Below, piece after piece: positions 1 through 64,000 of a DNA stretch of 64,000 nucleotides (position 1 is its first letter; each line of letters begins with the position of its first letter). This stretch comes from Candidatus Iainarchaeum sp. GTDB lineage: Archaea > Iainarchaeota > Iainarchaeia > Iainarchaeales > JAGVWC01. The notes beneath the pieces were generated by a model. The model did not search any database. It was not told the DNA's origin and was given only the letters and a program-made list of their open reading frames with translations. The stretch spans positions 62,001 through 126,000 of the forward strand of contig JAGVWC010000010.1 of the NCBI GenBank assembly GCA_018304465.1. Reading direction: 5' to 3'. The translations under genes and the position numbers were made by a program.

Positions 1-357
1 TTTGGTTTCAAGGCTTGCTTTCGCCATCGGAATGCTGGTTTCAAAGTCAATTACGCCGATTCCGGTTTCATTTTTTCCAATCTCGGATAATATTAGTCGA
101 TGAAAGTTTTCAAACTGAGGCGATAGTTTATTCAGTTCTTCAATTGTCGGCAAACAAAAATGGATATTTGTAAAAGCAATAATTTCAGAAAGCGAGTCCA
201 AATAATGCTGTAGGAATTTAGTTCGGGTTTCAATGAGAACACTGTCCAAAAGGAATAATTCTTCTTTTTGGTCACGATAGTAACGGAAAGAAGCTTGATG
301 CAAGCGATCTTTGGGATTAATCAAGCCAATAATCAAATTGGTATCATACGCGTACAT
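1..357 (-). CDS. PIN-like domain protein, 3' end outside window
   Basis: The reading frame starts with ATG at 357 and runs off the window edge, leaving 119 residues. The N-terminus YAYDTNLIIGLINPKDRLH has the hydrophobic strand followed by DTN that typifies the first metal-binding Asp of PIN-domain ribonucleases, and an acidic Glu follows in the region ETRTKF. PIN domains are commonly toxins of VapBC pairs, but the gene before it is not a recognisable VapB. It begins 8 bases after the stop of the 234-residue gene upstream, so the two are probably co-transcribed. The family call rests on the N-terminus only. Confidence 0.55.
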   Translation of the reverse strand, partial: MYAYDTNLIIGLINPKDRLHQASFRYYRDQKEELFLLDSVLIETRTKFLQHYLDSLSEIIAFTNIHFCLPTIEELNKLSPQFENFHRLILSEIGKNETGIGVIDFETSIPMAKASLETK

Positions 358-365
358 TTTTTTAC

Positions 366-1070
366 CTAAAAGTTAGTCAAGGCAGCCCAGTAATCTTTGA
401 ACCGTTTCTTTTCTTCGTTAGAAACTGGGATCGGATTCGCCGCAATTGTTTTTAGCAATTGCTCTTCCGAAACAGTTTTGTTCAAAAAAGCGAATGTTTT
501 GAGTAAAAGAACAATAAAAGAAATTTGAAAGCGTTCAATACGATTAGGGTTTTTGTTTTTTAGTTCTTGGATAATTACCTTGGTGAGAATGCTCAACTCA
601 AGAATCGCTTGGTCAAAAACCAGAATTTTTTTGATCTGGGTTTTATCGTTCGTTAGACCGAGCGCATTATGATTAAACGTTCTGATTTCGGCTAGTTTTC
701 CTTCAATTCGAACATACAATTGAAGCGTAAATGAAAGCTGCTGATTTTCGGGAATTGCCTCAATGTGCTTTCGTAACGAAGAAAACTTTTTACTTTCAAA
801 CAAGTTTCGAAACGTATCCAGAACATTCTGTTGGTTCCTCGGGGATAATTCTGTTTTTCCCAGTTCTTCCATCGTTTTGAGTAACGAAGGATCAGGAGTG
901 CTAGCAATTTTTTCGAGTTCTTGAAACGCTTTGACAAGCGCTTCACGCTTTGGTTGATGTAAGTCGACCTGTAATTGAGTGCTTGAAACCGATTGAATAA
1001 CATAGGTTAAGGGAGATAAGGCTAACTCAAAAGGGTTTGGCGTTACAGCATCGCTTTTTGATGGGTACAT
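366..1070 (-). CDS. hypothetical protein, middle gene of ArdC-PIN operon
   Basis: A 234-residue soluble protein starting with ATG at 1070. I do not recognise the family. It is largely helical in appearance, with repeated Lys/Glu-rich segments and no signal peptide; a hydrophobic stretch near residues 185-200 (ISFIVLLLKTFAF) is short and more like a buried helix than a membrane span. It lies 22 bases after the metallopeptidase gene and 8 bases before the PIN-like gene, so an operonic role (for example inhibitor or specificity factor for the PIN protein) is possible but is inference from position only. Confidence 0.6.
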   Translation of the reverse strand: MYPSKSDAVTPNPFELALSPLTYVIQSVSSTQLQVDLHQPKREALVKAFQELEKIASTPDPSLLKTMEELGKTELSPRNQQNVLDTFRNLFESKKFSSLRKHIEAIPENQQLSFTLQLYVRIEGKLAEIRTFNHNALGLTNDKTQIKKILVFDQAILELSILTKVIIQELKNKNPNRIERFQISFIVLLLKTFAFLNKTVSEEQLLKTIAANPIPVSNEEKKRFKDYWAALTNF

Positions 1071-1092
1071 AACAATCCATTCTTTTTTATTG

Positions 1093-1929
1093 TTAAAAAC
1101 ATATCGATTTTTCGTATTGTTGCGGATAAAGGAAGTTTAGGATGATTTTGGCGGTTTTTGAAATTGCTTCGAAAAAATAAGTTAAATCTTTGGAAGGAAA
1201 CCCCAAAGGTGCCAGATATACCGAACTTTTAGAGTTTAAGCCAATGGCTCTGGTCACTACATAGCAAACGCTTTCCGCTTGAATTTCTTTTGCTCGCGTA
1301 GGCAAAGAAGAATACGGTAAGGAATAATGTAATAACTCATGGGCGATCTCATGAATAAGTGTACAGGTTTTCATATCGATGGATTGATCTTCTCCAATAA
1401 TGATTTTTCCACCGGCACTATAACCGTAAGCATTGTGTAAGCCCAATTTTTCGAATGACACTTTTATTTTTTGAAGTTCACAAAATTCAATTAACCGAAG
1501 GAATGTTGATTCATGAAATGAACTATTAATCACTGGAGACGCATCTAGCAAAGGAGCTCCACTGGTTTGAGAAATATCAAACACGGATACGGAATGAAAA
1601 TATACCCGTGTTTCTTCCTCTTCATTTCCAGTAGTTTCAGATGAGGTTAATTTTTTCTTAAACGGAGCGAGAATTTTAATAGCTTTTTCTCCTGCGTTTA
1701 CCTGGCGACCCAATGCGCACCAGGCCCGATACCCTGCCACGCGCGTTGCGGTTTCTTTTTGCGCTAAGATAAGCAACTGGTTGCGATAAGAGTAATTCCA
1801 AAAACGAGTCAACAGGTCCAAGTAGTTCTTGAATTTCTCAGATTGACGAACTGAATTCGTTTCTTGGGCCAAATCCTCCAAATACTGTTTTATTTTTGTA
1901 TCGAGGATAGAATTTTCATACTGTTGCAT
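1093..1929 (-). CDS. ArdC-like protein with ImmA/IrrE-type zinc metallopeptidase domain
   Basis: About 278 residues. The N-terminal half (from MQQYENSIL) contains the pattern FWNYSYRNQLLILAQ ... VAGYRAWCALGRQV, which resembles the ArdC N-terminal ssDNA-binding domain. The C-terminal half carries a gluzincin-type motif LIHEIAHELLHY (HEXXH) about 95 residues from the end, followed by ESVCYVV, where the Glu is the likely third zinc ligand. Such proteins occur as antirestriction proteins of mobile elements and as proteases that cleave repressors. The frame stays open upstream to 2202, but that part overlaps the divergent HNH gene, so I take the ATG at 1929; an ATG at 1977 is the alternative. It heads an operon with an unknown gene and a PIN-like gene. 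Confidence 0.7.
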   Translation of the reverse strand: MQQYENSILDTKIKQYLEDLAQETNSVRQSEKFKNYLDLLTRFWNYSYRNQLLILAQKETATRVAGYRAWCALGRQVNAGEKAIKILAPFKKKLTSSETTGNEEEETRVYFHSVSVFDISQTSGAPLLDASPVINSSFHESTFLRLIEFCELQKIKVSFEKLGLHNAYGYSAGGKIIIGEDQSIDMKTCTLIHEIAHELLHYSLPYSSLPTRAKEIQAESVCYVVTRAIGLNSKSSVYLAPLGFPSKDLTYFFEAISKTAKIILNFLYPQQYEKSICF

Positions 1930-2102
1930 TCGAAGGAATATCTGCTGAGCTAAGAAGAATGTTTGTAGGCGCCGCATTGCCACTGATATTGTCGAAAAAA
2001 CGATCGATTTAAATATCGCCAAACGTTTCACCGGCAATCCCCCTCGCCACGGTTTATTAATCGTTTTCTGCACGCAATCAAACAAACAACGGAGGAATGA
2101 TA

Positions 2103-2324
2103 ATGGCAGATACGTACATCGACAAGAAAGGATACCGGCGATTTTCAGATAGCAGTAACCTTGTACATCAATGGGTTGCAGAACAAAAAGTGGGTGGGCC
2201 ACTTCGACCTGGAAGCGTTGTACACCACAAAGATCGAGACAAACTCAACAACGATCCAGATAACCTTTGGGTGTTCAAGAGCCAGAAAAAACACTGGAAA
2301 ACACATCAGAAAGACGGGCATTAA
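2103..2324 (+). CDS. small HNH-family protein
   Basis: A 73-residue protein with the motif VVHHKDRDKLNNDPDNLWVF near residues 39-58, matching the HNH_3-type signature (His-His, Lys-Asp, Asn-Asp-Pro, Asn-Leu) of phage and mobile-element HNH endonucleases. The start at 2103 is preferred over the in-frame ATG at 2097 because a GGAGGA Shine-Dalgarno sequence ends at 2096, six bases before it. It is divergent from the ArdC-like gene. It is short for a complete nuclease, so it may be a stand-alone HNH domain or a homing-endonuclease remnant. Confidence 0.7.
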   Translation: MADTYIDKKGYRRFSDSSNLVHQWVAEQKVGGPLRPGSVVHHKDRDKLNNDPDNLWVFKSQKKHWKTHQKDGH

Positions 2325-2392
2325 ACTGAGTGAAGATACACTTGCCAAGATTTATCAATAATAACCATGCACACATTTGAACGGGACCAGCG

Positions 2393-2773
2393 ATGACTAC
2401 TCACAATAAAAAAGAACCAGAATCCGACAAACCCTTAGAAGCACTCTCATTAAAGCAAGTGCATGAACTTGGAAAAGAATGGGAACTCGCAGCTATACAA
2501 GACAAAAAAAATGCAAGCAATTTGGTATATCTACTCATCGGAATACTTGTTGGACTATTGGCAAATATATGGACAAATTTGTTGTTTTTTTATATTGAAA
2601 AGCACGTCCAGTCTAAAGATATTCTTTTACAGAATTCTACGATTTTTACGCTTGTATTAACAGGCGTTATTTTCTTCATAGCTTGGAGAATCTCATCAAT
2701 GGTCGATGAACTTCAAAATAAAGCACAATACAAACAGTTTTATTCAAAACTATTCAAAAATGCAAAAAAGTAA
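2393..2773 (+). CDS. hypothetical protein with two membrane helices
   Basis: A 126-residue protein with a charged N-terminal 45 residues (KKEPESDK, Lys-rich) and two predicted membrane spans: about residues 44-70 (LVYLLIGILVGLLANIW) and 84-102 (FTLVLTGVIFFIAW). The C-terminus is cationic (KLFKNAKK). No family recognised. It follows the HNH gene by about 70 bases on the same strand and belongs to the accessory stretch at the window start. Confidence 0.55.
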   Translation: MTTHNKKEPESDKPLEALSLKQVHELGKEWELAAIQDKKNASNLVYLLIGILVGLLANIWTNLLFFYIEKHVQSKDILLQNSTIFTLVLTGVIFFIAWRISSMVDELQNKAQYKQFYSKLFKNAKK

Positions 2774-2830
2774 TTAAAGAGCTATCCGCATCCCCGTCTT
2801 TTGCTTGCAGGGGCGAACCATAACAGAGCA

Positions 2831-3427
2831 TTAAACGATCGAAGCGGTTTGGACGTCTCCGGCGCGTTCGTAGTTCGCGAATATCACGCCCAACGGGGAA
2901 ATGTTGGATTTCTTTAATTTGAACGCCGCGGGAATCGCGCCGCCGTCAAACAAGCGTTTTCCTTTTCCAAGCGTGATCGGAAAAATTTTGAGCCACAATT
3001 CGTCCACCAAATCGTTTTTCAACAAGGTTTGAATGAAATTCGCGCTGCCATGTACTTGCAGATCCGGACCGTTCGAAGATTTTAGTTTTTTAAGTTCGTC
3101 CAATAGGTTGCCTTTCAAAAACACCGTGTTTTTCCACACGGATTTCGAAAGCGACTTCGAGGCCACGAATTTTGTTTTTTCATTGATGCCCGGCCATTGA
3201 TCCGCGTGATCCGGCCAATACGCCGCAAAAATATCAAACGTTTTGCGACCCAACAGCAAGTCAGAGGGACCCATTTGTTTTTCCATTTCTTTTCCCGAAA
3301 AATCGTCAAAATACAGTGTCACCCATCCGCCGAATTTGAATCCGCCGGACGAATCCTCTGTCGGACCCCCGGGCGCTTGCACGACACCGTCAAGCGTGAC
3401 GAACTGCAACACAATGATTTTTCGCAT
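2831..3427 (-). CDS. RibD/dihydrofolate-reductase-like family protein
   Basis: A 198-residue protein of the RibD C-terminal / YyaP-type DHFR-like fold. It shows the N-terminal strand MRKIIVLQFVTLDGVVQAPGG, the family turn LLLGRKTFDIFAAYWP near residue 65, and the C-terminal VDELWLKIFPITLGKGKRLF. Family members bind NADPH; the physiological substrate of the stand-alone forms is usually unknown. ATG at 3427 is chosen because AAGGGG lies about 9 bases upstream; a TTG at 3436 would overlap the preceding gene. It is the last gene of the 4.8-2.8 kb minus-strand cluster of small bacterial-type enzymes. Confidence 0.82.
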   Translation of the reverse strand: MRKIIVLQFVTLDGVVQAPGGPTEDSSGGFKFGGWVTLYFDDFSGKEMEKQMGPSDLLLGRKTFDIFAAYWPDHADQWPGINEKTKFVASKSLSKSVWKNTVFLKGNLLDELKKLKSSNGPDLQVHGSANFIQTLLKNDLVDELWLKIFPITLGKGKRLFDGGAIPAAFKLKKSNISPLGVIFANYERAGDVQTASIV

Positions 3428-3432
3428 TCGAA

Positions 3433-3921
3433 TCAACCCCTTTTTCCCTTGGCGGCTTTTTCCAAGTCCATTACATTAATCCGTTTCATGTCCAGCAATG
3501 CTTTCATGGCGTTTTTCTTTTTTTCGGAATCCGCGGTTTTCATCCAGGCGTCAAAGTCTTTTGGAATCAATTGCCACGAAATCCCGAATTTGTCTTTTAA
3601 CCATCCGCACATTTCCGCGTTGGGGTCCGCGGATAGCTTGGCATAGTAGTAATCGATTTCTTTTTGGTCTTTGCACGGAATCATCAGCGAAATCGCTTCA
3701 TTGAACTTGAAATAGGGTCCGCCGTTTAACGCCAAGAATTCGTTTCCGTCCAATTCGAACGAAACCGTCATGACGCTTCCAACGGGTTTGTTCGAAGGCG
3801 TTTCTGTGACATATTTTTCGATTTGCGTTATTTTTGAATTCGGAAACACCGAAACATAGAATCGGCTGGCTTCTTCGGCTTGGCCGTCAAACCACAAACA
3901 AGGCGAAATTTTTCGAGACAT
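3433..3921 (-). CDS. VOC superfamily protein, PhnB/3-demethylubiquinone-methyltransferase-like
   Basis: A 162-residue protein starting MSRKISPCLWFDGQAEEASR, the hallmark N-terminus of the PhnB-like branch of the vicinal-oxygen-chelate fold, with SVFPNSKI, ALNGGPYFKFNEAISL and GWLKDKFGISWQL in the expected order. These proteins are often metal-binding with unknown substrate. The ATG at 3921 has an AGGGAGGA Shine-Dalgarno sequence 5-6 bases upstream, whereas the frame stays open further upstream without a better start. The stop is 6 bases before the start of the RibD-like gene, so the two are translationally close. Confidence 0.85.
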   Translation of the reverse strand: MSRKISPCLWFDGQAEEASRFYVSVFPNSKITQIEKYVTETPSNKPVGSVMTVSFELDGNEFLALNGGPYFKFNEAISLMIPCKDQKEIDYYYAKLSADPNAEMCGWLKDKFGISWQLIPKDFDAWMKTADSEKKKNAMKALLDMKRINVMDLEKAAKGKRG

Positions 3922-4062
3922 GCTTTTTCCTCCCTTTACATGGACTCCGGTTGCATCAAACCCGCGCGGTTTCCTTCGGAACGTTTTCGGTCTGTTGCCG
4001 GCATTTCGAAATGAATCACGGGATTCATTGTCATGTACCAATACTCCATTTTTTTCTTTTTT

Positions 4063-4452
4063 TTACATTTGATAGATTTGAATCAGGTTTCCGCAAGTAT
4101 CATCAAACACCGCTTGAATGGTCGGGCCCTGATGCGCGGGTTTTTGGTGAAATTTGACTCCGAGTCGGGTTAAACGCTCGAATTCTTTCTGCACATCCGC
4201 CACCCAAAACGCCGTAAAAGGAATACCGTCGCGTTTAAGCGATTCTTTCAAGGCTTTCATCGCGGGATACCGGCCATTGGGTTCCAGCACGAGTTCCACG
4301 CCGTCGGGATCTTCCGGTGACACTACCGTGATCCACCGTTCTTGGGCGCCTAAAGGAATATCCCGTTTCTTGACAAACCCCAAGACCTCGGTGTAAAACA
4401 ACAAGGCTTGATCATAGTCTTCGATTGGAATACTAGTGAGCTTGATCCGCAT
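4063..4452 (-). CDS. glyoxalase/bleomycin-resistance (VOC) family protein
   Basis: A 129-residue single-domain VOC protein. It has the paired beta-alpha-beta modules: MRIKLTSIPIEDYDQALLFY-EVLGF at the N-terminus, DGVELVLEPN in the middle and VFDDTCGNLIQIYQM at the end, where DTCGNLIQ occupies the usual D-P-D-G-N position. Probably a metal-dependent lyase, isomerase or resistance protein; the substrate cannot be read from sequence. It lies between the DUF1428 gene and the PhnB-like gene on the same strand. Confidence 0.85.
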   Translation of the reverse strand: MRIKLTSIPIEDYDQALLFYTEVLGFVKKRDIPLGAQERWITVVSPEDPDGVELVLEPNGRYPAMKALKESLKRDGIPFTAFWVADVQKEFERLTRLGVKFHQKPAHQGPTIQAVFDDTCGNLIQIYQM

Positions 4453-4475
4453 GACAAACCGCCTCTAAGCGAAAT

Positions 4476-4841
4476 TTACCATTCCACCAAAGCCTTGAAT
4501 CCGCCGTACGCCATGCGTTTGGGATCAAAGGGCATCACCATGTTTTTCATTTTGGGATCGTTCATCACTGGGTCCGACATGACTTTCTTGTTCACGCTAT
4601 CGCGGTGCTTGCGGGATTTATACACGATAAACGAAAACACGACGGTTTCGCCGGATTTTGTTTTGGCAAGTTTTGGAAAACGCGTCACGGTTCCTTTCGG
4701 CGCCAAATCATCCCCGATGGCTTCCGTGTATTGCAATGCACCGTATTTTTTCCAAAGCTTGGCGCCTAATTGAGCCATTTTTTTATACGATTGAACATTT
4801 TTCTTTGAAATCGGGATTACAAATCCGTCCACATACGTCAA
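4476..4841 (-). CDS. DUF1428 (YbaA-like) family protein
   Basis: A 121-residue protein matching the DUF1428 pattern: TYVDGFVIPISKKNVQSYKK at the start, GDDLAPKGTVTRFPKLAKTK in the middle and DPKMKNMVMPFDPKRMAYGG near the end. The function of the family is unknown. The start appears to be TTG at 4841, preceded by AAGGGGGT at suitable distance. DUF1428 genes are typical of bacteria and often sit beside VOC and DHFR-like genes as here, which supports horizontal acquisition of the cluster (inference). Confidence 0.82.
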   Translation of the reverse strand: MTYVDGFVIPISKKNVQSYKKMAQLGAKLWKKYGALQYTEAIGDDLAPKGTVTRFPKLAKTKSGETVVFSFIVYKSRKHRDSVNKKVMSDPVMNDPKMKNMVMPFDPKRMAYGGFKALVEW

Positions 4842-4910
4842 AACAAAAACCCCCTTGGTTTAGTTCAAACTCCGAAAAGTTTATAACTTAATTGAATTAT
4901 AAAAATTTGC

Positions 4911-5321
4911 ATGATCAAACAAATATTCGTGAATCTTCCCGTGGAAAACCTCGAGCGATCCATCGCTTTTTTTTCCAAAATGGGTTTTTCATTCAATCCC
5001 CAGTTTACCGATGAAAACGCGACGTGCATGATCATCGGCGAAAACATGTTCGCCATGCTCTTGGTCAAACCGTTTTTCAAATCGTTTATCCAAAAAGAAA
5101 TTTCAAACGCCAAAAAAACCAGCGAAGTGATTCTTGCGATTTCCCTCGAAAACCGATTCGAAGTCGACGAACTCATGGTCAAAGCGATTTCCGCCGGCGC
5201 CAAAGAACCGCGAAAACCCCAGGACCTGGGCTGGATGTATCAACGCGGTTTTGAAGACCCGGACGGACACCTCTGGGAAGTATTCTTCATGGATCCCGCC
5301 AAAGCGGGTTCGAATCCCTAA
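4911..5321 (+). CDS. VOC family protein, divergent from the VOC/DUF1428 cluster
   Basis: A 136-residue glyoxalase-fold protein. The N-terminus IFVNLPVENLERSIAFFSKMGF and the C-terminal GFEDPDGHLWEVFFMDP are typical of lactoylglutathione-lyase-like proteins, with the DPDGH metal-side motif intact. It is transcribed away from the DUF1428 gene, the two starts about 70 bases apart, so they may share a bidirectional promoter region. The substrate is unknown. Confidence 0.88.
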   Translation: MIKQIFVNLPVENLERSIAFFSKMGFSFNPQFTDENATCMIIGENMFAMLLVKPFFKSFIQKEISNAKKTSEVILAISLENRFEVDELMVKAISAGAKEPRKPQDLGWMYQRGFEDPDGHLWEVFFMDPAKAGSNP

Positions 5322-5387
5322 AATCCAAACCGCTTTCGCTTTTTTCTTTTTTTGGGGGTTAATAAACACTACGCACTACTAGTATGT

Positions 5388-5660
5388 ATGGACAACCGAT
5401 TAGACAACCGAGTTTATTACACCCGACCCAATAAAGAAAAAGCGGCCACCGAAGACGAAATCATACGATTCGAAAAATTCGTTCTTGCGGATATTCACCG
5501 TGGAAAACAATTCTTCATCATCGAAGAATTTCCAATCAAATTTTTCGGTTACGCCACCAAAATCCGGCTTCAAAAAGTCATGGAACCCGTAGAAACCCTT
5601 TCCGAAGAATCCAACGGCCGCTTATACAAAGTCGTTTCCACCAGCAGCATTTACGAATAA
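5388..5660 (+). CDS. hypothetical protein
   Basis: A 90-residue soluble protein starting MDNRLDNRVYYTRPNKEK. No family recognised; the composition is ordinary and the codon use matches its neighbours. The start at 5388 is chosen because an AT-rich TATA-like AATAAACA sits about 26 bases upstream, consistent with a leaderless message; the frame is open to 5352 without a better start. Confidence 0.55.
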   Translation: MDNRLDNRVYYTRPNKEKAATEDEIIRFEKFVLADIHRGKQFFIIEEFPIKFFGYATKIRLQKVMEPVETLSEESNGRLYKVVSTSSIYE

Positions 5661-5939
5661 TTTATTCGGGCGGAAACTATTTTTTTCTTCTTGGACCAGC
5701 GCTACATACCATGACATGCTTTGGCCTCGGGATTTTTCTCGGTTAGGTTTCGCCGTCCGCTCTACAACTGTTTTCATTCATTGATGTTCGGCAAAAAAAA
5801 TGCCGCCCACCCGTTCCAACAAGCCCGATTCGTTTTTCATCCAAAAACCCCTCTTAATCGCCGTTAACCCCCCCCCAACATATAAGTCGGTTATAGTTTT
5901 ATTATGAACGGTCGTCTTTACTATCCAGGAGGTGTTTTA
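5661..5939. other. 279-base intergenic stretch
   Basis: No convincing gene on either strand. The last 60 bases form the promoter of the PRC-barrel gene (TATA-like run near 5880-5900). The rest contains T-rich and C-rich runs, including a run of C just before 5880. Confidence 0.5.
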
Positions 5940-6401
5940 ATGAAACGGGAACCAATGGATTTCAGCCGGTTATCCGAAACCATTAAAGCAAAGGAACTGG
6001 TCGGTAAAAAAGTCATGTCGGACACCGGCAAAGAAATCGGAAAAGTCAACGCCGTTCACCTCGACAAAGAGTCCCTGGCCATGGCCGGCATCGAAGTCGA
6101 CCGCGGACTCCTCGAAGTGGATTCCTTCATCGGAAAAGACTACATCTCTTCCATCGGAAACGAAGGAATCTTCCTTAACATCACGCCTGTCAGCGAATAC
6201 AAAGGCGCCAAAGTCCTTGACGCCGACGGTCACAACGTCGGACACGTCAAAGAAGTGCAGCGGGTGGGCGCCACCAACCAGCTCGAATCCATCGTCATCG
6301 ACCGCGGACTTGGAAAAGGCGACTTGGTCGTTGCCCGAAACGACATCCAGGTATTTGGCGACCGCATCATTTTAGGTCACCGCGTCAAATCCGTGGACTA
6401 A
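5940..6401 (+). CDS. tandem PRC-barrel domain protein
   Basis: A 153-residue protein with two PRC-barrel domains: KELVGKKVMSDTGKEIGKVN at about residues 16-35 and KGAKVLDADGHNVGHVKEVQ at about residues 90-110, each followed by a strand ending in V-D-R-G. PRC barrels are small beta-barrels found in RimM, photosynthetic reaction-centre H subunits and many archaeal proteins implicated in RNA or division processes. The ATG at 5940 is clear: CAGGAGGTG lies seven bases upstream. The gene is monocistronic. Confidence 0.85.
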   Translation: MKREPMDFSRLSETIKAKELVGKKVMSDTGKEIGKVNAVHLDKESLAMAGIEVDRGLLEVDSFIGKDYISSIGNEGIFLNITPVSEYKGAKVLDADGHNVGHVKEVQRVGATNQLESIVIDRGLGKGDLVVARNDIQVFGDRIILGHRVKSVD

Positions 6402-6533
6402 ACGGAAAGGCCCCTCCTTTCCATTCTCTTTTTCCACGACCCAGTCAAACCAAACGAAAAACAGAGTTGGAAAAGAAAACGAAGAATCCCAAAAGATTAA
6501 AAAGAACAAAAAAGAACTCTCTTTTTGAAGAAC

Positions 6534-6992
6534 ATGAAATGGGATCGACTCTTCATTGCGATCGGACTATGCGAACTCGCCGGATTCATCGGCGCGATTT
6601 TCACGTTACCCGCCTTGATCGATTGGTACCCCCGCCTCCAAAAACCGTTTTTTAACCCGCCCAACTGGGTGTTCGCCCCCGTGTGGATTCTGTTGTACGC
6701 GTCCATGGGAATCGCGGTGTACTGGGCGTCCGAAAAAGGACTCACCCAAAAAGCCAAGGTCTTGTTTGGAATTCAATTGGGATTAAACGTTTTATGGACG
6801 ATCTTGTTTTTCGGACTCAAAAACCCAGCCCTCGGATTTGTCGGAATCCTATTGCTTTGGATATCCATTATGGCCACCATGCTTGAATTTCGAAAAATCG
6901 AACCCAAAGCCGCCGCGATTCTGATACCCTATTTGTTGTGGACGACGTTTGCGGGAATCCTCAATTTTTACGTGATGATCCTAAATCCCTAA
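6534..6992 (+). CDS. tspO: TspO/MBR family membrane protein
   Basis: A 152-residue protein with five predicted membrane helices. It carries the TspO signatures WYPRLQKPFFNPPNWVFAPVW near residue 30 and a Trp- and Asn-rich QLGLNVLWTILFF later. TspO proteins bind porphyrins, haem or sterol-like ligands and respond to oxidative stress; their archaeal role is unclear. The start is ATG at 6534; a TTG nine bases upstream is also in frame. Confidence 0.93.
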   Translation: MKWDRLFIAIGLCELAGFIGAIFTLPALIDWYPRLQKPFFNPPNWVFAPVWILLYASMGIAVYWASEKGLTQKAKVLFGIQLGLNVLWTILFFGLKNPALGFVGILLLWISIMATMLEFRKIEPKAAAILIPYLLWTTFAGILNFYVMILNP

Positions 6993-7052
6993 AAAAAACC
7001 TTTCTTTGGCCCCCGATTTTGTTTATAATGCTTTCGGGCTTAGCACATAGAA

Positions 7053-7520
7053 ATGGAAACCCTCTTGGCCAACCCCGACTTGGTGCTTAAACTCGGTTTA
7101 TCCGTCATCATCGGTGCCTTGATCGGACTTGAACGCGAACTCGACGCCATGCCCGCGGGGTTTCGAACCCACATGCTGGTGTGTCTTGGCGCCACGTTGT
7201 TTACGATTCTTTCGATTGCGTATCCCGGCGGAGACCCGACCCGCATCGCGTCCCAAATCGTCGTTGGAATCGGGTTTTTAGGTGCCGGCGCGATCTTTAA
7301 AGCCGAAGGATCCACGCGCGGACTCACCACCGCAGCGGACTTATGGGCGTTGGCGGCCATCGGAATGGCCATTGGATTCGGCGAATACGTTCTGGCCTTG
7401 GTGGCAACGATCGTGGTATTGCTCATGCTGATGCTCAAAAAAATGCCTTTTTTCAAGAATTTCGTGCAAAAACACCACTTGTTCCAAAAACGCATTGAAA
7501 AAGAAGCGCCACCCCAGTAA
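7053..7520 (+). CDS. MgtC/SapB family membrane protein
   Basis: A 155-residue membrane protein with the MgtC family core: LIGLERELDAMPAGFRTHML at residues 26-45, RIASQIVVGIGFLGAGAIF at about 68-87 and GLTTAADLWALAAIGMAIG at about 94-112. Four hydrophobic helices are visible. Family members affect magnesium and phosphate homeostasis, often by modulating ATP synthase or transporters in bacteria; the archaeal role is not established. A TTTATAAT box about 30 bases upstream of the ATG fits an archaeal promoter. Confidence 0.93.
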   Translation: METLLANPDLVLKLGLSVIIGALIGLERELDAMPAGFRTHMLVCLGATLFTILSIAYPGGDPTRIASQIVVGIGFLGAGAIFKAEGSTRGLTTAADLWALAAIGMAIGFGEYVLALVATIVVLLMLMLKKMPFFKNFVQKHHLFQKRIEKEAPPQ

Positions 7521-7567
7521 ACGCATGTATCCAAAACCCCTAAAAGAACAATCCTCCTTTTTCTTAC

Positions 7568-8122
7568 ATGGCCAATTATTACCTGGACATCGAAACCACG
7601 GGACTGGATCCTCAAAAAGACAAAGTCATTACGATTCAATTCCAGGAACTCGACCGATCCAGCGGCGAACCCATCGGAAAACTCGTGATTCTAAAAGAAT
7701 GGGAATCCAACGAAAAAAAAATCCTGGAACAATTCATCGACGAATGCCACCTCAAAGACCCGTACCCCTTCACGTTTGTTCCCATCGGAAACAATTTTAA
7801 TTTCAAACACAATTTTTTGCTTGAAAAAACCAAACACTACGGCCTTCCCCCTATCGACATTTTGTCGCGTCCCTTCATTGACTTGCGCAGCTTTACCATT
7901 ATCATGAACAAAGGCGAATTCAAAGGAAGCGGCCTTGACAAAATCACGGGAAAAAACCTGGACGGAAACAAAGTTCCGCACTGGTACTATCACCAGGAAT
8001 TCGACACGATTGAAATATACATCAAAGACAAAACCCACGAATTCGTCAAACTCACCACCTGGTTGTACCGCGAAATGCCCAAGTTTTTGGAACGATTCCA
8101 AATCGAAAACCGGGTTCGCTAA
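7568..8122 (+). CDS. predicted 3'-5' exonuclease, RNase H-like fold
   Basis: A 184-residue protein starting ANYYLDIETTGLDPQKDKVI, the ExoI motif (DIET) of DEDD-family exonucleases. FVPIGNNFNFKHNFL near residue 80 is an ExoII-like block with N-F-D replaced by N-F-N, and FIDLRSFTIIM follows. A clear ExoIII Asp pattern near the C-terminus is not obvious, so activity is uncertain. The family resembles the stand-alone PolB-type exonuclease domain found in archaea. It is co-directional with the MgtC and iminopeptidase genes. Confidence 0.75.
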   Translation: MANYYLDIETTGLDPQKDKVITIQFQELDRSSGEPIGKLVILKEWESNEKKILEQFIDECHLKDPYPFTFVPIGNNFNFKHNFLLEKTKHYGLPPIDILSRPFIDLRSFTIIMNKGEFKGSGLDKITGKNLDGNKVPHWYYHQEFDTIEIYIKDKTHEFVKLTTWLYREMPKFLERFQIENRVR

Positions 8123-8156
8123 CCGGTTTATAATGCGTTTATCCCATTGAACGTAT

Positions 8157-9086
8157 ATGGCGCCAACCACAGAACATTTCTTAGCCGTATCCGACGGACA
8201 CCAATTACACTTTCAAACCCGCGGAAAACCGAACGGAAAACCCGTGTTGTTTTTGCACGGCGGCCCCGGCGGCGGTTGCTCCAAAAAAGACCAGCGATTC
8301 TTCAATTACAAACACTTAAACGTCACGTTTTTGGATCAGCGCGGAAGCGGCAAAAGCACGCCGTACGCCAGCACCCACGCCAACACCACCCAGCATTTGG
8401 TCGAAGACATCGACGTGTTGCTTGACCACCAAGGCATTGACCAGGTTTTTTTGTTTGGCGGCAGCTGGGGAAGCACCCTGGCACTCTGTTACGCCATCGC
8501 GAATCCCGATCGCGTCGCCGGAATGCTCTTACGCGGAATATTCTTTGGCAACGCCCCCGAAATCAAATACATTTTTGACGGTCCCGCCAAACACTTGTTT
8601 CCCAACGCCCGCGCCCGATTGTATTCACTGGTGCCCAAAGACCAGCACCACCGGATCGCCGAATACTATTACGAACAAATCAATTCCCAAAACAAAGCCA
8701 AAGCCCTCGAATACGCGTTCGAATGGGAATTATACGAACAATCCTTGCTCAAACTCGAACCCAATGAAAAACACACGGAAAAAAAAATGAAAGTCTGGAA
8801 TCCGCTGGCCATCGCACGCTTGGAAACCCATTACTTTGTCAACAATTGTTTTTTACCCAACAATTACATTCTCAACCACATTTTTTCCATCGAAGACATT
8901 CCGCTTTCCATCGTGCACGGCCGCTACGACATGATTTGTCCCCCCCAAAGCGCGGTGTCATTGCACGAAAAACACGGCAAAAGTAAACTGTTTTTGACCA
9001 CCGCCGGCCACGCGAGTTCGGATCCGGCCACCGAAAAACGCCTCAAAGCCGAAATGGAATCCATGCGAAAAAAAATCAAATGGTAA
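8157..9086 (+). CDS. pip: proline iminopeptidase-like alpha/beta hydrolase
   Basis: A 309-residue peptidase S33 family protein. Visible: HGGPGGGCSKKDQRFFN (oxyanion loop) near residue 34, DQRGSGKSTPY at about 60, and the nucleophile elbow GGSWGSTLALCYA at about 101, with Ser as nucleophile. The acid is probably Asp in HGRYDMICPP and the catalytic His is in TAGHASSDP near residue 285. Length matches bacterial Pip (about 310-320). It removes N-terminal proline from peptides. It is monocistronic and ends at a 93-base gap before a convergent gene. Confidence 0.93.
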   Translation: MAPTTEHFLAVSDGHQLHFQTRGKPNGKPVLFLHGGPGGGCSKKDQRFFNYKHLNVTFLDQRGSGKSTPYASTHANTTQHLVEDIDVLLDHQGIDQVFLFGGSWGSTLALCYAIANPDRVAGMLLRGIFFGNAPEIKYIFDGPAKHLFPNARARLYSLVPKDQHHRIAEYYYEQINSQNKAKALEYAFEWELYEQSLLKLEPNEKHTEKKMKVWNPLAIARLETHYFVNNCFLPNNYILNHIFSIEDIPLSIVHGRYDMICPPQSAVSLHEKHGKSKLFLTTAGHASSDPATEKRLKAEMESMRKKIKW

Positions 9087-9139
9087 ACGAATTCATTCAA
9101 AAAAAAAGTTTTTAATTGTCTTCATGCCACAAGGGGCGT

Positions 9140-9189
9140 TGAAGAAAAGAAAAAAAATAGAAAAAGAAACCTGCGGGTTTTATCGCAGG
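9140..9189 (-). terminator. hairpin plus T-run terminator of the 10.0-9.2 kb gene
   Basis: Arms 9170-9175 and 9184-9189 (CCTGCG / CGCAGG) form a perfect six-pair stem overlapping the stop codon of the minus-strand gene. Read on the minus strand it is followed by a T-rich run containing TTTTTCTATTTTTTTT. This looks like an intrinsic terminator. Confidence 0.65.
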
Positions 9190-10013
9190 TATTTGAGGGT
9201 GTTTTCAAACACGCCTTTGGTTGCGCCGGGATCGTAATTGAAATAAATTACTTTTCCGATGCCAAACCAGGTTTTTTCAACGACCGCGGGATACCAGGCC
9301 GGCGTCGTGACATTTTGAATGTACGCGACTTGGTTTCCGATCGGAGTCACATTGAAGGTTTCAAGGAACAACACCGCGTCCGGATCGGCGGGTGCGACTT
9401 CGATTCCTTCCATGATCTTGTGTTTGAAATCCTGTTGGAAAATCTTGGCGGTGACATGCACGGGTCGCGTACAGGTGGCCACGAAATCCTTTTCGTAATT
9501 GCATTCGACGGGCATGATGTCACCGAACGTGGCTTTCCAACCGATTACGTCGGACGCGCCATCGCGGTAAATACCCGAATCTTTGACGACGATCAGTTTT
9601 CCGCCGGTTTTGACCCAATCCTGAATCGCGTCACCTAAAACGCGCGGAACGGATTTATCGGCTTGTTTGGACTGGTCCAATAAAACGATTTTGTATTGCG
9701 CTAACTGGTCTTTGGGAGAAACCGATAACGAGCGCGCATCCCGAATCGTATAGCGCACCAAATCGCGGTCCTCGTCGAGAATCGCTTTCAATGTGGGCGA
9801 AGGCTCGCCGATGATCAACATGCGAACGGGTTCCGTTCCCAAACCGGGCAACGGCAAACTAAAAAAGCCAAATCGCGCTCCGGCATACACTGCGATAATG
9901 AGAATGATGATTAATGGAATCATGCTTTCGATATTGCTGGCCCGACTGCGAAAGCCCGTATCCGCGGGATAATCCTCGGCAGGTGCGGCACCGCCACCTT
10001 GTTCTGGATACAT
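9180..10013 (-). CDS. membrane-anchored protein with glutamine-amidotransferase-like (DUF4350-like) domain
   Basis: A 277-residue protein with a Pro/Gly-rich N-terminus, one membrane span at about residues 30-50 (IPLIIILIIAVYAGARFGFF) and an exterior or cytoplasmic alpha/beta domain. The domain begins RMLIIGEPSPTLKAIL and contains KIVLLDQSKQADKSVP and WVKTGGKLIVVKDSG, the order seen in class-I amidotransferase-like and DUF4350 domains, without the catalytic Cys nucleophile. Probably a ligand- or partner-binding domain. It is a distant paralogue of the next minus-strand gene upstream (11.1-10.2 kb); the two may form a heteromer (inference). Confidence 0.6.
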   Translation of the reverse strand: MYPEQGGGAAPAEDYPADTGFRSRASNIESMIPLIIILIIAVYAGARFGFFSLPLPGLGTEPVRMLIIGEPSPTLKAILDEDRDLVRYTIRDARSLSVSPKDQLAQYKIVLLDQSKQADKSVPRVLGDAIQDWVKTGGKLIVVKDSGIYRDGASDVIGWKATFGDIMPVECNYEKDFVATCTRPVHVTAKIFQQDFKHKIMEGIEVAPADPDAVLFLETFNVTPIGNQVAYIQNVTTPAWYPAVVEKTWFGIGKVIYFNYDPGATKGVFENTLKYLR

Positions 10014-10151
10014 CTTTTATTCACCCACTCCAATTACTCTGTTAATATCGTGTGTTGTTTGGTTTAAATAATTTTGCTTTATTAAAGCACAGAATAAAGG
10101 TTTTCAGTATATATAAATGTTGCTTTCGCCGCTAAACGCCCTGGAAGCCGT

Positions 10152-11078
10152 TTATTTGATCATTCCAAAATACATCTGTTCGACAATCGTCCAGTATTTT
10201 TCAGGCAAATCCGGCGCCACGAACTGTTCCGGCGGCACCGCATAATAGACCACCCGGTCTCCCACGCCACCGGTTTGAATCATCGGAAACGAATTCCCCA
10301 AATTCCGGTTGTCTTGGGTAATCAAATTGCCTTCCCAATCAAGCGTTAACACCCGCGTCGACGGCACATCATCAATCGGGCGCACAATCGCATAATCCCC
10401 GCGCAACACCAATCCTTCGCGCAAACCATACACCAAGGGATGATCGCGCTCTTGATCCAACCGCAAAATTCCCTGCCAAGGCCGTGTCTGCGAACACGCT
10501 TTGACTTCACAAAACCGGGCCACGTATCCGACGGACAAAAACTGGTCAAACGCCACGATCCGATCATATTCTTTGCGACGCCACGGATTAATCGGAACCG
10601 GGTTCGTCGAATTCAAATCCGGATCCTCGCTTTCAAGCAACAACGCGTCTCCCGGCGCAATTTGGGTTCCTGCGTCGCCGGTCCACACCAATCGTCCGCC
10701 TGAATTCACGTACTCCATAAACATCTTGAGTTTGCCCGTACTCATGGTCCGCGACCGTTCCACAATCACCAAATCATACCGCTTGATATTCCCCAGATTC
10801 ACCAAATCCAACCGCGACATCGCGGCTTGCACGCCGGCATGCTGCGGATCCCCCAAGGCTTGCCGCAACAAGTCCGGATCTCCCATGCCCTGGCCGCCGT
10901 CAATAATCAATACGCGCGGAGGCCCTCCGCGGGTAATCAACCAATACGCGTCACACCAACCCGGCACCGCGGCACAACGCAAAACCCCGGTCCACGTCAA
11001 CAAATACAATAACCCCAACACCAAGCCCACGAGCACGACGAGATGAAAAAGATCCTTGGTTGTTTGGCGATAATCCAT
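10152..11078 (-). CDS. membrane-anchored amidotransferase-like protein, paralogue of the 9.2 kb gene
   Basis: About 308 residues starting MDYRQTTKDLFHL, with one membrane helix near residues 12-30 (LVVLVGLVLGLLYLLTW) and a soluble domain with RVLIIDGGQGMGDPDLLRQA, YDLVIVERSRTMSTGKLKMF and YVNSGGRLVWTGDAG. The layout (helix, RVLIID strand, DLVIVE strand, SGGRLVWTGD strand) parallels the paralogue at 9.2-10.0 kb. No catalytic triad is visible. A TTG at 11126 is also in frame, but ATG at 11078 has a TATA-like box (CCATAAAAAGG on the minus strand) 33-40 bases upstream. Divergent from Sec61-beta. Confidence 0.6.
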   Translation of the reverse strand: MDYRQTTKDLFHLVVLVGLVLGLLYLLTWTGVLRCAAVPGWCDAYWLITRGGPPRVLIIDGGQGMGDPDLLRQALGDPQHAGVQAAMSRLDLVNLGNIKRYDLVIVERSRTMSTGKLKMFMEYVNSGGRLVWTGDAGTQIAPGDALLLESEDPDLNSTNPVPINPWRRKEYDRIVAFDQFLSVGYVARFCEVKACSQTRPWQGILRLDQERDHPLVYGLREGLVLRGDYAIVRPIDDVPSTRVLTLDWEGNLITQDNRNLGNSFPMIQTGGVGDRVVYYAVPPEQFVAPDLPEKYWTIVEQMYFGMIK

Positions 11079-11171
11079 ATTCAAAACACCGGGAAAAGCG
11101 TTCCAATACCTTTTTATGGTTTTCAATATAATAAACTTATTGGAAACAAAACCACTATTTGGAGAAAAAAC

Positions 11172-11348
11172 ATGGTTAAACTACAACAAAACCAAGGTGC
11201 CGGAGGACCCAGTTCCTCGCTTGGGATCATGCGATTTTTCGACGTGGAAACCGGCGGACCCAAATTGTCCCCGCAATTCGTCGTCGGACTCAGCGTCGCG
11301 TTCGTGATTCTCATTATGGTACTACGCATCACGATTTTTAAGAGTTGA
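11172..11348 (+). CDS. secG: protein translocase subunit Sec61-beta
   Basis: A 58-residue tail-anchored protein: soluble Gly/Ser-rich N-terminus (AGGPSSSLGIMRFFD), a conserved PKLSPQFVVGLSVAFVILIM segment and a single C-terminal membrane helix. This is the archaeal Sec61-beta/SecG-like subunit of the SecYEG translocon in the plasma membrane. The ATG at 11172 is the first sensible start; the upstream open frame overlaps the divergent gene. The last 11 bases overlap the end of the convergent nuclease-like gene. Confidence 0.9.
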   Translation: MVKLQQNQGAGGPSSSLGIMRFFDVETGGPKLSPQFVVGLSVAFVILIMVLRITIFKS

Positions 11349-12213
11349 ATCCGTTTTTTGTTCCGCCGCCGCCCCGACGCTTAAATCGGCGGCCCATCGG
11401 TTCAAACGACGGATCAACATCCGCTTCTTCGATCGCCATTTTCGCGCGACTCGCTTCAAGAACCTTGCGAGAATACACCATCCGACTCGCGAACGGCTGA
11501 AGCAACACCGGTTTTTTCGGATCCATTTTTTTTCCGAGCGCGATGCGATCCATCTGTTCATGATTAATCACCCACGCCTGCAAATCCCCATGCCGGTTCA
11601 CCATCAGTCCCGCCGCCACGAGATCCTTGATTGTCAAGGTCGCGCGCAAACGCGCGTCTCCGCGAACCTCTTTGGGAGAAAGTTTCGAATAATTCTTCTG
11701 AACGAATTCGCGAAGTTTGTCGGCAGGACACAAATACACGTGCGTAGGCGTGATGAACAAAAATTCCGTGGCGACATTGTTCATCAGCGCTCTGTTCAAC
11801 ACCTTGATATTCGAAAAAGTTCCCATGTTGGCGCCGTTAAGCGTTCCCTTGACTTCGACAAAATGCTGACCGTCACGGGAAACAAAATCGACCCCCATGT
11901 TGTTTTTGGGAGTTCGATGAAAATCCGCCAAAATCCGCGCGGCAAGTTCTTCATACTCCGCCCCATGCCGATGGGCCATCAACGCAAAAGACTCTTTTTT
12001 AAGCGACCGCTTTTTTCGCACGGGTTTTCCCTGATGCGCTTCATGCTGTTGTAGCGGCGGCTTTTGCTTTGAAAACGAAAGATTGTTCCGAATATCATGA
12101 GTCAGTTGTCTCATACCCGACGAAAACGGGACTTTTCCCTTGAACCTGCCTTTTTTTCGGGGACCAAACCCGCGTTCCGGCCCGCCGCCAGAAGAACTGC
12201 GTCCTTTGCCCAT
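11338..12213 (-). CDS. predicted PD-(D/E)xK-like nuclease with basic low-complexity termini
   Basis: About 291 residues starting MGKGRSSSGGG. The first 80 residues and the last 20 are Arg/Lys/Gly-rich and look disordered. The central domain has HRHGAEYEELAARILADF, then GVDFVSRDGQHFVEVKGTL near residues 113-131: the D ... EVK spacing fits a PD-(D/E)xK phosphodiesterase core, with an upstream Glu in the first helix. A later segment TLTIKDLVAAGLMVNRHGD is unassigned. It lies 7 bases after ileS and is likely co-transcribed with it. The biochemical role is unknown; nucleic-acid binding is suggested by the charge. Confidence 0.55.
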   Translation of the reverse strand: MGKGRSSSGGGPERGFGPRKKGRFKGKVPFSSGMRQLTHDIRNNLSFSKQKPPLQQHEAHQGKPVRKKRSLKKESFALMAHRHGAEYEELAARILADFHRTPKNNMGVDFVSRDGQHFVEVKGTLNGANMGTFSNIKVLNRALMNNVATEFLFITPTHVYLCPADKLREFVQKNYSKLSPKEVRGDARLRATLTIKDLVAAGLMVNRHGDLQAWVINHEQMDRIALGKKMDPKKPVLLQPFASRMVYSRKVLEASRAKMAIEEADVDPSFEPMGRRFKRRGGGGTKNGFNS

Positions 12214-12220
12214 ATAATGG

Positions 12221-15088
12221 TTATTTATCACTCAAGCGAATAAAAAAGCTTCGTTTGATCAGGAGTTTCAATTCGCCAGTACCAGGAACGATTTTGACGC
12301 GCGCGTCCGATTCCAATTGTTTTGAAAAACGCTTCACGAAACCCGCATCCGTGGAACCCAGTTCCAGAACCGCCAAGGCGTCTTGCTGGAGTTTGGCGGC
12401 TTTCCGGGCGTCCTGAACCAATCGACGCAATTCCATGTATTCCCATTCGTCTTCAAGGTTCGCGTCCGCGGACACGTCCAAAAACACGGTAAACCCGTCT
12501 CCTTGTTTTGAAGCAAAAATTCCTTTCGGAGGAAACTTTGATTCTGACGCTTTTTTCACGTTGGCCTGGCTTTCAAGCACCGGCAACACCCGACCAAACG
12601 TTTTTCCGGTTTTCGTCACGACCACGAGTTCACGCAATGGCCAGCGCAATTTTTTCTTTTGTTCTTCGCGCAAAGCAAGCGAAATCTGAACGACTTCCGA
12701 CAATTTTCCAAACGCGGACTCAAGCTCCAAATCCTGATGCTTGGAGTCGAACACCGGAAGCAAATTCAAATGCACGCTTTTGAACATCTTTTCGCTTTTT
12801 CCGTGCAAATAAAAATGCTCGGACACATGCGGACACAACGGAGAAAGCAACCGGATCACGGAAAACAAAGCAAAACTCATGACCCGCGAAAGATCCGACG
12901 AATCGCCCACTTTTGCGCGATCGCGAATCAATTTGATGTAGGTACGCGACAAATCATTGATCACGAATGCTTCCAGCACATTGGCGACCCGGAAAAACTC
13001 GTACTTGTTATACGCCTCCGAACACGCTTTGATGACCGAATGCGTGCGGCTTAAAAGCCACCGGTCTTCCAGGCCAGACACTTTGGGCGCGGATTCATTG
13101 GACGCAAAATCCAAGTCCAAATACAACGCCGCGTAATTATAACTGTTCCAAAGAATCGAAAAAAACTTGTGAATCTCCGAAAACGCTTCCCAGTCAAACA
13201 CGATGTCGTCTCCGCCGCTGACTTGCGACAAATAAAACCGCAAATAATCCCGCGAATATTTTTCAATGACTTCACCGGGAGACACGATGTTTCCCTGGGA
13301 CTTGGACATTTTTTTCTTGGCCAAATCCAAGACCATGCCATGCACGGCCACGGCTTTGAAGGGTTTTTGGTCAAAACAAATCTGGGAACAAATCAATTCG
13401 CTGTTCCACCAGCCGCGAAACTGATCCGTGGCCTCGATATTCAAATCCGCCGGCCAGAACTTCTTGAACAAATCGGTTTTCGCCGGATACCCCAAGGCCG
13501 CCCAGCTTGAAACCCCCGAATCAAACCATACATCCAGCACATGGGAAACGCGTTTTTGGACACCACCGCATGTTTTGCATTTAATCGTAATCTGGTCGAT
13601 CCACGGCTTGTGCAAATCCATGTCTTTGGGCAATTTCGTCAACGATTCCAATTCTTTTTTGCTTCCCACCACTGTTTTTTCATCGCATTTTTCACACACC
13701 CAAATCGGCAACGGCGTTCCCCAATACCGGCTGCGCGACACCGGCCAATCGCTTAATCCTTCCAACCACCCATTCATGCGCCCCTTCATTCTGGCCGGAA
13801 CCCACTCCACGGACTGGTTTTCCTTAACCAAATCGCTTCGGAATTTTGAAATCCGAAAAAACCACTGGGGCACCGACATCTGCAACAACGGGGATTTATC
13901 GCGCCAGCACACGGGATAATCATGCGAATACGGATGCTCCAGCACCAACGCGTTCAAATCTTTCAAATCATCGATGATTTCGCGGTCCACCACCCGCGCT
14001 TTTTTTCCAGCGTATTTACCCGTTTCGGGTTTTAGATTCCCGTTTAATTCCACTGGCGAAATCGCGGGCAGACCCGCTTTGGTTCCCGCGTCAAAATCTT
14101 CTTTTCCGTGACCGGGCGCCGTATGCACCAAACCGGTTCCGTCTTCCACCGTCACATACCGATCCGATAAAATCACGCGATAAGCGTTCTCGAGTTTTCC
14201 CAGTTTCAGATGATTCGAAAGCGGGTTTTCGTACTTTGTTCCTTCCAGTTCTTTTCCCGGAAACGTTTTCAAAATCACATACCCCGCTTCCAAGGCGTCC
14301 ATCAACGGCACTAACCGATCCTTGGCCACAATCCAAATCTCGGCGCCAACCTGGGCTTCAACGTATTCGTATTTCGGATGCACCATAACCCCTGTGTTTC
14401 CCGGCAATGTCCACGGTGTCGTGGTCCAAATCACCAAAAACCGATTGTCGCTTTCCTTGACCTTGAACTTGACATAAATCGACGAATCGGTTTGCTTAAC
14501 GTATTCAATTTCATTGAACGCGACCGCGGTTTCACAATGCGGACACACGTGCACGGGATACAACCCCAAATACAACAAATTTTTTTCATGGGCTTTTTTG
14601 AAGGTCCACCACACGGCTTCAATATACTCGTTTTTGTACGTAATATACGGATTATCCCAATCCATCCACACGCCCAAGTCCTCAAACTGTTGGTTCATCA
14701 CGGGAATAAACTGCGACGCGAAAAGACGGCATTCTTCAATGAATTTTTCAACCCCAAAAGACTCGATATCGGTTTTGGATTTGAACCCCAATTTTTGTTC
14801 CACTTTGAATTCAATCGGAACCCCATGGGTATCATACCCCGGGCGATCAAACACGTCAAACCCTTGCATGCGCTTGGACCGCATCGCGATGTCTTTCAGG
14901 GTTTTGTTTAACGCCGTGCCCATATGAATGTTTCCCGTTGCGTACGGAGGCCCATCCATGAAATAAAACTTTTTCTCGGATTTTTTGTACTGCGCCCGCG
15001 CTTCGGAGGACACGTTGTTTTTTTTCCAGTACGCCGCAACAGCTTCTTCGCTTTGATGCGAAAACGGTCCCAATTGTTTTTTTGGCAT
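12221..15088 (-). CDS. ileS: isoleucyl-tRNA synthetase
   Basis: A 955-residue class I synthetase that charges tRNA-Ile. Visible: GPPYATGNIHMGTALNKTLKD (HIGH-like HMGT) near residue 45, an editing domain with IWTTTPWTLPGNTGVMVHP (threonine-rich region) and GTGLVHTAPGHGKEDFD, and KKKMSKSQGNIVSPGEV for the KMSKS loop. A zinc-type pair CEKCDEK ... CKTCGG lies between them. ATG at 15088 (MPKKQLGPF) is preferred over a frame extension to 15121 that overlaps the toxin gene. A tRNA-Ile gene lies about 640 bases upstream on the same strand. Confidence 0.97.
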   Translation of the reverse strand: MPKKQLGPFSHQSEEAVAAYWKKNNVSSEARAQYKKSEKKFYFMDGPPYATGNIHMGTALNKTLKDIAMRSKRMQGFDVFDRPGYDTHGVPIEFKVEQKLGFKSKTDIESFGVEKFIEECRLFASQFIPVMNQQFEDLGVWMDWDNPYITYKNEYIEAVWWTFKKAHEKNLLYLGLYPVHVCPHCETAVAFNEIEYVKQTDSSIYVKFKVKESDNRFLVIWTTTPWTLPGNTGVMVHPKYEYVEAQVGAEIWIVAKDRLVPLMDALEAGYVILKTFPGKELEGTKYENPLSNHLKLGKLENAYRVILSDRYVTVEDGTGLVHTAPGHGKEDFDAGTKAGLPAISPVELNGNLKPETGKYAGKKARVVDREIIDDLKDLNALVLEHPYSHDYPVCWRDKSPLLQMSVPQWFFRISKFRSDLVKENQSVEWVPARMKGRMNGWLEGLSDWPVSRSRYWGTPLPIWVCEKCDEKTVVGSKKELESLTKLPKDMDLHKPWIDQITIKCKTCGGVQKRVSHVLDVWFDSGVSSWAALGYPAKTDLFKKFWPADLNIEATDQFRGWWNSELICSQICFDQKPFKAVAVHGMVLDLAKKKMSKSQGNIVSPGEVIEKYSRDYLRFYLSQVSGGDDIVFDWEAFSEIHKFFSILWNSYNYAALYLDLDFASNESAPKVSGLEDRWLLSRTHSVIKACSEAYNKYEFFRVANVLEAFVINDLSRTYIKLIRDRAKVGDSSDLSRVMSFALFSVIRLLSPLCPHVSEHFYLHGKSEKMFKSVHLNLLPVFDSKHQDLELESAFGKLSEVVQISLALREEQKKKLRWPLRELVVVTKTGKTFGRVLPVLESQANVKKASESKFPPKGIFASKQGDGFTVFLDVSADANLEDEWEYMELRRLVQDARKAAKLQQDALAVLELGSTDAGFVKRFSKQLESDARVKIVPGTGELKLLIKRSFFIRLSDK

Positions 15089-15117
15089 ACTTATCAACAC
15101 ATAGAGTTGTTTTTTAT

Positions 15118-15399
15118 TCAATTCTTGTACACATCATCGTGATGCCTGAAACGGTCAAAAAGAATATGCTGCTCTTTTTTGAATACTCTGAATATCAAAA
15201 CGAAATTCCGGTTCACATGAACCCGCTTATAATCTGAGAAATCATACCGAAGGTTCTTATAATGCTCGATCGTGTGCAAATCACACGAAACAATTTGCTT
15301 TATTTTTTTCTGCAATGCTTCCGCTGTGACTTTGTCCTTCTTCGCCAGCACCCCGATGGTTGCTTTCAATTCATCGGACAAGTCGTAGGAAAACGTCAT
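15118..15399 (-). CDS. RelE/ParE-superfamily toxin
   Basis: A 93-residue protein with the fold signature of RelE-like mRNA interferases: N-terminal helices (SDELKATIGVLAKKD, VTAEALQKKIKQI), then LRYDFSDYKRVHVNRNFVLIFRVFKKEQHILFDRFRHHDDVY, including YKRVHV, RNFVLIFRV and the terminal HDDVY common to YafQ/YoeB-type toxins. Its ATG begins directly after the antitoxin TAA, so the pair is translationally coupled. Toxin role is inferred from the family. Confidence 0.75.
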   Translation of the reverse strand: MTFSYDLSDELKATIGVLAKKDKVTAEALQKKIKQIVSCDLHTIEHYKNLRYDFSDYKRVHVNRNFVLIFRVFKKEQHILFDRFRHHDDVYKN

Positions 15400-15645
15400 T
15401 TAGCGGCCTTCAAAAAGTGCATCAAGTTCTTTTTCGGACATTTTGCGTAAGCCGTATTTCTTAACGTGTTGCTCCGTGGAATTAATAACTTCTCGGATCA
15501 CTTCATCACGTACCTCGCGGTCTATAAATTCAGACCCATACATTTCCGCGAATTTGTCCAAGGCTTCTCCTTTGTCGGTCAACCCGTATTTTTCCTTAAC
15601 AACACCCAAGACCCGACTGGTATACTCCTTGACCTTTAGATTCAT
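15400..15645 (-). CDS. putative antitoxin of RelE-like toxin (DUF2683-like)
   Basis: An 81-residue protein: MNLKVKEYTSRVLGVVKEKY at the N-terminus suggests a ribbon-helix-helix DNA-binding domain, followed by a helical, acidic C-terminal segment (SEKELDALFEGR) of the kind that wraps toxin. ATG at 15645 is supported by AAGGAAGTGA just upstream. It precedes the toxin with no gap (TAA then ATG). The whole operon lies between tRNA-Ile and ileS. Autoregulation is expected for the family but not shown by the sequence. Confidence 0.7.
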   Translation of the reverse strand: MNLKVKEYTSRVLGVVKEKYGLTDKGEALDKFAEMYGSEFIDREVRDEVIREVINSTEQHVKKYGLRKMSEKELDALFEGR

Positions 15646-15727
15646 GGTCACTTCCTTCTTCAATAATACCACCTAACATAAAATAAGTTAAAATAATTTA
15701 TAAACGCACACGTGAATTCATCCGAAA

Positions 15728-15802
15728 TGGACGGGGCGGGATTCGGACCCGCGACCTTTGGCTTATAAGACCAATGCTCTAGCCAGGCTGAGCTACCTGT
15801 CC
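15728..15802 (-). tRNA. tRNA-Ile, anticodon UAU
   Basis: Read on the minus strand: acceptor GGACAGG / CCCGTCC (one A-C mismatch at the fifth pair), TA linker, D-arm GCTC ... GAGC, anticodon stem TTGGT / GCCAA (last pair T-G) with loop CTTATAA, and T-arm GCGGG-TCCGAAT-CCCGC. The anticodon is UAU, which reads AUA as isoleucine. No CCA is encoded; the discriminator base is A. No intron. Most archaea use a CAU anticodon modified to agmatidine for AUA, so this is noteworthy. Confidence 0.88.
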
Positions 15803-16102
15803 CACGGCTTTTTTTGAAAAGGCCGGCGAAAAACAACCGAAGAAAAAAACACGGTTGTTTCAAGTGAAAAAAAAGACGTTGTTTGGAAATTTAATAACGA
15901 GGGATCACTCAACGAATCAGCATTACAGGAAAATTTCTGAATCCCTTCTGCGTATTTCTAAATCCCTTCTCATACCCAAAACACGCAATAAACGCTTTTA
16001 AAAGGCATCGATTGGCATCGTGGCCCAACCAAGAAAACGAATTCGCAAGGAAAAAAGGTTTTCCACAGACTTTAAATACAAAAAAGCCCCCTAGTGTTTT
16101 TC
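15803..16102. other. 300-base intergenic stretch
   Basis: No gene seen on either strand. It contains a 17-base direct repeat (separate entry) and, at its right end, the promoter of the next plus-strand gene (TTTAAATA at 16071-16078, 26 bases before the start). Confidence 0.5.
15933..15970. repeat. two direct copies of a 17-base motif
   Basis: ATTTCTGAATCCCTTCT at 15933-15949 and ATTTCTAAATCCCTTCT at 15954-15970 differ at one base and are spaced 21 bases start to start, about two helical turns. The location between tRNA-Ile and a plus-strand gene could suit a regulator site, but there is no other support. Confidence 0.5.
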
Positions 16103-16805
16103 ATGAAAAACCAGTGGAAAAGCCTCGCCGAAATTCCGGCGTCGGAATGGATCCAATTACAACGCCGGGTGGAAAAAGCGAACGGCAGAGTGGTGGTGCT
16201 CGTGCACCCGTTTTTTGGCGACGTCAAAAATTTAACGGGACCGGAAAAATACGAACGATACCGGCAAGCGGTTTCGGCGCTTTTACATCAATCCAAAGTA
16301 CCGGTAGTGATTCTGGAAGAATACAAAAAAACCGGCAGACTCGCGTCGGAACTGAAAGCGCGAAACGAACACGTGCTGATACTGCCAACCAACACCAATG
16401 AACCTCATTTGGTCCTCAGCTTTGACAAAGACCAAGAACCGCTTCCGGATGAAGCGTACAAGGAACTATCCAAACACCTGCGTTTTGCGGGCGCAAAATT
16501 CGTTTCCATCGGAGGATGTATACGGATAAATGGCTGTTTCGATCCGATGTGATCCGGTTCCACGAACAAAAATGGCTTCCGAAAAACCGGCGGCCAGAAG
16601 GCCGCTATTGGAGTTCATGTGCCGGCGATGTTTACATCGGGCTGATTCAATCGGGAAAAATCGAAAAAGTCCGCCTGATTCCCAAAGCCGTGTACCCGTA
16701 CAAACCCAGGTATACGATTCGACCCAAACCCAAGCCGATCAAACGATTCATTCGAAAACAAACCCGACGCATCCGAAAATATTTTTGCGGATCGGAAAAA
16801 AATAG
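16103..16805 (+). pseudogene. conserved-looking hypothetical protein split by two apparent frameshifts
   Basis: Starts with ATG 16103, 26 bases after a TTTAAATA box (leaderless). Frame one reads to SIGG near 16510 and then hits TGA at 16550. The next frame continues as MYTDKWLFRSDVIRF ... CAGDVYIGLIQSGKIEKV ... YTIRPKPKPIKRF, and a third frame supplies a natural end LRIGKK-stop at 16803-16805. Adding one G at about 16514 and one T in the T5 run at about 16785 restores a single protein of about 234 residues. Without the second change the frame runs 420 bases into the opposing ssDNA-binding gene, which is unlikely. No family recognised. Either a decaying gene or two base-call errors. Confidence 0.55.
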
Positions 16806-16842
16806 AAAAAAAAGAAGAGGATACCTAGTACCCTTCTTCATC
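16797..16842 (-). terminator. hairpin plus T-run terminator of the OB-fold gene
   Basis: On the minus strand GGGTAC-TAG-GTATCC forms a six-pair hairpin at the stop codon of the OB-fold gene and is followed by TTCTTTTTTTTCTATTTTTTT. The same TTTTCTATTTTT pattern follows the terminators near 9.15 and 46.75 kb. Confidence 0.6.
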
Positions 16843-17592
16843 TTCGCGATCATTGCGCGAACCGCGGTTTTGACCGCCGCGACCGCCCGGCATCGGGCGC
16901 TGTTTGAATTCTTTTTGGCTCATCGCGTTTTCTTCATTGACGTTATCGACTTCTTCGTCCGCCGGATCCAGGGTTCCGTTTCGGCCGAGATTCAACCGCA
17001 ACGATTTTTGGAACAACGACGTGAACGCGTTTCCGATTTTATAGGATTTTCCGACTTCGACTTTTTCGATGCCCTCATCCCAGAGCGTCAAGAGAATCGT
17101 TCCCGAATCGTCTCCGATCAACGCTTCCGTGACGCGATGCGTGGAATTATCGTTTTTGCTCGATACTTCGCGCACCTCGTTTTTGGACAAGGCTTTCACG
17201 ATCACATCGACTTTGCGCAAATACGGTTTCAAATCACCGATTTTTAGGAGCGGAACCTGCGCTTCGCTCACATTGGTTTCCTCGTTCACGACGACTTCTT
17301 CGTCGGTTTCCTCAATCGAACCGTTTCGACCCAGATTCAACCGAAGCGACTTTTGGAACAAGGACGTGAAGGCGTTTTGGATGCGATACGCTTTTCCCGA
17401 AGCAATCCGGTCAATGCCGTCGTCCCACAACGTGAGCAACACGGTTCCGGAATCGTCCCCAACCAGGGCCTCCGTCACGCGATGACGGGACCCGTCTTGC
17501 TTGGACGCGACTTCCCGCACTTCGTTTAACGAAAGCACCTTGACCAAAAGGTCGACGTTTTTTGCGAATGGACGCAGATCAGCTATTTTCAT
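16825..17592 (-). CDS. single-stranded DNA-binding protein with two near-identical OB folds (RPA/SSB-like)
   Basis: A 255-residue protein. OB fold 1 spans about residues 1-93, OB fold 2 about 117-207; both begin with I-x-D-L-(R/K)-P, share V-(L/K)-A-LS-NEVREV-SK, HRVTEAL-GDDSGT-LLTLWD and end SYLFQKSLRLNLGRNG-like (AFTSLFQKSLRLNLGRNG in both). The C-terminal 45 residues are Gly/Arg-rich and end in an acidic EDEEGY tail, reminiscent of bacterial SSB tails that recruit partners. Expected role: ssDNA protection in replication and repair. It is monocistronic with its own terminator hairpin. Confidence 0.85.
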   Translation of the reverse strand: MKIADLRPFAKNVDLLVKVLSLNEVREVASKQDGSRHRVTEALVGDDSGTVLLTLWDDGIDRIASGKAYRIQNAFTSLFQKSLRLNLGRNGSIEETDEEVVVNEETNVSEAQVPLLKIGDLKPYLRKVDVIVKALSKNEVREVSSKNDNSTHRVTEALIGDDSGTILLTLWDEGIEKVEVGKSYKIGNAFTSLFQKSLRLNLGRNGTLDPADEEVDNVNEENAMSQKEFKQRPMPGGRGGQNRGSRNDREDEEGY

Positions 17593-17731
17593 GTGAATTT
17601 CCTCCGAAGTGAATTGTTAATCATACTGGCTAACCGATCCATTTGAATCAATTAAGTCAGGAATATGTGCACAAAAGTTTATTTAAAAAGGATGTGAAAA
17701 AAACAAAAAAAGGAAAAAAAGTGTGGGAGAA

Positions 17732-18421
17732 TTACTTTCCCACTTCTTTTCGAAGATCGTTAGCCAATTGAACAATGTCCTTGCGAAACGCAAGCACAAA
17801 GACCAAACCAGCCAAAATCGCCAAACCGAACACCATTGCCGAAAACCCGACAATGAACGCATCGGTCAAAATCTTGGTATTGATTCCCACGGTCTGCAGC
17901 GAAATAACCGCCGAGACGTAGATGATCATTACTTCGATTACCACTGCGATGGTCTTCTTGTACTGATATTCCGTTGATTCCACAACGTTTCGCACATAGC
18001 GCGCCAACAGCAATCCGCCGACCAGAATAATCATCGCCGCAATCAGCGAGTTGATGAAACTGATCAGGAATTCGGTGAAGCTACGCAATACGCGCATCTG
18101 GATCAAATCCAGCGACTGCGCCAAAAAGATCACGATCACATACCACTTGGCAAAGCTTCCGAAAATCGACGACAATTCGCGGTTGCCGAGCGCGTCATGC
18201 AATTTTTTTTCGCGCAACCAGTCATCGGCTTTCGTGCTCTGAATGACACCCGTAACGAATTTCTTGACGTATTTTCCGATGAACACACCGACCGTCAACA
18301 AAACCGCGGCACCAATCAGGCCCGGAATGACCCGGATCACATCGGAGACAATATTGGTTGTGGCTGAAACCAAATTCGCTCCCACCTGGCGCAAATACTC
18401 CTGTAAAAAGTCCACAGCCAT
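17732..18421 (-). CDS. mechanosensitive-channel-like membrane protein (conserved TM helix family)
   Basis: A 229-residue protein with about four to five membrane helices. The repeated hydrophobic unit IPGLIGAAVLLTVGVFIGKYVKKFV and FINSLIAAMIILVGGLLLARYVRNVV matches the conserved TM helix repeat of YnaI/MscS-related proteins, and GFSAMVFGLAILAGLVFVLAFRKD gives a third unit. It lacks the C-terminal MscS beta domain, so it may be a regulatory or stand-alone pore-helix protein rather than a complete channel. Monocistronic. Confidence 0.72.
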   Translation of the reverse strand: MAVDFLQEYLRQVGANLVSATTNIVSDVIRVIPGLIGAAVLLTVGVFIGKYVKKFVTGVIQSTKADDWLREKKLHDALGNRELSSIFGSFAKWYVIVIFLAQSLDLIQMRVLRSFTEFLISFINSLIAAMIILVGGLLLARYVRNVVESTEYQYKKTIAVVIEVMIIYVSAVISLQTVGINTKILTDAFIVGFSAMVFGLAILAGLVFVLAFRKDIVQLANDLRKEVGK

Positions 18422-18558
18422 GAATTAAATCACCTGTACACATAATTATTTCCCAGTTTATAAACGTTTATGTAGCCGCGACCCAAAACAGGTGAATCCG
18501 AAAAAGAGTGTTGGAAAAACAGCGATGATTTCCGATCGCCCAGTACAAATTAAAAAAT

Positions 18559-19068
18559 TCATTGCTTCAGCACTTGAGGACTTGGATCTGATTGGGCGGA
18601 GGATTCCAACACCTCACCGAACAATTTAGAATATGTTTTTGGATACGCCAGCGCCATACTTGCGCAGATAAAATAAAAAACAGGAAAAAGAGTAAGAAAA
18701 AAACTAAGGATTGTTCCTGCAATTACATTAAACCACATCGCAACTGCGATGACCCAACCGAGCGCCGACGCGATCGGAATGATAAAAATTGAAAATAAAA
18801 CGGCTTGCTGCAACGTCCAAAATGGAAAACGCCAAAACCGAATTTTAAATGAACCACCCGGATGCGATCGATCCAGCGCAAGCAAAGTAAAACAATAAAG
18901 GAATACACAACCAAGGCCGATGCCAACGATGGCCCCCCAAAAATACATGACGCCGATAATCCCAGAAATTTTTTCTGTTTGCGTTATCGCAAAAAAAAGT
19001 GCTCCGGCGATAACGGCTAAAAGTAGACCTAAAAGATGGATCCAAAAAACTCTTTCTTGTATATCCAT
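18559..19068 (-). CDS. hypothetical four-helix membrane protein
   Basis: A 169-residue protein with four predicted membrane spans (about residues 10-28, 37-60, 86-108 and 112-140) and a hydrophilic tail SSAQSDPSPQVLKQ. The segment between helices 2 and 3 (LDRSHPGGSFKIRFWRFPFW) is basic and probably cytoplasmic. No family recognised. It lies between the MscS-like gene and the thermosome and has no obvious operon partner. Confidence 0.55.
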   Translation of the reverse strand: MDIQERVFWIHLLGLLLAVIAGALFFAITQTEKISGIIGVMYFWGAIVGIGLGCVFLYCFTLLALDRSHPGGSFKIRFWRFPFWTLQQAVLFSIFIIPIASALGWVIAVAMWFNVIAGTILSFFLTLFPVFYFICASMALAYPKTYSKLFGEVLESSAQSDPSPQVLKQ

Positions 19069-19094
19069 GGTTTCGAAACCAAAATGGAGAGTTG

Positions 19095-19120
19095 TCCAAT
19101 AGGCTTTTACGCCTACTGGA
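19095..19120 (-). terminator. hairpin after the thermosome gene
   Basis: Arms 19095-19104 and 19111-19120 (TCCAGTAGGC / GCCTATTGGA on the minus strand, one G-T pair, loop GTAAAA) form a ten-pair stem 15 bases after the thermosome stop. The downstream T content is modest, so it may act as a terminator or an RNA 3' end stabiliser. Confidence 0.5.
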
Positions 19121-19134
19121 CGGTTGGGTTCTCC

Positions 19135-20787
19135 TTACATGTCCATTCCATCCATTCCGCCCATTCCGCCGCCCATTCCACCGGGTGGCATTTTGGATTT
19201 GCTGGAACCGGCGATGATGTCGTCGATACGCAGAATCATTTCCGCGACTTCGGACGCACTCGTGATCGCTTGAATCTTGATGGCTAATGGTTCGAGCACT
19301 TTTTTGGCCGCCATGTCCGCGACTTTCGAATCGAACACGTCGACTCCGAACGCTTTTCCGTCTTTTGCCGCGTGCTTTGAACGCAACGCGACCAAGGTGT
19401 CGATCGGATCCATTCCCGCGGATTCGGCAAGGGTTCGCGGAATCACTTCGAGGGCTTCGGCAAAGGCTTCGATCGCGAGTTGTTCGCGTCCGCCAATGGT
19501 TTTTGCGAATTCGCGTAGTTTCATCGCGACTTCCATTTCCGCGGCGCCTCCGCCGACCACGACTTTTCCGACGCGAATCGAACTTGAGACGGCTCCGATC
19601 GCATCGTGCACCGCGCGTTCGGCTTCATCCACGACGTGTTCCGATCCGCCGCGCACCAACAACGAAACCGATTTCGGGTTCTTGCATTCGTATACGAAAA
19701 CCATGTTGTCGCCCGCGATTTTGCGTTCTTCAACGATTCCCGCGTACCCCAAATCATTCGGCGTCAAATCCTTGATACGCGAAACGATTTTGGCGCCGGT
19801 GGCTTTAACCATGGCATCCATGTCGGATTTTTTCACGCGGCGAACCGCGGCGATTCCTTCTTTGGCTAAAAAATGCTGGGCCAAATCGTCGATTCCTTTC
19901 TGGCAAAACACGACGGTGGCACCGGATTTCTTGATTTGCTCCACCATGTTGCGCAGAAATCCTTCTTCCTGATCCAAAAACGCCTGTAATTGGTCCGGAG
20001 AATTGATTTCGATTTTGGCGTCGTTTTCAGGCTCCTTGATTTCCATGGCGGCGTCCACCAACGCGATTTTCGCTTTTTCAACGCGTTTTGGCATTCCCGA
20101 GTGAACGATTTCCTTGTCAACGACCACGCCTTTGACGAGTTCCGAATCCGTCAATGACGCACCGACTTTTTTTTCGACCTTGATCTGGTCCAAATCAATC
20201 ACGGTTTTTCCGTCTTTTTCTTCCGCGACTTGCTTGACCGCGGTGACGACCAAATTCCCAAGTTCGCTGGCACCTTCCGCGCTTTTTCCAGTCATGGCCA
20301 CCATCGCGATGTCTTTGAGCATGGCCGTGTCTTTGACCGAAATTTCGTTTCCGGTAATATCGTATTCTTCTTTGGCTTTCTTGGCCGCCATGCGATAACC
20401 CTTGATGATGACGGACGAATGAATCTCGTCATCCAATAATTTTTCGGCTTTTTCAAGCAATGTTCCGGCCAGAACGGTTGCGGTCGTGGTTCCGTCGCCG
20501 ACTTCGTTGTCCTGGGTCTTTGCGACTTCCACCATCATTTTTCCCGCGGGATGTTCAATCGACATTTCCTGCAAAATCGTGGCGCCGTCGTTTGAAATCG
20601 TCACGTCGCCGAGTTCGTCGACAATCATTTTGTCCATTCCTTTCGGACCCAAGGTGGAGCGCACCGCGTTCGCGACGGCTTTGGCCACCAGAATGTTAAT
20701 GCGCTGCGCATCCCGACCCCGGGTTCTTTTCGCGCCTTCGCCCAAAAAAATGACTTGTTGGTTGTTTGGATCGACTCCATTTGCCAT
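19135..20787 (-). CDS. thsA: thermosome subunit (group II chaperonin)
   Basis: A 550-residue ATP-dependent chaperonin subunit that forms a double ring and folds cytosolic proteins. Visible: [42 protein letters not shown] (P-loop-like nucleotide site), [13 protein letters not shown] near residue 95, an apical domain, [13 protein letters not shown] near 405 and a [15 protein letters not shown] tail typical of archaeal subunits. ATG at 20787 has TAGGAGGAATTC nine bases upstream, and a TTTATATCC box near 20871-20877 gives a 60-base leader. It is the only thermosome gene in the window. Confidence 0.98.
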
Positions 20788-20877
20788 AGATGAATTCCTC
20801 CTAAAGAAAACAAAACGCGTTCAAAACCGCCCAAAACAGACGGAAAACGCCCTATGCATTATTGATGGATATAAATG

Positions 20878-21072
20878 TTAAAAAACCTTGGTGTACGGCT
20901 TTTTCACGGAAAACAAAAATTCAATCGCTTGGGGCGGCAATCCGCAGGACAGGGCTAAAAAAAACGCCGGAATGACTTTAAACAGAATGGACGATAAACC
21001 CAGGAAGGCAACGAGATATGAGAGGATCAAAAGTTCCAACGCCCCGAGAAAGAAGAAAAAAATCAAAACCAT
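20878..21072 (-). CDS. possible small two-helix membrane protein
   Basis: A 64-residue frame starting with ATG at 21072: [26 protein letters not shown] then a second hydrophobic run [12 protein letters not shown] and a basic end VKKPYTKVF. Codon choice resembles real genes of the window. It ends about 90 bases upstream of the thermosome start on the same strand. Its first 55 bases overlap the start of the divergent basic-protein frame, unless that gene starts at its GTG 21096. Antisense of Lys/Arg-rich DNA can mimic membrane helices, so this stays tentative. Confidence 0.35.
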
Positions 21073-21647
21073 CCGCGTTTTTCCGGGGACAACGCGTGAA
21101 GATCCCGCGAGAAAGCAAGACCATTCCCGCCACGGTATTGAGAACCAAACGACGCGGAAAAGTGGTCATCGTTGGCCGCAAAGAACGAATCGAACCCAAA
21201 CGCGTCGTAAAAACCACATTGCTCGGACTTCAACGCAAAGCCGAAGCCCTGCAAGCCCGCAGTCGCAAAGGAACGCTCTCCATCGAAGAATGGAATGAAC
21301 TCCACAGTTTGTGGCAGACGCTCGCGAACACGCAATACCGCCGCCTAAAACCAATCATCCACACCAAGATTGAACGCGTCAACGCAAAACAAGTCGTGAT
21401 TCCGACTTCACAACAACCCGTTCGACAACACGTCTCCGACATTACGCGCCGACAAAACCGGGAAAAAGCACACATCACAAAAGCGGTGATCGAGCTAAAG
21501 CAAAGACGAAAATTCCGACGAAACAGCAAACGAATCCTTCGCGAGTTGGCACGAAAAGGAATCAACCCCGCCCGCCTAAAACAAAATTCAACACGAAAAA
21601 GGAAAAAAAAAGCCAAACAAAAAAAGAATGTCTCCGATTTCTTCTGA
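21018..21647 (+). CDS. highly basic hypothetical protein with C-terminal PIP-box-like peptide
   Basis: A 209-residue protein rich in Arg and Lys throughout (for example KLKQRRKFRRNSKRILRELARK and a Lys-rich tail). No family recognised. It ends KKNVSDFF, which fits the archaeal PCNA-binding pattern x-x-x-hydrophobic-x-x-F-F at the very C-terminus with Lys in place of Gln. The ATG at 21018 gives the longest form; a GTG at 21096 preceded by GGGGA would avoid the overlap with the opposing 64-residue frame and start VKIPRESKTIP. Nucleic-acid association is inferred from charge only. Confidence 0.6.
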   Translation: MRGSKVPTPRERRKKSKPSAFFRGQRVKIPRESKTIPATVLRTKRRGKVVIVGRKERIEPKRVVKTTLLGLQRKAEALQARSRKGTLSIEEWNELHSLWQTLANTQYRRLKPIIHTKIERVNAKQVVIPTSQQPVRQHVSDITRRQNREKAHITKAVIELKQRRKFRRNSKRILRELARKGINPARLKQNSTRKRKKKAKQKKNVSDFF

Positions 21648-21735
21648 TGCCAAACTCGTTTGCCAAGCGCACACCAGATATTTTTGAACTCGCAAAAAAA
21701 GGGTTTCCCGAAAGCCCGAAACAATAACAAAACTT

Positions 21736-22154
21736 CTACTTCGACCAGGTCATGGTCAACAGCATCTTGAACCGCGTTTTCGCATTCACGGCGTGCGGTT
21801 TTTTCGCGGGCAACAAAATCCATTCGCCCGCGTTCACCAAAAAAACTTCTTTTGCAATCGAAACTTTAGCGGTTCCATCCAGCACCCAAAGCAACGCGTC
21901 AAACGGTTCGGATAACCCTTGATTCTGATCAAACGCGGCATGATCCCCGATTAATCCGTTTTGCAAAAAAAATTGATTCGTGTCTTTTTCGCCAAAAAAC
22001 GATTCCGGCATGCCTTGGGGGGAAAATGCGTTCCCAACACGTCTTTGGACAACCCATAACGACCATACTCCGGCACAGGACCCACATTTGGCTACGAGCA
22101 CCCGGCTAAAAACACGGCACCGAGCAGCAAAACCGCGGCTAATGAACGATTCAG
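21736..22154 (-). pseudogene. disrupted cupin-domain lipoprotein gene
   Basis: The intact 3' part (from 22011) reads MPESFFGEKDTNQFF ... DALLWVLDGTAKVSIAKEVFLVNAGEWILLPAKKPHAVNAK, a cupin fold with the G-E-W-I-L-L-P-A-x-x-P-H-A motif. Upstream, a different frame encodes a lipoprotein signal LNRSLAAVLLLGAVFLAGCS (lipobox LAGC), then a TAG stop at 22094-22092, then PNVGPVPEYGRYGLSKDVLGTHFPP, reaching the cupin only if one C is added to the C6 run at about 22017-22022. The first codon of the signal is CTG, not ATG. Three defects in one gene argue for true decay rather than error alone. Probably once a surface lipoprotein binding a small molecule. Confidence 0.65.
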
Positions 22155-22219
22155 GCATATACAAACACAGGTTCAATTTTTATTCTGTTGGGCTTTTTCT
22201 CTTGTTGGTGAACCCCCAT

Positions 22220-22573
22220 ATGAGCAAATCCAAAAAAACTTCCTCTCCACAAAAACACGAACACGAATCGCAACACCCGGATTACAAGGAATGCCCTGAT
22301 TGCGAAGACTGTCAAGGCTGCGACTGCGAATGCCACCAAGCCGAATCCGATGACTGCCAAGATGACTGCTGCTGCGACACAGGCCCCGGAAAACTCTCGC
22401 CAGAAATGACCAACGCCATGCTCGAAAACACGGCAAGCCAAGTCTGGATAAAACTGTTCATGGACGAATGCGAAAAAGAATGGAAACGCGTGTCCGGAAA
22501 ACAAATCTCCAAAAAAGCAAAAGAAGCCGTTGCCAAAGCCAAAAAAGATTGGGACGAACGCCTCAAACCGTAA
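22220..22573 (+). CDS. Cys-rich small protein, metallothionein-like N-terminus
   Basis: A 117-residue protein. Residues 12-55 hold ten cysteines and four histidines in tight CxxC and CC arrangements (CPDCEDCQGCDCECHQ, then DDCQDDCCCD), flanked by Asp and Glu. The C-terminal 60 residues form a charged helical domain with W-I-K-L-F-M-D-E-C and a Lys-rich end. Metal binding is likely from the Cys spacing; no known family was matched. Ends at a strong terminator hairpin (22584-22621). Confidence 0.6.
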   Translation: MSKSKKTSSPQKHEHESQHPDYKECPDCEDCQGCDCECHQAESDDCQDDCCCDTGPGKLSPEMTNAMLENTASQVWIKLFMDECEKEWKRVSGKQISKKAKEAVAKAKKDWDERLKP

Positions 22574-22583
22574 TTCCAATCAC

Positions 22584-22621
22584 GTAAAAGCGCCGAACGC
22601 TTTTACGAAAACTTCTTTTTT
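22584..22621 (+). terminator. intrinsic-type terminator after the Cys-rich gene
   Basis: Perfect nine-pair stem GTAAAAGCG / CGCTTTTAC (22584-22592 and 22598-22606), five-base loop, followed by a T-rich run to 22621. Confidence 0.75.
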
Positions 22622-22710
22622 GACCAGAGCTTTTTCCCGAAACAAAAAAAACCTTTTAAAAGCCGATTCAACCTTCATTCTAGAAAAAACTACCAAGAGG
22701 GATTCAACCA

Positions 22711-23579
22711 ATGGAAACAACCAGCAAAACCAACAATTCTTGGCTCGTTCCCCTGGGTGTCATCGCCATCGCATTCGTATTGGTCGCCGGCGTCACGATG
22801 TGGCTGCCCAAAACCAATGCACCAGACACAACAAACTTTAATGGTGCCGTGGCCGTGATTCCAGGCGCGTACGCCAAAGGCATCAACACGACTTCCACCG
22901 GAAACGCCGCAAACTTTCCAAGCGACGGCATCCGACTCGCCGCCGACGACGCGGAAAACTCCAAACGACTCATTTCCGTCACCGGAAAAGTCATCAAAAA
23001 CGTTTCACCCGACCAAGCGATTCTCGTGCTGGCCGTCGAAACCACAAATAAAAGCGCAAGCCAAAGCCAATCCGAAAACGCGCAAAAAACAACCGATGTC
23101 ATCAACGCGTTAAAAACCGCCGGAGTACCGGAAAAAGACATCAAAACCGTTGGATACACGCTCAACGAACAATGGGAATGGAATCGAACAACCGAAAAAT
23201 CCGAATCCACGGGATACGTCACGACCAACCGCATTCAGATCACCTTGCACGACTTGACTACCACCGGAAAAGTCATTGACGCGGCCGCACAAGCCGGCGC
23301 CAACCGCATTGATTCGGTTTCGTTCTCGCTTTCGCAAGCCAAAGAAGACCAACTCCGCGTCGAAGCGCTTTTTGAAGCCGCGCAAAACGCAAAAACCCGC
23401 GCGCAAAGCATCGCGACCGGACTTGGAATAAACCTTGGAACCGTTCACTCGGCCAGCGAAAACGCGGATTACTCGATTCCGTACTACTACAAAAACGAAA
23501 CCATGGCCCGAGAACACCGATCATTTCGGGAGACGTGGAATACACGGCAACCGTCAGTGTACAATTCGAAATCCAGTAA
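22711..23579 (+). pseudogene. SIMPL-domain (DUF541) protein with C-terminal frameshift
   Basis: Starts with ATG 22711, an N-terminal membrane or signal helix (WLVPLGVIAIAFVLVAGVTMW) and then the SIMPL domain: LISVTGKVIKNVSPDQAILVLAVET, IKTVGYTLNEQWEW, TTNRIQITLHDL, AGANRIDSVSFSL and AKTRAQSIATGLG. After residue 266 the frame turns into unrelated sequence, while another frame reads TPIISGDVEYTATVSVQFEIQ-stop, the canonical family ending, at 23579. Adding one C in GGCCCG at 23505-23510 joins them. SIMPL proteins are secreted or periplasmic oligomers of uncertain function. A perfect terminator follows at 23591. Confidence 0.8.
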
Positions 23580-23590
23580 ACCCAAACAAG

Positions 23591-23632
23591 CGGCTTTGAA
23601 AAACCAAAGCCGTTTCTTTTTTATTTTTTTTT
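23591..23632 (+). terminator. intrinsic-type terminator after the SIMPL gene
   Basis: Perfect eight-pair stem CGGCTTTG / CAAAGCCG (23591-23598 and 23605-23612) with a six-base A-rich loop, followed by TTTCTTTTTTATTTTTTTTT. Its location right after 23579 supports that stop as the true end of the SIMPL gene. Confidence 0.8.
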
Positions 23633-24389
23633 AAGCGCTTGGAACACCGAAATACGCGCCAACCAAAAAACCCGCAAACGCGGCCAGCAATCCAACCACC
23701 AGAATTTCCAAACCGCTTTTCCACATGTCTTGCGCCGTCAGTTTTCCCTTGACCGCACCCATAATAAACAACGCCAATCCCGCCAAACCAAGGCTTAGCA
23801 TCATCGCTTGGGCAATCGAAATCGACGGAACCAAAAAAAACGGGACCAACGGAACGAACGATCCCACAATCGCCGACAACCCCACGATAAAACCCTGCTT
23901 GACCGGATCATGCGCTTCCTGTGACAAATGCAATTCATCCACCATCATGGTATCCGCCCACACGTTTTTGTCCGACGTGATTTTTTCGACGACATCGTCC
24001 AGCAGTTTTCCCGAAAAACCCTTTTTTTCGTAAATCGATCGGATCTCCTGTTTTTCGATTTCGGGAATCACTTCAATCTCGTGCAATTCTTGCTGTCGCT
24101 GACGATCGAAAAAATCCGCGGAAGATTTCGAAGACGTGTACGCCACCGCGGCCATGGAAATGCTTTCGGCAAACGTCGCGGCCAACCCGGCCAAAATTGT
24201 GATCGGCGCGCTTTGAGTCCCCATCGCCACTCCGAGCACGATGCCCGACACATTCACGACGCCGTCTTGACAACCCAAAATAAACTCGCGTAACCAGGAC
24301 CCCGCTTCGATGTCATGGTTTTCTTTATGCCATTTTTCGGCTTCCGCCGCCGTCATTTTGATTTTTGTTGCCTGAGATTCCAACGCCAT
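23631..24389 (-). CDS. VIT1/CCC1 family iron/manganese transporter
   Basis: A 252-residue membrane protein. The N-terminal ENHDIEAGSWLREFILGCQDGVVNVSGIVLGVA contains the conserved DGxVN motif of VIT/CCC1 transporters; further helices are LAATFAESISMAAVAYTSSKS and the C-terminal pair LVPFFLVPSISIAQA and LVVGLLAAFAGFLVGAYFG. The cytoplasmic acidic linker (HEIEVIPEIEKQEIRSIYEK) corresponds to the metal-binding domain. It moves Fe2+ or Mn2+ out of the cytosol. ATG at 24389 is preferred to TTG at 24398. Confidence 0.92.
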   Translation of the reverse strand: MALESQATKIKMTAAEAEKWHKENHDIEAGSWLREFILGCQDGVVNVSGIVLGVAMGTQSAPITILAGLAATFAESISMAAVAYTSSKSSADFFDRQRQQELHEIEVIPEIEKQEIRSIYEKKGFSGKLLDDVVEKITSDKNVWADTMMVDELHLSQEAHDPVKQGFIVGLSAIVGSFVPLVPFFLVPSISIAQAMMLSLGLAGLALFIMGAVKGKLTAQDMWKSGLEILVVGLLAAFAGFLVGAYFGVPSA

Positions 24390-24458
24390 ACTTTTCAAAC
24401 AACCGAATGATTTAAAATCCCAATAACAATACTAAGAATACCAGCGAGGGAATACGAC

Positions 24459-25190
24459 ATGGTGGAACGAATTCCGTTAGGAATCAAAAACTTCGATCGA
24501 TTGGTGGAAGGCGGATTGCCCAAAGGAAGCGCCACCCTGATCGCCGGAACCCCCGGAACCGGAAAAAGCATTTTTTGCTTACAGGCACTTTACTATAACG
24601 CCATGAAAGGACGCACCTGTTTATACGTTTCTTTCGAACAAAGCGCCGAAGAAATCAAGGAACAAATGCGCCAATTCGGATGGGAATTCGAAAAATCCCA
24701 ACCGCATTTCAAACTGCTGGCCACCGATTACAACGACCCCACGTTTTTCACGCAACTGATGACCGAAGTCAAAGTCCGAAAATTCGACATGATCGCGATC
24801 GATTCCCTTGCCTCCGTCATCATTGACCCGTTCGAAGTATTCGGTTCCCCCGACTTTGGAATGGCCAAACTCCTCAAAGCGGGAAACATTCTTCCGATGG
24901 ACATGTCCACCTTGGGCCGCTTGAAAGTCAAAAAAATCATTGAACTCGTCAAAGCCAGCGGCGCCACCACGTTGCTTGTCGGCGAAGTCGTCAAAGACCA
25001 AACCGGACGCAGTATGTCACGCGACCAGGTATCCGACTTTTTATCCGACGCCGTCATACTGCTCCAGCACAACCCCACGGCAGGCGCCACCAACCGGACA
25101 CTCACGCTCGAAAAAATGCGCTTAACCAGCATCGACGACTTGATTCATCCGATGCAAATCACGCAAAACGGAATCGAAATCAAGGGATAA
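24459..25190 (+). CDS. KaiC-like RecA-superfamily ATPase
   Basis: A 243-residue single-domain KaiC/RadA-like protein. Walker A is GTPGTGKS at about residues 30-37, Walker B is MIAIDSLAS near 110, and LSDAVILLQHN with LTLEKMR near the C-terminus is characteristic of archaeal KaiC homologues. There is no DNA-binding HhH domain, so it is not RadA itself. Archaeal members act in signalling (for example FlaH/ArlH), often with kinases. It is followed 41 bases later by a predicted protein kinase gene. Confidence 0.88.
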   Translation: MVERIPLGIKNFDRLVEGGLPKGSATLIAGTPGTGKSIFCLQALYYNAMKGRTCLYVSFEQSAEEIKEQMRQFGWEFEKSQPHFKLLATDYNDPTFFTQLMTEVKVRKFDMIAIDSLASVIIDPFEVFGSPDFGMAKLLKAGNILPMDMSTLGRLKVKKIIELVKASGATTLLVGEVVKDQTGRSMSRDQVSDFLSDAVILLQHNPTAGATNRTLTLEKMRLTSIDDLIHPMQITQNGIEIKG

Positions 25191-25231
25191 CACCACCGAA
25201 ATTAAAACCCCTTTGTCCGGACAAACTCCTT

Positions 25232-25807
25232 ATGCCGCTTGCTTTAAGACTGGAAACGTACCTCGCGAAAAAAAAACTCACGGCAGTGGAAAAAATCAGC
25301 CGCGGATTTAGTGCCGAAATCTATCTGGTCCAAACCCAAACTGGAAAAAAACGCGCCCTTAAAATCGAACGCGACGACTCGCCGCGACGCGACTTCATTT
25401 ACAAAGAAAGCGAATACCTCAAAATGGCCAACCACGTTCAGGTAGGTCCAAAATTAATCGACGCGGATTATGAAAACCGCGTGGTCCTCATGACATTCGT
25501 GGACGGAATTCCTTTTGGCAAGTGGGCCTTGGAAAAAACCACCACCAAAACCAAACTCAACCGGTGCATCCAATCGCTTTTGAAACAAGCCGACCAATTG
25601 GACCGGATCGGACTCGACCACGGACAACTCGCGGGAAAAGGAAAAAACATTCTGGTGACCAAAACAGGACAACCCGTCATCATTGATTTTGAAAAAGCCT
25701 CACCGGTCCGAAAACCGCATAACCGCGGACAAATTGAAAGCTTTTTATTCAAAAATCCCCATTCTTTCTTGGTCAAAACCGTGAAAGAAAAAACAGGCCG
25801 TGAATGA
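25232..25807 (+). CDS. predicted atypical Ser/Thr protein kinase (COG2112-like)
   Basis: A 191-residue kinase-like protein. ISRGFSAEIYLVQ resembles the glycine-rich loop, RALKIERDD carries the ATP-site Lys, GLDHGQLAGKGKNILV is the catalytic loop (H-G-x-L ... N) and VIIDFEKASP provides the metal-binding Asp. This order matches the short RIO-related archaeal family. Its last four bases overlap the next gene (ATGA), so the two are translationally coupled. Confidence 0.78.
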   Translation: MPLALRLETYLAKKKLTAVEKISRGFSAEIYLVQTQTGKKRALKIERDDSPRRDFIYKESEYLKMANHVQVGPKLIDADYENRVVLMTFVDGIPFGKWALEKTTTKTKLNRCIQSLLKQADQLDRIGLDHGQLAGKGKNILVTKTGQPVIIDFEKASPVRKPHNRGQIESFLFKNPHSFLVKTVKEKTGRE

Positions 25808-26514
25808 AAATGCCCCAGCGCTTACGAAAAATCGCCGCCAAAGTAAAAAAAATCGTTTCCACCGCGGTCAAAACACAACGCTTAAAATCCAGGCTTAACC
25901 GCGAAATTCGCGCCCTGCAATCAAACCGCAGGACCCATGAAAAAAGAGTCCTTGGCGACATGAACCAGCGCGTCCAACTTATTCACAAAATAAAAAACAC
26001 AGAACCCGGTTTAAAACAGGAAAAATTACGCCGCCGTTTACGAGAAGTATTAACTCAATCGAACCCCGAACACGAAATCGAAAAAATAAACGAGCACTTG
26101 GCCAAAACCGAATCGCAACGCCGAAGACTCAAAAGCGTTTTGCGCGAAAAAAGATTCGGAGGACATCCAAGACGCGATATTCGAGTGCTCAAAGACCGGT
26201 TTCGCACGCGACCCCGGCTTGTTGGCGAACAACTGCGACTCGCGCGGCGCAGGGAAGAATTAAAAGCATGGGAAAAACTTTACCAAGCCCTGCGGGAAGG
26301 CGACATCCAAACGGTTCAAATGCAAAAAACCCAAGAAACGCAAACACGGCAGTCCGAAGAAAAAAAAGGCCGAAGACTCCTCAGTCAATTGGCCGCAAAG
26401 ATGCAAGCCGACATGGCCAGCAAACAGGTGGACGCCCAAACCCAACGAATAATCATTTCAAGGCGCCTCGCCGAATTACGCGTTGCAATTCAAAGAAAAA
26501 AAAGAAAAAAGTGA
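25804..26514 (+). CDS. basic coiled-coil protein coupled to the kinase
   Basis: A 236-residue, very Arg/Lys-rich protein dominated by long heptad-like helices (LKSRLNREIRALQSNRRTHEKR, EHEIEKINEHLAKTESQRRRLK, LRLARRREELKAWEKLYQAL). No enzymatic motif or membrane segment. It overlaps the kinase stop by four bases and is probably its substrate or scaffold (inference from coupling). Related in style, not clearly in sequence, to the basic proteins at 21.0 and 45.8 kb. Confidence 0.6.
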   Translation: MKMPQRLRKIAAKVKKIVSTAVKTQRLKSRLNREIRALQSNRRTHEKRVLGDMNQRVQLIHKIKNTEPGLKQEKLRRRLREVLTQSNPEHEIEKINEHLAKTESQRRRLKSVLREKRFGGHPRRDIRVLKDRFRTRPRLVGEQLRLARRREELKAWEKLYQALREGDIQTVQMQKTQETQTRQSEEKKGRRLLSQLAAKMQADMASKQVDAQTQRIIISRRLAELRVAIQRKKRKK

Positions 26515-26520
26515 CCGTTT

Positions 26521-26958
26521 TTATTTTCTGAATTTCCGGTCGACTTCGTTGATCAAAACATCACACGCGGCTTTCACGGCTTCCAGCTGCAGGATGATCC
26601 GCTTTCGCTCGTTTTCAATGTCAAGAACGTTTTCGTAGGTTTCGATCGCTTCGCGAAACATTCCACCGTCGACATATGAATACGGATGCTCGTTCATTTT
26701 GGACGTGGTCCGTTCAATCATTTTTCCAAGCCAAATATTCATTTCGTCTTTGACTTGTCCTTTGATTTGTTTTCCCGAATCCAGGTACTTTCGCATCTGG
26801 TTGACCACGGTTGCGCGGGGAAACGGAAGTTTGTCCTCGGGTAATTCCTCGGGAGACGCTTCCACCGATTCGACGGTTTGGCCTACTTCTTCGCTTTCAG
26901 CGGCGTTTTCGGCCGTTTGAACCGCGACTCCATTTGATTTTGCTTCTTTTGCCAACAT
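26521..26958 (-). CDS. conserved helical protein, possibly histone-fold-like
   Basis: A 145-residue protein with an acidic first 45 residues (ESEEVGQTVESVEASPEELPED) and a helical core LPFPRATVVNQMRKYLDSGKQIKGQVKDEMNIWLGKMIER ... YVDGGMFREAIETYENV followed by a long helix to the end. The LPFPRATVVNQMRK ... VKDEMN ... GGMFREAI layout resembles a histone fold (short, long, short helix) but key histone residues are not obvious, so this is a guess. ATG at 26958 has GAAGGTGAT just upstream. Convergent with the coiled-coil gene, six bases apart. Confidence 0.55.
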   Translation of the reverse strand: MLAKEAKSNGVAVQTAENAAESEEVGQTVESVEASPEELPEDKLPFPRATVVNQMRKYLDSGKQIKGQVKDEMNIWLGKMIERTTSKMNEHPYSYVDGGMFREAIETYENVLDIENERKRIILQLEAVKAACDVLINEVDRKFRK

Positions 26959-27084
26959 ATCACCTTCAAGAAAAACGCATACAAGTAGCATTTTTATATA
27001 CAAAACAAGTGTTACATTCACAATTTAAAGGTGTCGGAGCCCCAAAAAGGCCCTTCCTTTATAAAGAAAAAGGAATTGGAGAAA

Positions 27085-27834
27085 TTATCTCCAATCCTGC
27101 GGAATCGCATATACCGGCAAAAACGTCTTATTCACGTTCGAATCCGGCCAAAACGATTCAATCCGCACATCATCATTTACCGGAAACCAAATGGTTTTGG
27201 TTTCATTCGCGTCCAAATACACGTCTCCGATCAACGGATGCCTAAAAATCAATCCGCCTTCGGCCACGTTAAACGTCCGCACTTTGAGGGTCAACACCAA
27301 AATGCTTCCTTTCGGAACCTGCACTTGCAACGGATAAAACTCCGAATCATCCGCTTGCACGGTTCGCGCCGTGGTTCTGGATCCCGATGGCGGACGCGCC
27401 CACCTTTTTTCCGTCAACACGAACGAAACAAATTCGTTTCCATCCACCGTCACCTGTTGAGACGCGGATTCGAACACAGAATCGTTTTGGTCGCCCACCA
27501 AAACATTCACGTCCAAAAACGCAAAATCCGAAAACAAACCAAACCCGTTTTGATCCGTTACCAGTTGAGCAATTTCTTGGGAATCATTGGCATCCAACAG
27601 GCGAACCAAAGCACCAGTAACCGGAGATTGGTTTTCGTCCACGACCCGCACCGAAACAAAACCCGTTAACGAAACGTTTTGATCCTGATTTTGATCCACC
27701 GGCACGTTAACATCCGGATTTCCCGGCGAATTCGAATCCGAATTCAAATCATCAGGGTTCTGCGGATTCTGCGACTGGGTACACCCAAGCAACAGCAATA
27801 CAATCGCCGCCAAAGCAAGCCATTTCAAATTCAT
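27085..27834 (-). CDS. lipoprotein with regulatory beta-sandwich and cupredoxin-like C-terminus
   Basis: A 249-residue exported lipoprotein. Signal MNLKWLALAAIVLLLLGC (lipobox LLGC at residues 15-18) is followed by a low-complexity Asp/Asn/Gln/Pro linker. Residues 57-140 (FVSVRVVDENQSPVTGALVRL, ILVTDQNGFGLF-like) look like a carboxypeptidase-regulatory-type beta-sandwich. The C-terminal 100 residues (FYPLQVQVPKGSILVLTLKVR, IFRHPLIGDVYLDANETKTIWF) have the edge strands of a cupredoxin fold, but I do not see a full type-1 copper His/Cys/Met set. Confidence 0.65.
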   Translation of the reverse strand: MNLKWLALAAIVLLLLGCTQSQNPQNPDDLNSDSNSPGNPDVNVPVDQNQDQNVSLTGFVSVRVVDENQSPVTGALVRLLDANDSQEIAQLVTDQNGFGLFSDFAFLDVNVLVGDQNDSVFESASQQVTVDGNEFVSFVLTEKRWARPPSGSRTTARTVQADDSEFYPLQVQVPKGSILVLTLKVRTFNVAEGGLIFRHPLIGDVYLDANETKTIWFPVNDDVRIESFWPDSNVNKTFLPVYAIPQDWR

Positions 27835-28202
27835 TTTCTATTCCTCCGTTATGCAGACAAAAATTTCTTTCGGCAAATCCTTTTTTAACCAAACGAAATT
27901 GAAAACAATTGGCCTCAGTTCGCCCATCTCTCCTCACCCCTTGCGGTCAGAGTCATCGTCAGTTCGTCATCGGCCATCAGAATAACTGGATAAAAGGTTT
28001 TTAACTGGGCGAGAAGCGGTGTTAGCGCTGGAATCGTGCCGCCCAAAAACAAGCAATTTCAATCATTTTTACCGCCCAAAGCCACCCCTGTTTCAAAATA
28101 AACCTATATTATTGATTTAATGGCTAATTTAATGGCCTTTGTTGATTTTAATTTGCCGCCCAAATGCATACAAATAAATACTATTTCGCGCATATTCTTC
28201 GT
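27835..28202. other. 368-base intergenic stretch at the left edge of the accessory island
   Basis: Holds the leftmost copy of the dispersed ADDELT repeat (27958-27977) with its TATA-like box, and near 28140-28190 the AT-rich promoter of the Fic gene. A 20-codon minus-strand frame (27977 down to 27915) starts at the repeat. No larger gene seen. Confidence 0.6.
27958..27977 (-). repeat. dispersed ADDELT repeat, copy A
   Basis: Minus-strand sequence ATGGCCGATGACGAACTGAC. A TTAAAA box starts 29 bases before the GGCC. A frame starting at this ATG reads MADDELTMTLTARGEERWAN and stops at 27915. On the plus strand the unit is preceded by CAGAGTCATC, also present in copy C. Confidence 0.75.
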
Positions 28203-29156
28203 ATGAGTTATCTGGAAATAAAAAGACGCAATAATGAACGGTACGCGTATTTTGTCAAGAAATGGTCGCTTCAAGGAAAACGCTTTGTGTTGCGACGGTA
28301 TATCGGGAAAGCGACCAGCATGGTTTCCAAAGAGAGTTTTCTATCTAAAAACATGGGCTCATTGGTCGATGAAGAACTCAATTTACGAAAACCGATTTGG
28401 GAAAAAGCAATTTCCATATCGCATGATCCAAGGCAAATCGAGAAAGTCGAAAAAAAAGCGGTCCTGTTAAACGACCTTGTTGACGCTCAAAACGCTCAGC
28501 AACTTGTACGGGCGGAATTCGCCAAGGAATTCATTTATAATTCGAATAACATCGAGGGATCGCGTATACCAAAAGAAAAACTGGTTGAATTGTTCGAAAA
28601 AGGAACAACGTCCTACAAAAACCAAAATGAAGTGACCGAAGTAACGAATTCAATTCGGACTTTCGAGTACTTGGAAAACGATTTTGCATTCACGCTCAAA
28701 AACATCAAGCGTCTTTATTCGATTCTTACGAAAGGACTGTATCTGGAAAATCAAAACCCGTACCCGCGCGGATTCAAAAAAATCGAAATCGTGGTCGGTG
28801 AATCCAGAACCACTGCGCCTGAAGACGTTGAAGAGGAACTCAAAACCCTATTGGCCTGGAACAAAGCAAACGCCAAAACAATGTATCCCCCGCAACGCGC
28901 ATTCGAATTCCACGCACGCTATGAGCACATCCATCCATTCCAAGACGCCAACGGCCGAACCGGAAGACTTCTCCTGAACAAAATCCTGCTGCAAAACAAC
29001 TATCCGCCGATCATTGTCTATAAAGACAACAAGACGGCCTATTTCAATTCCATCAAGGAAACACAAGAAGGAAACAAAAGCAAATACTATCAATTCATGC
29101 TCGAACAAACCGAGAAGACCTACGACCAAATGATCGGCATCCTGAAAAAATACTAA
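28203..29156 (+). CDS. Fic-domain protein (probable AMPylase)
   Basis: A 317-residue Fic protein. The catalytic motif HPFQDANGRTGR lies near residue 250 with the active His, and the inhibitory-helix motif SNNIEG ([S/T]xxxE[G/N]) at about residue 117 indicates an auto-inhibited class II type. Fic enzymes transfer AMP or other groups from nucleotides to target hydroxyls. ATG at 28203 (MSYLEIKRR) is preceded by AT-rich AAATAAATA 26-34 bases upstream. The gene is bracketed by ADDELT repeats A and B. Confidence 0.93.
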   Translation: MSYLEIKRRNNERYAYFVKKWSLQGKRFVLRRYIGKATSMVSKESFLSKNMGSLVDEELNLRKPIWEKAISISHDPRQIEKVEKKAVLLNDLVDAQNAQQLVRAEFAKEFIYNSNNIEGSRIPKEKLVELFEKGTTSYKNQNEVTEVTNSIRTFEYLENDFAFTLKNIKRLYSILTKGLYLENQNPYPRGFKKIEIVVGESRTTAPEDVEEELKTLLAWNKANAKTMYPPQRAFEFHARYEHIHPFQDANGRTGRLLLNKILLQNNYPPIIVYKDNKTAYFNSIKETQEGNKSKYYQFMLEQTEKTYDQMIGILKKY

Positions 29157-29188
29157 AAAGAGATTATCAGAAGTAGATAGCGGTAATA

Positions 29189-29207
29189 GTCAGTTCGTCA
29201 TCGGCCA
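29189..29207 (-). repeat. dispersed ADDELT repeat, copy B
   Basis: Minus strand: TGGCCGATGACGAACTGAC. A TTTAAA box starts about 30 bases upstream of GGCC. The frame TTG-GCC-GAT-GAC-GAA-CTG reads LADDELTITAIYF and stops; shortly after it a CTTTTTAG T-run follows. Located between the Fic gene 3' end and the 3' end of the membrane-protein gene. Confidence 0.75.
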
Positions 29208-29277
29208 ACAAAGACGTGCAGGCAGGATTGTTTAAACAGAATTAAATTCCTAATTTCCCCTATCGAATATTGTCTCG

Positions 29278-29670
29278 TTAAATCGACTCTTGTTCGACAC
29301 CAGCATTCATTCGCCATTTGTATAAGGCTAATCCAAGTAGGTATGGCACTCCAAGAGCCCCATAATACAATCCGGCCACTTGCCATAACCCGTAATAGAA
29401 CTCCAATGTACGCGCAATGGCAATTCCTTGCGTGAGAATTACACTGATTCCAAATACAACGGAAAAAACAATTCCGACCCACTTGAAAACTTCCGATAGT
29501 TTTTCAGCAGACGGCGGCCTCCCTTTGCTTTTTACCCCCGCATGAAAAAAGCCGATGGTGATTAATGGCGCGGGAACAAGCAGCACAGCAGAATTCATCC
29601 ACACCTGAAAAGGAGGAAGAATCAAGAAAAATAATTCCGCAACAATAAGCACCACAAGTTCTTGTTTCAT
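29278..29670 (-). CDS. hypothetical membrane protein
   Basis: A 130-residue protein with four hydrophobic segments (about residues 5-25, 27-44, 66-85 and 95-118) separated by a basic loop GVKSKGRPPSAEKLSE. No family recognised. Starts 12 bases after the nucleotidyltransferase stop on the same strand, so it may be the third gene of the HEPN-MNT operon. Confidence 0.55.
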   Translation of the reverse strand: MKQELVVLIVAELFFLILPPFQVWMNSAVLLVPAPLITIGFFHAGVKSKGRPPSAEKLSEVFKWVGIVFSVVFGISVILTQGIAIARTLEFYYGLWQVAGLYYGALGVPYLLGLALYKWRMNAGVEQESI

Positions 29671-29682
29671 GTTTGGGTCACC

Positions 29683-30012
29683 CTATGCTATCTTGGTCCC
29701 CGTGTCGAGGGCTGTTTTGACGATTCCGAGCTGGGTTTTTCGTTGCTCGATTTCTTTTGGAGTGTAGCAAAAAGGCTCGATGTCTTGGCCGATGGGTTCG
29801 GTGGATAATTGCAGTATTTGGTCGATTCGGTTTCGAAAGGTTATTCCTTCGAATTGATTAGAGATAATCAGGATATCCCAGTCGCTGTCGTTGCGTTCTT
29901 CTCCTCTGGCTCTCGAACCGAATAGAATGATTTGTGCCGGAAGAAACCGTTGTTTGATTCGAGCCACCAGTTTTTGGACTGGTTCGCTTATTCTAATTTT
30001 TTTTCCAACCAT
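29683..30012 (-). CDS. mntA: MNT-type nucleotidyltransferase, antitoxin of HEPN-MNT module
   Basis: A 109-residue minimal nucleotidyltransferase. The signature IILFGSRARGEERNDSDWDILI (G-S-x-A-R-G ... D-x-D) is complete near residues 28-49. In HepT-MntA modules this enzyme AMPylates and silences the HEPN ribonuclease. Its first 25 bases overlap the end of the HEPN gene, typical of such pairs. Confidence 0.9.
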   Translation of the reverse strand: MVGKKIRISEPVQKLVARIKQRFLPAQIILFGSRARGEERNDSDWDILIISNQFEGITFRNRIDQILQLSTEPIGQDIEPFCYTPKEIEQRKTQLGIVKTALDTGTKIA

Positions 30013-30368
30013 GTAATCAACTCTTTGGCGTCCATCAAAATTTCTTTGGTGATTTTTTCGTCGTAAGTTTTGGCGGGCAAATCGCCAGCCGCATCAGGAT
30101 AGCGGCTGATGATGAAATCACGGGATAGTTTGCGCGCTTTGGAAAGAAGGTTTTCGGGGACTCCGATGAGTTCTCCGAGTTCGCGCAAGTTATGAAGGTT
30201 TGGCGGGCTTTGGTTTTTTTGGAACATGAAAACGGCTTTCATGGCTTTTTCGACAGCTTGCTGGCAGAGAAAAGCGCAGACATAATAGTATTTGGTTTTG
30301 TAGTTGGATTCCGCAGCCTGCAGGTCGATTTGGGCTTGTTCCATCCATATTTCGATTTCCCGACGCAT
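29988..30368 (-). CDS. hepT: HEPN-domain protein, putative toxin
   Basis: A 126-residue four-helix HEPN protein: MEQAQIDLQAAESNYK, YVCAFLCQQAVEKAMKAVF and ARKLSRDFIISRYPDAAG. The S-R-D-F-I-I-S-R-Y-P-D block corresponds to the active-site region; the canonical RxxxxxH ends with Tyr-Pro-Asp instead of His, as in the COG1895-like branch, so RNase activity is uncertain. Overlaps the MNT gene downstream. Confidence 0.85.
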   Translation of the reverse strand: MRREIEIWMEQAQIDLQAAESNYKTKYYYVCAFLCQQAVEKAMKAVFMFQKNQSPPNLHNLRELGELIGVPENLLSKARKLSRDFIISRYPDAAGDLPAKTYDEKITKEILMDAKELITWLEKKLE

Positions 30369-30560
30369 ACAAGAGTTCTCGTTTAAAGTTGTTTTAAACC
30401 TTTGGAAAAAGATATGACACTGACTACTTCACGGTCATTGTGAGTTGAACATCAACACCCGTTATTGGTGTTACTCACTTTCATGGGCAAAACTTGCCAA
30501 TAACAAAACAATCATGCGGCGAAGTGGTTAAAATTCGGTCGCTAAACCGAGAGTGGCGGT
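30369..30560. other. 192-base intergenic stretch with structured DNA
   Basis: Contains a 12-pair bulged hairpin (30440-30478) and a diverged ADDELT-like repeat (30434-30453). No gene seen. It separates the HEPN-MNT operon from the methyltransferase operon. Confidence 0.5.
30434..30478. repeat. diverged ADDELT-like unit overlapping a bulged hairpin
   Basis: GTCATTGTGAGTTGAACATC (30434-30453) matches 15 of 20 positions of the plus-strand repeat in copy A. It overlaps a hairpin GTGAGT / ACTCAC plus AACACC / GGTGTT (12 pairs, eight-base bulge, seven-base loop). Could be an eroded copy or a terminator. Confidence 0.4.
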
Positions 30561-31136
30561 TCATTCCCTGTGTTTGAACACTAGCCCGTAGTGGTGCGGG
30601 GGTAAATCGTATTTTTTGTGGAGTGTTAGCCCTGCTTTTTTTGCCCATTGTATTATTTGTTCTGGTTTTGGTCGGATTTGCATTGGTGGGCCTCTTGGCG
30701 TGGTGGGGTCGTAATTCCAGTGTATTACTGCAACAGTTCCGTTTGGGTTCAGTATTCTGCTGGCTTCGACTAGCAAGCCAACGGGGTTTTCGCCGTGCAG
30801 GATGTTGAATAGTAAGACATGCTGGACTGAATTGTCTTTGAGGCCAGTGCCGTTTCTTGAAACATCTCTTTTGAGCGTTTTAATGTTTTTCAGGTTTTTT
30901 TGTCTTGCTTGCGCTTTTAGGCGTTCAATCATTTCTGGGTCTATCTCGATTGCGAACACCGTTTCCTTAGTTCTTCTTGCTGCTGGAATGGTGAAGGTTC
31001 CATAGCCACTTCCGACATCGACTATGTGGCCTTCTTTTACCCCCAAAGTTTCAAGTATTTTTCGGGGTTTGAAGAATTTTTTCCAATGGTGTTCTTGCGG
31101 CATTCCGCTTTCTCTATACTTTGGGATTATGATCAC
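30561..31136 (-). CDS. class I SAM-dependent methyltransferase
   Basis: A 191-residue Rossmann-fold methyltransferase. Motif I is HIVDVGSGYGTFTIPAA near residue 38, the acidic loop AIEIDPEM follows, then KRDVSRNGTGLKDNSVQHVLLFNILH and ILNPNGTVAVIHW. The substrate is unknown. Start is GTG at 31136, overlapping the DsrE-like stop (GTGA), so it is coupled to the ArsR-DsrE operon. This linkage and the ArsR regulator suggest metalloid methylation, but the three cysteines of ArsM are absent. Confidence 0.85.
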   Translation of the reverse strand: MIIIPKYRESGMPQEHHWKKFFKPRKILETLGVKEGHIVDVGSGYGTFTIPAARRTKETVFAIEIDPEMIERLKAQARQKNLKNIKTLKRDVSRNGTGLKDNSVQHVLLFNILHGENPVGLLVEASRILNPNGTVAVIHWNYDPTTPRGPPMQIRPKPEQIIQWAKKAGLTLHKKYDLPPHHYGLVFKHRE

Positions 31137-31456
31137 CCGACTGTGAGTATTTTGTCTGAGTCTTCAACCAGATTAAGCAAATCTTTCATTGTTGAAATCG
31201 GGCAGACATTGCTTCCTTCCTTGTGCCTTGACTGGAGGCAGGTGCCGCAGGCCAATATTTTGCCCTTGTTCTGGATGAATGCGGTAATTTGTTCTTTCAC
31301 ACCATATTTTTCGTTTTCGGTATCTTCGGCTTCAACGCCCTCGTTTATGAGAAAAACCGTTACGCCATGATTTGCTTTGAGGGCAGTCACTCCGAACCTG
31401 AACGCGTTCCAGGCTTTTTCAGGTTCTTTAGTGCTTAAAACAATGCCAACTTTCAT
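31133..31456 (-). CDS. DsrE/F-like sulfur-relay family protein
   Basis: A 107-residue DsrE-like protein: MKVGIVLSTKEPEKAWNAFRFG, VTVFLINEGVEAED and GKILACGTCLQSRH, where the CGTC pair occupies the sulfur-carrier position. Such proteins bind or relay sulfur and occur near ArsR-type regulators. ATG at 31456 has AAAGGATGG upstream. Stop overlaps the GTG of the methyltransferase; start overlaps the preceding gene. Confidence 0.8.
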   Translation of the reverse strand: MKVGIVLSTKEPEKAWNAFRFGVTALKANHGVTVFLINEGVEAEDTENEKYGVKEQITAFIQNKGKILACGTCLQSRHKEGSNVCPISTMKDLLNLVEDSDKILTVG

Positions 31457-31953
31457 TTTTTCCCATCCTTTCTTTTGAATAGCAAATAAATGTTGAGCGC
31501 AATTGACGCCACCAGCAGCAACCAAAAAACAAGGTTATCCAAATAAAACGGGTTTTGCCAATAGCCTCCCAGCCCTGTTGCCCATTGCATCATCCAAGGC
31601 CCCATCATTCCCGGCCCCGTTGAGCCTATGCTTGAGCCATTGAAGCAGTGCAAATAGCTCTTGCCCATAGAAATATGCACGGCTTGCAAGGATTCAGACC
31701 CCTCGCCACCAAGCATAGCATCCATTGTTTCATGCGCCGCACCTGGATGCATTTGCTCCATTAAAGAATCTCCCAATTCTTCAAACTGAAGGTCGCTTAC
31801 CTTGCCGCAATTGATTTGACTGGCATTTGATATTCCTTGCGTGGACATTATTTCCGAGAAAACGGTTTCAACGCTTGGAATGCTTTCCGCGGCAAAAACG
31901 CCTAAAGAAAACAACAACAAAAACAACAAATTGGCAGCAGCCAACTTTTTCAT
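31453..31953 (-). CDS. exported Met/His-rich protein with C-terminal membrane anchor
   Basis: A 166-residue protein: signal peptide MKKLAAANLLFLLLFSLGVFA, ectodomain with MEQMHPGAAHETMDAMLGG and a Gly/Met/Trp-rich stretch TGPGMMGPWMMQW, then a membrane helix FWLLLVASIALNIYLLF and a basic tail. Met and His clusters suggest metal sensing or binding at the cell surface. Second gene of the ArsR operon (ATGA overlap with arsR). Confidence 0.65.
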   Translation of the reverse strand: MKKLAAANLLFLLLFSLGVFAAESIPSVETVFSEIMSTQGISNASQINCGKVSDLQFEELGDSLMEQMHPGAAHETMDAMLGGEGSESLQAVHISMGKSYLHCFNGSSIGSTGPGMMGPWMMQWATGLGGYWQNPFYLDNLVFWLLLVASIALNIYLLFKRKDGKK

Positions 31954-32273
31954 TTTACCACCCCGCGAACCATTTTCTGCCTGCTTTGAATCTGTTCAAG
32001 CAAAACCTCGCGAATCAGGTTGCACGCCTTCACCATTTTGGGAAAAGCGATTTTGTAATAAACCGCAGTGCCGTCTTTCCTGCTTGCAATAACCTCTTTC
32101 AGTCTCAGGATGGCGAGATGCTGCGAAAGATTCGCCTGCCTCAGGCCAGTTTGTTTGGCAAGCTCGGAAACAGATTTCTCGCCCTCGCCAAGCAAATAAA
32201 GGATTTTCAAGCGTTTTTTATCCGCCAGCGTCTTGCACAACTCTGCATGCATGCCAAATAAATCGTCATTCAT
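31950..32273 (-). CDS. ArsR-family winged-helix regulator
   Basis: A 107-residue ArsR/SmtB repressor: LADKKRLKILYLLGEGEKSVSELAKQTGLRQANLSQHLAIL (helix-turn-helix) and VIASRKDGTAVYYKI (wing). A single Cys (LCKTLAD) lies in the first helix and another near the C-terminus (KACNLI), so a CxC metal site is not obvious. First gene of a four- or five-gene operon and likely autoregulated through the inverted repeat just upstream. Confidence 0.9.
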   Translation of the reverse strand: MNDDLFGMHAELCKTLADKKRLKILYLLGEGEKSVSELAKQTGLRQANLSQHLAILRLKEVIASRKDGTAVYYKIAFPKMVKACNLIREVLLEQIQSRQKMVRGVVK

Positions 32274-32274
32274 A

Positions 32275-32292
32275 TATTCAAATATACGAATA
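32275..32292. promoter_or_regulatory. inverted-repeat operator candidate for ArsR
   Basis: TATTC-8-GAATA is a perfect inverted repeat two bases upstream of the arsR start, in an AT-rich promoter that also contains TTTAAATATT about 30 bases upstream. Position and shape fit an ArsR operator. Confidence 0.5.
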
Positions 32293-32398
32293 CAACAATA
32301 TTTAAAACATAATGTGTGCGGATCAGTTCGCCCAACTGCTCCGAAAGACGAAGAATTATTTACATTTCTTAAGTTCTTGAGAATGCGCTTTTGGGCAG

Positions 32399-33478
32399 TT
32401 AAGGAAAATTTACTGGTGTACGATATCCTGCCGTGACAAAGACAAGTTCTATTTGTGCCTCACCGTATTGGTTAAACACAATTGGCCCGGCAACTCCATT
32501 TATTTTCAGTTCCTGAACAGTGCCCTTTGTTATCTGCTTTTTGACAAGTGCATCCAAAACTAACATAAGATCATAGCCATAATGCGCAACAAAATCCGGC
32601 TCCGAGCCGTATTGGCTTTTGAAAGCAGCCCTAAATTGCTCCGCTTTTCCAGATTCAACTAATGCAGATGGAACCAACGAATAAACTTCTCCAAGCAGCC
32701 CCTTGGCGTTTTCCTGGACAAAGTTGCTTTGAATATCTTCTGTGGAAACCACCGGAATATTTTCCATTCCCAATTCTGACCTTTGCTTTAAAAAATTCAA
32801 AGCATGCGGAGGATAACCCAGAAAAAAGATTGCGTCCGGGTTTGTGGCTTTTATTTTGCTAAGTGTTGTTCTAAAATCAGTTTGTGATAACTGGTAATTT
32901 TCTTGAATAAGAATCTCTCCCCTGAATTCATCTTTAAACTTTTTTTGCATTGCCTGACCAAACTCATCCTGAATTATCAGAAGCGCAACTTTTTGATATT
33001 GTTTTTTATCCAAAAAATTAACAATTTTGGAAATCTGGTCACTTGGAAGCGGATACATCAGGAAGGCATATTCGCTCTTTCGCGTGTATTCAGATGGATC
33101 CAAGGAAGTCAAAGCTGCAAATACCGGAATGCTGTGCTGTTCCGCAATCGGAAGAATCGGGGAAACATGAAGCGCCTGGATTGTCAATATGACACCGGCT
33201 TGATTTGAGTCAATAAGATTGTTCAATGCAGTAACAGCTTCTTTTGGGTCTGTTTTTGTGTCTTCAATATGCAAAGCCAAATCTGAATTGTTTAAATCTT
33301 TCTGGGCAAGTTCCATTCCTCGAAAAAAATCCTGCCCAAGCGAAGCAGCGGGTCCAGTCTGTGGAATCAAGACAGCAATATTTAATTTTTCCTGCGAATC
33401 AGGTTCATTATTTTGGACACATCCGCTAAAAGCAACTATTGCCACAGTCAATACAAGCAGTAGAAAACCTGTTTTCAT
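32399..33478 (-). CDS. branched-chain amino-acid-type ABC substrate-binding lipoprotein (orphan)
   Basis: A 359-residue periplasmic-binding-fold type I protein. Signal MKTGFLLLVLTVAIVAFSGC (lipobox FSGC), then LNIAVLIPQTGPAASLGQDFFRGMELA, VILTIQALHVSPILPIAEQ and HYGYDLMLVLDALV, the LivJ/LivK layout. No permease or ATPase gene is nearby, so it may serve a transporter encoded elsewhere or act as a sensor. Bounded upstream by repeat copy C. Confidence 0.85.
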   Translation of the reverse strand: MKTGFLLLVLTVAIVAFSGCVQNNEPDSQEKLNIAVLIPQTGPAASLGQDFFRGMELAQKDLNNSDLALHIEDTKTDPKEAVTALNNLIDSNQAGVILTIQALHVSPILPIAEQHSIPVFAALTSLDPSEYTRKSEYAFLMYPLPSDQISKIVNFLDKKQYQKVALLIIQDEFGQAMQKKFKDEFRGEILIQENYQLSQTDFRTTLSKIKATNPDAIFFLGYPPHALNFLKQRSELGMENIPVVSTEDIQSNFVQENAKGLLGEVYSLVPSALVESGKAEQFRAAFKSQYGSEPDFVAHYGYDLMLVLDALVKKQITKGTVQELKINGVAGPIVFNQYGEAQIELVFVTAGYRTPVNFP

Positions 33479-33694
33479 GCATTTACAATATTATTTTTTA
33501 AATTTAAAAATCCCTCGGTGCGCCCAGCTTTCGTCATCGCCGTCACGTCCGGCGCGTACGGGCACTAGCGCACTACGTTCGATAGGGCTGCTTGCTGCGC
33601 CTTTAGACCGACTCAGAGTCATCCTCAGTTCATCATCGGCCAGTAGTCTATAGGTAATACAAAAGGAATTTAAAGAAACAAACAGAAAATGGGT
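33479..33694. other. 216-base intergenic stretch with repeat copy C
   Basis: A GC-rich part at 33520-33610 differs in composition from its AT-rich flanks and is open on the minus strand from the repeat: after LADDELRMTLSRSKG the frame continues for about 50 codons to a TAA near 33495. Otherwise no gene. Confidence 0.45.
33624..33642 (-). repeat. dispersed ADDELT repeat, copy C
   Basis: Minus strand: TGGCCGATGATGAACTGAG. TTTAAA box 33 bases before GGCC. The frame CTG-GCC-GAT-GAT-GAA-CTG gives LADDELRMTL. On the plus strand it shares CAGAGTCATC with copy A, so the similarity covers about 31 bases. Confidence 0.72.
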
Positions 33695-34639
33695 TCATGC
33701 TATTTCGGCGGGTACTCTTTTGGGAACGCCAGATGGGCGAATTCTTTCTCGTGTTTCGATGGATGCAAGCAGAGAGTCCAGTGCTTGTTGTCCTTGGGCC
33801 GTTTTTCCTTTGAAGAACTTGTGATATGCGTGTCTGGCAAAAAAGTAGGTGTCCCAAAACTCTTTGTTTCGTAAAAAAGACTGAACTATTTCTCTGTCGG
33901 GATATGCCCGCAAAAAGTAGTATGGGTTTTGGGTGAATCGAATGAATTTTCCCAAATCCATTTCCGCAATTCCCAATTTTATTGTAAGGTCGTCAATCAT
34001 GATTATTCTTCCGTTGGGAGTTCGAACGATATTTTGGGGGGCAAAATCGTCATGAATATAACGAATGTTAAACTGTCGGGGGAATGCAGCTGAAAATCTT
34101 CCCCTTATCGCTCTGCCTTGCTTGGCTGAAAGTATCTTTTTTTGTTCGAGGAAAGAAATATATGCGTTAAATTCTTTTCGGAGGCTCCGGCGCATAAGAA
34201 GGTTTTGAAATATTTTTTTCTGTGGTGAAACCCCGTGGAGGGAATGAAGGGCTTTGCTGATTTTTCGGGTATCCGCAATTGTTTCTGATTCTCGAAGGTC
34301 GTTTCCGGGCGTGAATTCGGAAAAAACAACGTTCTTGTACCTCCCAATGACCGGTCTCACTGCCGCCCCCTGTGATTGCATCTGGTCGTGCAATCGTACC
34401 CGTTGGCGAGGGCTTGCTTCTCGTCCGTAGCGATTTTGAAGCAAACGTGCACTAATCCTTCTGCCATCTGGAAATTGCAGGACAAAAACGTGCCCTTTTG
34501 GAGAAAGCGGTTCAACAGAAACGGGCCGTTCTCCAAGGCTAATTTGTGCGATGTCCGAAAAGAAAGTGAGAGGACTCGTTATATCGCTTTTTTTGAATGC
34601 ACGCTTCAGTGCATATTGAAGTCGTTTTCCCGCTTTCAT
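33695..34639 (-). CDS. aminoglycoside-phosphotransferase-like kinase
   Basis: A 314-residue protein kinase-fold phosphotransferase. RYIHDDFAPQNIV gives the catalytic loop (H-x-D ... N) and GRIIMIDDLTIKLG the metal-binding Asp (DFG equivalent). ETIADTRKISKALHSLHGV precedes it, as in APH-like families. The substrate is unknown. ATG at 34639 follows TTTTATTCATAAAAG by about 25 bases. Bracketed by repeat copies C and D. Confidence 0.75.
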   Translation of the reverse strand: MKAGKRLQYALKRAFKKSDITSPLTFFSDIAQISLGERPVSVEPLSPKGHVFVLQFPDGRRISARLLQNRYGREASPRQRVRLHDQMQSQGAAVRPVIGRYKNVVFSEFTPGNDLRESETIADTRKISKALHSLHGVSPQKKIFQNLLMRRSLRKEFNAYISFLEQKKILSAKQGRAIRGRFSAAFPRQFNIRYIHDDFAPQNIVRTPNGRIIMIDDLTIKLGIAEMDLGKFIRFTQNPYYFLRAYPDREIVQSFLRNKEFWDTYFFARHAYHKFFKGKTAQGQQALDSLLASIETRERIRPSGVPKRVPAEIA

Positions 34640-34732
34640 GCTCACAACTAGACATACTTTTATGAATAAAATCTTTTCTTTGCGGAAACGGCGGTCCAAT
34701 CGGCATATTATCTAGACGTGTTCTGGTTAATC

Positions 34733-34751
34733 GTCAGTTCATCATCGGCCG
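34733..34751 (-). repeat. dispersed ADDELT repeat, copy D
   Basis: Minus strand: CGGCCGATGATGAACTGAC. TTAAAA box starts 29 bases before GGCC. The frame (ACG)-GCC-GAT-GAT-GAA-CTG reads ADDELTINQNTSR then TAA. Its upstream part TTAAAATTCCTTTGCATAC resembles the same region of copy C. Between HicA and the kinase gene. Confidence 0.72.
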
Positions 34752-34789
34752 TTCAATGTTGTATGCAAAGGAATTTTAACAACTATTTT

Positions 34790-35014
34790 TCATTCAAGCA
34801 GCCTAAAGAATTCGTCTTTGTTCATACGCAAGTCTTCTTTAATGATTTTGGTCAGCAAATGGGGGCCGATGGGTTCGTTTCCATGCACAGGAACTGACGT
34901 CTTGCGTCCATCCGGATGCTCGAACCGATAATGGCTTCCACGTGAACGCGTTTCGACAAAACCAAGTTTTTTGAGTGCACGAAACAAATCGCGTGGCGAC
35001 AAGGTTTGGGTCAA
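34790..35014 (-). CDS. hicA: HicA-like mRNA interferase toxin
   Basis: A 74-residue HicA: LSPRDLFRALKKLGFVETRSRGSHYRF with the conserved GSH containing the catalytic His, then TSVPVHGNEPIGPHLLTKII. Cleaves mRNA when freed from HicB. The start appears to be TTG at 35014, four bases after the HicB stop. Confidence 0.92.
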   Translation of the reverse strand: MTQTLSPRDLFRALKKLGFVETRSRGSHYRFEHPDGRKTSVPVHGNEPIGPHLLTKIIKEDLRMNKDEFFRLLE

Positions 35015-35017
35015 AAA

Positions 35018-35227
35018 TTACACCCGAACGATCTGGATTCCCACAAAATCAGTTTTAACATCGACAGGCGCGTCTTCAAGGCACAACAAGATGACTTCCT
35101 TGACGCGTTCAATAAGCGCATCCATGGTTTTGGCTTGGGTATGGCAACCCTGTAATTCAGGAACATCGGCTACGAGCCAACCCGCTTCATCCTGCTCGAT
35201 AATGACTTTAAATTCCCTCGACATCAT
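35018..35227 (-). CDS. hicB: HicB-like antitoxin
   Basis: A 69-residue HicB: FKVIIEQDEAGWLVADVPELQGCHTQAKTMDALIERVKEVI, the partial RNase H-like fold of the antitoxin. It lacks the C-terminal DNA-binding extension seen in longer HicB proteins. Two adjacent ATG codons (35227 and 35224) can start it. Precedes hicA in one operon. Confidence 0.92.
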   Translation of the reverse strand: MMSREFKVIIEQDEAGWLVADVPELQGCHTQAKTMDALIERVKEVILLCLEDAPVDVKTDFVGIQIVRV

Positions 35228-35451
35228 TTCACATTAAAAATAACCCCAAAACAATATAAAAACGGCTCTTTTTCGGCAAACAACGACTATGAATATTTGC
35301 CCAGATTAAAAGAAAAAAGTATTACAGAGAATCACCGGTGTTCTCGGACTATTTCGACCACTGAATTAGTCAAACAAAGAAAACCCAATGATTCTTTTAT
35401 GAATAATAGGAATCTCCATTGCATATGCCGGCATTTAACTTGCCGGTCGCT

Positions 35452-35601
35452 TTAAATCTTGTCAGGAGCATTTTGGAGCGATTTCGCACACTTTTCTTTC
35501 CAGTATACGCGTTCTTCCAGAATCCACTGTTTTTCTTTTTCCAGTTCCGCCAAATCAATCTTCAAAAGCTTCAACCCTTCTTGCATAACAGCACTCTGCA
35601 T
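35452..35601 (-). CDS. small leaderless coiled-coil protein
   Basis: A 49-residue frame starting with ATG at 35601 (or 44 residues from ATG 35586): MQEGLKLLKIDLAELEKEKQ then WILEERVYWKEKCAKSL and a short tail. Heptad-like hydrophobic spacing predicts one coiled-coil helix. A GTTAAAC box (35624-35630) is centred 26-27 bases before 35601, fitting a leaderless start. Too short for easy recognition; coding character is inferred from amino-acid pattern and promoter. Confidence 0.5.
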   Translation of the reverse strand: MQSAVMQEGLKLLKIDLAELEKEKQWILEERVYWKEKCAKSLQNAPDKI

Positions 35602-35718
35602 CAACAATATCTACAAACGAAGTTTAACCTTTGTGTGATTACAAAAGAAATGGAGCGGATGAGCAAACGAATCTAACACCCCATCGTTTACCCAATTATG
35701 GTAAAAAAGAAAATAAGA

Positions 35719-36396
35719 TTATTTTTTTCGTAGATGAAAAAATTTACAGATCAGTTGGTTACCGACCCCCATACCTAAGAACGCCCCCTTGAGCACTTCA
35801 AATCCCAGTTCTTCTAGCCTCTTTTTTTGTTGGTTAAGAAGATCGAAATCCGATCCTCGCAGACCGTACAAGTTACCCACTTCTTGATTGACCAACAATT
35901 CGCCTCCCGACAGGAGAATTCGATGCGCTTCTTTGACAGAAGATTCAAAATCACTGTGTGTCAATCCAAAGTACGAGTAAATCAAATCGAAATGATTGGC
36001 TGGAAAACGGGTTTTTTCCGCATGAGCGACGCGAAAGGCGACCGTCCGGTATTTTTTCCAAGAATCCAATCGCTTCAAACTCAATCCATGCGCCTTAATA
36101 TTCGGAAAATCTGCGGCCAGTTGGGAAATCGCTTCTCCGTCCAAACAACCGAGATCCAAGACGCGAATTTGGCGTGTTCCCGCGCACATTTGAAGGTTTT
36201 GAACTATTGAGGAAAACTTTGCTCGAAAATCCGATTCGATAGCCCGAAGCGGGGTTCTTCTGACACTCCACAAATCAGACGGCGAACCACCATAACGAAG
36301 CGATTGCCAATCTTTCTTCCGGTCTTGGCGAAGTCGTTTCCCCAATCGTCGCCGCTTTAAAGCGTCTTCAGGACTACGTGGCTTTCGGAAATTCAT
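35719..36396 (-). CDS. class I SAM-dependent methyltransferase
   Basis: A 225-residue protein with an Arg/Lys-rich N-terminus (MNFRKPRSPEDALKRRRLGKRL) and a methyltransferase core: RIRVLDLGCLDGEAISQLA (motif I) near residue 75, ANHFDLIYSYFGLTH and AHRILLSGGELLVNQ. The substrate is unknown. ATG at 36396; the TTTTATAATTT box near 36420 supports it. Between repeat copy E and the small coiled-coil gene. Confidence 0.82.
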   Translation of the reverse strand: MNFRKPRSPEDALKRRRLGKRLRQDRKKDWQSLRYGGSPSDLWSVRRTPLRAIESDFRAKFSSIVQNLQMCAGTRQIRVLDLGCLDGEAISQLAADFPNIKAHGLSLKRLDSWKKYRTVAFRVAHAEKTRFPANHFDLIYSYFGLTHSDFESSVKEAHRILLSGGELLVNQEVGNLYGLRGSDFDLLNQQKKRLEELGFEVLKGAFLGMGVGNQLICKFFHLRKK

Positions 36397-36492
36397 GCAG
36401 AAAAAAGAAGACAAGAGAAATTATAAAACCAGAAGAGTACTGGATGAGCACAGAACCGAATTTTATGTTATCAAGAGTAGTTCTCGATAATA

Positions 36493-36511
36493 GTCAGTTC
36501 GTCATCGGCCA
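36493..36511 (-). repeat. dispersed ADDELT repeat, copy E
   Basis: Minus strand: TGGCCGATGACGAACTGAC, identical over 19 bases to copy B. The frame GTG-GCC-GAT-GAC-GAA-CTG reads VADDELTIIENYS then TGA. An A/T run lies about 28 bases upstream. CGATAA and TTATCG flank the unit as a 6-base inverted repeat. Between GNAT and the methyltransferase gene. Confidence 0.75.
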
Positions 36512-36536
36512 CAACCAAAGTTATCGGAAAAAAAAA

Positions 36537-36935
36537 TTACTGCGATCCGGCCGGAAAATCAATCCGCAATTCCTGGGCGATGTTTTGAAATCCCATTCCC
36601 TTGTACCAAGCATGCGCGCGGGTTTCGGGATGCTTACTCGTGCAAATCAGTTTGTAACACCCGTGTTCGGCCGCGCCTTCGATGACCCTTTTTACGATGG
36701 CGGTTCCATACCCTTTTCCGCGAAAGTCGTCATGGACAAACACGTCTTCCATGAAACCCCACGGTTCGGAATGCAAATCGTTTTTGAGCACGTACAGATA
36801 CGCGCGCGCGATTTCGATTCCATCCGAAGCGATCACGTACTTGATTCCTTTGGCCGGAGCCGCATAGTCGGTGATTTCAACGGACACATTTTCCAGGGTA
36901 TATAATTTAGTTATAATATTTATATTTGTTTTCAT
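36537..36935 (-). CDS. GNAT-family N-acetyltransferase
   Basis: A 132-residue GNAT protein: EDVFVHDDFRGKGYGTAIVKRVI carries the acetyl-CoA-binding RGKGYG loop (R/Q-x-x-G-x-G/A), followed by YKLICTSKHPETRAHAWYKGMGF. The acceptor is unknown. Start ATG at 36935 overlaps the tgt stop (ATGA). Confidence 0.9.
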   Translation of the reverse strand: MKTNINIITKLYTLENVSVEITDYAAPAKGIKYVIASDGIEIARAYLYVLKNDLHSEPWGFMEDVFVHDDFRGKGYGTAIVKRVIEGAAEHGCYKLICTSKHPETRAHAWYKGMGFQNIAQELRIDFPAGSQ

Positions 36936-38023
36936 TTCCACTTTAAACGCTGGCGAAAACGCGAAAACGAACCCGATTCGATCTCTTCGCGGATACGTGT
37001 CATCAAGTGCTGGATGAAAAAAAGATTGTGAAACGACAAGTACTTCATGCCGTTTTCCTCCCCCGTCCGAAACAAATGATGCACATACGCGCGCGAATGC
37101 GATTCGCACACAAAACACGCGCACTCGGAATCAATCGGCGACAAATCAAACCGATGCGACCTGTTCGCCAAATTAATCCGGCCTTTACGGGTAAACGCCA
37201 AGCCATGCCGGCCGGTTTGCGTCGGAAACGCGGAATCAAAACAATCCACTCCCAGCGAAACCGCCATGACCAATTGCTCCGGCGTGCCAACTCCCATCAA
37301 ATACCGCATTTTTTCCGGATCCATCTCTTTCGTGTCGATCGGAACCATTTTTTCCACCCAATGACTCGGCTCGCCGATCGCAAGCCCCCCCAAGGCCAAA
37401 CCGTCAAACGGAAGCGAATTCATCAATTCCGCGGATTTCTTTCTGAGTTTCGCGTTTGTTCCGCCTTGCGCGATTCCAAACAACAACTGCCGCTTGTTTT
37501 CATGCGCATCCAAACACCGTTTTCCCCATTCAAACGTCCGGTGCATGGATTCGGTCAACCGCGCGATCGATGAACCCGGAAGCGGCATGTCATCCAAACA
37601 CATCGCCACATCGCTTTTCAACCGGTTCTGAATCACCATGGCTTTTTCCGGCGTTAACACATCCAATGCCTGATCAAACGGATTTCGAAACGTCACGCCG
37701 CGATCATCGATCTTTTGAAAAAACTCGGGGCGAATCACCTGAAAACCCCCGGAATCCGTGAAAATTCCGCGATCCCAGCCCACGAACTTGTGCAATCCCC
37801 CCGCTTTTTTCACCACGTCTAAACCCGGGCGCAAAGAAAACACGTAACTATTCGAAATAAACGCTTCGATTCCAATGGATCGCAATTCTTCCATCGAAAC
37901 CAGTTTCACGGAACCCTTGGTCGCCACCGGCATGAAAAAAGGCGTTTTGATTTTGCCATGCGCCGTGGTTAACGTTCCCACGCGGGCGTCTTTGTCCGAC
38001 ACGCCCAGCGAAAACGCGTTCAT
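36932..38023 (-). CDS. tgt: tRNA-guanine transglycosylase of bacterial/eukaryotic (queuine) type
   Basis: A 363-residue TGT. FTDSGGFQV near residue 88 supplies the general base Asp, DCFDSAFPTQTGRHG near 264 the nucleophile region, and CACFVCESHSRAYVHHL the zinc site (C-x-C-x2-C ... H). Length and the C-terminal motif match bacterial Tgt or eukaryotic QTRT1; archaeal archaeosine TGTs have a C-terminal PUA extension and different motifs. LDDMPLPG replaces the bacterial LDECTPYP. Whether it acts at tRNA position 34 or 15 cannot be read from sequence. Coupled to GNAT downstream and a hypothetical gene upstream. Confidence 0.93.
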   Translation of the reverse strand: MNAFSLGVSDKDARVGTLTTAHGKIKTPFFMPVATKGSVKLVSMEELRSIGIEAFISNSYVFSLRPGLDVVKKAGGLHKFVGWDRGIFTDSGGFQVIRPEFFQKIDDRGVTFRNPFDQALDVLTPEKAMVIQNRLKSDVAMCLDDMPLPGSSIARLTESMHRTFEWGKRCLDAHENKRQLLFGIAQGGTNAKLRKKSAELMNSLPFDGLALGGLAIGEPSHWVEKMVPIDTKEMDPEKMRYLMGVGTPEQLVMAVSLGVDCFDSAFPTQTGRHGLAFTRKGRINLANRSHRFDLSPIDSECACFVCESHSRAYVHHLFRTGEENGMKYLSFHNLFFIQHLMTRIREEIESGSFSRFRQRLKWK

Positions 38024-38538
38024 TTAAGCGACCCCAAAAACCGCTTTAAACTACTCAACCACACCCGGCCATAATGATCCGGCAACAAATACCGCTGGCC
38101 AACCAACTGCCCGACTTTTTTCTCGGAAATTCCCAACGCCAAACCCACGGCTTTTCGGCTCAACACCGCAGACGCGGCTTTCGGAACCGCGGACGCGACA
38201 TTTTCCCGCGCTTGTGCGATCGAAACCCGCGGATTCAAATCCGAAAAAAAAACCAATTTTCGAACTGGGGCCTTCAGCGTGCCTTTTCGCAGAAAACTAA
38301 CAAACTCGTTTGCAACGGAAGACGGAACCAATAACCGGTGGTTTGTTCCCCTTTTTTCCGAATATGAACCCAAAACGGTTCTTGGAAGACGCGGGTTCTG
38401 CATTTTTTTCCGGATAAACGCTTCGATATGCGCGGCACGCACGCGAAAATTGATTTTTTGAGCCGCTTGCAGGATCTGTGGAAGCGAGCGAAAACCCGCA
38501 GGCGTTTTTCGCGGCCCCTTCAATTCGAAAGCCTCCAA
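38020..38538 (-). CDS. hypothetical protein between AlaX and Tgt
   Basis: A 172-residue basic protein. Starts at TTG 38538, overlapping the AlaX stop by 19 bases, and its stop overlaps the tgt start by four bases, so alaX, this gene, tgt and GNAT form one operon. The C-terminal LSRKAVGLALGISEKKVGQLVGQRY resembles a helix-turn-helix. No family recognised; a tRNA-linked role is suggested only by context. Confidence 0.6.
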   Translation of the reverse strand: MEAFELKGPRKTPAGFRSLPQILQAAQKINFRVRAAHIEAFIRKKMQNPRLPRTVLGSYSEKRGTNHRLLVPSSVANEFVSFLRKGTLKAPVRKLVFFSDLNPRVSIAQARENVASAVPKAASAVLSRKAVGLALGISEKKVGQLVGQRYLLPDHYGRVWLSSLKRFLGSLK

Positions 38539-39230
38539 TAAATTCGCCGGTTCTCCGCGCCTTTGTTCTTCAAATCAAAAATCTCGATTCCGCCCACTTC
38601 CTTGGTGAAGGCGACATGGGTTCCGCCATCCGCTTGAACATCCACGTCGCCGATCGAAACGATCCGAAGCACCGGCAGATTCTTCGGCAACACGTCTTTT
38701 AAGCGAAACAATTCCGGACGCTTGACTGCATCCTCGAATTTTTCAAACGAAGTCGAAACCGCCAGATTCCGCGCGATCAAATCGTTTGTTTTTTGCTCAA
38801 AATCCTTTAATCGCTCGCGCCCCACGTCTTGCGACGAAAAATCCATCCGACACTGATCCAAATCCAGCTGATTCCCCGTAATCAACGCACCGGTTTCGGA
38901 AAACAACACATGGGCCAGCAAATGCGCCGAGGTATGCGAACGCATCAAGCGATGACGACGATCCCAATCAATCGTTCCTTTCACGTAATCGCCGATCCTT
39001 AAACCCGGTTTATCGACCACGTGAACGATTTCCGCGCCGTTGCGCCGACACCCCGACACAAAAAACGACTCGTTTTCTCGCGTTAAAACGCCCGTATCCG
39101 ACGGTTGTCCACCGCCTTGCGGATAAAACACGGTTTGATCCAACACCACGGATTTTTCATCGATCAAACCCGTCACCATCGCGTCGCATTGACGCAAATA
39201 ATGGTCTTTTAGAAACAATTCCACTGTCAA
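38520..39230 (-). CDS. alaX: AlaX-type alanyl-tRNA editing protein
   Basis: A 236-residue stand-alone editing domain that deacylates mischarged tRNA-Ala. FYPQGGGQPSDTGVL is the AlaRS-like N-terminal motif, HRLMRSHTSAHLLAHVLF carries the HxxxH zinc ligands, and VQADGGTHVAFTKEVGGIEI the third-site block. In this block the usual Cys (CGGTHV) is Asp, a possible ligand change. Length fits the medium form (AlaX-M). Start is TTG at 39230. Confidence 0.9.
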   Translation of the reverse strand: MTVELFLKDHYLRQCDAMVTGLIDEKSVVLDQTVFYPQGGGQPSDTGVLTRENESFFVSGCRRNGAEIVHVVDKPGLRIGDYVKGTIDWDRRHRLMRSHTSAHLLAHVLFSETGALITGNQLDLDQCRMDFSSQDVGRERLKDFEQKTNDLIARNLAVSTSFEKFEDAVKRPELFRLKDVLPKNLPVLRIVSIGDVDVQADGGTHVAFTKEVGGIEIFDLKNKGAENRRIYWRLSN

Positions 39231-39394
39231 ACCAGATTCCTCACTTCAAAAAACAAAGCAGAGTTTTTTTAAAAAACCCCTCGTATTAGCGATTTTAAGC
39301 CATTTTTAAGGGTTTTTTGGATTTGCCTTTATAAAGTTTATTGCGTTTTATAGTAAATGCTTCAATAACCGGCTTATAACGCCGAAACGAGGCA

Positions 39395-39424
39395 GAGGAA
39401 AAAAGGAGGAAGTTCGATGGCAGA
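39395..39424 (+). repeat. 30-base duplicated leader, original copy
   Basis: The Shine-Dalgarno region and first codons of the short histone-fold gene, identical over 30 bases to 40450-40479. Contains GGAGGAAGTTCGATGGCAGA. Confidence 0.8.
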
Positions 39425-39590
39425 TTTGGTAGTCAAATCAAAAGTCGCAGAAGTAATCCGAGGAAACGGAATGAACATGGCAGGAGACACGGTTGCTGCG
39501 CTCGACGGCGTTGTCGCGGACCTGTTGGCCAAAGCCGTTCAACGCGCCAAAGACAATGGACGCAAAACCGTTCGCCCAAGCGACTTGTAA
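39417..39590 (+). CDS. short histone-fold-like protein (DUF1931-like)
   Basis: A 57-residue protein: MADLVVKSKVAEVIRGNGMN, AGDTVAALDGVVADLLAKAV and NGRKTVRPSDL. The final K-T-V-R-P-S-D-L corresponds to the histone T-(I/V)-x-x-x-D-(I/L) end, and the layout fits the small DUF1931-like histone-fold proteins of archaea. AAAAGGAGGAAG lies 6 bases upstream of ATG; a CTTATAAC box at 39373-39380 gives a short leader. Ends at a terminator hairpin. Its leader and first codons are duplicated at 40450. Confidence 0.75.
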   Translation: MADLVVKSKVAEVIRGNGMNMAGDTVAALDGVVADLLAKAVQRAKDNGRKTVRPSDL

Positions 39591-39611
39591 AACAAAGCGA
39601 TTCAAGACAAA

Positions 39612-39655
39612 GAAAGCCAACAGGCTTTCTTTTCCTATTTCTTTTTCTTTAATCG
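39612..39655 (+). terminator. intrinsic-type terminator after the short histone-fold gene
   Basis: Perfect seven-pair stem GAAAGCC / GGCTTTC (39612-39618 and 39623-39629) with loop AACA, followed by a T-rich run to about 39655. Confidence 0.75.
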
Positions 39656-39719
39656 ATCAACCGTCACCGGCCGCAGGCATTCGAAAAACCATATTAACCC
39701 GTTATCTCTTTTTGATTAC

Positions 39720-40439
39720 ATGAAAAGAATCCTCCGGGTAAAAGCGGATCTGCACACTCCAAAAACCGTGAGCTATAACCTACACTCAAAACGAGGCTAT
39801 GAACCACAAGGAACCAAAGCGTTTGTTCCGTTGGGCACCCGTTTAACCAAAGGCCTGAGTCGCCCAGAAAAAGCCCATCAACTACGCGAACTTGCCGCCA
39901 ATTCAGACTATTTCATCAAACCCGTTAGCAAACGAAATCAAGAAATTCGGAAGTTTTTGACGCAACACGGAGTCCGGGTCGAAAAAATCATTGAAGACCT
40001 CAAAAACGGAACCAGCCTTTTTGAAAAAGAAGGCGCCGAACTGGGTTCCGCCGAAGGAATCCGGTTCTTTAAACGAAACCCAGTCCAATACACCCAAAAA
40101 ATCATCGACTTGGTCGCGCGGCTCATCGTACTCGAAGTCTCCCACACGCATTTGCACGTGGGCAACATTGCCATCACGGAAAAAGGAGACGTCATTTTAT
40201 TGGACTTAAGCCGCGCAACCCTTGCCGGCACCGGAAAACACCGGAAATCCCTTCGAAAAATCGTTGAAAAAATTCACCAGGAAAAAACCACGTTTATCCA
40301 AAGCTTCGTGCTATACGCTTTTCGAACACAACACGACCGTAATCCAACCGAATCCGAGTACATTGAAAAGGCCCGACAAATCGAAGACCAAATCCAAGAA
40401 CGAATGTTCGGGCTTGCCAAAGAATGGAAACTCGCCTAA
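39720..40439 (+). CDS. atypical kinase-like protein
   Basis: A 239-residue protein with a kinase-type catalytic core: THTHLHVGNIAITEKGDVILLDLSRATLAGTG near residues 142-172 gives H-L-H-x-G-N and I-L-L-D-L-S, the equivalents of the catalytic loop and DFG. The N-terminal lobe is unusual and lacks a clear glycine-rich loop. Likely a small-molecule or protein kinase of the RIO/lipopolysaccharide-kinase group, with low certainty. It is followed directly by the duplicated histone leader. Confidence 0.55.
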   Translation: MKRILRVKADLHTPKTVSYNLHSKRGYEPQGTKAFVPLGTRLTKGLSRPEKAHQLRELAANSDYFIKPVSKRNQEIRKFLTQHGVRVEKIIEDLKNGTSLFEKEGAELGSAEGIRFFKRNPVQYTQKIIDLVARLIVLEVSHTHLHVGNIAITEKGDVILLDLSRATLAGTGKHRKSLRKIVEKIHQEKTTFIQSFVLYAFRTQHDRNPTESEYIEKARQIEDQIQERMFGLAKEWKLA

Positions 40440-40449
40440 TTCGCACGAG

Positions 40450-40479
40450 GAGGAAAAAAGGAGGAAGTTCGATGGCAGA
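40450..40479 (+). repeat. 30-base duplicated leader, second copy
   Basis: Identical over 30 bases to 39395-39424 (leader and start of the short histone-fold gene). The frame that starts at this ATG reads MAEMPSILFLFTADCSCARV and ends after 28 codons at a TGA; it does not resemble the histone-fold protein, so only the leader was copied or retained. Confidence 0.75.
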
Positions 40480-40577
40480 AATGCCTTCGATTCTATTTCT
40501 TTTCACTGCAGATTGTTCGTGTGCCCGCGTTGGCATTTTTATTTTTTTTGTCTGAAAATTATTGAATGACTGGTTCG

Positions 40578-40742
40578 TTAGTCCGACTTTGAAGTAAGCA
40601 TAATCAGCCCCACAAAAATCAATACCAGGCCCAGATATAGTGCGACTATCGCGCTCTTGTCCGTAAATAGTATTGTTTCAAGGCCGATACCAATCGTAGT
40701 TAATGCGCTTCCAATTATCCGATTAGTGATTCCTTGTTTCAT
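40578..40742 (-). CDS. small two-helix membrane protein
   Basis: A 54-residue protein starting MKQGITNRIIGSALTTIGIG with two hydrophobic helices, the second AIVALYLGLVLIFVGLIML, and a short polar tail. No family recognised. Starts at ATG 40742, about 30 bases after a TATA-like TTATAAGC region on the minus strand. Confidence 0.5.
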   Translation of the reverse strand: MKQGITNRIIGSALTTIGIGLETILFTDKSAIVALYLGLVLIFVGLIMLTSKSD

Positions 40743-40806
40743 TAAAATACACCCCGATGTATACATTGATTTTACCTTTATAAGCTTATATTCAGAACCA
40801 AAAAAG

Positions 40807-42636
40807 TCATTCTAAAATGCTTGTCAATTTTTGCGTAAAATATGCTGCCTCAATTGGGCACAAAGGAGTATCTTGTGTGAAGGGTTGGTTGGTCATTAAT
40901 TTGCAGTCCCCCAAGAGGTAATTTCTAGCATTCACGCCATCGTTTGCGTAAAAATCAGGCGATCCGAACGAATGCATCATTTCATGCAGCAACACAGGCC
41001 ATAATCGAAATGGTCTTGGTTCGTTGTATTCGGTATATTCTGCGTTAATCACTTGCCCCAAATTTATTTGGGATACAATTACCCCATCTCCCAAATAGAC
41101 TCCCGCAGCGACAACGTTTCTCATAATATTTTTTGTTGTAAGTGATTCGTCTTCCTGACTTATACCATCGGTGGATACTGCAATTACTGTATGAGTATAA
41201 TTGTAATCAGCAATATCGCAAAAATCGAGTATGGTCGATTTGAATGCGGCTGTATCTGAATCGCCAAGCGCGGGGAGAAAGGTTCTTATTTCAGGGGGGG
41301 ATTTGCTGCATCGAACAGCTGTCGTATCGATTTCTATTGGTTTGTTTAAATCCTTGCCTAAAGATAAAATTTTTGTTTTTAACTTACCAATCTGTTCATT
41401 TAACCCCGTCTGAATATGTTCATTCAATGAAGTATTATCGCTCATGTAGACGCCCACGGCTAACAAATTGATGTGTTCAGAGGCACTATTTGGATCGTCA
41501 TTAAAACAGGTGTTTGCTACACACTGCTTGCCTATGCAATCTTCATCGCTTGTACAACCATTGCGACCTAAAGGGACAAACACATTGGGATTGCATATAA
41601 ACATCTGATCGAAATTCTCTAAACCACCAGATTCGGTGATATATGGCCTGTTCGCTATATAGGTTCCACACGAAAAAGTTGGTCGTAGTGAATCAACTAT
41701 CGAAAATGATTGTGAATAATACGGATAAGAAACACCAATCCCGATATTTGAATCAATAATTATTTGCACTAATGAGTTCAAAGTAGCTTTTTCCGTGGGT
41801 AACTGAATATCAACAGCTTTTTTTTCACTGTTTTTTACAAAAATATCTTTTGTGATCAACAAGTATTCCCCATTGTAGGAATGTTGCCCATATTCAATCA
41901 TTGATACCGGATAAAAATAGAATTTCATAGTCAAACCTAAATCTATTCCAAAGTTGTTCACGAGGTTAAATGTTTTTTTCGAGTCGGAGCCTTTGGAGTA
42001 CCACGTTTGGGGATCTATTTCCTCCACATACACGCTATTGCTTTTAGAATAAATTTTTTGTTGGGCAACGTTGTCCACGCAGTTTAAATAATCCGCATTA
42101 TAACATAAACCACCACATACAAGTTTGCAAGATATTGGACTAGAAAAATCGCTTTTTGTAAAAATGTGTAAATCTTCGTCATAGGTATACGTTTTTGGAA
42201 CTGCACACGAAGTGTCAAAGCATACCTCGTTATCCAAACATTGATGCAGAGTTTTTGGCGGATAACCCCGGGTGGTTGCATCGCTACACACGAATGCTTT
42301 TTTTAATCCAGAACACTGGTCTTGACAAGGATTTTGCAAACTAGAATCGTTTTGGTCGGAGTCGACGGACGTTTGGTCATCTATCGCGTCTGGTGCGGTA
42401 GAACTACAAGCACTTATATCGAAATATTTACAATTAGAAGCGCAGCCTAATGTTCCGCCAGAAAAGTTAAAATCAAGGCAATTCCTGCCAGCCAAAAAAT
42501 TTCCGTCACACACTTCACTCCCATCCAGTTCACTATTTCCACAAAGTGACTCTGGCACAGGAGAAAATCCTACTCGGGTACATCCGACTAGAAAGAGAAG
42601 TATTACAATTAGAGCAAAGAAAACAACTTTTTGCAT
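40807..42636 (-). CDS. secreted lipoprotein with metzincin-type metalloprotease motif
   Basis: A 609-residue protein. Signal MQKVVFFALIVILLFLVGC (lipobox LVGC) then Cys-rich segments with Asp/Asn spacing (CGNSELDGSEVCDGNFLAG, CTSDEDCIGKQCVANTC). The C-terminal third holds LLHEMMHSFGSPDFY, an HEXXHxxGxxD metzincin zinc site, so it is a probable surface endopeptidase. ATG at 42636 is preferred over 42696 because of the lipobox position. Monocistronic. Confidence 0.75.
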   Translation of the reverse strand: MQKVVFFALIVILLFLVGCTRVGFSPVPESLCGNSELDGSEVCDGNFLAGRNCLDFNFSGGTLGCASNCKYFDISACSSTAPDAIDDQTSVDSDQNDSSLQNPCQDQCSGLKKAFVCSDATTRGYPPKTLHQCLDNEVCFDTSCAVPKTYTYDEDLHIFTKSDFSSPISCKLVCGGLCYNADYLNCVDNVAQQKIYSKSNSVYVEEIDPQTWYSKGSDSKKTFNLVNNFGIDLGLTMKFYFYPVSMIEYGQHSYNGEYLLITKDIFVKNSEKKAVDIQLPTEKATLNSLVQIIIDSNIGIGVSYPYYSQSFSIVDSLRPTFSCGTYIANRPYITESGGLENFDQMFICNPNVFVPLGRNGCTSDEDCIGKQCVANTCFNDDPNSASEHINLLAVGVYMSDNTSLNEHIQTGLNEQIGKLKTKILSLGKDLNKPIEIDTTAVRCSKSPPEIRTFLPALGDSDTAAFKSTILDFCDIADYNYTHTVIAVSTDGISQEDESLTTKNIMRNVVAAGVYLGDGVIVSQINLGQVINAEYTEYNEPRPFRLWPVLLHEMMHSFGSPDFYANDGVNARNYLLGDCKLMTNQPFTQDTPLCPIEAAYFTQKLTSILE

Positions 42637-42797
42637 TACCTTACTGCGCAGACTATCAATAAAAAGCTGTTGTCTTTTCCGCAATGAGGAGGTCAACTTC
42701 TTATTTTACTTGTTCGTTTTTATCCCAACGCATAAAAATGCGCTCCCAAAAAAATTAATTACTTTTGCCACAAGACAAATTATTTCAAAAAGACAAT

Positions 42798-43340
42798 TCA
42801 CAAAACAAGCCTAGCCAAGGAATAGTAATTGATCTCGTTTTCCGAATCCACGACCGCTTGCAAACAAACCGTGTGCAGATTCTGACTTAAACGCACCATG
42901 CGCGACAACTGCGGCATCGACAGTTTTTCGTTTTGGGTTTTCACGTCCACGACAAACTGCGAATGCGCTTCTCCGGGCTTTTTTCCCCGCGGATACACGC
43001 GAAAATCAAAACCGAACTTGAAACCCGTCTTGATCACGAAACCTTTTTCGCGAAAATCACAATACACCACGAATTTCTTGTAAAAATGCGGTTCGAGTTT
43101 TTCAGCCAACAAAAGCAACTGCCGCGCCGACACCGCTTTGCCGGCTTTTTCGATCTTTAATCGCTCGCGTTCCAGCAAAAACAAGGCCTCGTTCAAATCC
43201 AATACGAGTTCACGGCCTTTGCGTTCCCCGAATCCTTTTTGAAACAACCGATCCAACTCAGACTGGGAACGAACCAACACCTTGTTACCCGTCAATTCGA
43301 TCAAGGCAAGCTTTTTCGAACGCGTTTTCTTTGCGGCCAT
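42798..43340 (-). CDS. endA: tRNA-splicing endonuclease
   Basis: A 180-residue protein, the length of the homotetrameric archaeal enzyme that cleaves introns at bulge-helix-bulge motifs. The catalytic triad is visible: Tyr in FDFRVYPRG, His in GEAHSQFVV and Lys at the C-terminal region preceded by RLSQNLHTVCLQAVV (general region). The Lys residue itself is not certain by eye. ATG at 43340; the trpS gene starts divergently at 43416. Confidence 0.88.
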   Translation of the reverse strand: MAAKKTRSKKLALIELTGNKVLVRSQSELDRLFQKGFGERKGRELVLDLNEALFLLERERLKIEKAGKAVSARQLLLLAEKLEPHFYKKFVVYCDFREKGFVIKTGFKFGFDFRVYPRGKKPGEAHSQFVVDVKTQNEKLSMPQLSRMVRLSQNLHTVCLQAVVDSENEINYYSLARLVL

Positions 43341-43415
43341 CCTATATAGCAACTTCAATTGAACCTTAAAAACCCATGCGTTTTAAAAAACCTCGATTCC
43401 TTGAATAGTCCTATC

Positions 43416-44513
43416 ATGAAACCCGAAGAAAACGCGATTGACGCGTGGAGCAACCAAGCCATCACCGATTACGACCACGTCTTCAAAGAATTCGGATTAA
43501 AACCGTTTCCAAAAACAATGGCAACCGAACTAAACCATTATTTGTTTGAACGCGGCATCATTATCGCGCACCGCGACTTTGACAAGATATTCGAACGCAT
43601 CCAGAAAAAAAAGCCGTTCATCAACATTACGGGCATCGCGTCCAGCGGACCCTATCACCTCGGGCACAAAGTCGACATCGATTTGTTCGCTTTTTTGAAA
43701 AAAAAAGGAGCCAAAAACTATTTTGCGGTCTGTGACATCGACGGATACGTTTCGCGAAGCGACGCCAAAGTGCCTTCGATGAAAGCCGCCAAGGAATTCG
43801 CGGTTCAAAACACGGCGGACGCGCTGGCCCTGGGACTCGACCCCGAAGACATTTACGTGCAATCCAAAAAACCCAGCCGGTACTACGAGTTTTCGTTTGA
43901 AATCAGCAAAAAAATCACGACCTCGACTTTCGAAGCCATTTACGGACACTTGGACATGGGAAAAATATCCGCGAACTTATTGCAATACGCCGATATTTTG
44001 CACGGACAACTCCCCGAATTCGAAGGAAAAATGCCTTCGGTCACCGGAATCGGCTTGGACCAAGACCCCCATGCCCGCGCGACCCGCGACTTTGTCGAAC
44101 GCCTGCCCTATGAAATGGAAAAACCCTCGTTTTTGTATTTTAAACACCAATCCGGACTCAAGGAAGGAAGCAAAATGAGCGCGTCCGAACCCGACACCGC
44201 GATTTTCCTAAACGATCCCCCCAAAGAAATCGAGCGAAAAATCCAGCGCGCGTTTACGGGCGGAAGACCCACATTGGAAGAACACCGAAAACTCGGCGGC
44301 GTCCTTGAAATCGACAAAGTATTCGAAATGCTCTGGTTCCATTATCCGAACACCAAAGAACTCTTGGCCATCGCCGACGAATTCAAAAGCGGAAAAATGC
44401 TTTCGCGCGAAATGAAACAAATCGCGATCGACTATTTCGTGCCGATGCTTTTAGAACACCAGAAAAAAGCGAAAGAAAACCTCGCCAAAGCCAAAAAAAT
44501 CGTGTACGGATAA
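43416..44513 (+). CDS. trpS: tryptophanyl-tRNA synthetase
   Basis: A 365-residue class Ic synthetase of the archaeal/eukaryotic type. ASSGPYHLGHKVD gives the HIGH-like motif near residue 84, GIGLDQDPHARATRDF and HQSGLKEGSKMSASEPDTAIFL the KMSKS-like loop (KMSAS). It ends one base before the stop of the convergent stress-protein gene. The frame is open to 43359, but that part overlaps the divergent endA region. Confidence 0.95.
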   Translation: MKPEENAIDAWSNQAITDYDHVFKEFGLKPFPKTMATELNHYLFERGIIIAHRDFDKIFERIQKKKPFINITGIASSGPYHLGHKVDIDLFAFLKKKGAKNYFAVCDIDGYVSRSDAKVPSMKAAKEFAVQNTADALALGLDPEDIYVQSKKPSRYYEFSFEISKKITTSTFEAIYGHLDMGKISANLLQYADILHGQLPEFEGKMPSVTGIGLDQDPHARATRDFVERLPYEMEKPSFLYFKHQSGLKEGSKMSASEPDTAIFLNDPPKEIERKIQRAFTGGRPTLEEHRKLGGVLEIDKVFEMLWFHYPNTKELLAIADEFKSGKMLSREMKQIAIDYFVPMLLEHQKKAKENLAKAKKIVYG

Positions 44514-44930
44514 TTATTTTTTCGTTTCGTGCGGAACAATGAGTTCTTCCACTTCGATTTGAGTGGACAACCGCACCTGTTGCACCAGATTCTTGTAATA
44601 TTCGTTTTGCTGACGCACCAAAAAAATATGGCTACAGCGGTTTAATTCCGCCAACTGAACGATTTTCTGGGGAACCCCGCCCCATTCCAAAACGGATTCG
44701 ACTTGTTTTCCCTGAACCGACAAAAACGTGGAAATCTGCTGCATCAACTGGTTCGCGACCCGGATTTCGTTCGTGGTAAACCCGAACGGCCCCACAGATT
44801 CTTTCTGGTCAATCACGGACAATAACACCACACGATCGGCGTCACGACTGGCCTGAACCAAAAAATCAGGCGTATTCTCAAACTTGGACAAAATCGGAAT
44901 CAACACAGAACGCAAATTCGGTTTGGCCAT
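44514..44930 (-). CDS. universal-stress-protein-like protein
   Basis: A 138-residue protein with a Rossmann-like USP layout: RSVLIPILSKFENTPDFLVQAS, DRVVLLSVIDQKE and a helix-strand ending in VEELIVPHE. The G-x2-G-x9-G(S/T) nucleotide motif is not clear, so ATP binding is doubtful. ATG at 44930 with AAAGGATG upstream. It follows the 273-residue gene by 13 bases on the same strand. Confidence 0.6.
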   Translation of the reverse strand: MAKPNLRSVLIPILSKFENTPDFLVQASRDADRVVLLSVIDQKESVGPFGFTTNEIRVANQLMQQISTFLSVQGKQVESVLEWGGVPQKIVQLAELNRCSHIFLVRQQNEYYKNLVQQVRLSTQIEVEELIVPHETKK

Positions 44931-44943
44931 ATGCAGCATCCTT

Positions 44944-45765
44944 TCAATCAATCAGTTTATACAACCCTTTCTTCTTTTCAAACACGAAACCATCGTCTTT
45001 TAGAAACTCGCACAGCGTTCTCGCGAAAAAAACACCGGTCTTTACACCCGCCGCCAACTCTTCCACGGTCGCGGTGGGATGATCGCGGAAAAAATCCATC
45101 GCCAACGGATTAAAATCGCGGTACAAACGGGTTTCGATCACGTAAAACGACCCGTCAAAACTCTTGATGCCCCGCACTTCCCCCGCCTTGATGCGCACAT
45201 ACAATTGCGAACTCGCATCCTTTGCTTCTTTTTCGTTCCGAATAATCACGAAACCGTTTTTGGTCATGGACAAATCATCCGCTGACTTCGGATCCGACAA
45301 ATCTTTTTTCGTTGTAACCTGCGATTCTTTTTTTTCCGGCAACGATCCGGGAGAAACGCGATAAATCTCGTTTTTGTACTTTTCATTCAAACGAAACGGT
45401 TCCACGACGCCTTCCTTTAACAATTCCCGAAACCGCTTCAATTCTTCGGCGGATAACTGCCGCTCAAAAGATCCCACAATGCGCTTGGGAAGAAGCGTCT
45501 TGTCGGAAAGCATCCCCAAAAGCTTTTCATCCAGCGGATTTCCAAAAGAAGACGGTTGCAGCGACAACGAAACGGAAGAATCCAATGGCACCGCCTCAAA
45601 ACCAGGCGCGTTTTTTTCTTTTGCGGCGTCCGAAAACAACACGATAAACCCTTTTTGAGTTGAAACCACTTCAAACGACAAGTAATCGGAAAAACCCAAT
45701 TTTTCCTGATCCTCCAACGAGAAGACCAACACGAACTCTTTTCCACGGCGTTCCAGACGAGCCAT
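44944..45765 (-). CDS. hypothetical protein with possible winged-helix C-terminus
   Basis: A 273-residue protein starting MARLERRGKEFVLVF. The N-terminal 60 residues look like an SH3-like or AbrB-like beta domain; the C-terminal 70 residues (DFFRDHPTATVEELAAGVKTGVFFARTLCEFLKDDGF) look like a winged helix. TATA-like TTTATAAATCC lies about 38 bases upstream of ATG 45765. First gene of an operon with the USP-like gene; divergent from the 45.8 kb gene. Confidence 0.6.
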   Translation of the reverse strand: MARLERRGKEFVLVFSLEDQEKLGFSDYLSFEVVSTQKGFIVLFSDAAKEKNAPGFEAVPLDSSVSLSLQPSSFGNPLDEKLLGMLSDKTLLPKRIVGSFERQLSAEELKRFRELLKEGVVEPFRLNEKYKNEIYRVSPGSLPEKKESQVTTKKDLSDPKSADDLSMTKNGFVIIRNEKEAKDASSQLYVRIKAGEVRGIKSFDGSFYVIETRLYRDFNPLAMDFFRDHPTATVEELAAGVKTGVFFARTLCEFLKDDGFVFEKKKGLYKLID

Positions 45766-45844
45766 CAACACTACTAGTAATAGCCACAAAAAGGATTTAT
45801 AAAGCCGGTTTTTCTTCGCAAACAAATAAAACCACGAAACATCC

Positions 45845-46744
45845 ATGTTTTTCATGCCCCCCAGGTACATGACCCAAAAGTTTCGAAACCACGCGCGTGA
45901 AATCATCGAACAAAGCCGGCGCACCGGCGAAAACGCGTTCCAACAACTCTTCGGAAACGAACACGCCTCCAAAACCCCACATGGAATGTACAAGCAACTA
46001 AAATTACCTCAACACCAAATCGAATTGCTCGAACAAGACCGATTACGACACACCGAATACCCGGACAAAACACGGGAATGGCTCACCTGGATCGCCCGCA
46101 AGCGACTCGAACAAAGAAACGCCGCTTTGAAAAAACAACAACGAACCAAAAAAACAAAAACCCAAAAACAGGGCAAAACCCTGCCACCCAACACCAGGGC
46201 CCCGCGTCGAACCCCTTCGTCCAAAACACCGATTCCAACCGCGCGCATTTCGACTCCCAAAGAACACGCCTTGGACGGTCTTCAAACCGCGCTTGCGGCG
46301 TATAACAAGAATCCCACGCCGGAAAATTTTCGCGCCTTAAACAGTCACCTCACCCACATGCGATCCCACGACCAAGCAGTCGCGGCCACATACGAAGAAC
46401 TTATGGATGAAATTTATCGGCGCGCACATCCGGCGCCCGAAAAGAAAACGGTTTCAAAACCCGTGCAACCCACCCCCAGCCCACGACCTTTCACACCCGT
46501 GGCCGCCCAACAAACTCAACCGGCCCTGTCACCGGTGCGAACACCCGAGGACACCCTGCGCGAAAAATGCAGCGGGGCCATCAGCGCTTTTTTGAAAAAC
46601 CCGAATCTTGACGCTTACGCCGCGATTCAACAAGCCATTGCCACCTTGGCCGCCACCAACCCCACCCAAGCCCAGGCATACCAGACCTACATTGGAAAAG
46701 AAATGTGGCGCCGCGGATGGCTCGAAAGAGATTATAAAAGATAA
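45845..46744 (+). CDS. hypothetical basic protein with Pro-rich linkers
   Basis: A 299-residue protein of three parts: an N-terminal helical region (AREIIEQSRRTGENAFQQLF), a Lys/Thr/Pro-rich linker, and two related helical units near residues 145-190 and 240-285 (AYNKNPTPENFRALNSHL and AFLKNPNLDAYAAIQQAI) that look like tandem copies. No known family. Start at ATG 45845 has AAATAAAA 24 bases upstream; later in-frame ATG codons at 45854 and 45869 are possible. Confidence 0.55.
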   Translation: MFFMPPRYMTQKFRNHAREIIEQSRRTGENAFQQLFGNEHASKTPHGMYKQLKLPQHQIELLEQDRLRHTEYPDKTREWLTWIARKRLEQRNAALKKQQRTKKTKTQKQGKTLPPNTRAPRRTPSSKTPIPTARISTPKEHALDGLQTALAAYNKNPTPENFRALNSHLTHMRSHDQAVAATYEELMDEIYRRAHPAPEKKTVSKPVQPTPSPRPFTPVAAQQTQPALSPVRTPEDTLREKCSGAISAFLKNPNLDAYAAIQQAIATLAATNPTQAQAYQTYIGKEMWRRGWLERDYKR

Positions 46745-46784
46745 AAAAAATAGAAAAAAAAAGAATCGTGGGTTTTACGCCACG
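46743..46784 (-). terminator. hairpin plus T-run terminator of the TFB gene
   Basis: Arms CGTGG / CCACG (46767-46771 and 46780-46784) overlap the end of the TFB gene; on the minus strand a run TTTTTTTTTCTATTTTTTTT follows, the same pattern seen near 9.15 and 16.8 kb. Confidence 0.65.
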
Positions 46785-47683
46785 ACTTCGATGTTCAAAC
46801 GCTTTTTGAGTTCGCGGTAACGATTTCGGATCGTGACTTCGGTCACTCCCGCGACGTTTGCGACTTCTTTTTGCGTTCGGCGCTCTCCTTTCAAAAGGCT
46901 TGCGATGTACACGGCGGCTGCCGCAACACCGGTCGGACCGCGGCCTGAAATCAAACCGTTTCCGATGGCCTTTTCAAGGATCTTTCGGCCTTCTTCCTGC
47001 ACTTCTCCCGACAAGTTCAATTCCGACGCGAAACGCGGAATGTAATAAATCGGGTTGGTCAACGGAACTTCGAGTTTTAACTCGCGCACCAAAAACCGGT
47101 AGGTTCGGCCGATTTCTTTTTTCGTCAAACCGCTTGCTTCCGCCATTTCGTTTAACGTACGCGGAACGTTATACGTCCGGCACACAGTGTACAAAACAGC
47201 CGCAACAACGGCTTCGATGAGTCGACCGCGAATCAAACCTTTCTTGACGGTTTTACGGTACAAGAGCGCGGCCGCTTCGATCAAAGACTCCGGAATATTC
47301 AAGTACGACGCCACACGACGCAACTCCGTCAATGCAATGGAGAGGTTTCGCTGCATGCTCGAACTGATCGACGCGCGTTTATGCCACTTGATCAAGCGAT
47401 ACATCTGCGCCCGGCTTTTGGTCGAAAGCTTGTTTCCGCGAAGATCGGTTCCGCGACGGTCAATCATCGTGACAAGCCCTTTGTTAAGCTTGACGTATTT
47501 CATCGGCGAACCACTGCGCGCGACTTCGTCGAATTGATTCGAATTGAAACTGCGCCACTCTTTTCCGAAATCCACCATGTCGTCGTTGATCACCAGACCG
47601 CAGCTTTGGCAAATCATTTCTCCGCGTTCCTGGTCTCGGACGATCTTGGTGCTTCCGCAATCTGGACACTTTTCTTCTGTCAT
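46775..47683 (-). CDS. tfb: transcription initiation factor IIB
   Basis: A 302-residue TFB. N-terminal zinc ribbon CPDCGSTKIVRD ... CQSCGLVI, the B-reader/linker region FGKEWRSFNSNQFDEVARSGSP, and two cyclin repeats of about 90 residues each (LNIPESLIEAAALLYRK; ASELNLSGEVQEEGRKILEKA), ending with a helix-turn-helix VANVAGVTEVTIRNRYREL that contacts BRE DNA. Recruits RNA polymerase to TBP-bound promoters. Confidence 0.97.
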   Translation of the reverse strand: MTEEKCPDCGSTKIVRDQERGEMICQSCGLVINDDMVDFGKEWRSFNSNQFDEVARSGSPMKYVKLNKGLVTMIDRRGTDLRGNKLSTKSRAQMYRLIKWHKRASISSSMQRNLSIALTELRRVASYLNIPESLIEAAALLYRKTVKKGLIRGRLIEAVVAAVLYTVCRTYNVPRTLNEMAEASGLTKKEIGRTYRFLVRELKLEVPLTNPIYYIPRFASELNLSGEVQEEGRKILEKAIGNGLISGRGPTGVAAAAVYIASLLKGERRTQKEVANVAGVTEVTIRNRYRELKKRLNIEVVA

Positions 47684-47845
47684 AAATTACTTCCCCCTAT
47701 CGCCCAAATTTTACCAAACCCAACGGCGACGGCTGTGAAACGACGTCACCGTAAAAAAAGGGCATTCTATATAAATAGGTGCCTCTGAACTATTTAAACC
47801 TATCGGAAACCGGATAACCGAGGAATAGACCTAAAACGCCCCAGT

Positions 47846-48352
47846 TCACTTCTTTTCGGAAGCGGGCTTTTTGGGTTTGGGGGTTTCCTTTTTGGCTTCT
47901 TTTTTTGCAGCTTTGGATGCTTTGGGTTCCGAAAACGCCTTTTCTTCCGAAGCGGCCAATAAAACGGCATTCACGCCACCGGAATGGCCCGGTCGCGAGG
48001 TAATCCTGACCATGCGAGTTGCGTTCCCCAGTTCGACTTCGACAATGGCGCCACGGGTTAAAATGTTTCGGCGGGCGTATTGACGGTTCGCGTCATTTTG
48101 CCGAACCGTTATAAGGGATCCGACCACGTTTTTCTTGGTTTGGGAATCGGTCACCGTGACTTTGTTGGCCAATAAATGCTTGATTTTGGTGTTTCCACCG
48201 AGCGAAGAAAGGGTTTTTTTGCGGTCTTGGGGAGCGATTTTGGTTTCGGAAAAAACGCCGCCTTTTTCGGATTCTTTCTTATCGCGTGCGTTCACGCTGT
48301 TGTTTAGTCCGCCGCTGGGCTTGCGAAGAGACGGTTTATCCCAATTAACCAT
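47846..48352 (-). CDS. rps8e: 30S ribosomal protein S8e
   Basis: A 168-residue S8e. RKKTLSSLGGNTKIKHLLANKVTVTDSQTKKNVVGSLITV, NDANRQYARRNILTRGAIVEVELG and RITSRPGHSGGVNAVLL form the conserved core; the C-terminal 35 residues are a Lys/Ala/Pro-rich extension absent from most archaeal S8e. GGAGGAAATGGA precedes the ATG. Head-to-head with the Cgi121 gene. Confidence 0.92.
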   Translation of the reverse strand: MVNWDKPSLRKPSGGLNNSVNARDKKESEKGGVFSETKIAPQDRKKTLSSLGGNTKIKHLLANKVTVTDSQTKKNVVGSLITVRQNDANRQYARRNILTRGAIVEVELGNATRMVRITSRPGHSGGVNAVLLAASEEKAFSEPKASKAAKKEAKKETPKPKKPASEKK

Positions 48353-48400
48353 TCCATTTCCTCCAAAAACGCTTTTTAATCCATTATTCTGTCAATTAAT

Positions 48401-48964
48401 ATGATGAAAATCCAAAAACTGGAAAACGGGTTTCTCGGCATTGAAACCGGAACCACTACTATTAAAGAACCTGACAGCGTTCTTAAAAAGCTTTCTTTGA
48501 TTAAAGGCGCTTCAGACGCCTGGATTCAGGGGTTTTCGACCCGCCGGGTACTAAACGAGATCCATATCGGATTTGCCGCATATCAAACCAACGTGGCCAT
48601 TTGGCGGAAACGCTGTTTTTCTCCGGTTCCGGCATTGGATTTTTTGATTCGCTTGTCTGGACAAAAACAAGTCACCCACGCGATACGGGATTTTGGAATC
48701 AAAGAAGGCGCGCGACAACCCACGGGAATCGTGGCGTTTGCACTGGACAAAACCGATTGCCGACGCATGATCAACGAAGGGATTGTCGCCTTGGATTTGA
48801 AACCGGAAAAAAGACACGTTCCTTCGAAAGAACAATTGGAAGAAATCCGGCAATACTTCTACATAACTCGTTTTGCCTCGGAACGTTTTCCCCCCTCCGC
48901 AAAAACCCGTTTCACCGAATCCACGATCCTCGAAAAAATCGCTTTGCTGGAACTGGAGCACTAA
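48401..48964 (+). CDS. cgi121: KEOPS complex subunit Cgi121
   Basis: A 187-residue Cgi121/TPRKB-like protein. RRVLNEIHIGFAAYQTNVAIWRK and LDFLIRLSGQKQVTHAIRDFGIKEG are the conserved helix and loop of the family. KEOPS installs t6A at tRNA position 37, and Cgi121 binds the tRNA 3' CCA end. ATG at 48401 (or 48404) is 27 bases after a TTTTTAAT box, a leaderless start. Confidence 0.85.
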   Translation: MMKIQKLENGFLGIETGTTTIKEPDSVLKKLSLIKGASDAWIQGFSTRRVLNEIHIGFAAYQTNVAIWRKRCFSPVPALDFLIRLSGQKQVTHAIRDFGIKEGARQPTGIVAFALDKTDCRRMINEGIVALDLKPEKRHVPSKEQLEEIRQYFYITRFASERFPPSAKTRFTESTILEKIALLELEH

Positions 48965-48968
48965 CCCC

Positions 48969-49718
48969 ATGACACGGTCCATTTTCAAAAAAATCATCGC
49001 TTTGCGCACACCGCTTCGCGGAATGGTTCCAAAAATCCGAATCCAATACCTCGTCCCGGCCAAAACCGCGTTTGGAAGACGAATTCGTCGCCTGGACCGA
49101 TCACAGCCATCGCATAGCCGCGAACTGGCCACCCGAAAAATCGTGTTGCCGATGGCCAAAACCATTTTGGGTTCGTACATGGCGGGATTATTGTTGGTCG
49201 GAAGCGCGCAAACCAGCATCCGCGCGGCGCAACACAATCCGATTCTTCGCTTGTCCAAAAAAGAAGAAAGCGACGTCGACTTGGTCGTTGTGTCCCCTCA
49301 CCGATGCGACTCCTTCGAATTCTTGAATCGATTCCACCGGTTTTCAAAAGCGGTTCACGAAACGTTTTTGCAACACGGAATTCCGTTCGAACCCCACGTC
49401 ATGTACCGGTTGCTTCGACACCCGCCGCGCTCAATTGAAGCGGTCCGGCAGCTCGAGCTCGTGCCGCCCGACGGACCGCGGTTGAAAAACCGCCTCAAAA
49501 GCCCGTTTCAAATTATTTACGGAAAAGAACTTCAGCTTGCCGTAAACGAATTTTTTTCGACCGAAGAACAAGACGAGGTTCGATTGCAGATGATCCAGCG
49601 AAAAATGAAAAAACTTCCGTTCAAAGTCAAACGACGCGCCAAGCGCAAGGCCCTAAACGAAGCCGTCCGAAAAATCCAGAACCGAAGACGCGTCCAACGC
49701 GCAAACGGCGAACAATAA
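48969..49718 (+). CDS. predicted nucleotidyltransferase-fold protein
   Basis: A 249-residue protein. GLLLVGSAQTSIRAA followed about 20 residues later by EESDVDLVVVSPHRCDSF matches the G-S ... D-x-D active-site pattern of the pol-beta nucleotidyltransferase fold. The N- and C-termini are strongly basic (KVKRRAKRKALNEAVRKIQNRRRVQR), suggesting RNA binding. Starts five bases after the Cgi121 stop, so co-transcribed; a tRNA-related job is inference. Confidence 0.6.
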   Translation: MTRSIFKKIIALRTPLRGMVPKIRIQYLVPAKTAFGRRIRRLDRSQPSHSRELATRKIVLPMAKTILGSYMAGLLLVGSAQTSIRAAQHNPILRLSKKEESDVDLVVVSPHRCDSFEFLNRFHRFSKAVHETFLQHGIPFEPHVMYRLLRHPPRSIEAVRQLELVPPDGPRLKNRLKSPFQIIYGKELQLAVNEFFSTEEQDEVRLQMIQRKMKKLPFKVKRRAKRKALNEAVRKIQNRRRVQRANGEQ

Positions 49719-49737
49719 ATCACGATTCGTCTTCAAC

Positions 49738-52065
49738 CTATTCTTCGGCCGCATCGTCCGGCGTGTCGGATTCGGTTTTTTCTTCCGCAGGGCTTTCCAC
49801 GGAAACGGTTTTTTCCGCGCCTGTTTCCTCCGAAAACTTCGCGTTTATGAGTTTGACGATTTTTTTCGCTTTTTTTTCACCCATGTTGTCGACGGCCTGC
49901 AATTCTTTTTCGGACGCGTTCACGATGGACTTGATGGATTTGAAATGACCAAGCAAAGATTTGGCCATGGTGGGACCCACCATTGGAAACGATTCCACGA
50001 CGAACTGCTGGAGTTCGGGCGTGGTAAGGCCTTTGCGGCCGGTGCGGATGCGGAGGTCTTTTTCTTTGCCGTGCTGCTCGCGCTTCGCGGTTATGTATAC
50101 GATTTCAGCGGTTTCTTTCGCGCTTCGCGACAACAAAATCGGCACGCGATAATTGACCGCGATCGAAGACAACGCCCCCATGATCGCGTTCTTGTGAATG
50201 TTTCGAAGCGAATACAAATCGTCAATGTTTCCTTCCAGAATCAAAAACGAACTTCGGTACGATTCGAGCATTGACACCAACTGGCCAAACAACCGCCCGT
50301 CAATCATGCTTTCCAAAAAATCTTCCACGGTTTTGCGCTCGATGCACACTTCGTCCGACACGACATAATCCCCGACTTCCAATTGTTTTGCCGTGATCAA
50401 TGCGCCCAGTTCCACGAGTTCGCGAATCACGGAGCTTGCTTGTTCGCGATGATCCACAAACACCAACACCTTGTCCGAGGCGCCACTTGCGAATTTGTGC
50501 AACGTGGTTTGCTTTTCGCCTTGCGGAAGAATCGAATCCTTTGTTTTTTTCATGGACTTTAACGTGGCCAGCATTTGTTTTTCCTTGGCTTGGCTTGACC
50601 AGTAATACGCTTCGTCCCGCACGCATTTTCCGTCCTGGATTCTTCCCGTGCGGCCGCGACGCTGAATCATCCGAATTTCGCTTGGAACGGGTTCGTAAAA
50701 CACCACCAAATCCACGCTGGGGATATCCAACCCTTCTTCCGCGACACTGGACCCAACAAGCACGTTAAATCCCCCGTTCCGAAACTGGTCAATGGCCGCG
50801 ATCTGTTCTTTTTGCGTCATCCCTTTTTCGTTTTCGCGCGCGGCTTGACCCACGAACCGCATGGGTTTCAATCCGTTCGAACGCGATTCGATCAGGCGAA
50901 CCAATCCGCGCACGGAATCGCGGTAATGATTGAACACGATGATTTTCGAATCCGGTTTTTCCGCCAACTGGTTTTCCAGCACCTCGATCAGACGGGTTTG
51001 TTTGGGATGCTCAATGTTTTCCGCCAAGAGTTTTTCCACCAACGACTGCGATTTTTGAATGCGCTCATCGTTTAACAGACTCTTTAACGCTTTCGACGCG
51101 CCGCTGTGCGTGGCTTCGATCCGCATTTTTTCAAAATACTCGTGCACCGCCGCCACGCCTTGGGTTTCGAGCAAGGTTTCCGCGTGACCGACTTTAAGCA
51201 ACGCCGCGAGTTTTGAAATCGCGGAAAACAACGCGGGGTTCCGACCCGGGTTTTTCGACAAATCGTTTCGAATCTGGGACTGCAAACCCAACAACTCGGT
51301 TCGACGCAAGACATTGGGCGCCATGTTTCTGGCCAACCCCAGTTTTTTCAAAAACAACAACTGGTCTTTTTGAAATTCCCGCAACAAGCCCTTGATCGTC
51401 AAAAACGATTCCGGCAAATCCACCATGATCCAATCCATGTGAATCTGATTCGAATGGGCGACTACGTCGGCATCGCCGCGCGTCTTGATCTCCACGTTTT
51501 TGATGAAAAGATTCCGGCATACGTCCTGTATTTTTTCGGAGTTTCCGCCCGGAGACGCGGTTAACCCCAAAATAATGCCGTGTTCGTTTTGCTTGACGAA
51601 TTGTTTGGCCAAAAAAACGTAACTGTATTCGCCGACCGCGCGATGACACTCGTCAAACACCACCAAGGAAAAATTTTTGAGCGAACAGTGGCCATTGATC
51701 ACGTCGTTTTCAATGACTTGCGGCGTCGCGGAAACAATCACGGACAAATCAATGATTTTTTTTCGTTTTTCCGGCGGAGTCGAGCCCGTCAACAACCCGA
51801 TTTGGTCCGACGGCAAGTCCATGACGCGCAAAAACGTTTCCTGATGCTGAACCGCCAATGGTTTGGTGGGCGAAACAATCAAAATTTTTTGCAAGGGCTT
51901 TGATTTTAACAGTTCATTGGCAACCAGGGCCGCGACAATGGTTTTTCCTAACGCGGTCGGTGCGACCACGAGCGAGTTTCCTTTTTCCAACACTTGCGCG
52001 GCCAGCACCTGCTGGTACAACCGCGGTTCAATGGCGCCTGCTTTCAAAAACGTGGCCTGGGTCAT
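49738..52065 (-). CDS. hef: Hef/FANCM-family DNA helicase-nuclease
   Basis: A 775-residue protein. The SF2 helicase part has Walker A VVAPTALGKT (Ala where Gly is usual) near residue 37, DEAH-like VVFDECHRAVG, LGLTASPGG (motif III) and QRRGRTGRIQDG (motif VI). The C-terminal ERCC4/XPF nuclease has VFVDHREQASSVIREL, EVGDYVVSDEVCIERKTVEDF (ERKxxxD) and a HhH2 tail (FPMVGPTMAKSLLGHF; VDNMGEKKAKKIVKLI). Processes stalled replication forks and flaps. ATG at 52065. Confidence 0.95.
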   Translation of the reverse strand: MTQATFLKAGAIEPRLYQQVLAAQVLEKGNSLVVAPTALGKTIVAALVANELLKSKPLQKILIVSPTKPLAVQHQETFLRVMDLPSDQIGLLTGSTPPEKRKKIIDLSVIVSATPQVIENDVINGHCSLKNFSLVVFDECHRAVGEYSYVFLAKQFVKQNEHGIILGLTASPGGNSEKIQDVCRNLFIKNVEIKTRGDADVVAHSNQIHMDWIMVDLPESFLTIKGLLREFQKDQLLFLKKLGLARNMAPNVLRRTELLGLQSQIRNDLSKNPGRNPALFSAISKLAALLKVGHAETLLETQGVAAVHEYFEKMRIEATHSGASKALKSLLNDERIQKSQSLVEKLLAENIEHPKQTRLIEVLENQLAEKPDSKIIVFNHYRDSVRGLVRLIESRSNGLKPMRFVGQAARENEKGMTQKEQIAAIDQFRNGGFNVLVGSSVAEEGLDIPSVDLVVFYEPVPSEIRMIQRRGRTGRIQDGKCVRDEAYYWSSQAKEKQMLATLKSMKKTKDSILPQGEKQTTLHKFASGASDKVLVFVDHREQASSVIRELVELGALITAKQLEVGDYVVSDEVCIERKTVEDFLESMIDGRLFGQLVSMLESYRSSFLILEGNIDDLYSLRNIHKNAIMGALSSIAVNYRVPILLSRSAKETAEIVYITAKREQHGKEKDLRIRTGRKGLTTPELQQFVVESFPMVGPTMAKSLLGHFKSIKSIVNASEKELQAVDNMGEKKAKKIVKLINAKFSEETGAEKTVSVESPAEEKTESDTPDDAAEE

Positions 52066-52209
52066 TCTACAAAGAGGATTCAAAAAATGCTTATTAAATG
52101 GAACTTGGGAATCTTGCCGGTAAAAAAGGGTTTTACAGCCTTTTCAGACCAAAAGCAACGATTCTTAAGCGTTTTGATCCAAAATAAGTAACAAAGGGGG
52201 AATTTTTTC

Positions 52210-52419
52210 GTGGGAGAACTACCTATCGCCGCGGTTGACCGTATCATCCGCAAAGCAGGGGCCGATCGGGTCAGCGAAGACGCCGCCGCCGCACTGGCCG
52301 AAATTCTCGAAGAACGCGGAATCGAAATCGGAAAACAAGCCGTGCAACTCGCCAATCACGCCAATCGCAAAACCATTACGGACGCCGATATTCGCCTTGC
52401 GGTCAAGGGAATGCATTAA
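52210..52419 (+). CDS. hmf: archaeal histone
   Basis: A 69-residue histone with no tails: LPIAAVDRIIRKAGADRVSEDAAAALAEILEERGIEIGKQAVQLANHANRKTITDADIRLAV, matching HMf/HpyA-type histones including R-K-T-I-T-x-x-D-I. The start is GTG at 52210, preceded by AAAGGGGGAA. Wraps or bends DNA as dimers and tetramers. Confidence 0.97.
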   Translation: MGELPIAAVDRIIRKAGADRVSEDAAAALAEILEERGIEIGKQAVQLANHANRKTITDADIRLAVKGMH

Positions 52420-52443
52420 TTCCGAACAAAACCAAGTTTGATG

Positions 52444-53160
52444 CTATCGCGTACTCAGGCTTTGCCACAGAATCTCGTCCTTGTTTTTGACGACAATCCC
52501 GTCTTCCGTGATTTCCAACGGATGCACTTTTTTGGAATGATTGGTTCCACGCATTTTTCGCACGAAAATTCCGCGGTTAGGCGGAACGAAATACAACGCG
52601 ATGATTCCATCCGCCACGTATTGTTCCACGTTAAACGAACCGAATTCGTTTTTATCGCCGCTGGTTTCCGCGGTCAACAAGGTGGTGCAACCGAGTTTTT
52701 TGACTTCGGACAAAAACTGGAAAATCGTGTTCCGCAAAGTTCCGCGGTCGTCGATCCACATGCCCATGGCCGTTACCGAATCGATCACGAGGCGCTTGGC
52801 ACCGATTTCCTTGACCATGTTTCCGATTAACGTCAGTTGTTCTTCGACTTGCATGGAAACATCGGCTTTGGTATCGAATTGCACGCGTTCAATGCGCACC
52901 AGATTCTTGTCTTGCAGCGCTTTGAAATTCCATTTGAAATTCTGCATGTCCCAGACAATGTTTTGAATGTCGGTCTGCGCGGTAATGAAAATACCCGGTT
53001 CGCGCAACTGCGCGGCGCCGTTGTAAATGAACTGCTGGGCCAGAATCGTTTTTCCACACCCCGGTCCGCCCGCCAACACGACGCTGGCATTACGCGGAAT
53101 TCCACCGTCCAAAATTTCGTCTAATCCCGGAATCCCGGTTTTAACCCGATCAATCACCAT
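52444..53160 (-). CDS. KaiC-like RecA-superfamily ATPase
   Basis: A 238-residue KaiC homologue: VKTGIPGLDEILDGGIPRNASVVLAGGPGCGKTILA (Walker A GGPGCGKT), RLVIDSVTAMG (Walker B), and VADGIIALYF with GIFVRKMRGTNH near the C-terminus. Related to the 24.5 kb paralogue. It is adjacent to, and divergent from, the filament-like operon at 53.3 kb, where archaeal filament systems use a KaiC-like ArlH; that link is inference. Confidence 0.85.
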   Translation of the reverse strand: MVIDRVKTGIPGLDEILDGGIPRNASVVLAGGPGCGKTILAQQFIYNGAAQLREPGIFITAQTDIQNIVWDMQNFKWNFKALQDKNLVRIERVQFDTKADVSMQVEEQLTLIGNMVKEIGAKRLVIDSVTAMGMWIDDRGTLRNTIFQFLSEVKKLGCTTLLTAETSGDKNEFGSFNVEQYVADGIIALYFVPPNRGIFVRKMRGTNHSKKVHPLEITEDGIVVKNKDEILWQSLSTR

Positions 53161-53306
53161 TTCATCACCCGTTTCCTGTTAACAATAATCGTTCGAAATA
53201 TAAAAACCTTTTTAATGGCGAAAAAAACCGTTTTTCGAAAACACGAAGTAAACATTTTTATATTCGAAACCCCTTATTTTGGTCAATTCAAAGAGAGGGA
53301 CTTGGA

Positions 53307-53885
53307 ATGAATAAGAAAGGAATGGACATGGCAATCCAGATTTTTGTCGTTTTATTCGTACTCTTGGCGGTCGCCATGCTGGTACTACGACTGGTTTCGG
53401 AACAAACCCAGTCCCAAATCAAAGTCATCAACGAAGAAGCCAAAAAAGCCGAAATGTCCAAGATCAAAGCCGAATGCGACCAAGCCTGCGTCAATTGTGA
53501 CAGCCCCCAGGCCCAAGTGGGGTTTTGTCTAAAACTCATTCAATCCAGTTTATTCGAAGCCAAAGGCGCCATGGATTTTGACGGCGACGGCTTTGCCAAC
53601 GCGTACGTGGAAGAACAAGTCGGACAATACACCGGCGGACTCTACGGATTATGCGAAGACCAGATTTACTGCTCGCAAATTTCGCCCTGTAAATGCGGAA
53701 ACCGCACCTTGGACATGCGCAATTGCTTTAACGTGATCTGCGACTATTGGGAAAAACAAGGCGCGGACATTCCGATGCTGATGCAAAAATTCTTTCCGGC
53801 CCCCACCTGTGATATGAGCGACGAGGAACTCCAACGCCACTGGATCGTGAATTACCAGCAACTTATGTCCTGCGGAAGCGCGTAA
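53307..53885 (+). CDS. pilin-like protein 1 with Cys-rich ectodomain
   Basis: A 192-residue protein starting MNKKGMDMAIQIFVVLFVLLAVAMLVL: KKGMD followed by a hydrophobic helix is the class III (type IV pilin-like) signal. The ectodomain has about twelve Cys and MDFDGDGFANAYVEE, an EF-hand or dockerin-type D-x-D-x-D-G loop. First gene of a six-gene operon. Confidence 0.7.
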   Translation: MNKKGMDMAIQIFVVLFVLLAVAMLVLRLVSEQTQSQIKVINEEAKKAEMSKIKAECDQACVNCDSPQAQVGFCLKLIQSSLFEAKGAMDFDGDGFANAYVEEQVGQYTGGLYGLCEDQIYCSQISPCKCGNRTLDMRNCFNVICDYWEKQGADIPMLMQKFFPAPTCDMSDEELQRHWIVNYQQLMSCGSA

Positions 53886-53900
53886 TGATTCCTTGATTTT

Positions 53901-54320
53901 ATGGAACAAGCCATTTGGTTTTATGTGGGCATCATCGGAGCCATTGTCGGACTCGGATTACTGGCCTCGGTCGTTTTGATCAACGAAAACGCGTCCAAAC
54001 ACCAAGTCGCCCAGAACAGCATCCGGTTGCTCGAACAAAAATGCAATTTCGTCTGCAGTTCCGATTTAGATACCTTGCAATCGGTCGATGTCGAATTGTC
54101 CAGCGGAATGGTCATGTACAGCAATCAAACCGCGCTTTGCATCGCGCTTCAGGACAAGCAATACTGCCGCCCGTGCAACTGCAAAATAACCGATTCCAAC
54201 AACGCGAATTTTCGATTCGATTTGAACACGAGCGAAGCCGTCGAATTGTTTTCCACCCACACCTTCAACTGCAGCTTTGAAAAAAACATAGGCGGGGTTT
54301 TGCTTGCGTGCGCGGGGTAG
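53901..54320 (+). CDS. pilin-like protein 2
   Basis: A 139-residue protein with an N-terminal helix FYVGIIGAIVGLGLLASVVLI directly after a short MEQAIW, and an ectodomain with cysteines in CNFVCSSD and CRPCNC. Fifteen bases after the previous gene; overlaps the next by 17 bases. Family unknown. Confidence 0.6.
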   Translation: MEQAIWFYVGIIGAIVGLGLLASVVLINENASKHQVAQNSIRLLEQKCNFVCSSDLDTLQSVDVELSSGMVMYSNQTALCIALQDKQYCRPCNCKITDSNNANFRFDLNTSEAVELFSTHTFNCSFEKNIGGVLLACAG

Positions 54321-54693
54321 CTCGGTCATCCCGGTGTTCGTCTGGATCACGATCCTCATTGTCACGATCGCGGCAAGCTACTGGTACTTATCCAAATTTT
54401 CAAGCGAAAAAAACGATTTCGAAAAAATCCAAAACGATTTGACGATTTTACGCAAAATGGTGGACGACGGATGCCAATCCGTTTACTATCAAGTCAGCTT
54501 TAACCCCGTGACGGAAACCGGCGACTTGAACATCACCAAAAACGCGATCTGCATGAATCTTCGTACATTATCGCGCTGTCAAACCCCCGTGTGCGTACAC
54601 CCGCTCACCGATGCGAATATCAACCTTTCCGACATTCGACAAATCACCGTGATCAAAAATGACACCAACACGATTACCATCACCGCAAAATAA
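54304..54693 (+). CDS. pilin-like protein 3
   Basis: A 129-residue protein: short basic start (RARGSSVIP), membrane helix VFVWITILIVTIAASYWYL, then an ectodomain with four cysteines (VDDGCQSVYYQ, AICMNL, SRCQTPVCVHP). The start appears to be TTG at 54304, overlapping the previous gene by 17 bases. Confidence 0.6.
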   Translation: MRARGSSVIPVFVWITILIVTIAASYWYLSKFSSEKNDFEKIQNDLTILRKMVDDGCQSVYYQVSFNPVTETGDLNITKNAICMNLRTLSRCQTPVCVHPLTDANINLSDIRQITVIKNDTNTITITAK

Positions 54694-55141
54694 GGGAATC
54701 TTCGAAATTCTCTCCACATTTTTCCTAGTCATCACCATTCTCGTCGTGGTCATCGGACTGTTGTTCGTGAACGCGTTTGTCATCGGAAACGAAAACGAAG
54801 TATACCGAAAACTCGAAGTCCTCGACATCGCCAACGACGTCAAAAAAAGCGTCGCGGAATGCTTCGGCCCCATCACCCCCGCGAAAATGACGGACACCGC
54901 CTTAGGGGAACGCTGCTTGAACGCGATCAAAGCCGATGGCAAAAACCGCCTAAAAGGAATCAAAATCGAGGAACTAGAATTTCTTTCCTGCACCGCCCGA
55001 ACCGCGGAATTCGGATCCGCGACCAACTGCGCGCCGGACGGCGACCGATACGTTTTTTTGGTGCGCGTGGAAGAAGGCGCGATGTCGTGCGCCGCACGAC
55101 TCGAATTGTGTCTTCATAAAACCGGGGGGGTTCGTTCTTGA
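54659..55141 (+). CDS. pilin-like protein 4
   Basis: A 160-residue protein with an N-terminal helix GIFEILSTFFLVITILVVVIGLLFVNAFV and a Cys-containing ectodomain (AECFGPI, GERCLN, LSCTAR, SCAARLELCLH). Overlaps the previous gene by 35 bases and the vWA gene by 4 bases from TTG 55138. Confidence 0.6.
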   Translation: MTPTRLPSPQNKGIFEILSTFFLVITILVVVIGLLFVNAFVIGNENEVYRKLEVLDIANDVKKSVAECFGPITPAKMTDTALGERCLNAIKADGKNRLKGIKIEELEFLSCTARTAEFGSATNCAPDGDRYVFLVRVEEGAMSCAARLELCLHKTGGVRS

Positions 55142-55143
55142 CG

Positions 55144-57075
55144 ATGATATCCGACGTGATGTCCACCTTGGTGCTCGTGATATTGTTTTTGCTTGCCAGC
55201 GGCATCATTTTAAGCCAGAACACGACGTTTCTGCAAAACAACGCCCAGAATTCGTTTTCCGAATACCAATCCGAAAAATTATCCGCGGATTTTGAATCGA
55301 TTCTTGGAATCGACGAACCCGTTTCCCAAAAAAGCCTGGCGACGCTTTTGGGCGACGCCGTGTATTACCGAAAAATCAGTTTCAGTTATCACAACCCGAC
55401 GATCATCCCGAACGCCGACATCAATTCCTACTACAACGCGGACTCGAACCAGCTCAATATCCGGTCCGCGCTCGAAACCGTCATGGACAAGCTGTACGGA
55501 AAAAACAATTATTACCTTGAAATTTCCCCGAAACTGTTGGATCTGAGATTGTTTTTCGTGATCGACGGAAGCCCCAGTTTAAACAACGAAGCGGTGCAAC
55601 TCGTGGATTACGCCACGGGAATTCCGCGCATCGTCCGCCAATTCAAAGATTTGAACTACGGAGTGCACCCCAAAGTATTCATCATGGCCGGAGAACTGAT
55701 GCAATCCAATCCATGCCAGACATTCGAAGACAACAACATCAGCTGCGAATACGTGTACAAAGAACAGCTTTACAAAGGCGTCGCGACCCCCGGTTGGCTC
55801 GCGAAAAAAGTTGCCAACGGAAATTTTCTTTCCCAAGGAGACCAGTTCGCGGACCTCAATTTCGTTCATCCGATCGCGGCTAGCAACTGGACCGTGTCCA
55901 ACGACGAGTTCTTATCGGACGATCCGAACGCGACCACGAATCCCAACACGTTGTTTTACTGCACCTGGAAATACCTCGATTCGGTTCCCGGTCACATGGA
56001 TTTCAATTTTTCGTTCGCGCAAACCAACAGCACGAATAATTCGTACAAATCCGCAGTGTGGTTTTGGGTCAACGACCATCGATTCTCCAACGTGACCAAA
56101 GACCTCAATGTCGAGCGAAAACTCGTGTCGGGCTGGAACAAATTTTGCGTGGGATATTACACCGGCCGATCCGATTTGGGCGGAACACTCACCCCGTTTG
56201 TGCCGCGCGTCGATTACTCGGTTTCCGAAGAACGCCGCCAATCCAGCGTGTTTCCATTAAACGACTTGTACGCGTTTTTGGCGGGACCCACGTCTCCGGA
56301 CGCGAATCCAAGCCAAGCCATCGCACCGGATTTTAACGGATCGTTTTACGAAGACTGGGCATCCGGAAGCGCTTTTGCCGCCGCGAACGCCGCGCCCCAA
56401 AACCAGGCCACCATGACCATGATCATTCCCATCAGCGACGAATTATCCACGGGAAGCGAATCCGAAGAATGCCAAAACATCACGGATTTCGTCGAAAAAG
56501 GATTCTGCGAAGCCTGCAACAAGAATTATGCGTCCAGCGCCAACTACGGTTGTCCCGTGAACCGTTCCCAAAAAACCGTGGACTTCGCGGTTTCCGTGAT
56601 TCAACCCACGGGTTACTACGTGTTCCCGATTCTTGCCGACACCTGTGATATTCCCGCCTGGAAACCCGATGGACGCAACTGGTTTTGCAAGAAAAAAGGA
56701 TTCAATCCGTACGGCGGACAATGCGGAACCGATCCGTTGTGCGGCGAATGCTACGGACCCGATCCCCTGCAATGCCCGGGCCTTACCTTGAATTCCAGTT
56801 CGGTCGGATGCGACAAACTCGAATGCCGTGACGCCATCAAAACCCAAATGACGCAGTTAGCCACGGAAACCGGCGGCGAAATGATCGAACTCTCAAACCT
56901 AAACGAATTATCCGGAAAAATCGACACCAATATCCGCGGCTTGCTCGACAAATTCACGATCAAAATCGGGGTCCAGCGCCCCGATTCCGAACGATACAGT
57001 TATCACCGATTAATCCCCTTAAGCAACCGCTTATTCGCATCCGTCACGTTTTGGGTATACAACGAGCGCGAATAA
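55144..57075 (+). CDS. vWA-domain surface protein with N-terminal anchor
   Basis: A 643-residue protein: N-terminal helix DVMSTLVLVILFLLASGIIL, then a vWA-like domain with RLFFVIDGSPSLNNEAVQ (DxSxS MIDAS) near residue 150, a long beta-rich region, a Cys-rich block (CDIPAWKPDGRNWFCKKKG, CGTDPLCGECYGPDPLQC) and a return to the vWA end with ATETGGEMIELSNLNELSG. Such proteins occur in pilus tips and adhesins. ATG at 55144; TTG at 55138 also possible. Confidence 0.72.
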   Translation: MISDVMSTLVLVILFLLASGIILSQNTTFLQNNAQNSFSEYQSEKLSADFESILGIDEPVSQKSLATLLGDAVYYRKISFSYHNPTIIPNADINSYYNADSNQLNIRSALETVMDKLYGKNNYYLEISPKLLDLRLFFVIDGSPSLNNEAVQLVDYATGIPRIVRQFKDLNYGVHPKVFIMAGELMQSNPCQTFEDNNISCEYVYKEQLYKGVATPGWLAKKVANGNFLSQGDQFADLNFVHPIAASNWTVSNDEFLSDDPNATTNPNTLFYCTWKYLDSVPGHMDFNFSFAQTNSTNNSYKSAVWFWVNDHRFSNVTKDLNVERKLVSGWNKFCVGYYTGRSDLGGTLTPFVPRVDYSVSEERRQSSVFPLNDLYAFLAGPTSPDANPSQAIAPDFNGSFYEDWASGSAFAAANAAPQNQATMTMIIPISDELSTGSESEECQNITDFVEKGFCEACNKNYASSANYGCPVNRSQKTVDFAVSVIQPTGYYVFPILADTCDIPAWKPDGRNWFCKKKGFNPYGGQCGTDPLCGECYGPDPLQCPGLTLNSSSVGCDKLECRDAIKTQMTQLATETGGEMIELSNLNELSGKIDTNIRGLLDKFTIKIGVQRPDSERYSYHRLIPLSNRLFASVTFWVYNERE

Positions 57076-57120
57076 ACCCCTGACCAAAAGTATTTTAATC
57101 GGAAAGAACAGAAAGTAGCC

Positions 57121-59196
57121 ATGAGGGAAAAGAAACCTTTTTTTTCCAGGGGAAACATGGTTCCGGTCGTCATGATCGGCGTGTTGGTACTGGCATCCAT
57201 CTCGTTTTACATGGTTTCGTTTCCCCAAGTGCGCCCGCCGGTGTTACCCATTGACACCAGCCAAAACGAAACCCAAATCGCCCTTGAAAAAGCCGTGGAT
57301 TTGGGACTCATCAACTGGATGGAAAACGGGTTTGCTCCCCGCGAATCCCGCTGGTACAACAACGGCAGCTTTCCACCCGATTTAAACGAAGCCAAAGCCG
57401 GTGCCAGATCCTTTATCTCCACTGAAATCAACCTGATTTTACAAGAACTTGAATCCCAACGCGGATACAAATACATCGGAACCCCCGTGCTTGAATTCGA
57501 TTTTGATTCGGCCGTCACCACCACTGACTTGAACAAACGCGGCGTTCGCTTGACCGTATCCGGATTACGCATCATCAACGAATTAAAAGACGCGCAAGGC
57601 AACCTCAGCAAAAGCGAAAACGACGTGCACATCGTGATTTCACGCGATTACCCCGTCTGGGAAATGTACACGCAGTCATTGGAATGGAGCAAACTCGACT
57701 CCGGAAGCTTCAGCGCGAATCTCCAAGGCGAATTCGACAAAAAACCGTTTCAATCCCGCGCATGCAGCTGTAATACCGTGAGCATTCCCATCGCCGAAAA
57801 AATAAAGGAAAAATTAACCATCGACTGGGTTGACATCGACGCCAACGTCATCAAACCCGCGGTCCGCGAACTCCAACAAAAAATCGGACCCAATTTCGAC
57901 TGCAATTACACCGTTGAAGACAACAAAATTGAAAACATTCCCACCGTGGTCTCGAATTCCACTGCCACCTGCGATTGCCCCGGCGGCGAAACCGGCACCT
58001 GGATTGCCAACGGACAAAACTTCAATATTTTAGCGGCCTGGGACACCCCCGACATCGGTGCCAACGACATCCAATACGGACTCTACAACCATGTTTTTAT
58101 TCCCCGTGCGAGCACGGATCCCACCAAAGGATTCTCCGTGGTTCAAAACCTGATCTTTGAAGCCGACGCGAATCCCATAACGCCGCCTGCCGGCAACGGA
58201 ATCGCGATTGTTCAAGGAATGACCCGAAAAGTCGCGGGATTACTCGTGGTTTACTGCGAAGACCCCTCGATTCAGATTCCCGGCGAAGACACGTTTCGAC
58301 CCTTGTCCGCCAAATTCCGCATGCGATTCGCGGTTCAAAAAGGCGTGAAACCGCCAGACTTTTGCACCGATCTGGCCAACCAAGATATCTGCGGTGGCGG
58401 CGACGACAGCGGTGGCGGCGGAACCTTATGCGTCCCCTATACCCAATGCGGTTCCGACCCGAACTGTAATCGCTGCGAATGCCTGCGCGTCAACGGAACC
58501 GACGTTACCGTGATTCCCGAAGGCACGGTGCGCGGCGGCGGAAGCGACTTGGTCGCATCTTGCCGCGCCTTAGGCGGCGACTTCCAATGTCCGATTAATG
58601 TCCAGCGCAAATTCGTGTGCGATTACACCCACGACCAGCCGTGCTTTACCAAAAAATGCGATATTGTCGCGGGACAAGTCGTGGATGTCTGCATTCCGAT
58701 TCCAGACAAACGCTGCGACCCATTCTGCAATTCGTGTCAAGACAACGGAAGCGGAAGCTTCGTGTGTCAGCCCGACGATCGACTCGCCGGAATGACCTGC
58801 AAACCCGACAGCGACGCTTCCAAATCCAAGAACTGCTTTACCTGTCAACCCGGCGGCGTTTGCTCTGCGCGCGCGAATCTCGGAAACATCGTGTGTTCCA
58901 GCAATTCCGGTTGCCAAACATTCTGCAACGACACGCCGGAACAAGAAGGAAGATGCAACGTTCCAAACCAAACCCAAGTCGGAATCGTTTGCCCCAGTTA
59001 CGCGACCGGCGGCTACGATAACGAATGCCGTACCTGCGGAATCCAAAACGGAGTATTGATCTGTAAATCCGCAAACGACACCTGTGCCTTGGGATGCTGT
59101 TCCACGTCGGACGCCAAATGGGGCCGATGCATTGCATCCGGCGGCGCGTGTTGTCCGGCACTCAAAGAACTCACGGTGTGTCCCACCCCCACATAA
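57121..59196 (+). CDS. large Cys-rich surface protein with N-terminal helix
   Basis: A 691-residue protein: basic start MREKKPFFSRGN, helix VVMIGVLVLASISFYMV, an alpha/beta ectodomain, a Gly-rich linker (GGGDDSGGGGTLC) and a C-terminal third with about 40 cysteines in CxxC and CxC patterns, resembling tandem EGF- or knottin-like modules. Last gene of the operon. Function unknown; adhesion or filament-tip role is inferred from the neighbours. Confidence 0.65.
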   Translation: MREKKPFFSRGNMVPVVMIGVLVLASISFYMVSFPQVRPPVLPIDTSQNETQIALEKAVDLGLINWMENGFAPRESRWYNNGSFPPDLNEAKAGARSFISTEINLILQELESQRGYKYIGTPVLEFDFDSAVTTTDLNKRGVRLTVSGLRIINELKDAQGNLSKSENDVHIVISRDYPVWEMYTQSLEWSKLDSGSFSANLQGEFDKKPFQSRACSCNTVSIPIAEKIKEKLTIDWVDIDANVIKPAVRELQQKIGPNFDCNYTVEDNKIENIPTVVSNSTATCDCPGGETGTWIANGQNFNILAAWDTPDIGANDIQYGLYNHVFIPRASTDPTKGFSVVQNLIFEADANPITPPAGNGIAIVQGMTRKVAGLLVVYCEDPSIQIPGEDTFRPLSAKFRMRFAVQKGVKPPDFCTDLANQDICGGGDDSGGGGTLCVPYTQCGSDPNCNRCECLRVNGTDVTVIPEGTVRGGGSDLVASCRALGGDFQCPINVQRKFVCDYTHDQPCFTKKCDIVAGQVVDVCIPIPDKRCDPFCNSCQDNGSGSFVCQPDDRLAGMTCKPDSDASKSKNCFTCQPGGVCSARANLGNIVCSSNSGCQTFCNDTPEQEGRCNVPNQTQVGIVCPSYATGGYDNECRTCGIQNGVLICKSANDTCALGCCSTSDAKWGRCIASGGACCPALKELTVCPTPT

Positions 59197-59282
59197 ACAA
59201 ACGAACATGGTCGCCCATTTTTTTCGTTTTTTTCCGAATCATTTTTCTTCGTTGAAAACACAAAACTTTTTTTCCGCAAACC

Positions 59283-59290
59283 TTTATATA
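59283..59290 (+). promoter_or_regulatory. TATA box of leaderless UBA-like gene
   Basis: TTTATATA centred about 26 bases before ATG 59312, a textbook leaderless archaeal promoter. Confidence 0.65.
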
Positions 59291-59311
59291 GTACCGATTC
59301 GTTACTCATAA

Positions 59312-59671
59312 ATGGTTGAAGACTCATTGGTTCAAAACGTCCGTGAGCTACTCGTGGCCAGCGGATCCGAAAAAGCCGCGATTTTGCACCTGATGGACAT
59401 GGGATTTAGCGCGCCGGAAGCCGACGACTTGATCAACAAAGCCAAACAAGGCATGGCCAACTACGAAGACTGGAAAAAAATCATGACGATTGCCCAAAAC
59501 GCGGAAGCCTCCGCCAAAGGAAACAACGACGAATTCATTGAAAAATCCGGCGAAAAAAAACGCGAAGTTCAAGGCCAGATATCCGAACTACGCACCATGA
59601 TGTCCTCGCTTAACAGTGAACTTGACACCCAAAAACCAAAAACCGAAACCAAAAAAACAAAACAACCATAA
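59312..59671 (+). CDS. helical protein with UBA-like N-terminus
   Basis: A 119-residue protein. Residues 5-45 (VRELLVASGSEKAAILHLMDMGFSAPEADDLI) look like a UBA-type three-helix bundle with M-G-F; the C-terminal half is a charged coiled coil ending in a Lys-rich tail. UBA-like domains in archaea occur in NAC-alpha. Here there is no NAC beta-barrel, so it is not NAC. Convergent with the 1313-residue gene. Confidence 0.5.
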   Translation: MVEDSLVQNVRELLVASGSEKAAILHLMDMGFSAPEADDLINKAKQGMANYEDWKKIMTIAQNAEASAKGNNDEFIEKSGEKKREVQGQISELRTMMSSLNSELDTQKPKTETKKTKQP

Positions 59672-59674
59672 GAC

Positions 59675-62600
59675 TCATTCTTTTTTCCGCACCACCGCGA
59701 TCACCCGAACAATCAGCAGCACCACCACAATCCCGCCGACCAATGGCACGACTCCCATCGAAAACAAGTCATCCGCAGGAGTGTTCGGATCCCGTGTCGA
59801 ATTTTGATCCGGATTCGTTCCGCCGGATTTGGGAAACACGGAGACCGATGATTTGGCGTTTCCTTTGGATGCCGACAACAACACCACGTTTTTTTGACCG
59901 GTCAAAAGCGCAATCCCCGCGGCGTCCGTTGCCACAGTTTCGTTTCCGTACACGATCTTGACGTCGGTCACCGGCAACCCGTTCGAATCCGAAACCATCA
60001 CCGAAAACGGTTTTCCAACGAACACATTTCCGTCATCCAAGGAAATCTGCAATGCCCCCGAAAGCGTGATCGAAGAAGCAGGCGTCGAACCCGTTGTGCG
60101 AACGAACTTGCGTAATTTGATCGATTGAAAACCGGGTTTGGATATTTCAACAAAAACCGCTTTGACATCCGCGACAAACGAAACGATTCCGTCCGGATTC
60201 GTGTCCTTATTGACATCAAAATACGTGACCCGAGCATCCGACAAGGGTTTTCCGGAAATATCCAGAACCGAAACCTCGAATGTTTTTCCGTGAACCAAAA
60301 ACGAGGGAAGAACCGCTTTTAGCGACAAGAGGGGAATCTTGGAGCAATACGCGGAACACTCGCCTTGATCCATGCATTCGAAACCCGCGCCACACGACGC
60401 ATCCGAAGCGCACAAAGGCTGTTTGCAGGCAAAAGAACAGCACAACGAACCCGCAGAACAATCCGAAGCCGCGGAACACGCCGTCGAATTCGGGGTCCCG
60501 CATTGAGCTGAACACGAATTCGGGTTGAAACAGGTTTGTCCCGACGAACAATCCGAATTGGTTTTGCAAGCCGGGGCCTTACACGCGTTTTGACAGCAAA
60601 AAAAACCCGAAGAACAATTTCCATCGCCCGTACACGCCGAAGCGGGTGGACACGAAACCGCCGACGCGACTCCGTTGCAACAAAAACCGCTTGAAACCGT
60701 CGCGGAACCGCATTGACAGGGCGACGAAACCGGACCCGAAGGACAAGCTGAATTGTTTTGACAAACCGCCGAACACGAATTGGGGTTTCCACACGAAAGA
60801 CCCGTCGGACAATCGGGATTTCCCGTGCAAACAGCCCGAAGTGCAAATACGCCGCTACAGCAAATGCCGCTTGTGCGTTCGTTTCCGCCGCACAAACATT
60901 TTCCGTTAATAGGGCCATCGGGACACAATGCCGTCATGTTTCGATACGCCGTCCACATTTCCCCGAAAAAAGCCGAACCATGATATCCCTGATCCTTGTT
61001 TGATCCGTGATACGTTGGAAAACGCCCGATGCCATCCGCCGCGTTGGTATCCAAAATACAGCTGCCCGCCGGATTCGGTCCGAATGTTTTTCCGTAATTG
61101 TCCCGGCTGTACACGCAAAACCCGCCCGCGCACGCACTGGCTTCGGTTGCCGGAGTACACGATTGACCCGGATTCGTTCCCCCCGAACACGTGCCTTTGT
61201 CCGGAGGCGCGCATACATCCGGCTGGCTCCAGCCGCCGACACTCACCCAACGATCGACAAAATCAAGAAACTCTTCGTCGTTCCAAGCCTGACGAAGCAA
61301 AGGAATGGATCGAACCGCAAGCGCGGTTCCTTTCCAATTCTGGGAATTAGCGGAAAACAAGTAACCGCCGCCCGGATGCCTTCCGCCATCCACGTATCCA
61401 TACGGATCCCGACAGGTACGGCTGCCGGTATCCTCAATGACATTGTTCCAGTACTGGGTTTCCGAACACCCCGGTTGTCCGTACAACGGACGATTGGCCA
61501 CCGGGCTGAAAAACACGCTTCCGTTTTCCGAAAACACGTCTTCTCCCGCGGTCGCCGAAAGCAACCGCATCGCGTTGTTATCCAACAACACGCCGGCAAA
61601 CGCGATCGCTAATTTGCGGCCGTCGCTATGGCCTCCGTTCGGCGGCCATTTTCCGTTGTTTTGCGCCACGTGAAACAAATCGATTCCGTTTTGTAAAAAA
61701 TTGATGGTTGCCTGTCGCTTGGCGGAAACCGGATCATTTAACATCAATCGTAACACCGTTACCGCGCTTTGCGTGGCAATATCCGAACCATAATCCGGCA
61801 TGTTGTCGGCGGGATGCATGACACGACCCATCCAATTGGTTTTGTGATCCAATTGAACGCGGTTATACCAGCCTTCAAGGGTTGAAAGCGACGGGGGATT
61901 TGCGGTCGGCGCCAAGGAAGGCAAGCGATCAAACCGAATGTCATTGACCGAATACAATGGTTTTTGGGAACCGAAATACGGCGGACGAAACAAACTCTGG
62001 CCTTGATCCACGGGAACCGCATCCAGCACGGTTAACACTACCGCGGTTTTCAGGCACGGTCTACAATCCGCATCGTTTAAGGGTTCACTCGAAACGCTTT
62101 TGACGATTGATTTTCCGCCGGTAACCGTTAACGGCAACGATGGAACCAGACTTGGTTTGAATGCTCCGATGCGCGCGTCAAATCCCTGATCGTCGATGCT
62201 CGACGGATTGATTTCGAACCCGTGATGACTGCCATCAAAACCCGGTGACACTAAAACCAACGAAACGGGTCCACGCACCCAAAAATCGCCGTTGGCAAAT
62301 TGTCCGACCCGATATCCCTTGTCGAAATTAAACGTCACGCCATGCTGGGAAACACTCGATTGACACGCGGGACAATTGCCTCCGCAATCGATTCCGGTTT
62401 CGGGCGCGTCCAGCAAATTATTCGAACACACGCCTGCCGCCAAGTCAATCGAATACAAATGCACCGCCAGCTGGGAAAAATCATCCGAAAAAGAACCGTT
62501 CGAAAACGCAATGGATCGGTTTTCATCGATCACGCCAATCGTGCCGGTTGAAATAGGCAAACCAGAAAACGAAAACGTGACTCGTCCGGTTTTTCTAGTA

Positions 62601-63616
62601 GCGGGATTGTAATTCTTATCGCCTTCCACCGCGAAAACGTACAATACATTTCCTTTTTGCCGGATCATGACCTGCATGTTCAAATCATTCGTGACCGCGG
62701 TTGAAACCGAGACCCCCGCGACTTCGGGTGATAGAATCGCTTCCGATAACTGCGTGATTTGACGGTTCGTGCGAACCATTTCGTCTTTGATGCTTTGCGT
62801 CAGGTTAATGTATCGAAACGGATTGAAAGAAATCGTAAAGTATCCGAGGCCTTTGGCGCCATGAACGATGGATAACCATGCTTCCGCCCGCATTTCATAA
62901 TCCAAGGGCCCCCGGGTTGCAGGAATCGTCCAGGAAAGGCCTTGATCCGAGGCTTCGATAATGGGCCAGACGGGTTTTGAGCGGCCCACATACTCGTCAT
63001 ACATGACCCGCGTCATGTCCCCCAATTCGTAAATGCGATGATACGCGTTGTTCCAGCCGGTAACCGGGTAATGATCATATGAAATAATCGAACCGTTTTC
63101 CGTATAGCGGTTAAACCATGCGAAATTGCCATCCATCCATTTTCCGCAACTCGCCCGATAATACGAGTAAAAACTCGCGGTCATCAGGTTCACCGAAAAC
63201 GCGTTGGGATACTGGGCTTTGTATTGGGCTTCTCGACTAGCGATCGCAGCCGCGGTTTCTTTGGGGGCCGTGGTTCCGCATTCTTGTTCATGCACCAGCA
63301 AATACACCAAAAACGCCGGATGATTCACGGTTTGCTCCGACAAATACTGATAGCCCGGAATCATGAACAAACCGTATTCCTGACCCTTGTTCAGCCAGTT
63401 AACCACGTCCCCATCGCTGCCATCATACCCCATAATGGTGTTGACGCCTAACACCGCATGATCATCCACATAGTTTCCCGGTTCATCCCAAGCAAAAATC
63501 GGAAAAAACGGTTTTCCATCCACAATCAATTCGTTGTTCGGACCCATCGAAACGGTTTTGGCCGAAACCGCCGACAAAACCAACACAAAAACGGCGATCC
63601 AAATCAAAAAATTCAA
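59675..63616 (-). CDS. giant secreted protein with glycosidase-like N-terminus and Cys-rich repeats
   Basis: A 1313-residue exported protein: signal LIWIAVFVLVLSAVSA, then a barrel-like region (GKPFFPIFAWDEPGN, NTIMGYDGSDGDVVNWLNKG, YDHYPVTGWNN, WPIIEASDQG) typical of glycoside hydrolase TIM barrels, a second large domain, a chain of Cys-rich repeats with C-x6-D-C and CC motifs, two carboxypeptidase-regulatory-like beta domains and a C-terminal helix VVPLVGGIVVVLLIVRVIAVV with KK tail. Start is TTG at 63616, overlapping the upstream stop (TTGA). A polysaccharide-degrading or -binding surface protein is inferred. Confidence 0.65.
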   Translation of the reverse strand: MNFLIWIAVFVLVLSAVSAKTVSMGPNNELIVDGKPFFPIFAWDEPGNYVDDHAVLGVNTIMGYDGSDGDVVNWLNKGQEYGLFMIPGYQYLSEQTVNHPAFLVYLLVHEQECGTTAPKETAAAIASREAQYKAQYPNAFSVNLMTASFYSYYRASCGKWMDGNFAWFNRYTENGSIISYDHYPVTGWNNAYHRIYELGDMTRVMYDEYVGRSKPVWPIIEASDQGLSWTIPATRGPLDYEMRAEAWLSIVHGAKGLGYFTISFNPFRYINLTQSIKDEMVRTNRQITQLSEAILSPEVAGVSVSTAVTNDLNMQVMIRQKGNVLYVFAVEGDKNYNPATRKTGRVTFSFSGLPISTGTIGVIDENRSIAFSNGSFSDDFSQLAVHLYSIDLAAGVCSNNLLDAPETGIDCGGNCPACQSSVSQHGVTFNFDKGYRVGQFANGDFWVRGPVSLVLVSPGFDGSHHGFEINPSSIDDQGFDARIGAFKPSLVPSLPLTVTGGKSIVKSVSSEPLNDADCRPCLKTAVVLTVLDAVPVDQGQSLFRPPYFGSQKPLYSVNDIRFDRLPSLAPTANPPSLSTLEGWYNRVQLDHKTNWMGRVMHPADNMPDYGSDIATQSAVTVLRLMLNDPVSAKRQATINFLQNGIDLFHVAQNNGKWPPNGGHSDGRKLAIAFAGVLLDNNAMRLLSATAGEDVFSENGSVFFSPVANRPLYGQPGCSETQYWNNVIEDTGSRTCRDPYGYVDGGRHPGGGYLFSANSQNWKGTALAVRSIPLLRQAWNDEEFLDFVDRWVSVGGWSQPDVCAPPDKGTCSGGTNPGQSCTPATEASACAGGFCVYSRDNYGKTFGPNPAGSCILDTNAADGIGRFPTYHGSNKDQGYHGSAFFGEMWTAYRNMTALCPDGPINGKCLCGGNERTSGICCSGVFALRAVCTGNPDCPTGLSCGNPNSCSAVCQNNSACPSGPVSSPCQCGSATVSSGFCCNGVASAVSCPPASACTGDGNCSSGFFCCQNACKAPACKTNSDCSSGQTCFNPNSCSAQCGTPNSTACSAASDCSAGSLCCSFACKQPLCASDASCGAGFECMDQGECSAYCSKIPLLSLKAVLPSFLVHGKTFEVSVLDISGKPLSDARVTYFDVNKDTNPDGIVSFVADVKAVFVEISKPGFQSIKLRKFVRTTGSTPASSITLSGALQISLDDGNVFVGKPFSVMVSDSNGLPVTDVKIVYGNETVATDAAGIALLTGQKNVVLLSASKGNAKSSVSVFPKSGGTNPDQNSTRDPNTPADDLFSMGVVPLVGGIVVVLLIVRVIAVVRKKE

Positions 63617-64000
63617 ACAGCGGATTTTGGATACCCCCGATTCATCCAGCGCAAAAACAAAATCAACCCCAACAACCCGACCGCCAAACTTCCGGCAACA
63701 AACACCCAGTCAATTCCGTCCGCGGGTGAAACAATCGGATCGGAACCGGAATTGGTTTCTCCGCCCGAGGTCTTCGGAAAAACCGTCAATAAGGGGAGAA
63801 TACGGTTCATTTCATCCAATAGGACGCCGGAATTATTAATAATTTCGAATTATCCGGTCACGAATACTTTTTGGGTTTTTTCGCTGAAAAACACGTACAA
63901 GGATTTACCCGGGTTCGAAAGATCCGTCAAAGCCGGATCCAGATTTTCGGGGTTGATATCTTGAATCGGGTTTCCTTCAATCGGACCATGCAAAATATAG
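63613..64000 (-). pseudogene. 3' part of surface-protein gene with in-frame TAA
   Basis: The frame enters at 64000, reads LHGPIEGNPIQDINPENLDP ... EKTQKVFVTG, hits TAA at 63852-63850, and continues in the same frame as FEIINNSGVLLDEMNRILP with a C-terminal membrane helix (VFVAGSLAVGLLGLILFL) to TGA at 63613. The sense after the stop and the TTGA coupling to the next gene argue the 3' part is meant to be translated. Either two proteins (the second initiating at TTG 63819) or a nonsense mutation. Confidence 0.5.

What the first reader, a model, noticed from the sequence alone, without database searches (positions are those of the whole stretch)
27958..36511. Same-orientation ADDELT repeats punctuate an accessory gene island
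Five copies (A 27958, B 29189, C 33624, D 34733, E 36493) of GTCAGTTCGTCATCGGCCA or a close variant lie only between genes of the 27.9-36.5 kb island, all in one orientation, and a weaker sixth is at 30434. They bracket discrete modules: A-B Fic; B-C HEPN-MNT, ArsR-DsrE and the substrate-binding gene; C-D phosphotransferase; D-E HicAB, a small gene and a methyltransferase. The pattern resembles a cassette array, as if genes were inserted at or between these units.
Basis: partly seen in the sequence, partly recalled or inferred. Interest (0 to 1): 0.78.

Follow-up and report, generated by a model that had tools for sequence, protein, structure and literature searches.

The report
Archaeal gene cassettes inserted at sRNA
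In an uncultured archaeon, small swappable packages of accessory genes (many toxin-antitoxin and defence-like) are strung together at one RNA gene that guides chemical marking of the ribosome, and relatives gain and lose such packages at these joints, which looks like a gene-collecting system resembling bacterial integrons but built differently.

Summary
Five same-orientation repeats lie in the island and nowhere else in the genome, and the weak "sixth" near 30434 is a real diverged site. The repeat is not a protein tail: copy A is a complete box C/D sRNA gene (27911-27975, minus strand), found in 58 of 75 genomes of the order, with a covarying terminal stem and a D' guide matching the organism's own 16S rRNA. 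B, D, E and site six carry only the sRNA 5' end joined to a 10-5-10 hairpin; C is a truncated sRNA. Relatives have the same sites, mostly in one orientation, separating one-to-few-gene cassettes (RelBE, PIN, HicAB, nucleotidyltransferases, peptidase S51, Fic). The same cassette occurs at different loci and genomes, and syntenic relatives differ by cassettes bounded by sites: homology ends fall in sites in both loci 36 of 110 times against 0.86 expected. Canonical integrons are excluded here (no IntI above cut-off, no attC boxes). Most likely mechanism: site-specific insertion into the sRNA gene, the cassette resupplying promoter and 5' half, by a recombinase acting in trans. The recombinase is not identified; XerA is the only candidate in some positive genomes. 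I found no published description.

The parts
27911..27975 (-). Copy A: complete box C/D sRNA gene, 3'-most element of the array; conserved insertion target
   Evidence: 58/75 genomes; 16S complementarity of D' guide; compensatory changes in all 4 stem pairs
27998..28004 (-). TATA-like box (TTAAAAA) of the sRNA, about 25-30 nt upstream of its 5' end
   Evidence: Read directly; TATA-like boxes at 12/25 sites vs 6.7% random
28164..29156 (+). Cassette B-A: Fic/DOC protein
   Evidence: Pfam PF02661, 59 bits
29161..29206 (-). Site B: sRNA 5' piece plus hairpin junction (6/10 arm pairs)
29278..30368 (-). Cassette six-B: membrane protein (no Pfam), MNT nucleotidyltransferase 29683-30012, HEPN 29988-30368
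   Evidence: Pfam NTP_transf_2, HEPN
30412..30457 (-). Site six: diverged variant junction (8/10 arm pairs), upstream 100 bp shared with sites in G054 and G027
30561..33478 (-). Cassette C-six: methyltransferase 30561-31136, DsrE 31133-31525, unknown 31453-31953, ArsR 31950-32273, substrate-binding lipoprotein 32399-33478
   Evidence: Pfam
33606..33641 (-). Site C: truncated sRNA (5' piece, guide, D' box, then unrelated DNA)
   Evidence: R1 match 34.8 bits; sequence
33695..34699 (-). Cassette D-C: phosphotransferase (APH-like)
   Evidence: Pfam PF01636 20.1 bits, just under cut-off 23.2
34705..34750 (-). Site D: sRNA 5' piece plus hairpin junction (ATTAACCAGA-ACACG-TCTAGATAAT)
34790..36414 (-). 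Cassette E-D: HicA 34790-35014, HicB 35018-35227, methyltransferase 35719-36414
   Evidence: Pfam HicA_toxin, HicB_lk_antitox (under cut-off), Methyltransf_11
36465..36510 (-). Site E: outermost recognised junction (ATTATCGAGA-ACTAC-TCTTGATAAC); no clear TATA box upstream, follows the GNAT gene stop codon by 26 nt

Best explanation
The island is an array of mobile gene cassettes built by repeated site-specific insertion into a conserved box C/D sRNA gene. Each cassette starts with a hairpin (10-nt arms, 5-nt centre) and ends with an archaeal promoter plus the first ~18 nt of the sRNA (stem, C box, CTGAC). Insertion within that shared stretch leaves the old promoter and 5' end in front of the hairpin and gives the rest of the sRNA a new promoter and 5' end. 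The sRNA therefore stays intact at the 3' end of the array (copy A) and every earlier junction survives as a same-orientation repeat (B, D, E, six); C is a junction with a truncated sRNA. Shown: sRNA identity, shared architecture, exchange of whole cassettes at the sites between loci and genomes, travel of promoter and 5' half with a cassette. Inferred: insertion in the window island itself, a circular intermediate, and a recombinase acting in trans, most likely a tyrosine recombinase (host XerA, or one from an unlinked mobile element).
For: sRNA: 58/75 genomes, compensatory stem changes, four boxes align to Rfam sR2, 16S match. Sites confined to the island. Cassette arrays in relatives. Same cassette at different loci: S51 90.8% G024/G050, PIN 88.8% G024/G067, CopG-PIN 89.9%, RelBE 88.5%. 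Homology ends in sites in both loci 36/110 vs 0.86, max 5 of 2000 shifts. Syntenic rbcL and sRNA loci with different cassettes between common flanks. Promoter plus 5' half of the G050 sRNA is 85% identical to the G024 S51 cassette end, 67% or less to all others.
Against: No recombinase is linked to any array and none is identified. The crossover is not resolved to a base: homology fades between TATA box and 5' piece. No strain-level relative of the window, so gain and loss of its own cassettes is not seen directly; E has no clear promoter and its outer border is uncertain. About two thirds of homology ends do not fall in sites, so ordinary deletions and rearrangements also occur.
Confidence: 0.8

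Rival explanations
1. XerA/dif-type modules (a special form of the best explanation): the hairpin is a dif-like core and host XerA moves the cassettes, as XerCD moves pdif modules in Acinetobacter.
For: XerA is the only PF00589 hit in G013 (one contig, 99% complete) and G021, both with a site. Arms of 10-11 nt around a short centre resemble Xer sites.
Against: Centre is 5 nt, not 6; sites are direct repeats; no solitary dif-like site with these arms in array genomes; the insertion target is an sRNA, not dif.
Confidence: 0.2
2. No dedicated recombinase: circular DNA carrying the ~60-nt promoter and 5' sRNA stretch enters by short-homology recombination, and selection for an intact sRNA keeps the joint.
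For: All sites share promoter and 5' piece; the 25-nt stretch between TATA box and 5' piece is mosaic.
Against: Sites share only a short stretch; a conserved inverted repeat at fixed spacing has no role in this model; arrays also occur away from the sRNA locus.
Confidence: 0.12
3. The repeats are a family of small regulatory RNAs or promoter-terminator units that accompany accessory genes and are not recombination sites.
For: Promoter-like box before many sites and a T-run after many hairpins would make a short transcript.
Against: Does not explain why homologous segments end in the sites or why orientation ignores gene direction. It could be true in addition.
Confidence: 0.07
4. Canonical integron or CALIN with attC sites.
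For: Same-orientation cassette array rich in toxin-antitoxin genes; archaeal CALINs exist (PMC9668308).
Against: No IntI above the curated cut-off in 75 genomes; RYYYAAC...GTTRRRY pairs at 0 of 25 sites.
Confidence: 0.02

Closest known systems
Integrons and CALINs, including archaeal ones (Ghaly et al. 2022, PMC9668308)
   Same: Tandem same-orientation arrays of one-to-few-gene cassettes, each with one recombination site, rich in toxin-antitoxin genes
   Different: No IntI, no attC R boxes; the site is the 5' end of a C/D sRNA plus a single hairpin; cassettes carry a promoter; the array ends in an intact sRNA rather than at an attI beside intI
pdif (dif) modules moved by XerCD in Acinetobacter (e.g. 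PMC13141974, PMC6449649)
   Same: Integrase-free gene modules, often toxin-antitoxin, bounded by short inverted-repeat sites
   Different: dif sites are 11-6-11; here about 10-5-10, same orientation, chromosomal, anchored at an RNA gene; XerA role not shown
Archaeal integrative elements in tRNA genes, especially pTN3-like integrases using the tRNA 5' half (review PMC8371274)
   Same: Insertion into an RNA gene with restoration of the gene; exchange in the 5' half so that the element brings a new 5' end
   Different: Target is a box C/D sRNA; elements are ~0.6-4 kb, carry no integrase and accumulate in long tandem arrays
Cis-mobilisable elements and tandem accretion at att sites (own knowledge)
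   Same: Elements flanked by att sites without their own integrase, accreted in tandem
   Different: Here single-gene cassettes shared across loci and genera, not remnants of one large element
Archaeal box C/D sRNAs (Rfam sR2 and relatives)
   Same: C, D', C', D boxes, terminal stem, rRNA-complementary guide
   Different: Below every Rfam gathering score; the gene doubles as an insertion site

Membership tests
Integron | Integron integrase IntI in the genome | tested here: not met
   TIGR02249: 0 of 75 genomes over the cut-off; best 138 bits vs 265, at ordinary Xer-like proteins
Integron | attC sites with R''/R' boxes (RYYYAAC...GTTRRRY) | tested here: not met
   0 of 25 sites; 0.3% in random stretches. 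No attC covariance model was available
Integron | Tandem same-orientation cassettes exchanged at the sites | tested here: met
pdif/Xer modules | Xer-type site with 11-6-11 geometry and dif similarity | tested here: not met
   Arms about 10 with 5-nt centre; no solitary dif-like site with these arms
pdif/Xer modules | Recombination depends on host Xer recombinases | not testable with these tools
   XerA present in nearly all genomes and alone in G013 and G021
Tyrosine-integrase element in an RNA gene | Target RNA gene restored after insertion | tested here: met
   Intact sRNA at the array end in the window, G024, G050, G058, G067; promoter and 5' half cassette-derived in G050
Tyrosine-integrase element in an RNA gene | Element encodes the integrase | tested here: not met
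   No PF00589 hit on array contigs; no site in 60 integrase neighbourhoods
Box C/D sRNA | C, D', C', D boxes and closing stem | tested here: met
Box C/D sRNA | Guides complementary to rRNA or tRNA | tested here: inconclusive
   D' guide: 11 Watson-Crick plus 1 GU pair with 16S at 1008, 5 of 200 shuffles as good; D guide: no convincing rRNA target, tRNAs not tested
Box C/D sRNA | Binding of L7Ae/Nop5/fibrillarin and methylation | not testable with these tools
   Needs experiment

The most novel reading that the evidence does not exclude
A cassette-capture system of its own kind in one archaeal order: the sRNA gene plays the part of attI, cassettes end in an sRNA half and begin with a hairpin recognised by an as yet unknown recombinase, and selection to keep the ribosomal guide RNA intact maintains the insertion point.
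Probability: 0.45. Interest if true: 0.9.

Novelty: new variant of a known kind. Interest (0 to 1): 0.84.

Why it matters
Apart from integrons proper, I found no description of integrase-free, single-gene cassette arrays in archaea. These arrays would show how small-genome archaea trade toxin-antitoxin and defence-like genes one at a time, with the insertion point tied to a ribosome-modification RNA. They also give a concrete, testable site with which to find the recombinase.

Tried and rejected
Protein reading of the repeat (ADDELT...): rejected, loop length varies out of frame and the stem covaries. Whole-collection scan of GTDB contigs with the 16-mer: pattern too short, 118 or more scattered matches, only one locus with two copies. 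Viral contigs with three site patterns: none. Sites near integrases: one weak match, inside a coding gene, taken as chance. Solitary dif-like site with the same arms: only array sites plus two unrelated palindromes in G002 and G065. Sites outside the order: none in the 12 other genomes of the phylum held. An exact empty site for the window island: the conserved neighbourhood (RIO-type kinase, p26521, sRNA, tRNA endonuclease, TrpRS/TyrRS-type synthetase) is compact in G014, but in the window a TGT-AlaX block also lies between E and the endonuclease, so the outer border stays open.

Full report
WHAT WAS CHECKED. The five repeats are real, in one orientation, and confined to the island: 5 in the window against 0.01 expected; in the whole 1.25-Mb genome only these plus one 2-mismatch match elsewhere. 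The genome is archaeal (archaeal 16S and 23S models), a draft genome with no same-genus relative held; genomes are referred to by handle because they are unnamed.

THE REPEAT IS PART OF AN RNA GENE. Copy A extends to a 65-nt element on the minus strand with full-length relatives in other genomes of the order. It weakly matches many Rfam C/D families, best sR2 at 22 bits (gathering score 42), with all four boxes aligned. A covariance model of four sequences finds it in 58 of 75 genomes of the order. In 31 aligned copies all four terminal-stem pairs show compensatory changes (14, 10, 8 and 7 sequences), and the apical loops (CCGCAAGG, CCTTCGGG, GCGAAAGC and others) vary in sequence and length. 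The guide before D' pairs with the organism's own 16S rRNA over 12 positions (11 Watson-Crick, 1 GU); 5 of 200 shuffled guides do as well. The guide before D has no convincing rRNA target.

TWO KINDS OF JUNCTION, AND A THIRD. B, D and E keep only the first ~18 nt of the sRNA (stem, C box, CTGAC). They then run into a hairpin with 10-nt arms and a 5-nt centre, seen most clearly in relatives as CTGACAATTAgCCTGA-tgtac-TCAGGGTAATAT. At this fixed geometry D, E and site six have 8 of 10 complementary positions and B has 6; random window positions reach 8 with P about 0.0005. A TATA-like box lies upstream of 12 of 25 sites against 6.7% at random. C, and the last site of several arrays elsewhere, is a third kind: 5' piece plus guide and D' box, then unrelated DNA.

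THE SIXTH SITE. Window 30412-30457 belongs to a variant whose ~100 bp upstream is shared with sites in G054 and G027 (80-82%). The island thus has five cassettes: E-D HicAB and a methyltransferase; D-C a phosphotransferase-like protein; C-six a substrate-binding protein, ArsR, DsrE and a methyltransferase; six-B HEPN-MNT; B-A Fic.

ARRAYS IN RELATIVES. A model of the junction (three of its 14 training sequences are window sites, so their scores are not independent) finds sites in 12 of 75 genomes of the order (11 in G067, 7 in G024) and none in the 12 other genomes of the phylum held. Arrays of 3-5 sites, nearly always in one orientation (exceptions in G073, G054 and G033), enclose one to a few genes: a RelE-like pair (named from sequence reading, no Pfam hit), PIN and CopG-PIN, nucleotidyltransferases, peptidase S51, MntP, NYN, DUF5680, HicA and Fic. 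Genes inside face either way.

EXACT EXCHANGE AT THE SITES. At the RuBisCO locus G024 holds [S51][NTase][RelBE-like] and G067 holds [RelBE-like][DUF5680-PIN] between the same flanks. Same-genus G050 and G073 have none there; their neighbouring gene lies about 60 bp from RuBisCO. The S51 cassette of G024 (RuBisCO locus) sits in G050 directly before the sRNA (90.8% identical), and the PIN cassette of G067 (RuBisCO locus) sits at the sRNA locus of G024 (88.8%). At the sRNA locus, collinear blocks of G067 and G024 end at 7619, 10162 and 11538 of L188, next to sites at 7613, about 10112 and 11460, and at 12658 next to a stray 3' half of the sRNA. Over all array loci of this group, ends of homologous segments lie in sites in both partners 36 of 110 times; random shifts give 0.86 on average, at most 5 in 2000. 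The pairs are not independent (each counted in both directions, cassettes recur), so the count overstates the number of events, but the contrast is large.

HOW IT LIKELY WORKS. The 110 bp before the G050 sRNA plus its first 17 nt is 85% identical to the end of the S51 cassette of G024 and at most 67% to any other sRNA or site compared, so promoter and 5' half come with the cassette. The 16S guide and the 3' half are most simply read as staying with the chromosome. The simplest reading is insertion within GATGATGANCTGAC: upstream, the old promoter and 5' piece now precede the cassette hairpin; downstream, the cassette's promoter and 5' piece complete the sRNA. The exact base is not resolved, because homology fades between the TATA box and the 5' piece. 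The circular intermediate and the enzyme are inferred. Tyrosine recombinases are favoured by analogy with elements in RNA genes, in particular archaeal pTN3-like integrases that use the 5' half of a tRNA (PMC8371274). XerA is the only PF00589 hit in single-contig genome G013 and in G021, but a solitary dif-like site with these arms was not found. Sixty neighbourhoods of tyrosine integrases contain no site; several of those integrases have a tRNA gene nearby.

WHAT IT IS NOT. Integron integrase: none over the cut-off in 75 genomes. attC boxes: 0 of 25 sites. It works like an integron array but is not one by its defining features. Literature searches returned archaeal integrons (PMC9668308), archaeal Xer/dif (PMC2958812) and pdif modules, but no cassette system based on a C/D sRNA; only open-access papers were searchable.

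LIMITS. No strain-level relatives of the window; incomplete draft genomes; unnamed taxa; recombinase unknown; outer border at E unclear; stray sRNA 3' halves unexplained.

Noticed in passing
G000:C6:162321-164384, L145:7319-9427 (-); similar gap in G067:C11:865-2925: The XerA recombinase gene is interrupted by an intein (Pfam Intein_splicing and LAGLIDADG_3) inserted in the catalytic HxxR region (MRH / C...HN / S).
   Followed up: partly
L140:9002-9020 (-), L188:12637-12655 (+), L189:9836-9881 (-): Stray copies of only the 3' half of the sRNA, two of them about 1.1-1.3 kb downstream of the intact sRNA; they also mark an end of collinearity between G067 and G024 (12658 of L188).
   Followed up: partly
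L179, L180, L181, L182: Genomes G013, G054, G030 and G056 have two or three full-length sRNA copies 0.9-4.1 kb apart in one orientation, with genes such as Fic between them; a variant in which the element carries a whole sRNA.
   Followed up: partly
L186, L187, L190, L259, L260, L261 after the hairpins: Hairpins in G024, G067 and G050 are followed by ATATnCTTTTTT, so promoter, 5' piece, hairpin and T-run could form a short transcription unit or an insulating terminator.
   Followed up: no
window 36537-39230: GNAT, TGT (tRNA-guanine transglycosylase) and an AlaX-type gene lie between site E and the conserved tRNA endonuclease; none was found near the sRNA in relatives, suggesting a separate rearrangement.
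   Followed up: partly
G002:C4:116096-116121: Perfect palindrome ATTATCAGGA-ACGCGT-TCCTGATAAT (10-6-10), single in that genome for the pattern used; a possible dif candidate.
   Followed up: no

What the first reader, a model, noticed from the sequence alone, without database searches (positions are those of the whole stretch)
53307..59196. Six-gene operon of pilin-like and vWA surface proteins
Six overlapping or closely spaced genes all start with a single hydrophobic helix. The first has a KKGMD class III signal; four small ones have Cys-rich ectodomains; then a vWA protein with a MIDAS and a 691-residue protein with about 40 cysteines. This resembles minor-pilin plus tip-adhesin arrangements but with no assembly ATPase nearby and disulfide-rich subunits, so it may be an undescribed filament or adhesion complex.
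Basis: partly seen in the sequence, partly recalled or inferred. Interest (0 to 1): 0.68.

Follow-up and report, generated by a model that had tools for sequence, protein, structure and literature searches.

The report
Divergent archaeal pilus with swappable tips
These six genes are half of an eleven-gene set that probably builds a thin surface filament (a type IV pilus) in a tiny uncultured archaeon, with large tip proteins whose outer domains differ between relatives, which may decide what the cell sticks to.

Summary
The six genes are real and conserved: orthologues occur in other Candidatus Diapherotrites, in the same order in the best-assembled relative (G057). In G057 all eleven genes form one colinear operon; here the five-gene half is inverted and split off by a 1313-aa surface-protein gene. 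In 87 genomes of the phylum the special ATPase occurs in 7 and strong p1/p2 hits in 8, including all 7. Prepilin (class III) leaders are found on four of the six products (p1, p3, p4, large), not only the first; p2, the vWA protein and two further pilin-like proteins have none. The tip proteins are modular: vWA, PKD, HExxH-protease-like or Cys-rich ends come and go between relatives. Best reading: a divergent archaeal type IV pilus whose vWA and large proteins form a variable tip or adhesin complex. New variant of a known kind; function untested.

The parts
53307..53885 (+). p1, 192 aa, prepilin-like: KKG|MDMAIQIFVVLFVLLAVAMLVL, 12 Cys
   Evidence: [K/R]G leader in 7 of 7 homologues; 10 invariant Cys in 5 rows; profile hit in 7 of 87 genomes
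53901..54320 (+). p2, 139 aa, leaderless pilin-like (MEQAIWFYVG...), 8 Cys
   Evidence: 8 invariant Cys in 5 rows; no K/R-G leader in 8 of 8 homologues, no alternative start upstream in 5 of 8; strong profile hit in 8 of 87 genomes
54304..54693 (+). p3, 129 aa, prepilin-like (RARG|SSVIPVF), 4 Cys
   Evidence: K/R immediately before the G in 4 of 8 homologues, another residue before the G in 3, none clear in 1
54659..55141 (+). p4, 160 aa, prepilin-like (NKG|IFEILSTFFL), 6 Cys; extended to 596 and 473 aa in G028 and G063
55138..57075 (+). vWA protein, 645 aa, leaderless N-terminal helix, 16 Cys, candidate tip or tip-adhesin subunit
   Evidence: weak profile support; fold support only for the G017 homologue
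55564..55578 (+). MIDAS-type motif DGSPS (residues 143-147); DGSSS in G057, DTSKS in G017 and G054, DNSQG in G027
   Evidence: meaning of the motif is recalled
57121..59196 (+). large protein, 691 aa, prepilin-like leader SRG|NMVPVVMIG, 42 Cys; conserved N-terminal part, Cys-rich C-terminal part seen only here and in G057
   Evidence: [K/R]G|N leader in 6 of 6 homologues
59312..59671 (+). 119-aa soluble protein, possibly linked: a weakly similar gene follows the operon in G057
   Evidence: 31.6% over 57 aa, E 5.7e-5
63850..64000 (-). p0, 131-aa pilin-like protein MEMPIAIVITLF..., 3' part only; the gene continues past the edge to C15:126245, and beyond it lie the MQAIE pilin-like gene (C15:126292-126702), TadC-like (126804-128681), ATPase (128695-130383) and helical protein (130405-131076), all on the - strand
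   Evidence: coordinates from L022 = C15:126001 onward

Best explanation
The six genes are the subunit half of a divergent archaeal type IV pilus (T4P) system of Candidatus Diapherotrites; the motor half is next door past the window edge. Likely working: p1, p3, p4 and the large protein are made with class III leaders, inserted into the membrane and trimmed by one of two A24 prepilin peptidases in the genome; the TadA-type ATPase, acting through the TadC-like platform, pushes them into a thin filament whose heads are stapled by disulphides. p1 is the best candidate for the main shaft subunit; p3, p4, the vWA protein and the large protein most likely make the priming/tip complex and show vWA, Cys-rich or (in relatives) PKD and HExxH domains at the end, for binding a partner cell or surface. 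p2, p0 and the MQAIE protein are leaderless membrane-anchored subunits of the base or filament. Shown: gene content, order, co-occurrence, leaders, motifs, ATPase family. Inferred: filament formation, which subunit is major, tip position, binding role.
For: ATPase matches T2SSE above the Pfam cut-off (71.5 vs 24.9 bits) and matches solved archaeal GspE2-type, FlaI and bacterial CpaF ATPases. The platform protein of G027 is alignable to a T2SSF-positive paralogue, and the G017 one to an annotated haloarchaeal 'secretion system protein' beside its ATPase. G057 holds all eleven genes colinear on one strand; G017, G028, G027 and G054 carry most or all of the same set, clustered as far as their contigs go. 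Special ATPase >500 bits in 7 of 87 genomes, next best 166 bits; strong p1 or p2 in 8 of 87, including all 7. Two A24 peptidases over cut-off in the own genome. Conserved K/R-G leaders and invariant Cys.
Against: None of the six has a Pfam or NCBIfam hit above cut-off, so the pilin nature is inferred from leader plus helix and context only; PHROGs was not searched. AF2 of the window vWA protein failed. The platform protein has no Pfam hit at E 0.1. p1 has D or E at +2 in 6 of 7 homologues, not typical of the archaeal leader consensus as I recall it. Four subunit families have no leader, unusual for incorporated pilins. p4 was not seen beside p3 in G017 and G054. No VKOR for disulphide formation was found in the own genome. 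In the own genome the two halves are separated and convergent, so they are not one transcript there.
Confidence: 0.8

Rival explanations
1. A non-filamentous, membrane-anchored adhesion or secretion complex (pseudopilus-like piston) that uses the T4P-type motor to push out or display the vWA, protease-like and Cys-rich proteins rather than a long pilus.
For: Half of the subunit families are leaderless; the large subunits carry enzyme-like HExxH domains in relatives; no clear abundant major pilin is distinguishable.
Against: Class III leaders on p1, p3, p4 and large fit a filament, but pseudopilins have leaders too, so sequence alone does not separate this rival from the main reading.
Confidence: 0.3
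2. A variant of the archaellum (swimming filament).
For: The ATPase is related to FlaI (NCBIfam FlaI model 106 bits). A KaiC-family ATPase gene lies divergently at 52444-53160, superficially like FlaH.
Against: The FlaI equivalog cut-off of 550 bits is far from met; I saw no KaiC-type gene beside the cluster in the relatives read (first residues of each ORF read by eye).
Confidence: 0.03
3. Independent surface proteins that happen to be neighbours, with no joint assembly.
For: In the own genome the halves are separated; p4 was not seen next to p3 in G017 or G054.
Against: Conserved order and co-occurrence in 8 of 87 genomes at 19-60% protein identity.
Confidence: 0.03

Closest known systems
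Archaeal type IV pili, Makarova, Koonin and Albers 2016 (PMC4858521; abstract, sections 7 and 12 and passages read)
   Same: TadA/VirB11-type ATPase plus TadC plus several pilins in one locus. Their subclade 4F ATPases often have an N-terminal Cys-rich domain and, in haloarchaea, a coiled-coil partner; our ATPase has CxxCxG...C near its N-terminus and a helical neighbour gene.
   Different: Our pilins match no curated family; the set has eight subunit genes including a vWA and a large Cys-rich protein. [quoted passage not shown] Placement of our ATPase in 4F was not tested.
DPANN T4P 'dark matter' islands, Makarova et al. 2019 (PMC6393860; section 6 and passages read, figure not held)
   Same: States that some DPANN genomes have T4P loci whose pilins are undetectable by similarity and are recognised by ATPase, TadC, surface proteins and signal peptides.
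   Different: Whether its Figure 2A shows this very system could not be seen; the text read names neither a vWA/HExxH tip nor leaderless subunits.
Tad pili with adaptable tips (Kil system, Myxococcus; PMC12075869, passages read)
   Same: One pilus motor with large minor pilins whose end domains vary; tips shown there to matter for prey contact and killing; TadG-like minor pilins discussed.
   Different: Bacterial, different ATPase subfamily (TIGR03819 cut-off not met by ours); the tip is shown by genetics there and only inferred here.
Haloterrigena turkmenica pHTUR04 ATPase/platform pair (HTUR_RS24145/24140)
   Same: Best ATPase match in the plasmid collection, 38.4%, E 5e-53 over residues 128-420, followed by a platform protein.
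   Different: Its N-terminal part is different and no pilin set like ours is annotated beside it in the stretch read.

Membership tests
Archaeal type IV pilus (type IV filament) | secretion ATPase of the TadA/GspE/VirB11 family in the locus | tested here: met
   T2SSE 71.5 bits over cut-off 24.9; synteny
Archaeal type IV pilus (type IV filament) | TadC/FlaJ-type platform protein | tested here: inconclusive
   625 aa with several hydrophobic segments; G027 orthologue alignable to a T2SSF-positive paralogue at E 1.8e-7, but no Pfam hit of its own
Archaeal type IV pilus (type IV filament) | subunits with class III prepilin leader followed by a hydrophobic helix | tested here: met
   [K/R]G before the helix in p1 7 of 7, p4 5 of 6, large 6 of 6, p3 4 of 8; consensus recalled; p2, vWA, MQAIE and most p0 lack it
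Archaeal type IV pilus (type IV filament) | A24 prepilin peptidase in the genome | tested here: met
   two over cut-off, contig C6
Archaeal type IV pilus (type IV filament) | assembly into a helical filament | not testable with these tools
   needs microscopy
Subclade 4F archaeal T4P (Makarova 2016) | ATPase N-terminal Cys-rich domain | tested here: met
   C8, C11, G13, D16, C22 invariant in the four rows of A1; also seen in other clades according to the paper
Subclade 4F archaeal T4P (Makarova 2016) | position in the ATPase tree | not tested
   no named 4F references at hand
Archaellum | FlaI-equivalog ATPase | tested here: not met
   106.2 bits, cut-off 550
Bacterial Tad pilus | TadA-family ATPase model TIGR03819 over its cut-off | tested here: not met
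   105.9 bits, cut-off 373
von Willebrand A domain (645-aa protein) | MIDAS DxSxS plus later Asp | tested here: met
   DGSPS and SDE in window, DGSSS in G057, DTSKS in G017 and G054; DNSQG (last Ser missing) in G027
von Willebrand A domain (645-aa protein) | vWA fold or profile over cut-off | tested here: inconclusive
   Pfam VWA 14.1 bits vs 23.8 for the G057 protein, no hit for the window protein; integrin beta-8 E 0.018; window model failed; G017 region model pLDDT 54, pTM 0.60: Foldseek nothing at E 0.001, second look topped by vWA-type chains, Z 8-9
Zinc metallopeptidase (HExxH module in G017, G028, G054) | known peptidase family profile over cut-off | tested here: not met
   Reprolysin_5 18 bits vs 27 for the second G028 domain; no PDB relative at E 0.1; the motif itself is invariant as HE.GH in three rows

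The most novel reading that the evidence does not exclude
A pilus of small-genome archaea with interchangeable payload tips (vWA, PKD plus a family of HExxH protease-like domains, Cys-rich knots), used to recognise and open the envelope of a partner cell, and built partly from pilins that are born mature: the start codon sits at the +1 position of the mature chain, bypassing the prepilin peptidase (p0, MQAIE, p2, vWA protein). p0 shows both states: KG|MELPI in G057 but a bare MEMPI/MELPI start in G000, G017 and G048.
Probability: 0.18. Interest if true: 0.75.

Novelty: new variant of a known kind. Interest (0 to 1): 0.5.

Why it matters
How DPANN archaea recognise and hold their partners is open; pilus-like structures are suspected (PMC6642349, passages read, names Diapherotrites among lineages with putative pilus-like structures). 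This locus gives a bounded parts list for one such machine, with the tip proteins singled out as the fast-changing, modular parts. It also supplies candidate cognate pilins for a divergent ATPase type, and makes the odd idea of leaderless pilins directly testable by N-terminal mass spectrometry.

Tried and rejected
The genome-contig scan with the vWA protein found nothing; the ATPase N-terminal alignment worked (4 loci, all titled Candidatus Diapherotrites). AF2 of the window vWA protein gave mean pLDDT 34.9 and was not searched. AF2 of the compact vWA region of the G017 homologue (not the window protein) gave pLDDT 54.1; Foldseek listed no match at E<=0.001, its top rows mixed Rossmann-like folds with Ku70/80 at ranks 3-6 and an RGLG1 VWA at 41; VIA-align then put TFIIH p34/Tfb4, VWF A1 and integrin I domains on top at Z 8.0-9.1, a height its own note calls middling. 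Alignments A7 and A8 misplaced the MIDAS strand and were dropped before folding. VKOR search of the own genome was negative. PADLOC on p1, vWA, large and the ATPase gave only a weak ATPase hit. Paper searches on leaderless pilins and dockerin pilins gave nothing on point in their listings; those on Diapherotrites or Iainarchaeum pili and on DPANN pilin with metalloprotease or von Willebrand gave only general mentions in the listings and passages seen. Archaellum and bacterial Tad membership were rejected on cut-offs.

Full report
Observation. I call them p1-p4, vWA and large. None has a Pfam or NCBIfam hit above cut-off; PADLOC was searched with p1, vWA and large only.

Where it lies. The window is C15:62001-126000 of a 1.25-Mb, 15-contig genome. 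The group is Candidatus Diapherotrites by the titles of the four loci fetched with its ATPase; the window's own record was not named.

The missing motor. T2SSE hits in the own genome include C15:129127-129846, just beyond the window. Reading on, the - strand carries p0 (131 aa; it starts past the edge and ends at window 63850), a second pilin-like protein beginning MQAIE (136 aa), a 625-aa TadC-like protein, a 562-aa ATPase and a 223-aa helical protein (called coiled-coil by eye only). Between the halves lie a 119-aa gene and a 1313-aa surface-protein gene on the - strand. So the statement that no assembly ATPase is nearby came from the window edge.

Synteny. Relatives found with the vWA protein (4 of 53 genomes including the own) carry the same parts near the same ATPase and platform. 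G057 holds one unbroken + strand operon: helical protein, ATPase, TadC-like, MQAIE, p0, p1, p2, p3, p4, vWA, large; identities to the window proteins are 58, 42, 33, 32, 38 and 31% for p1 to large. In the own genome the first five are inverted and lie downstream.

Distribution. With the ATPase N-terminal profile all 87 genomes of the phylum give some hit, because paralogues match, but scores split cleanly: 7 above 500 bits, the next 166. p1 is found in 7 of 87 (10 full-type hits, three of them extra copies in G017 and G028, plus three short hits on p0). p2 is found strongly in 8 of 87, with two weak further ones, G047 and G071. The union is 8 genomes: G000, G017, G027, G028, G048, G054, G057, G063. 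The two disagreements sit at contig ends: G063's contig starts at p2, G048's contig ends in p4. If genomes were independent, 7 ATPase genomes all falling among 8 p2 genomes of 87 has a chance of about 1e-9 (my arithmetic, 8 divided by 87-choose-7); relatedness makes this too optimistic.

Two kinds of subunit. K/R-G just before the helix is present in p1 7 of 7, p4 5 of 6 (SG in one), large 6 of 6, p3 4 of 8 (another residue before the G in 3, none clear in 1). It is absent in p2 8 of 8, vWA 6 of 6, MQAIE 5 of 5, and p0 6 of 7. For these, no alternative start codon exists between the start and the upstream in-frame stop in p2 5 of 8, vWA 4 of 6, MQAIE 4 of 5, p0 4 of 7; in G000, G017 and G048 only one codon separates the p0 start from the stop. 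p0 of G057 does have a KG leader. Start codons are predicted, not measured. Cys numbers are mostly even, and Cys are invariant in p1 (10) and p2 (8); exceptions are 5 in two p3, 3 in the own p0 and 7 in one MQAIE protein.

Modular tips. The vWA protein of G000 and G057 ends after the vWA region. In G027 a PKD-like domain follows (below Pfam's cut-off for PKD); in G017 PKD_4 (E 6e-15) and an HExxH domain follow, and the G054 protein is the same by similarity. G028 lacks the vWA region but has PKD and HExxH; G063 has a 176-aa stub. In G028 a second HExxH domain of the same family follows the large-protein gene in another frame after a Pro-rich run. The other two of these three HExxH domains are 46 and 54% identical to the first; none matches a known peptidase over cut-off. 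The profile hits 10 of 87 genomes, 5 of them outside the eight with this pilus, so the module is not exclusive to it. The Cys-rich end of the large protein occurs in G000 and G057 but not in G017, G027 or G028. p4 is 145-214 aa in four genomes (the G048 one cut by its contig end) but 596 and 473 aa in G028 and G063.

vWA support. DxSxS plus a later invariant SDE; Pfam VWA only 14.1 bits for the G057 protein; integrin beta-8 at E 0.018 over the MIDAS strand. The window model failed. For the compact G017 region the model is moderate, Foldseek undecided, the second look led by vWA-type chains (that TFIIH p34 and Sec23 hold vWA folds is recalled). I take vWA as likely, not proven.

Mechanism. See Best explanation: shown are parts, order, leaders and ATPase family; inferred are filament, tip location and binding. 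By analogy with minor-pilin tips (PMC12075869, passages read), subunits with large heads most easily sit at the tip, which fits the vWA and large proteins being the variable parts. A short pseudopilus-like piston is the strongest rival and sequence cannot exclude it.

Known or new. Archaeal T4P diversity and undetectable DPANN pilins are in print (PMC4858521, PMC6393860). I found no description of this gene set, of HExxH/vWA tips or of leaderless pilins in archaea in the listings and the passages read, but figures and supplements were not available. I file it as a new variant of a known kind.

Noticed in passing
window 59675-63616 (-): 1313-aa surface protein with N- and C-terminal hydrophobic segments and Cys-rich repeats, sitting between the two halves of the pilus locus; only a sub-threshold CarboxypepD_reg hit.
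   Followed up: partly
window 52444-53160 (-): KaiC-family ATPase (PF06745, E 2.5e-64) divergent from the operon; KaiC ATPases are named as possible T4P regulators in PMC4858521, but I saw none adjacent in the relatives read.
   Followed up: partly
L027:5313-9173 and L028:6277-10011 (own genome C13, C8): Two paralogous T2SSE ATPases each interrupted by an intein with LAGLIDADG domain.
   Followed up: partly
L085:1960-3273 (G028:C75): A solitary p1-type protein of 437 aa with a dockerin I domain behind the pilin-like part (residues 289-345, E 6e-12): a possible docking site on a pilin.
   Followed up: no
L086 (G047:C39): Divergent cousin locus: two ORFs weakly similar to the vWA protein, a weak p2-like hit, and a 48-Cys HExxH protein beside an x249-like gene.
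   Followed up: no
L101:4449-8161, L102:4028-7665, L103:6261-9937: A gene like the 249-aa protein of the G017 pilus locus is paired with a ~1000-aa HExxH protein in genomes G042, G053 and G048: a repeated two-gene module outside the pilus locus.
   Followed up: no
L032 about 9600-9720 (G028): Frame change in a Pro-rich (C-rich) run between the large protein and an HExxH domain: assembly error, real break or a switch.
   Followed up: no
L022:5830-8670 (-): 946-aa protein with 44 Cys next to the ATPase half; no Pfam hit.
   Followed up: no
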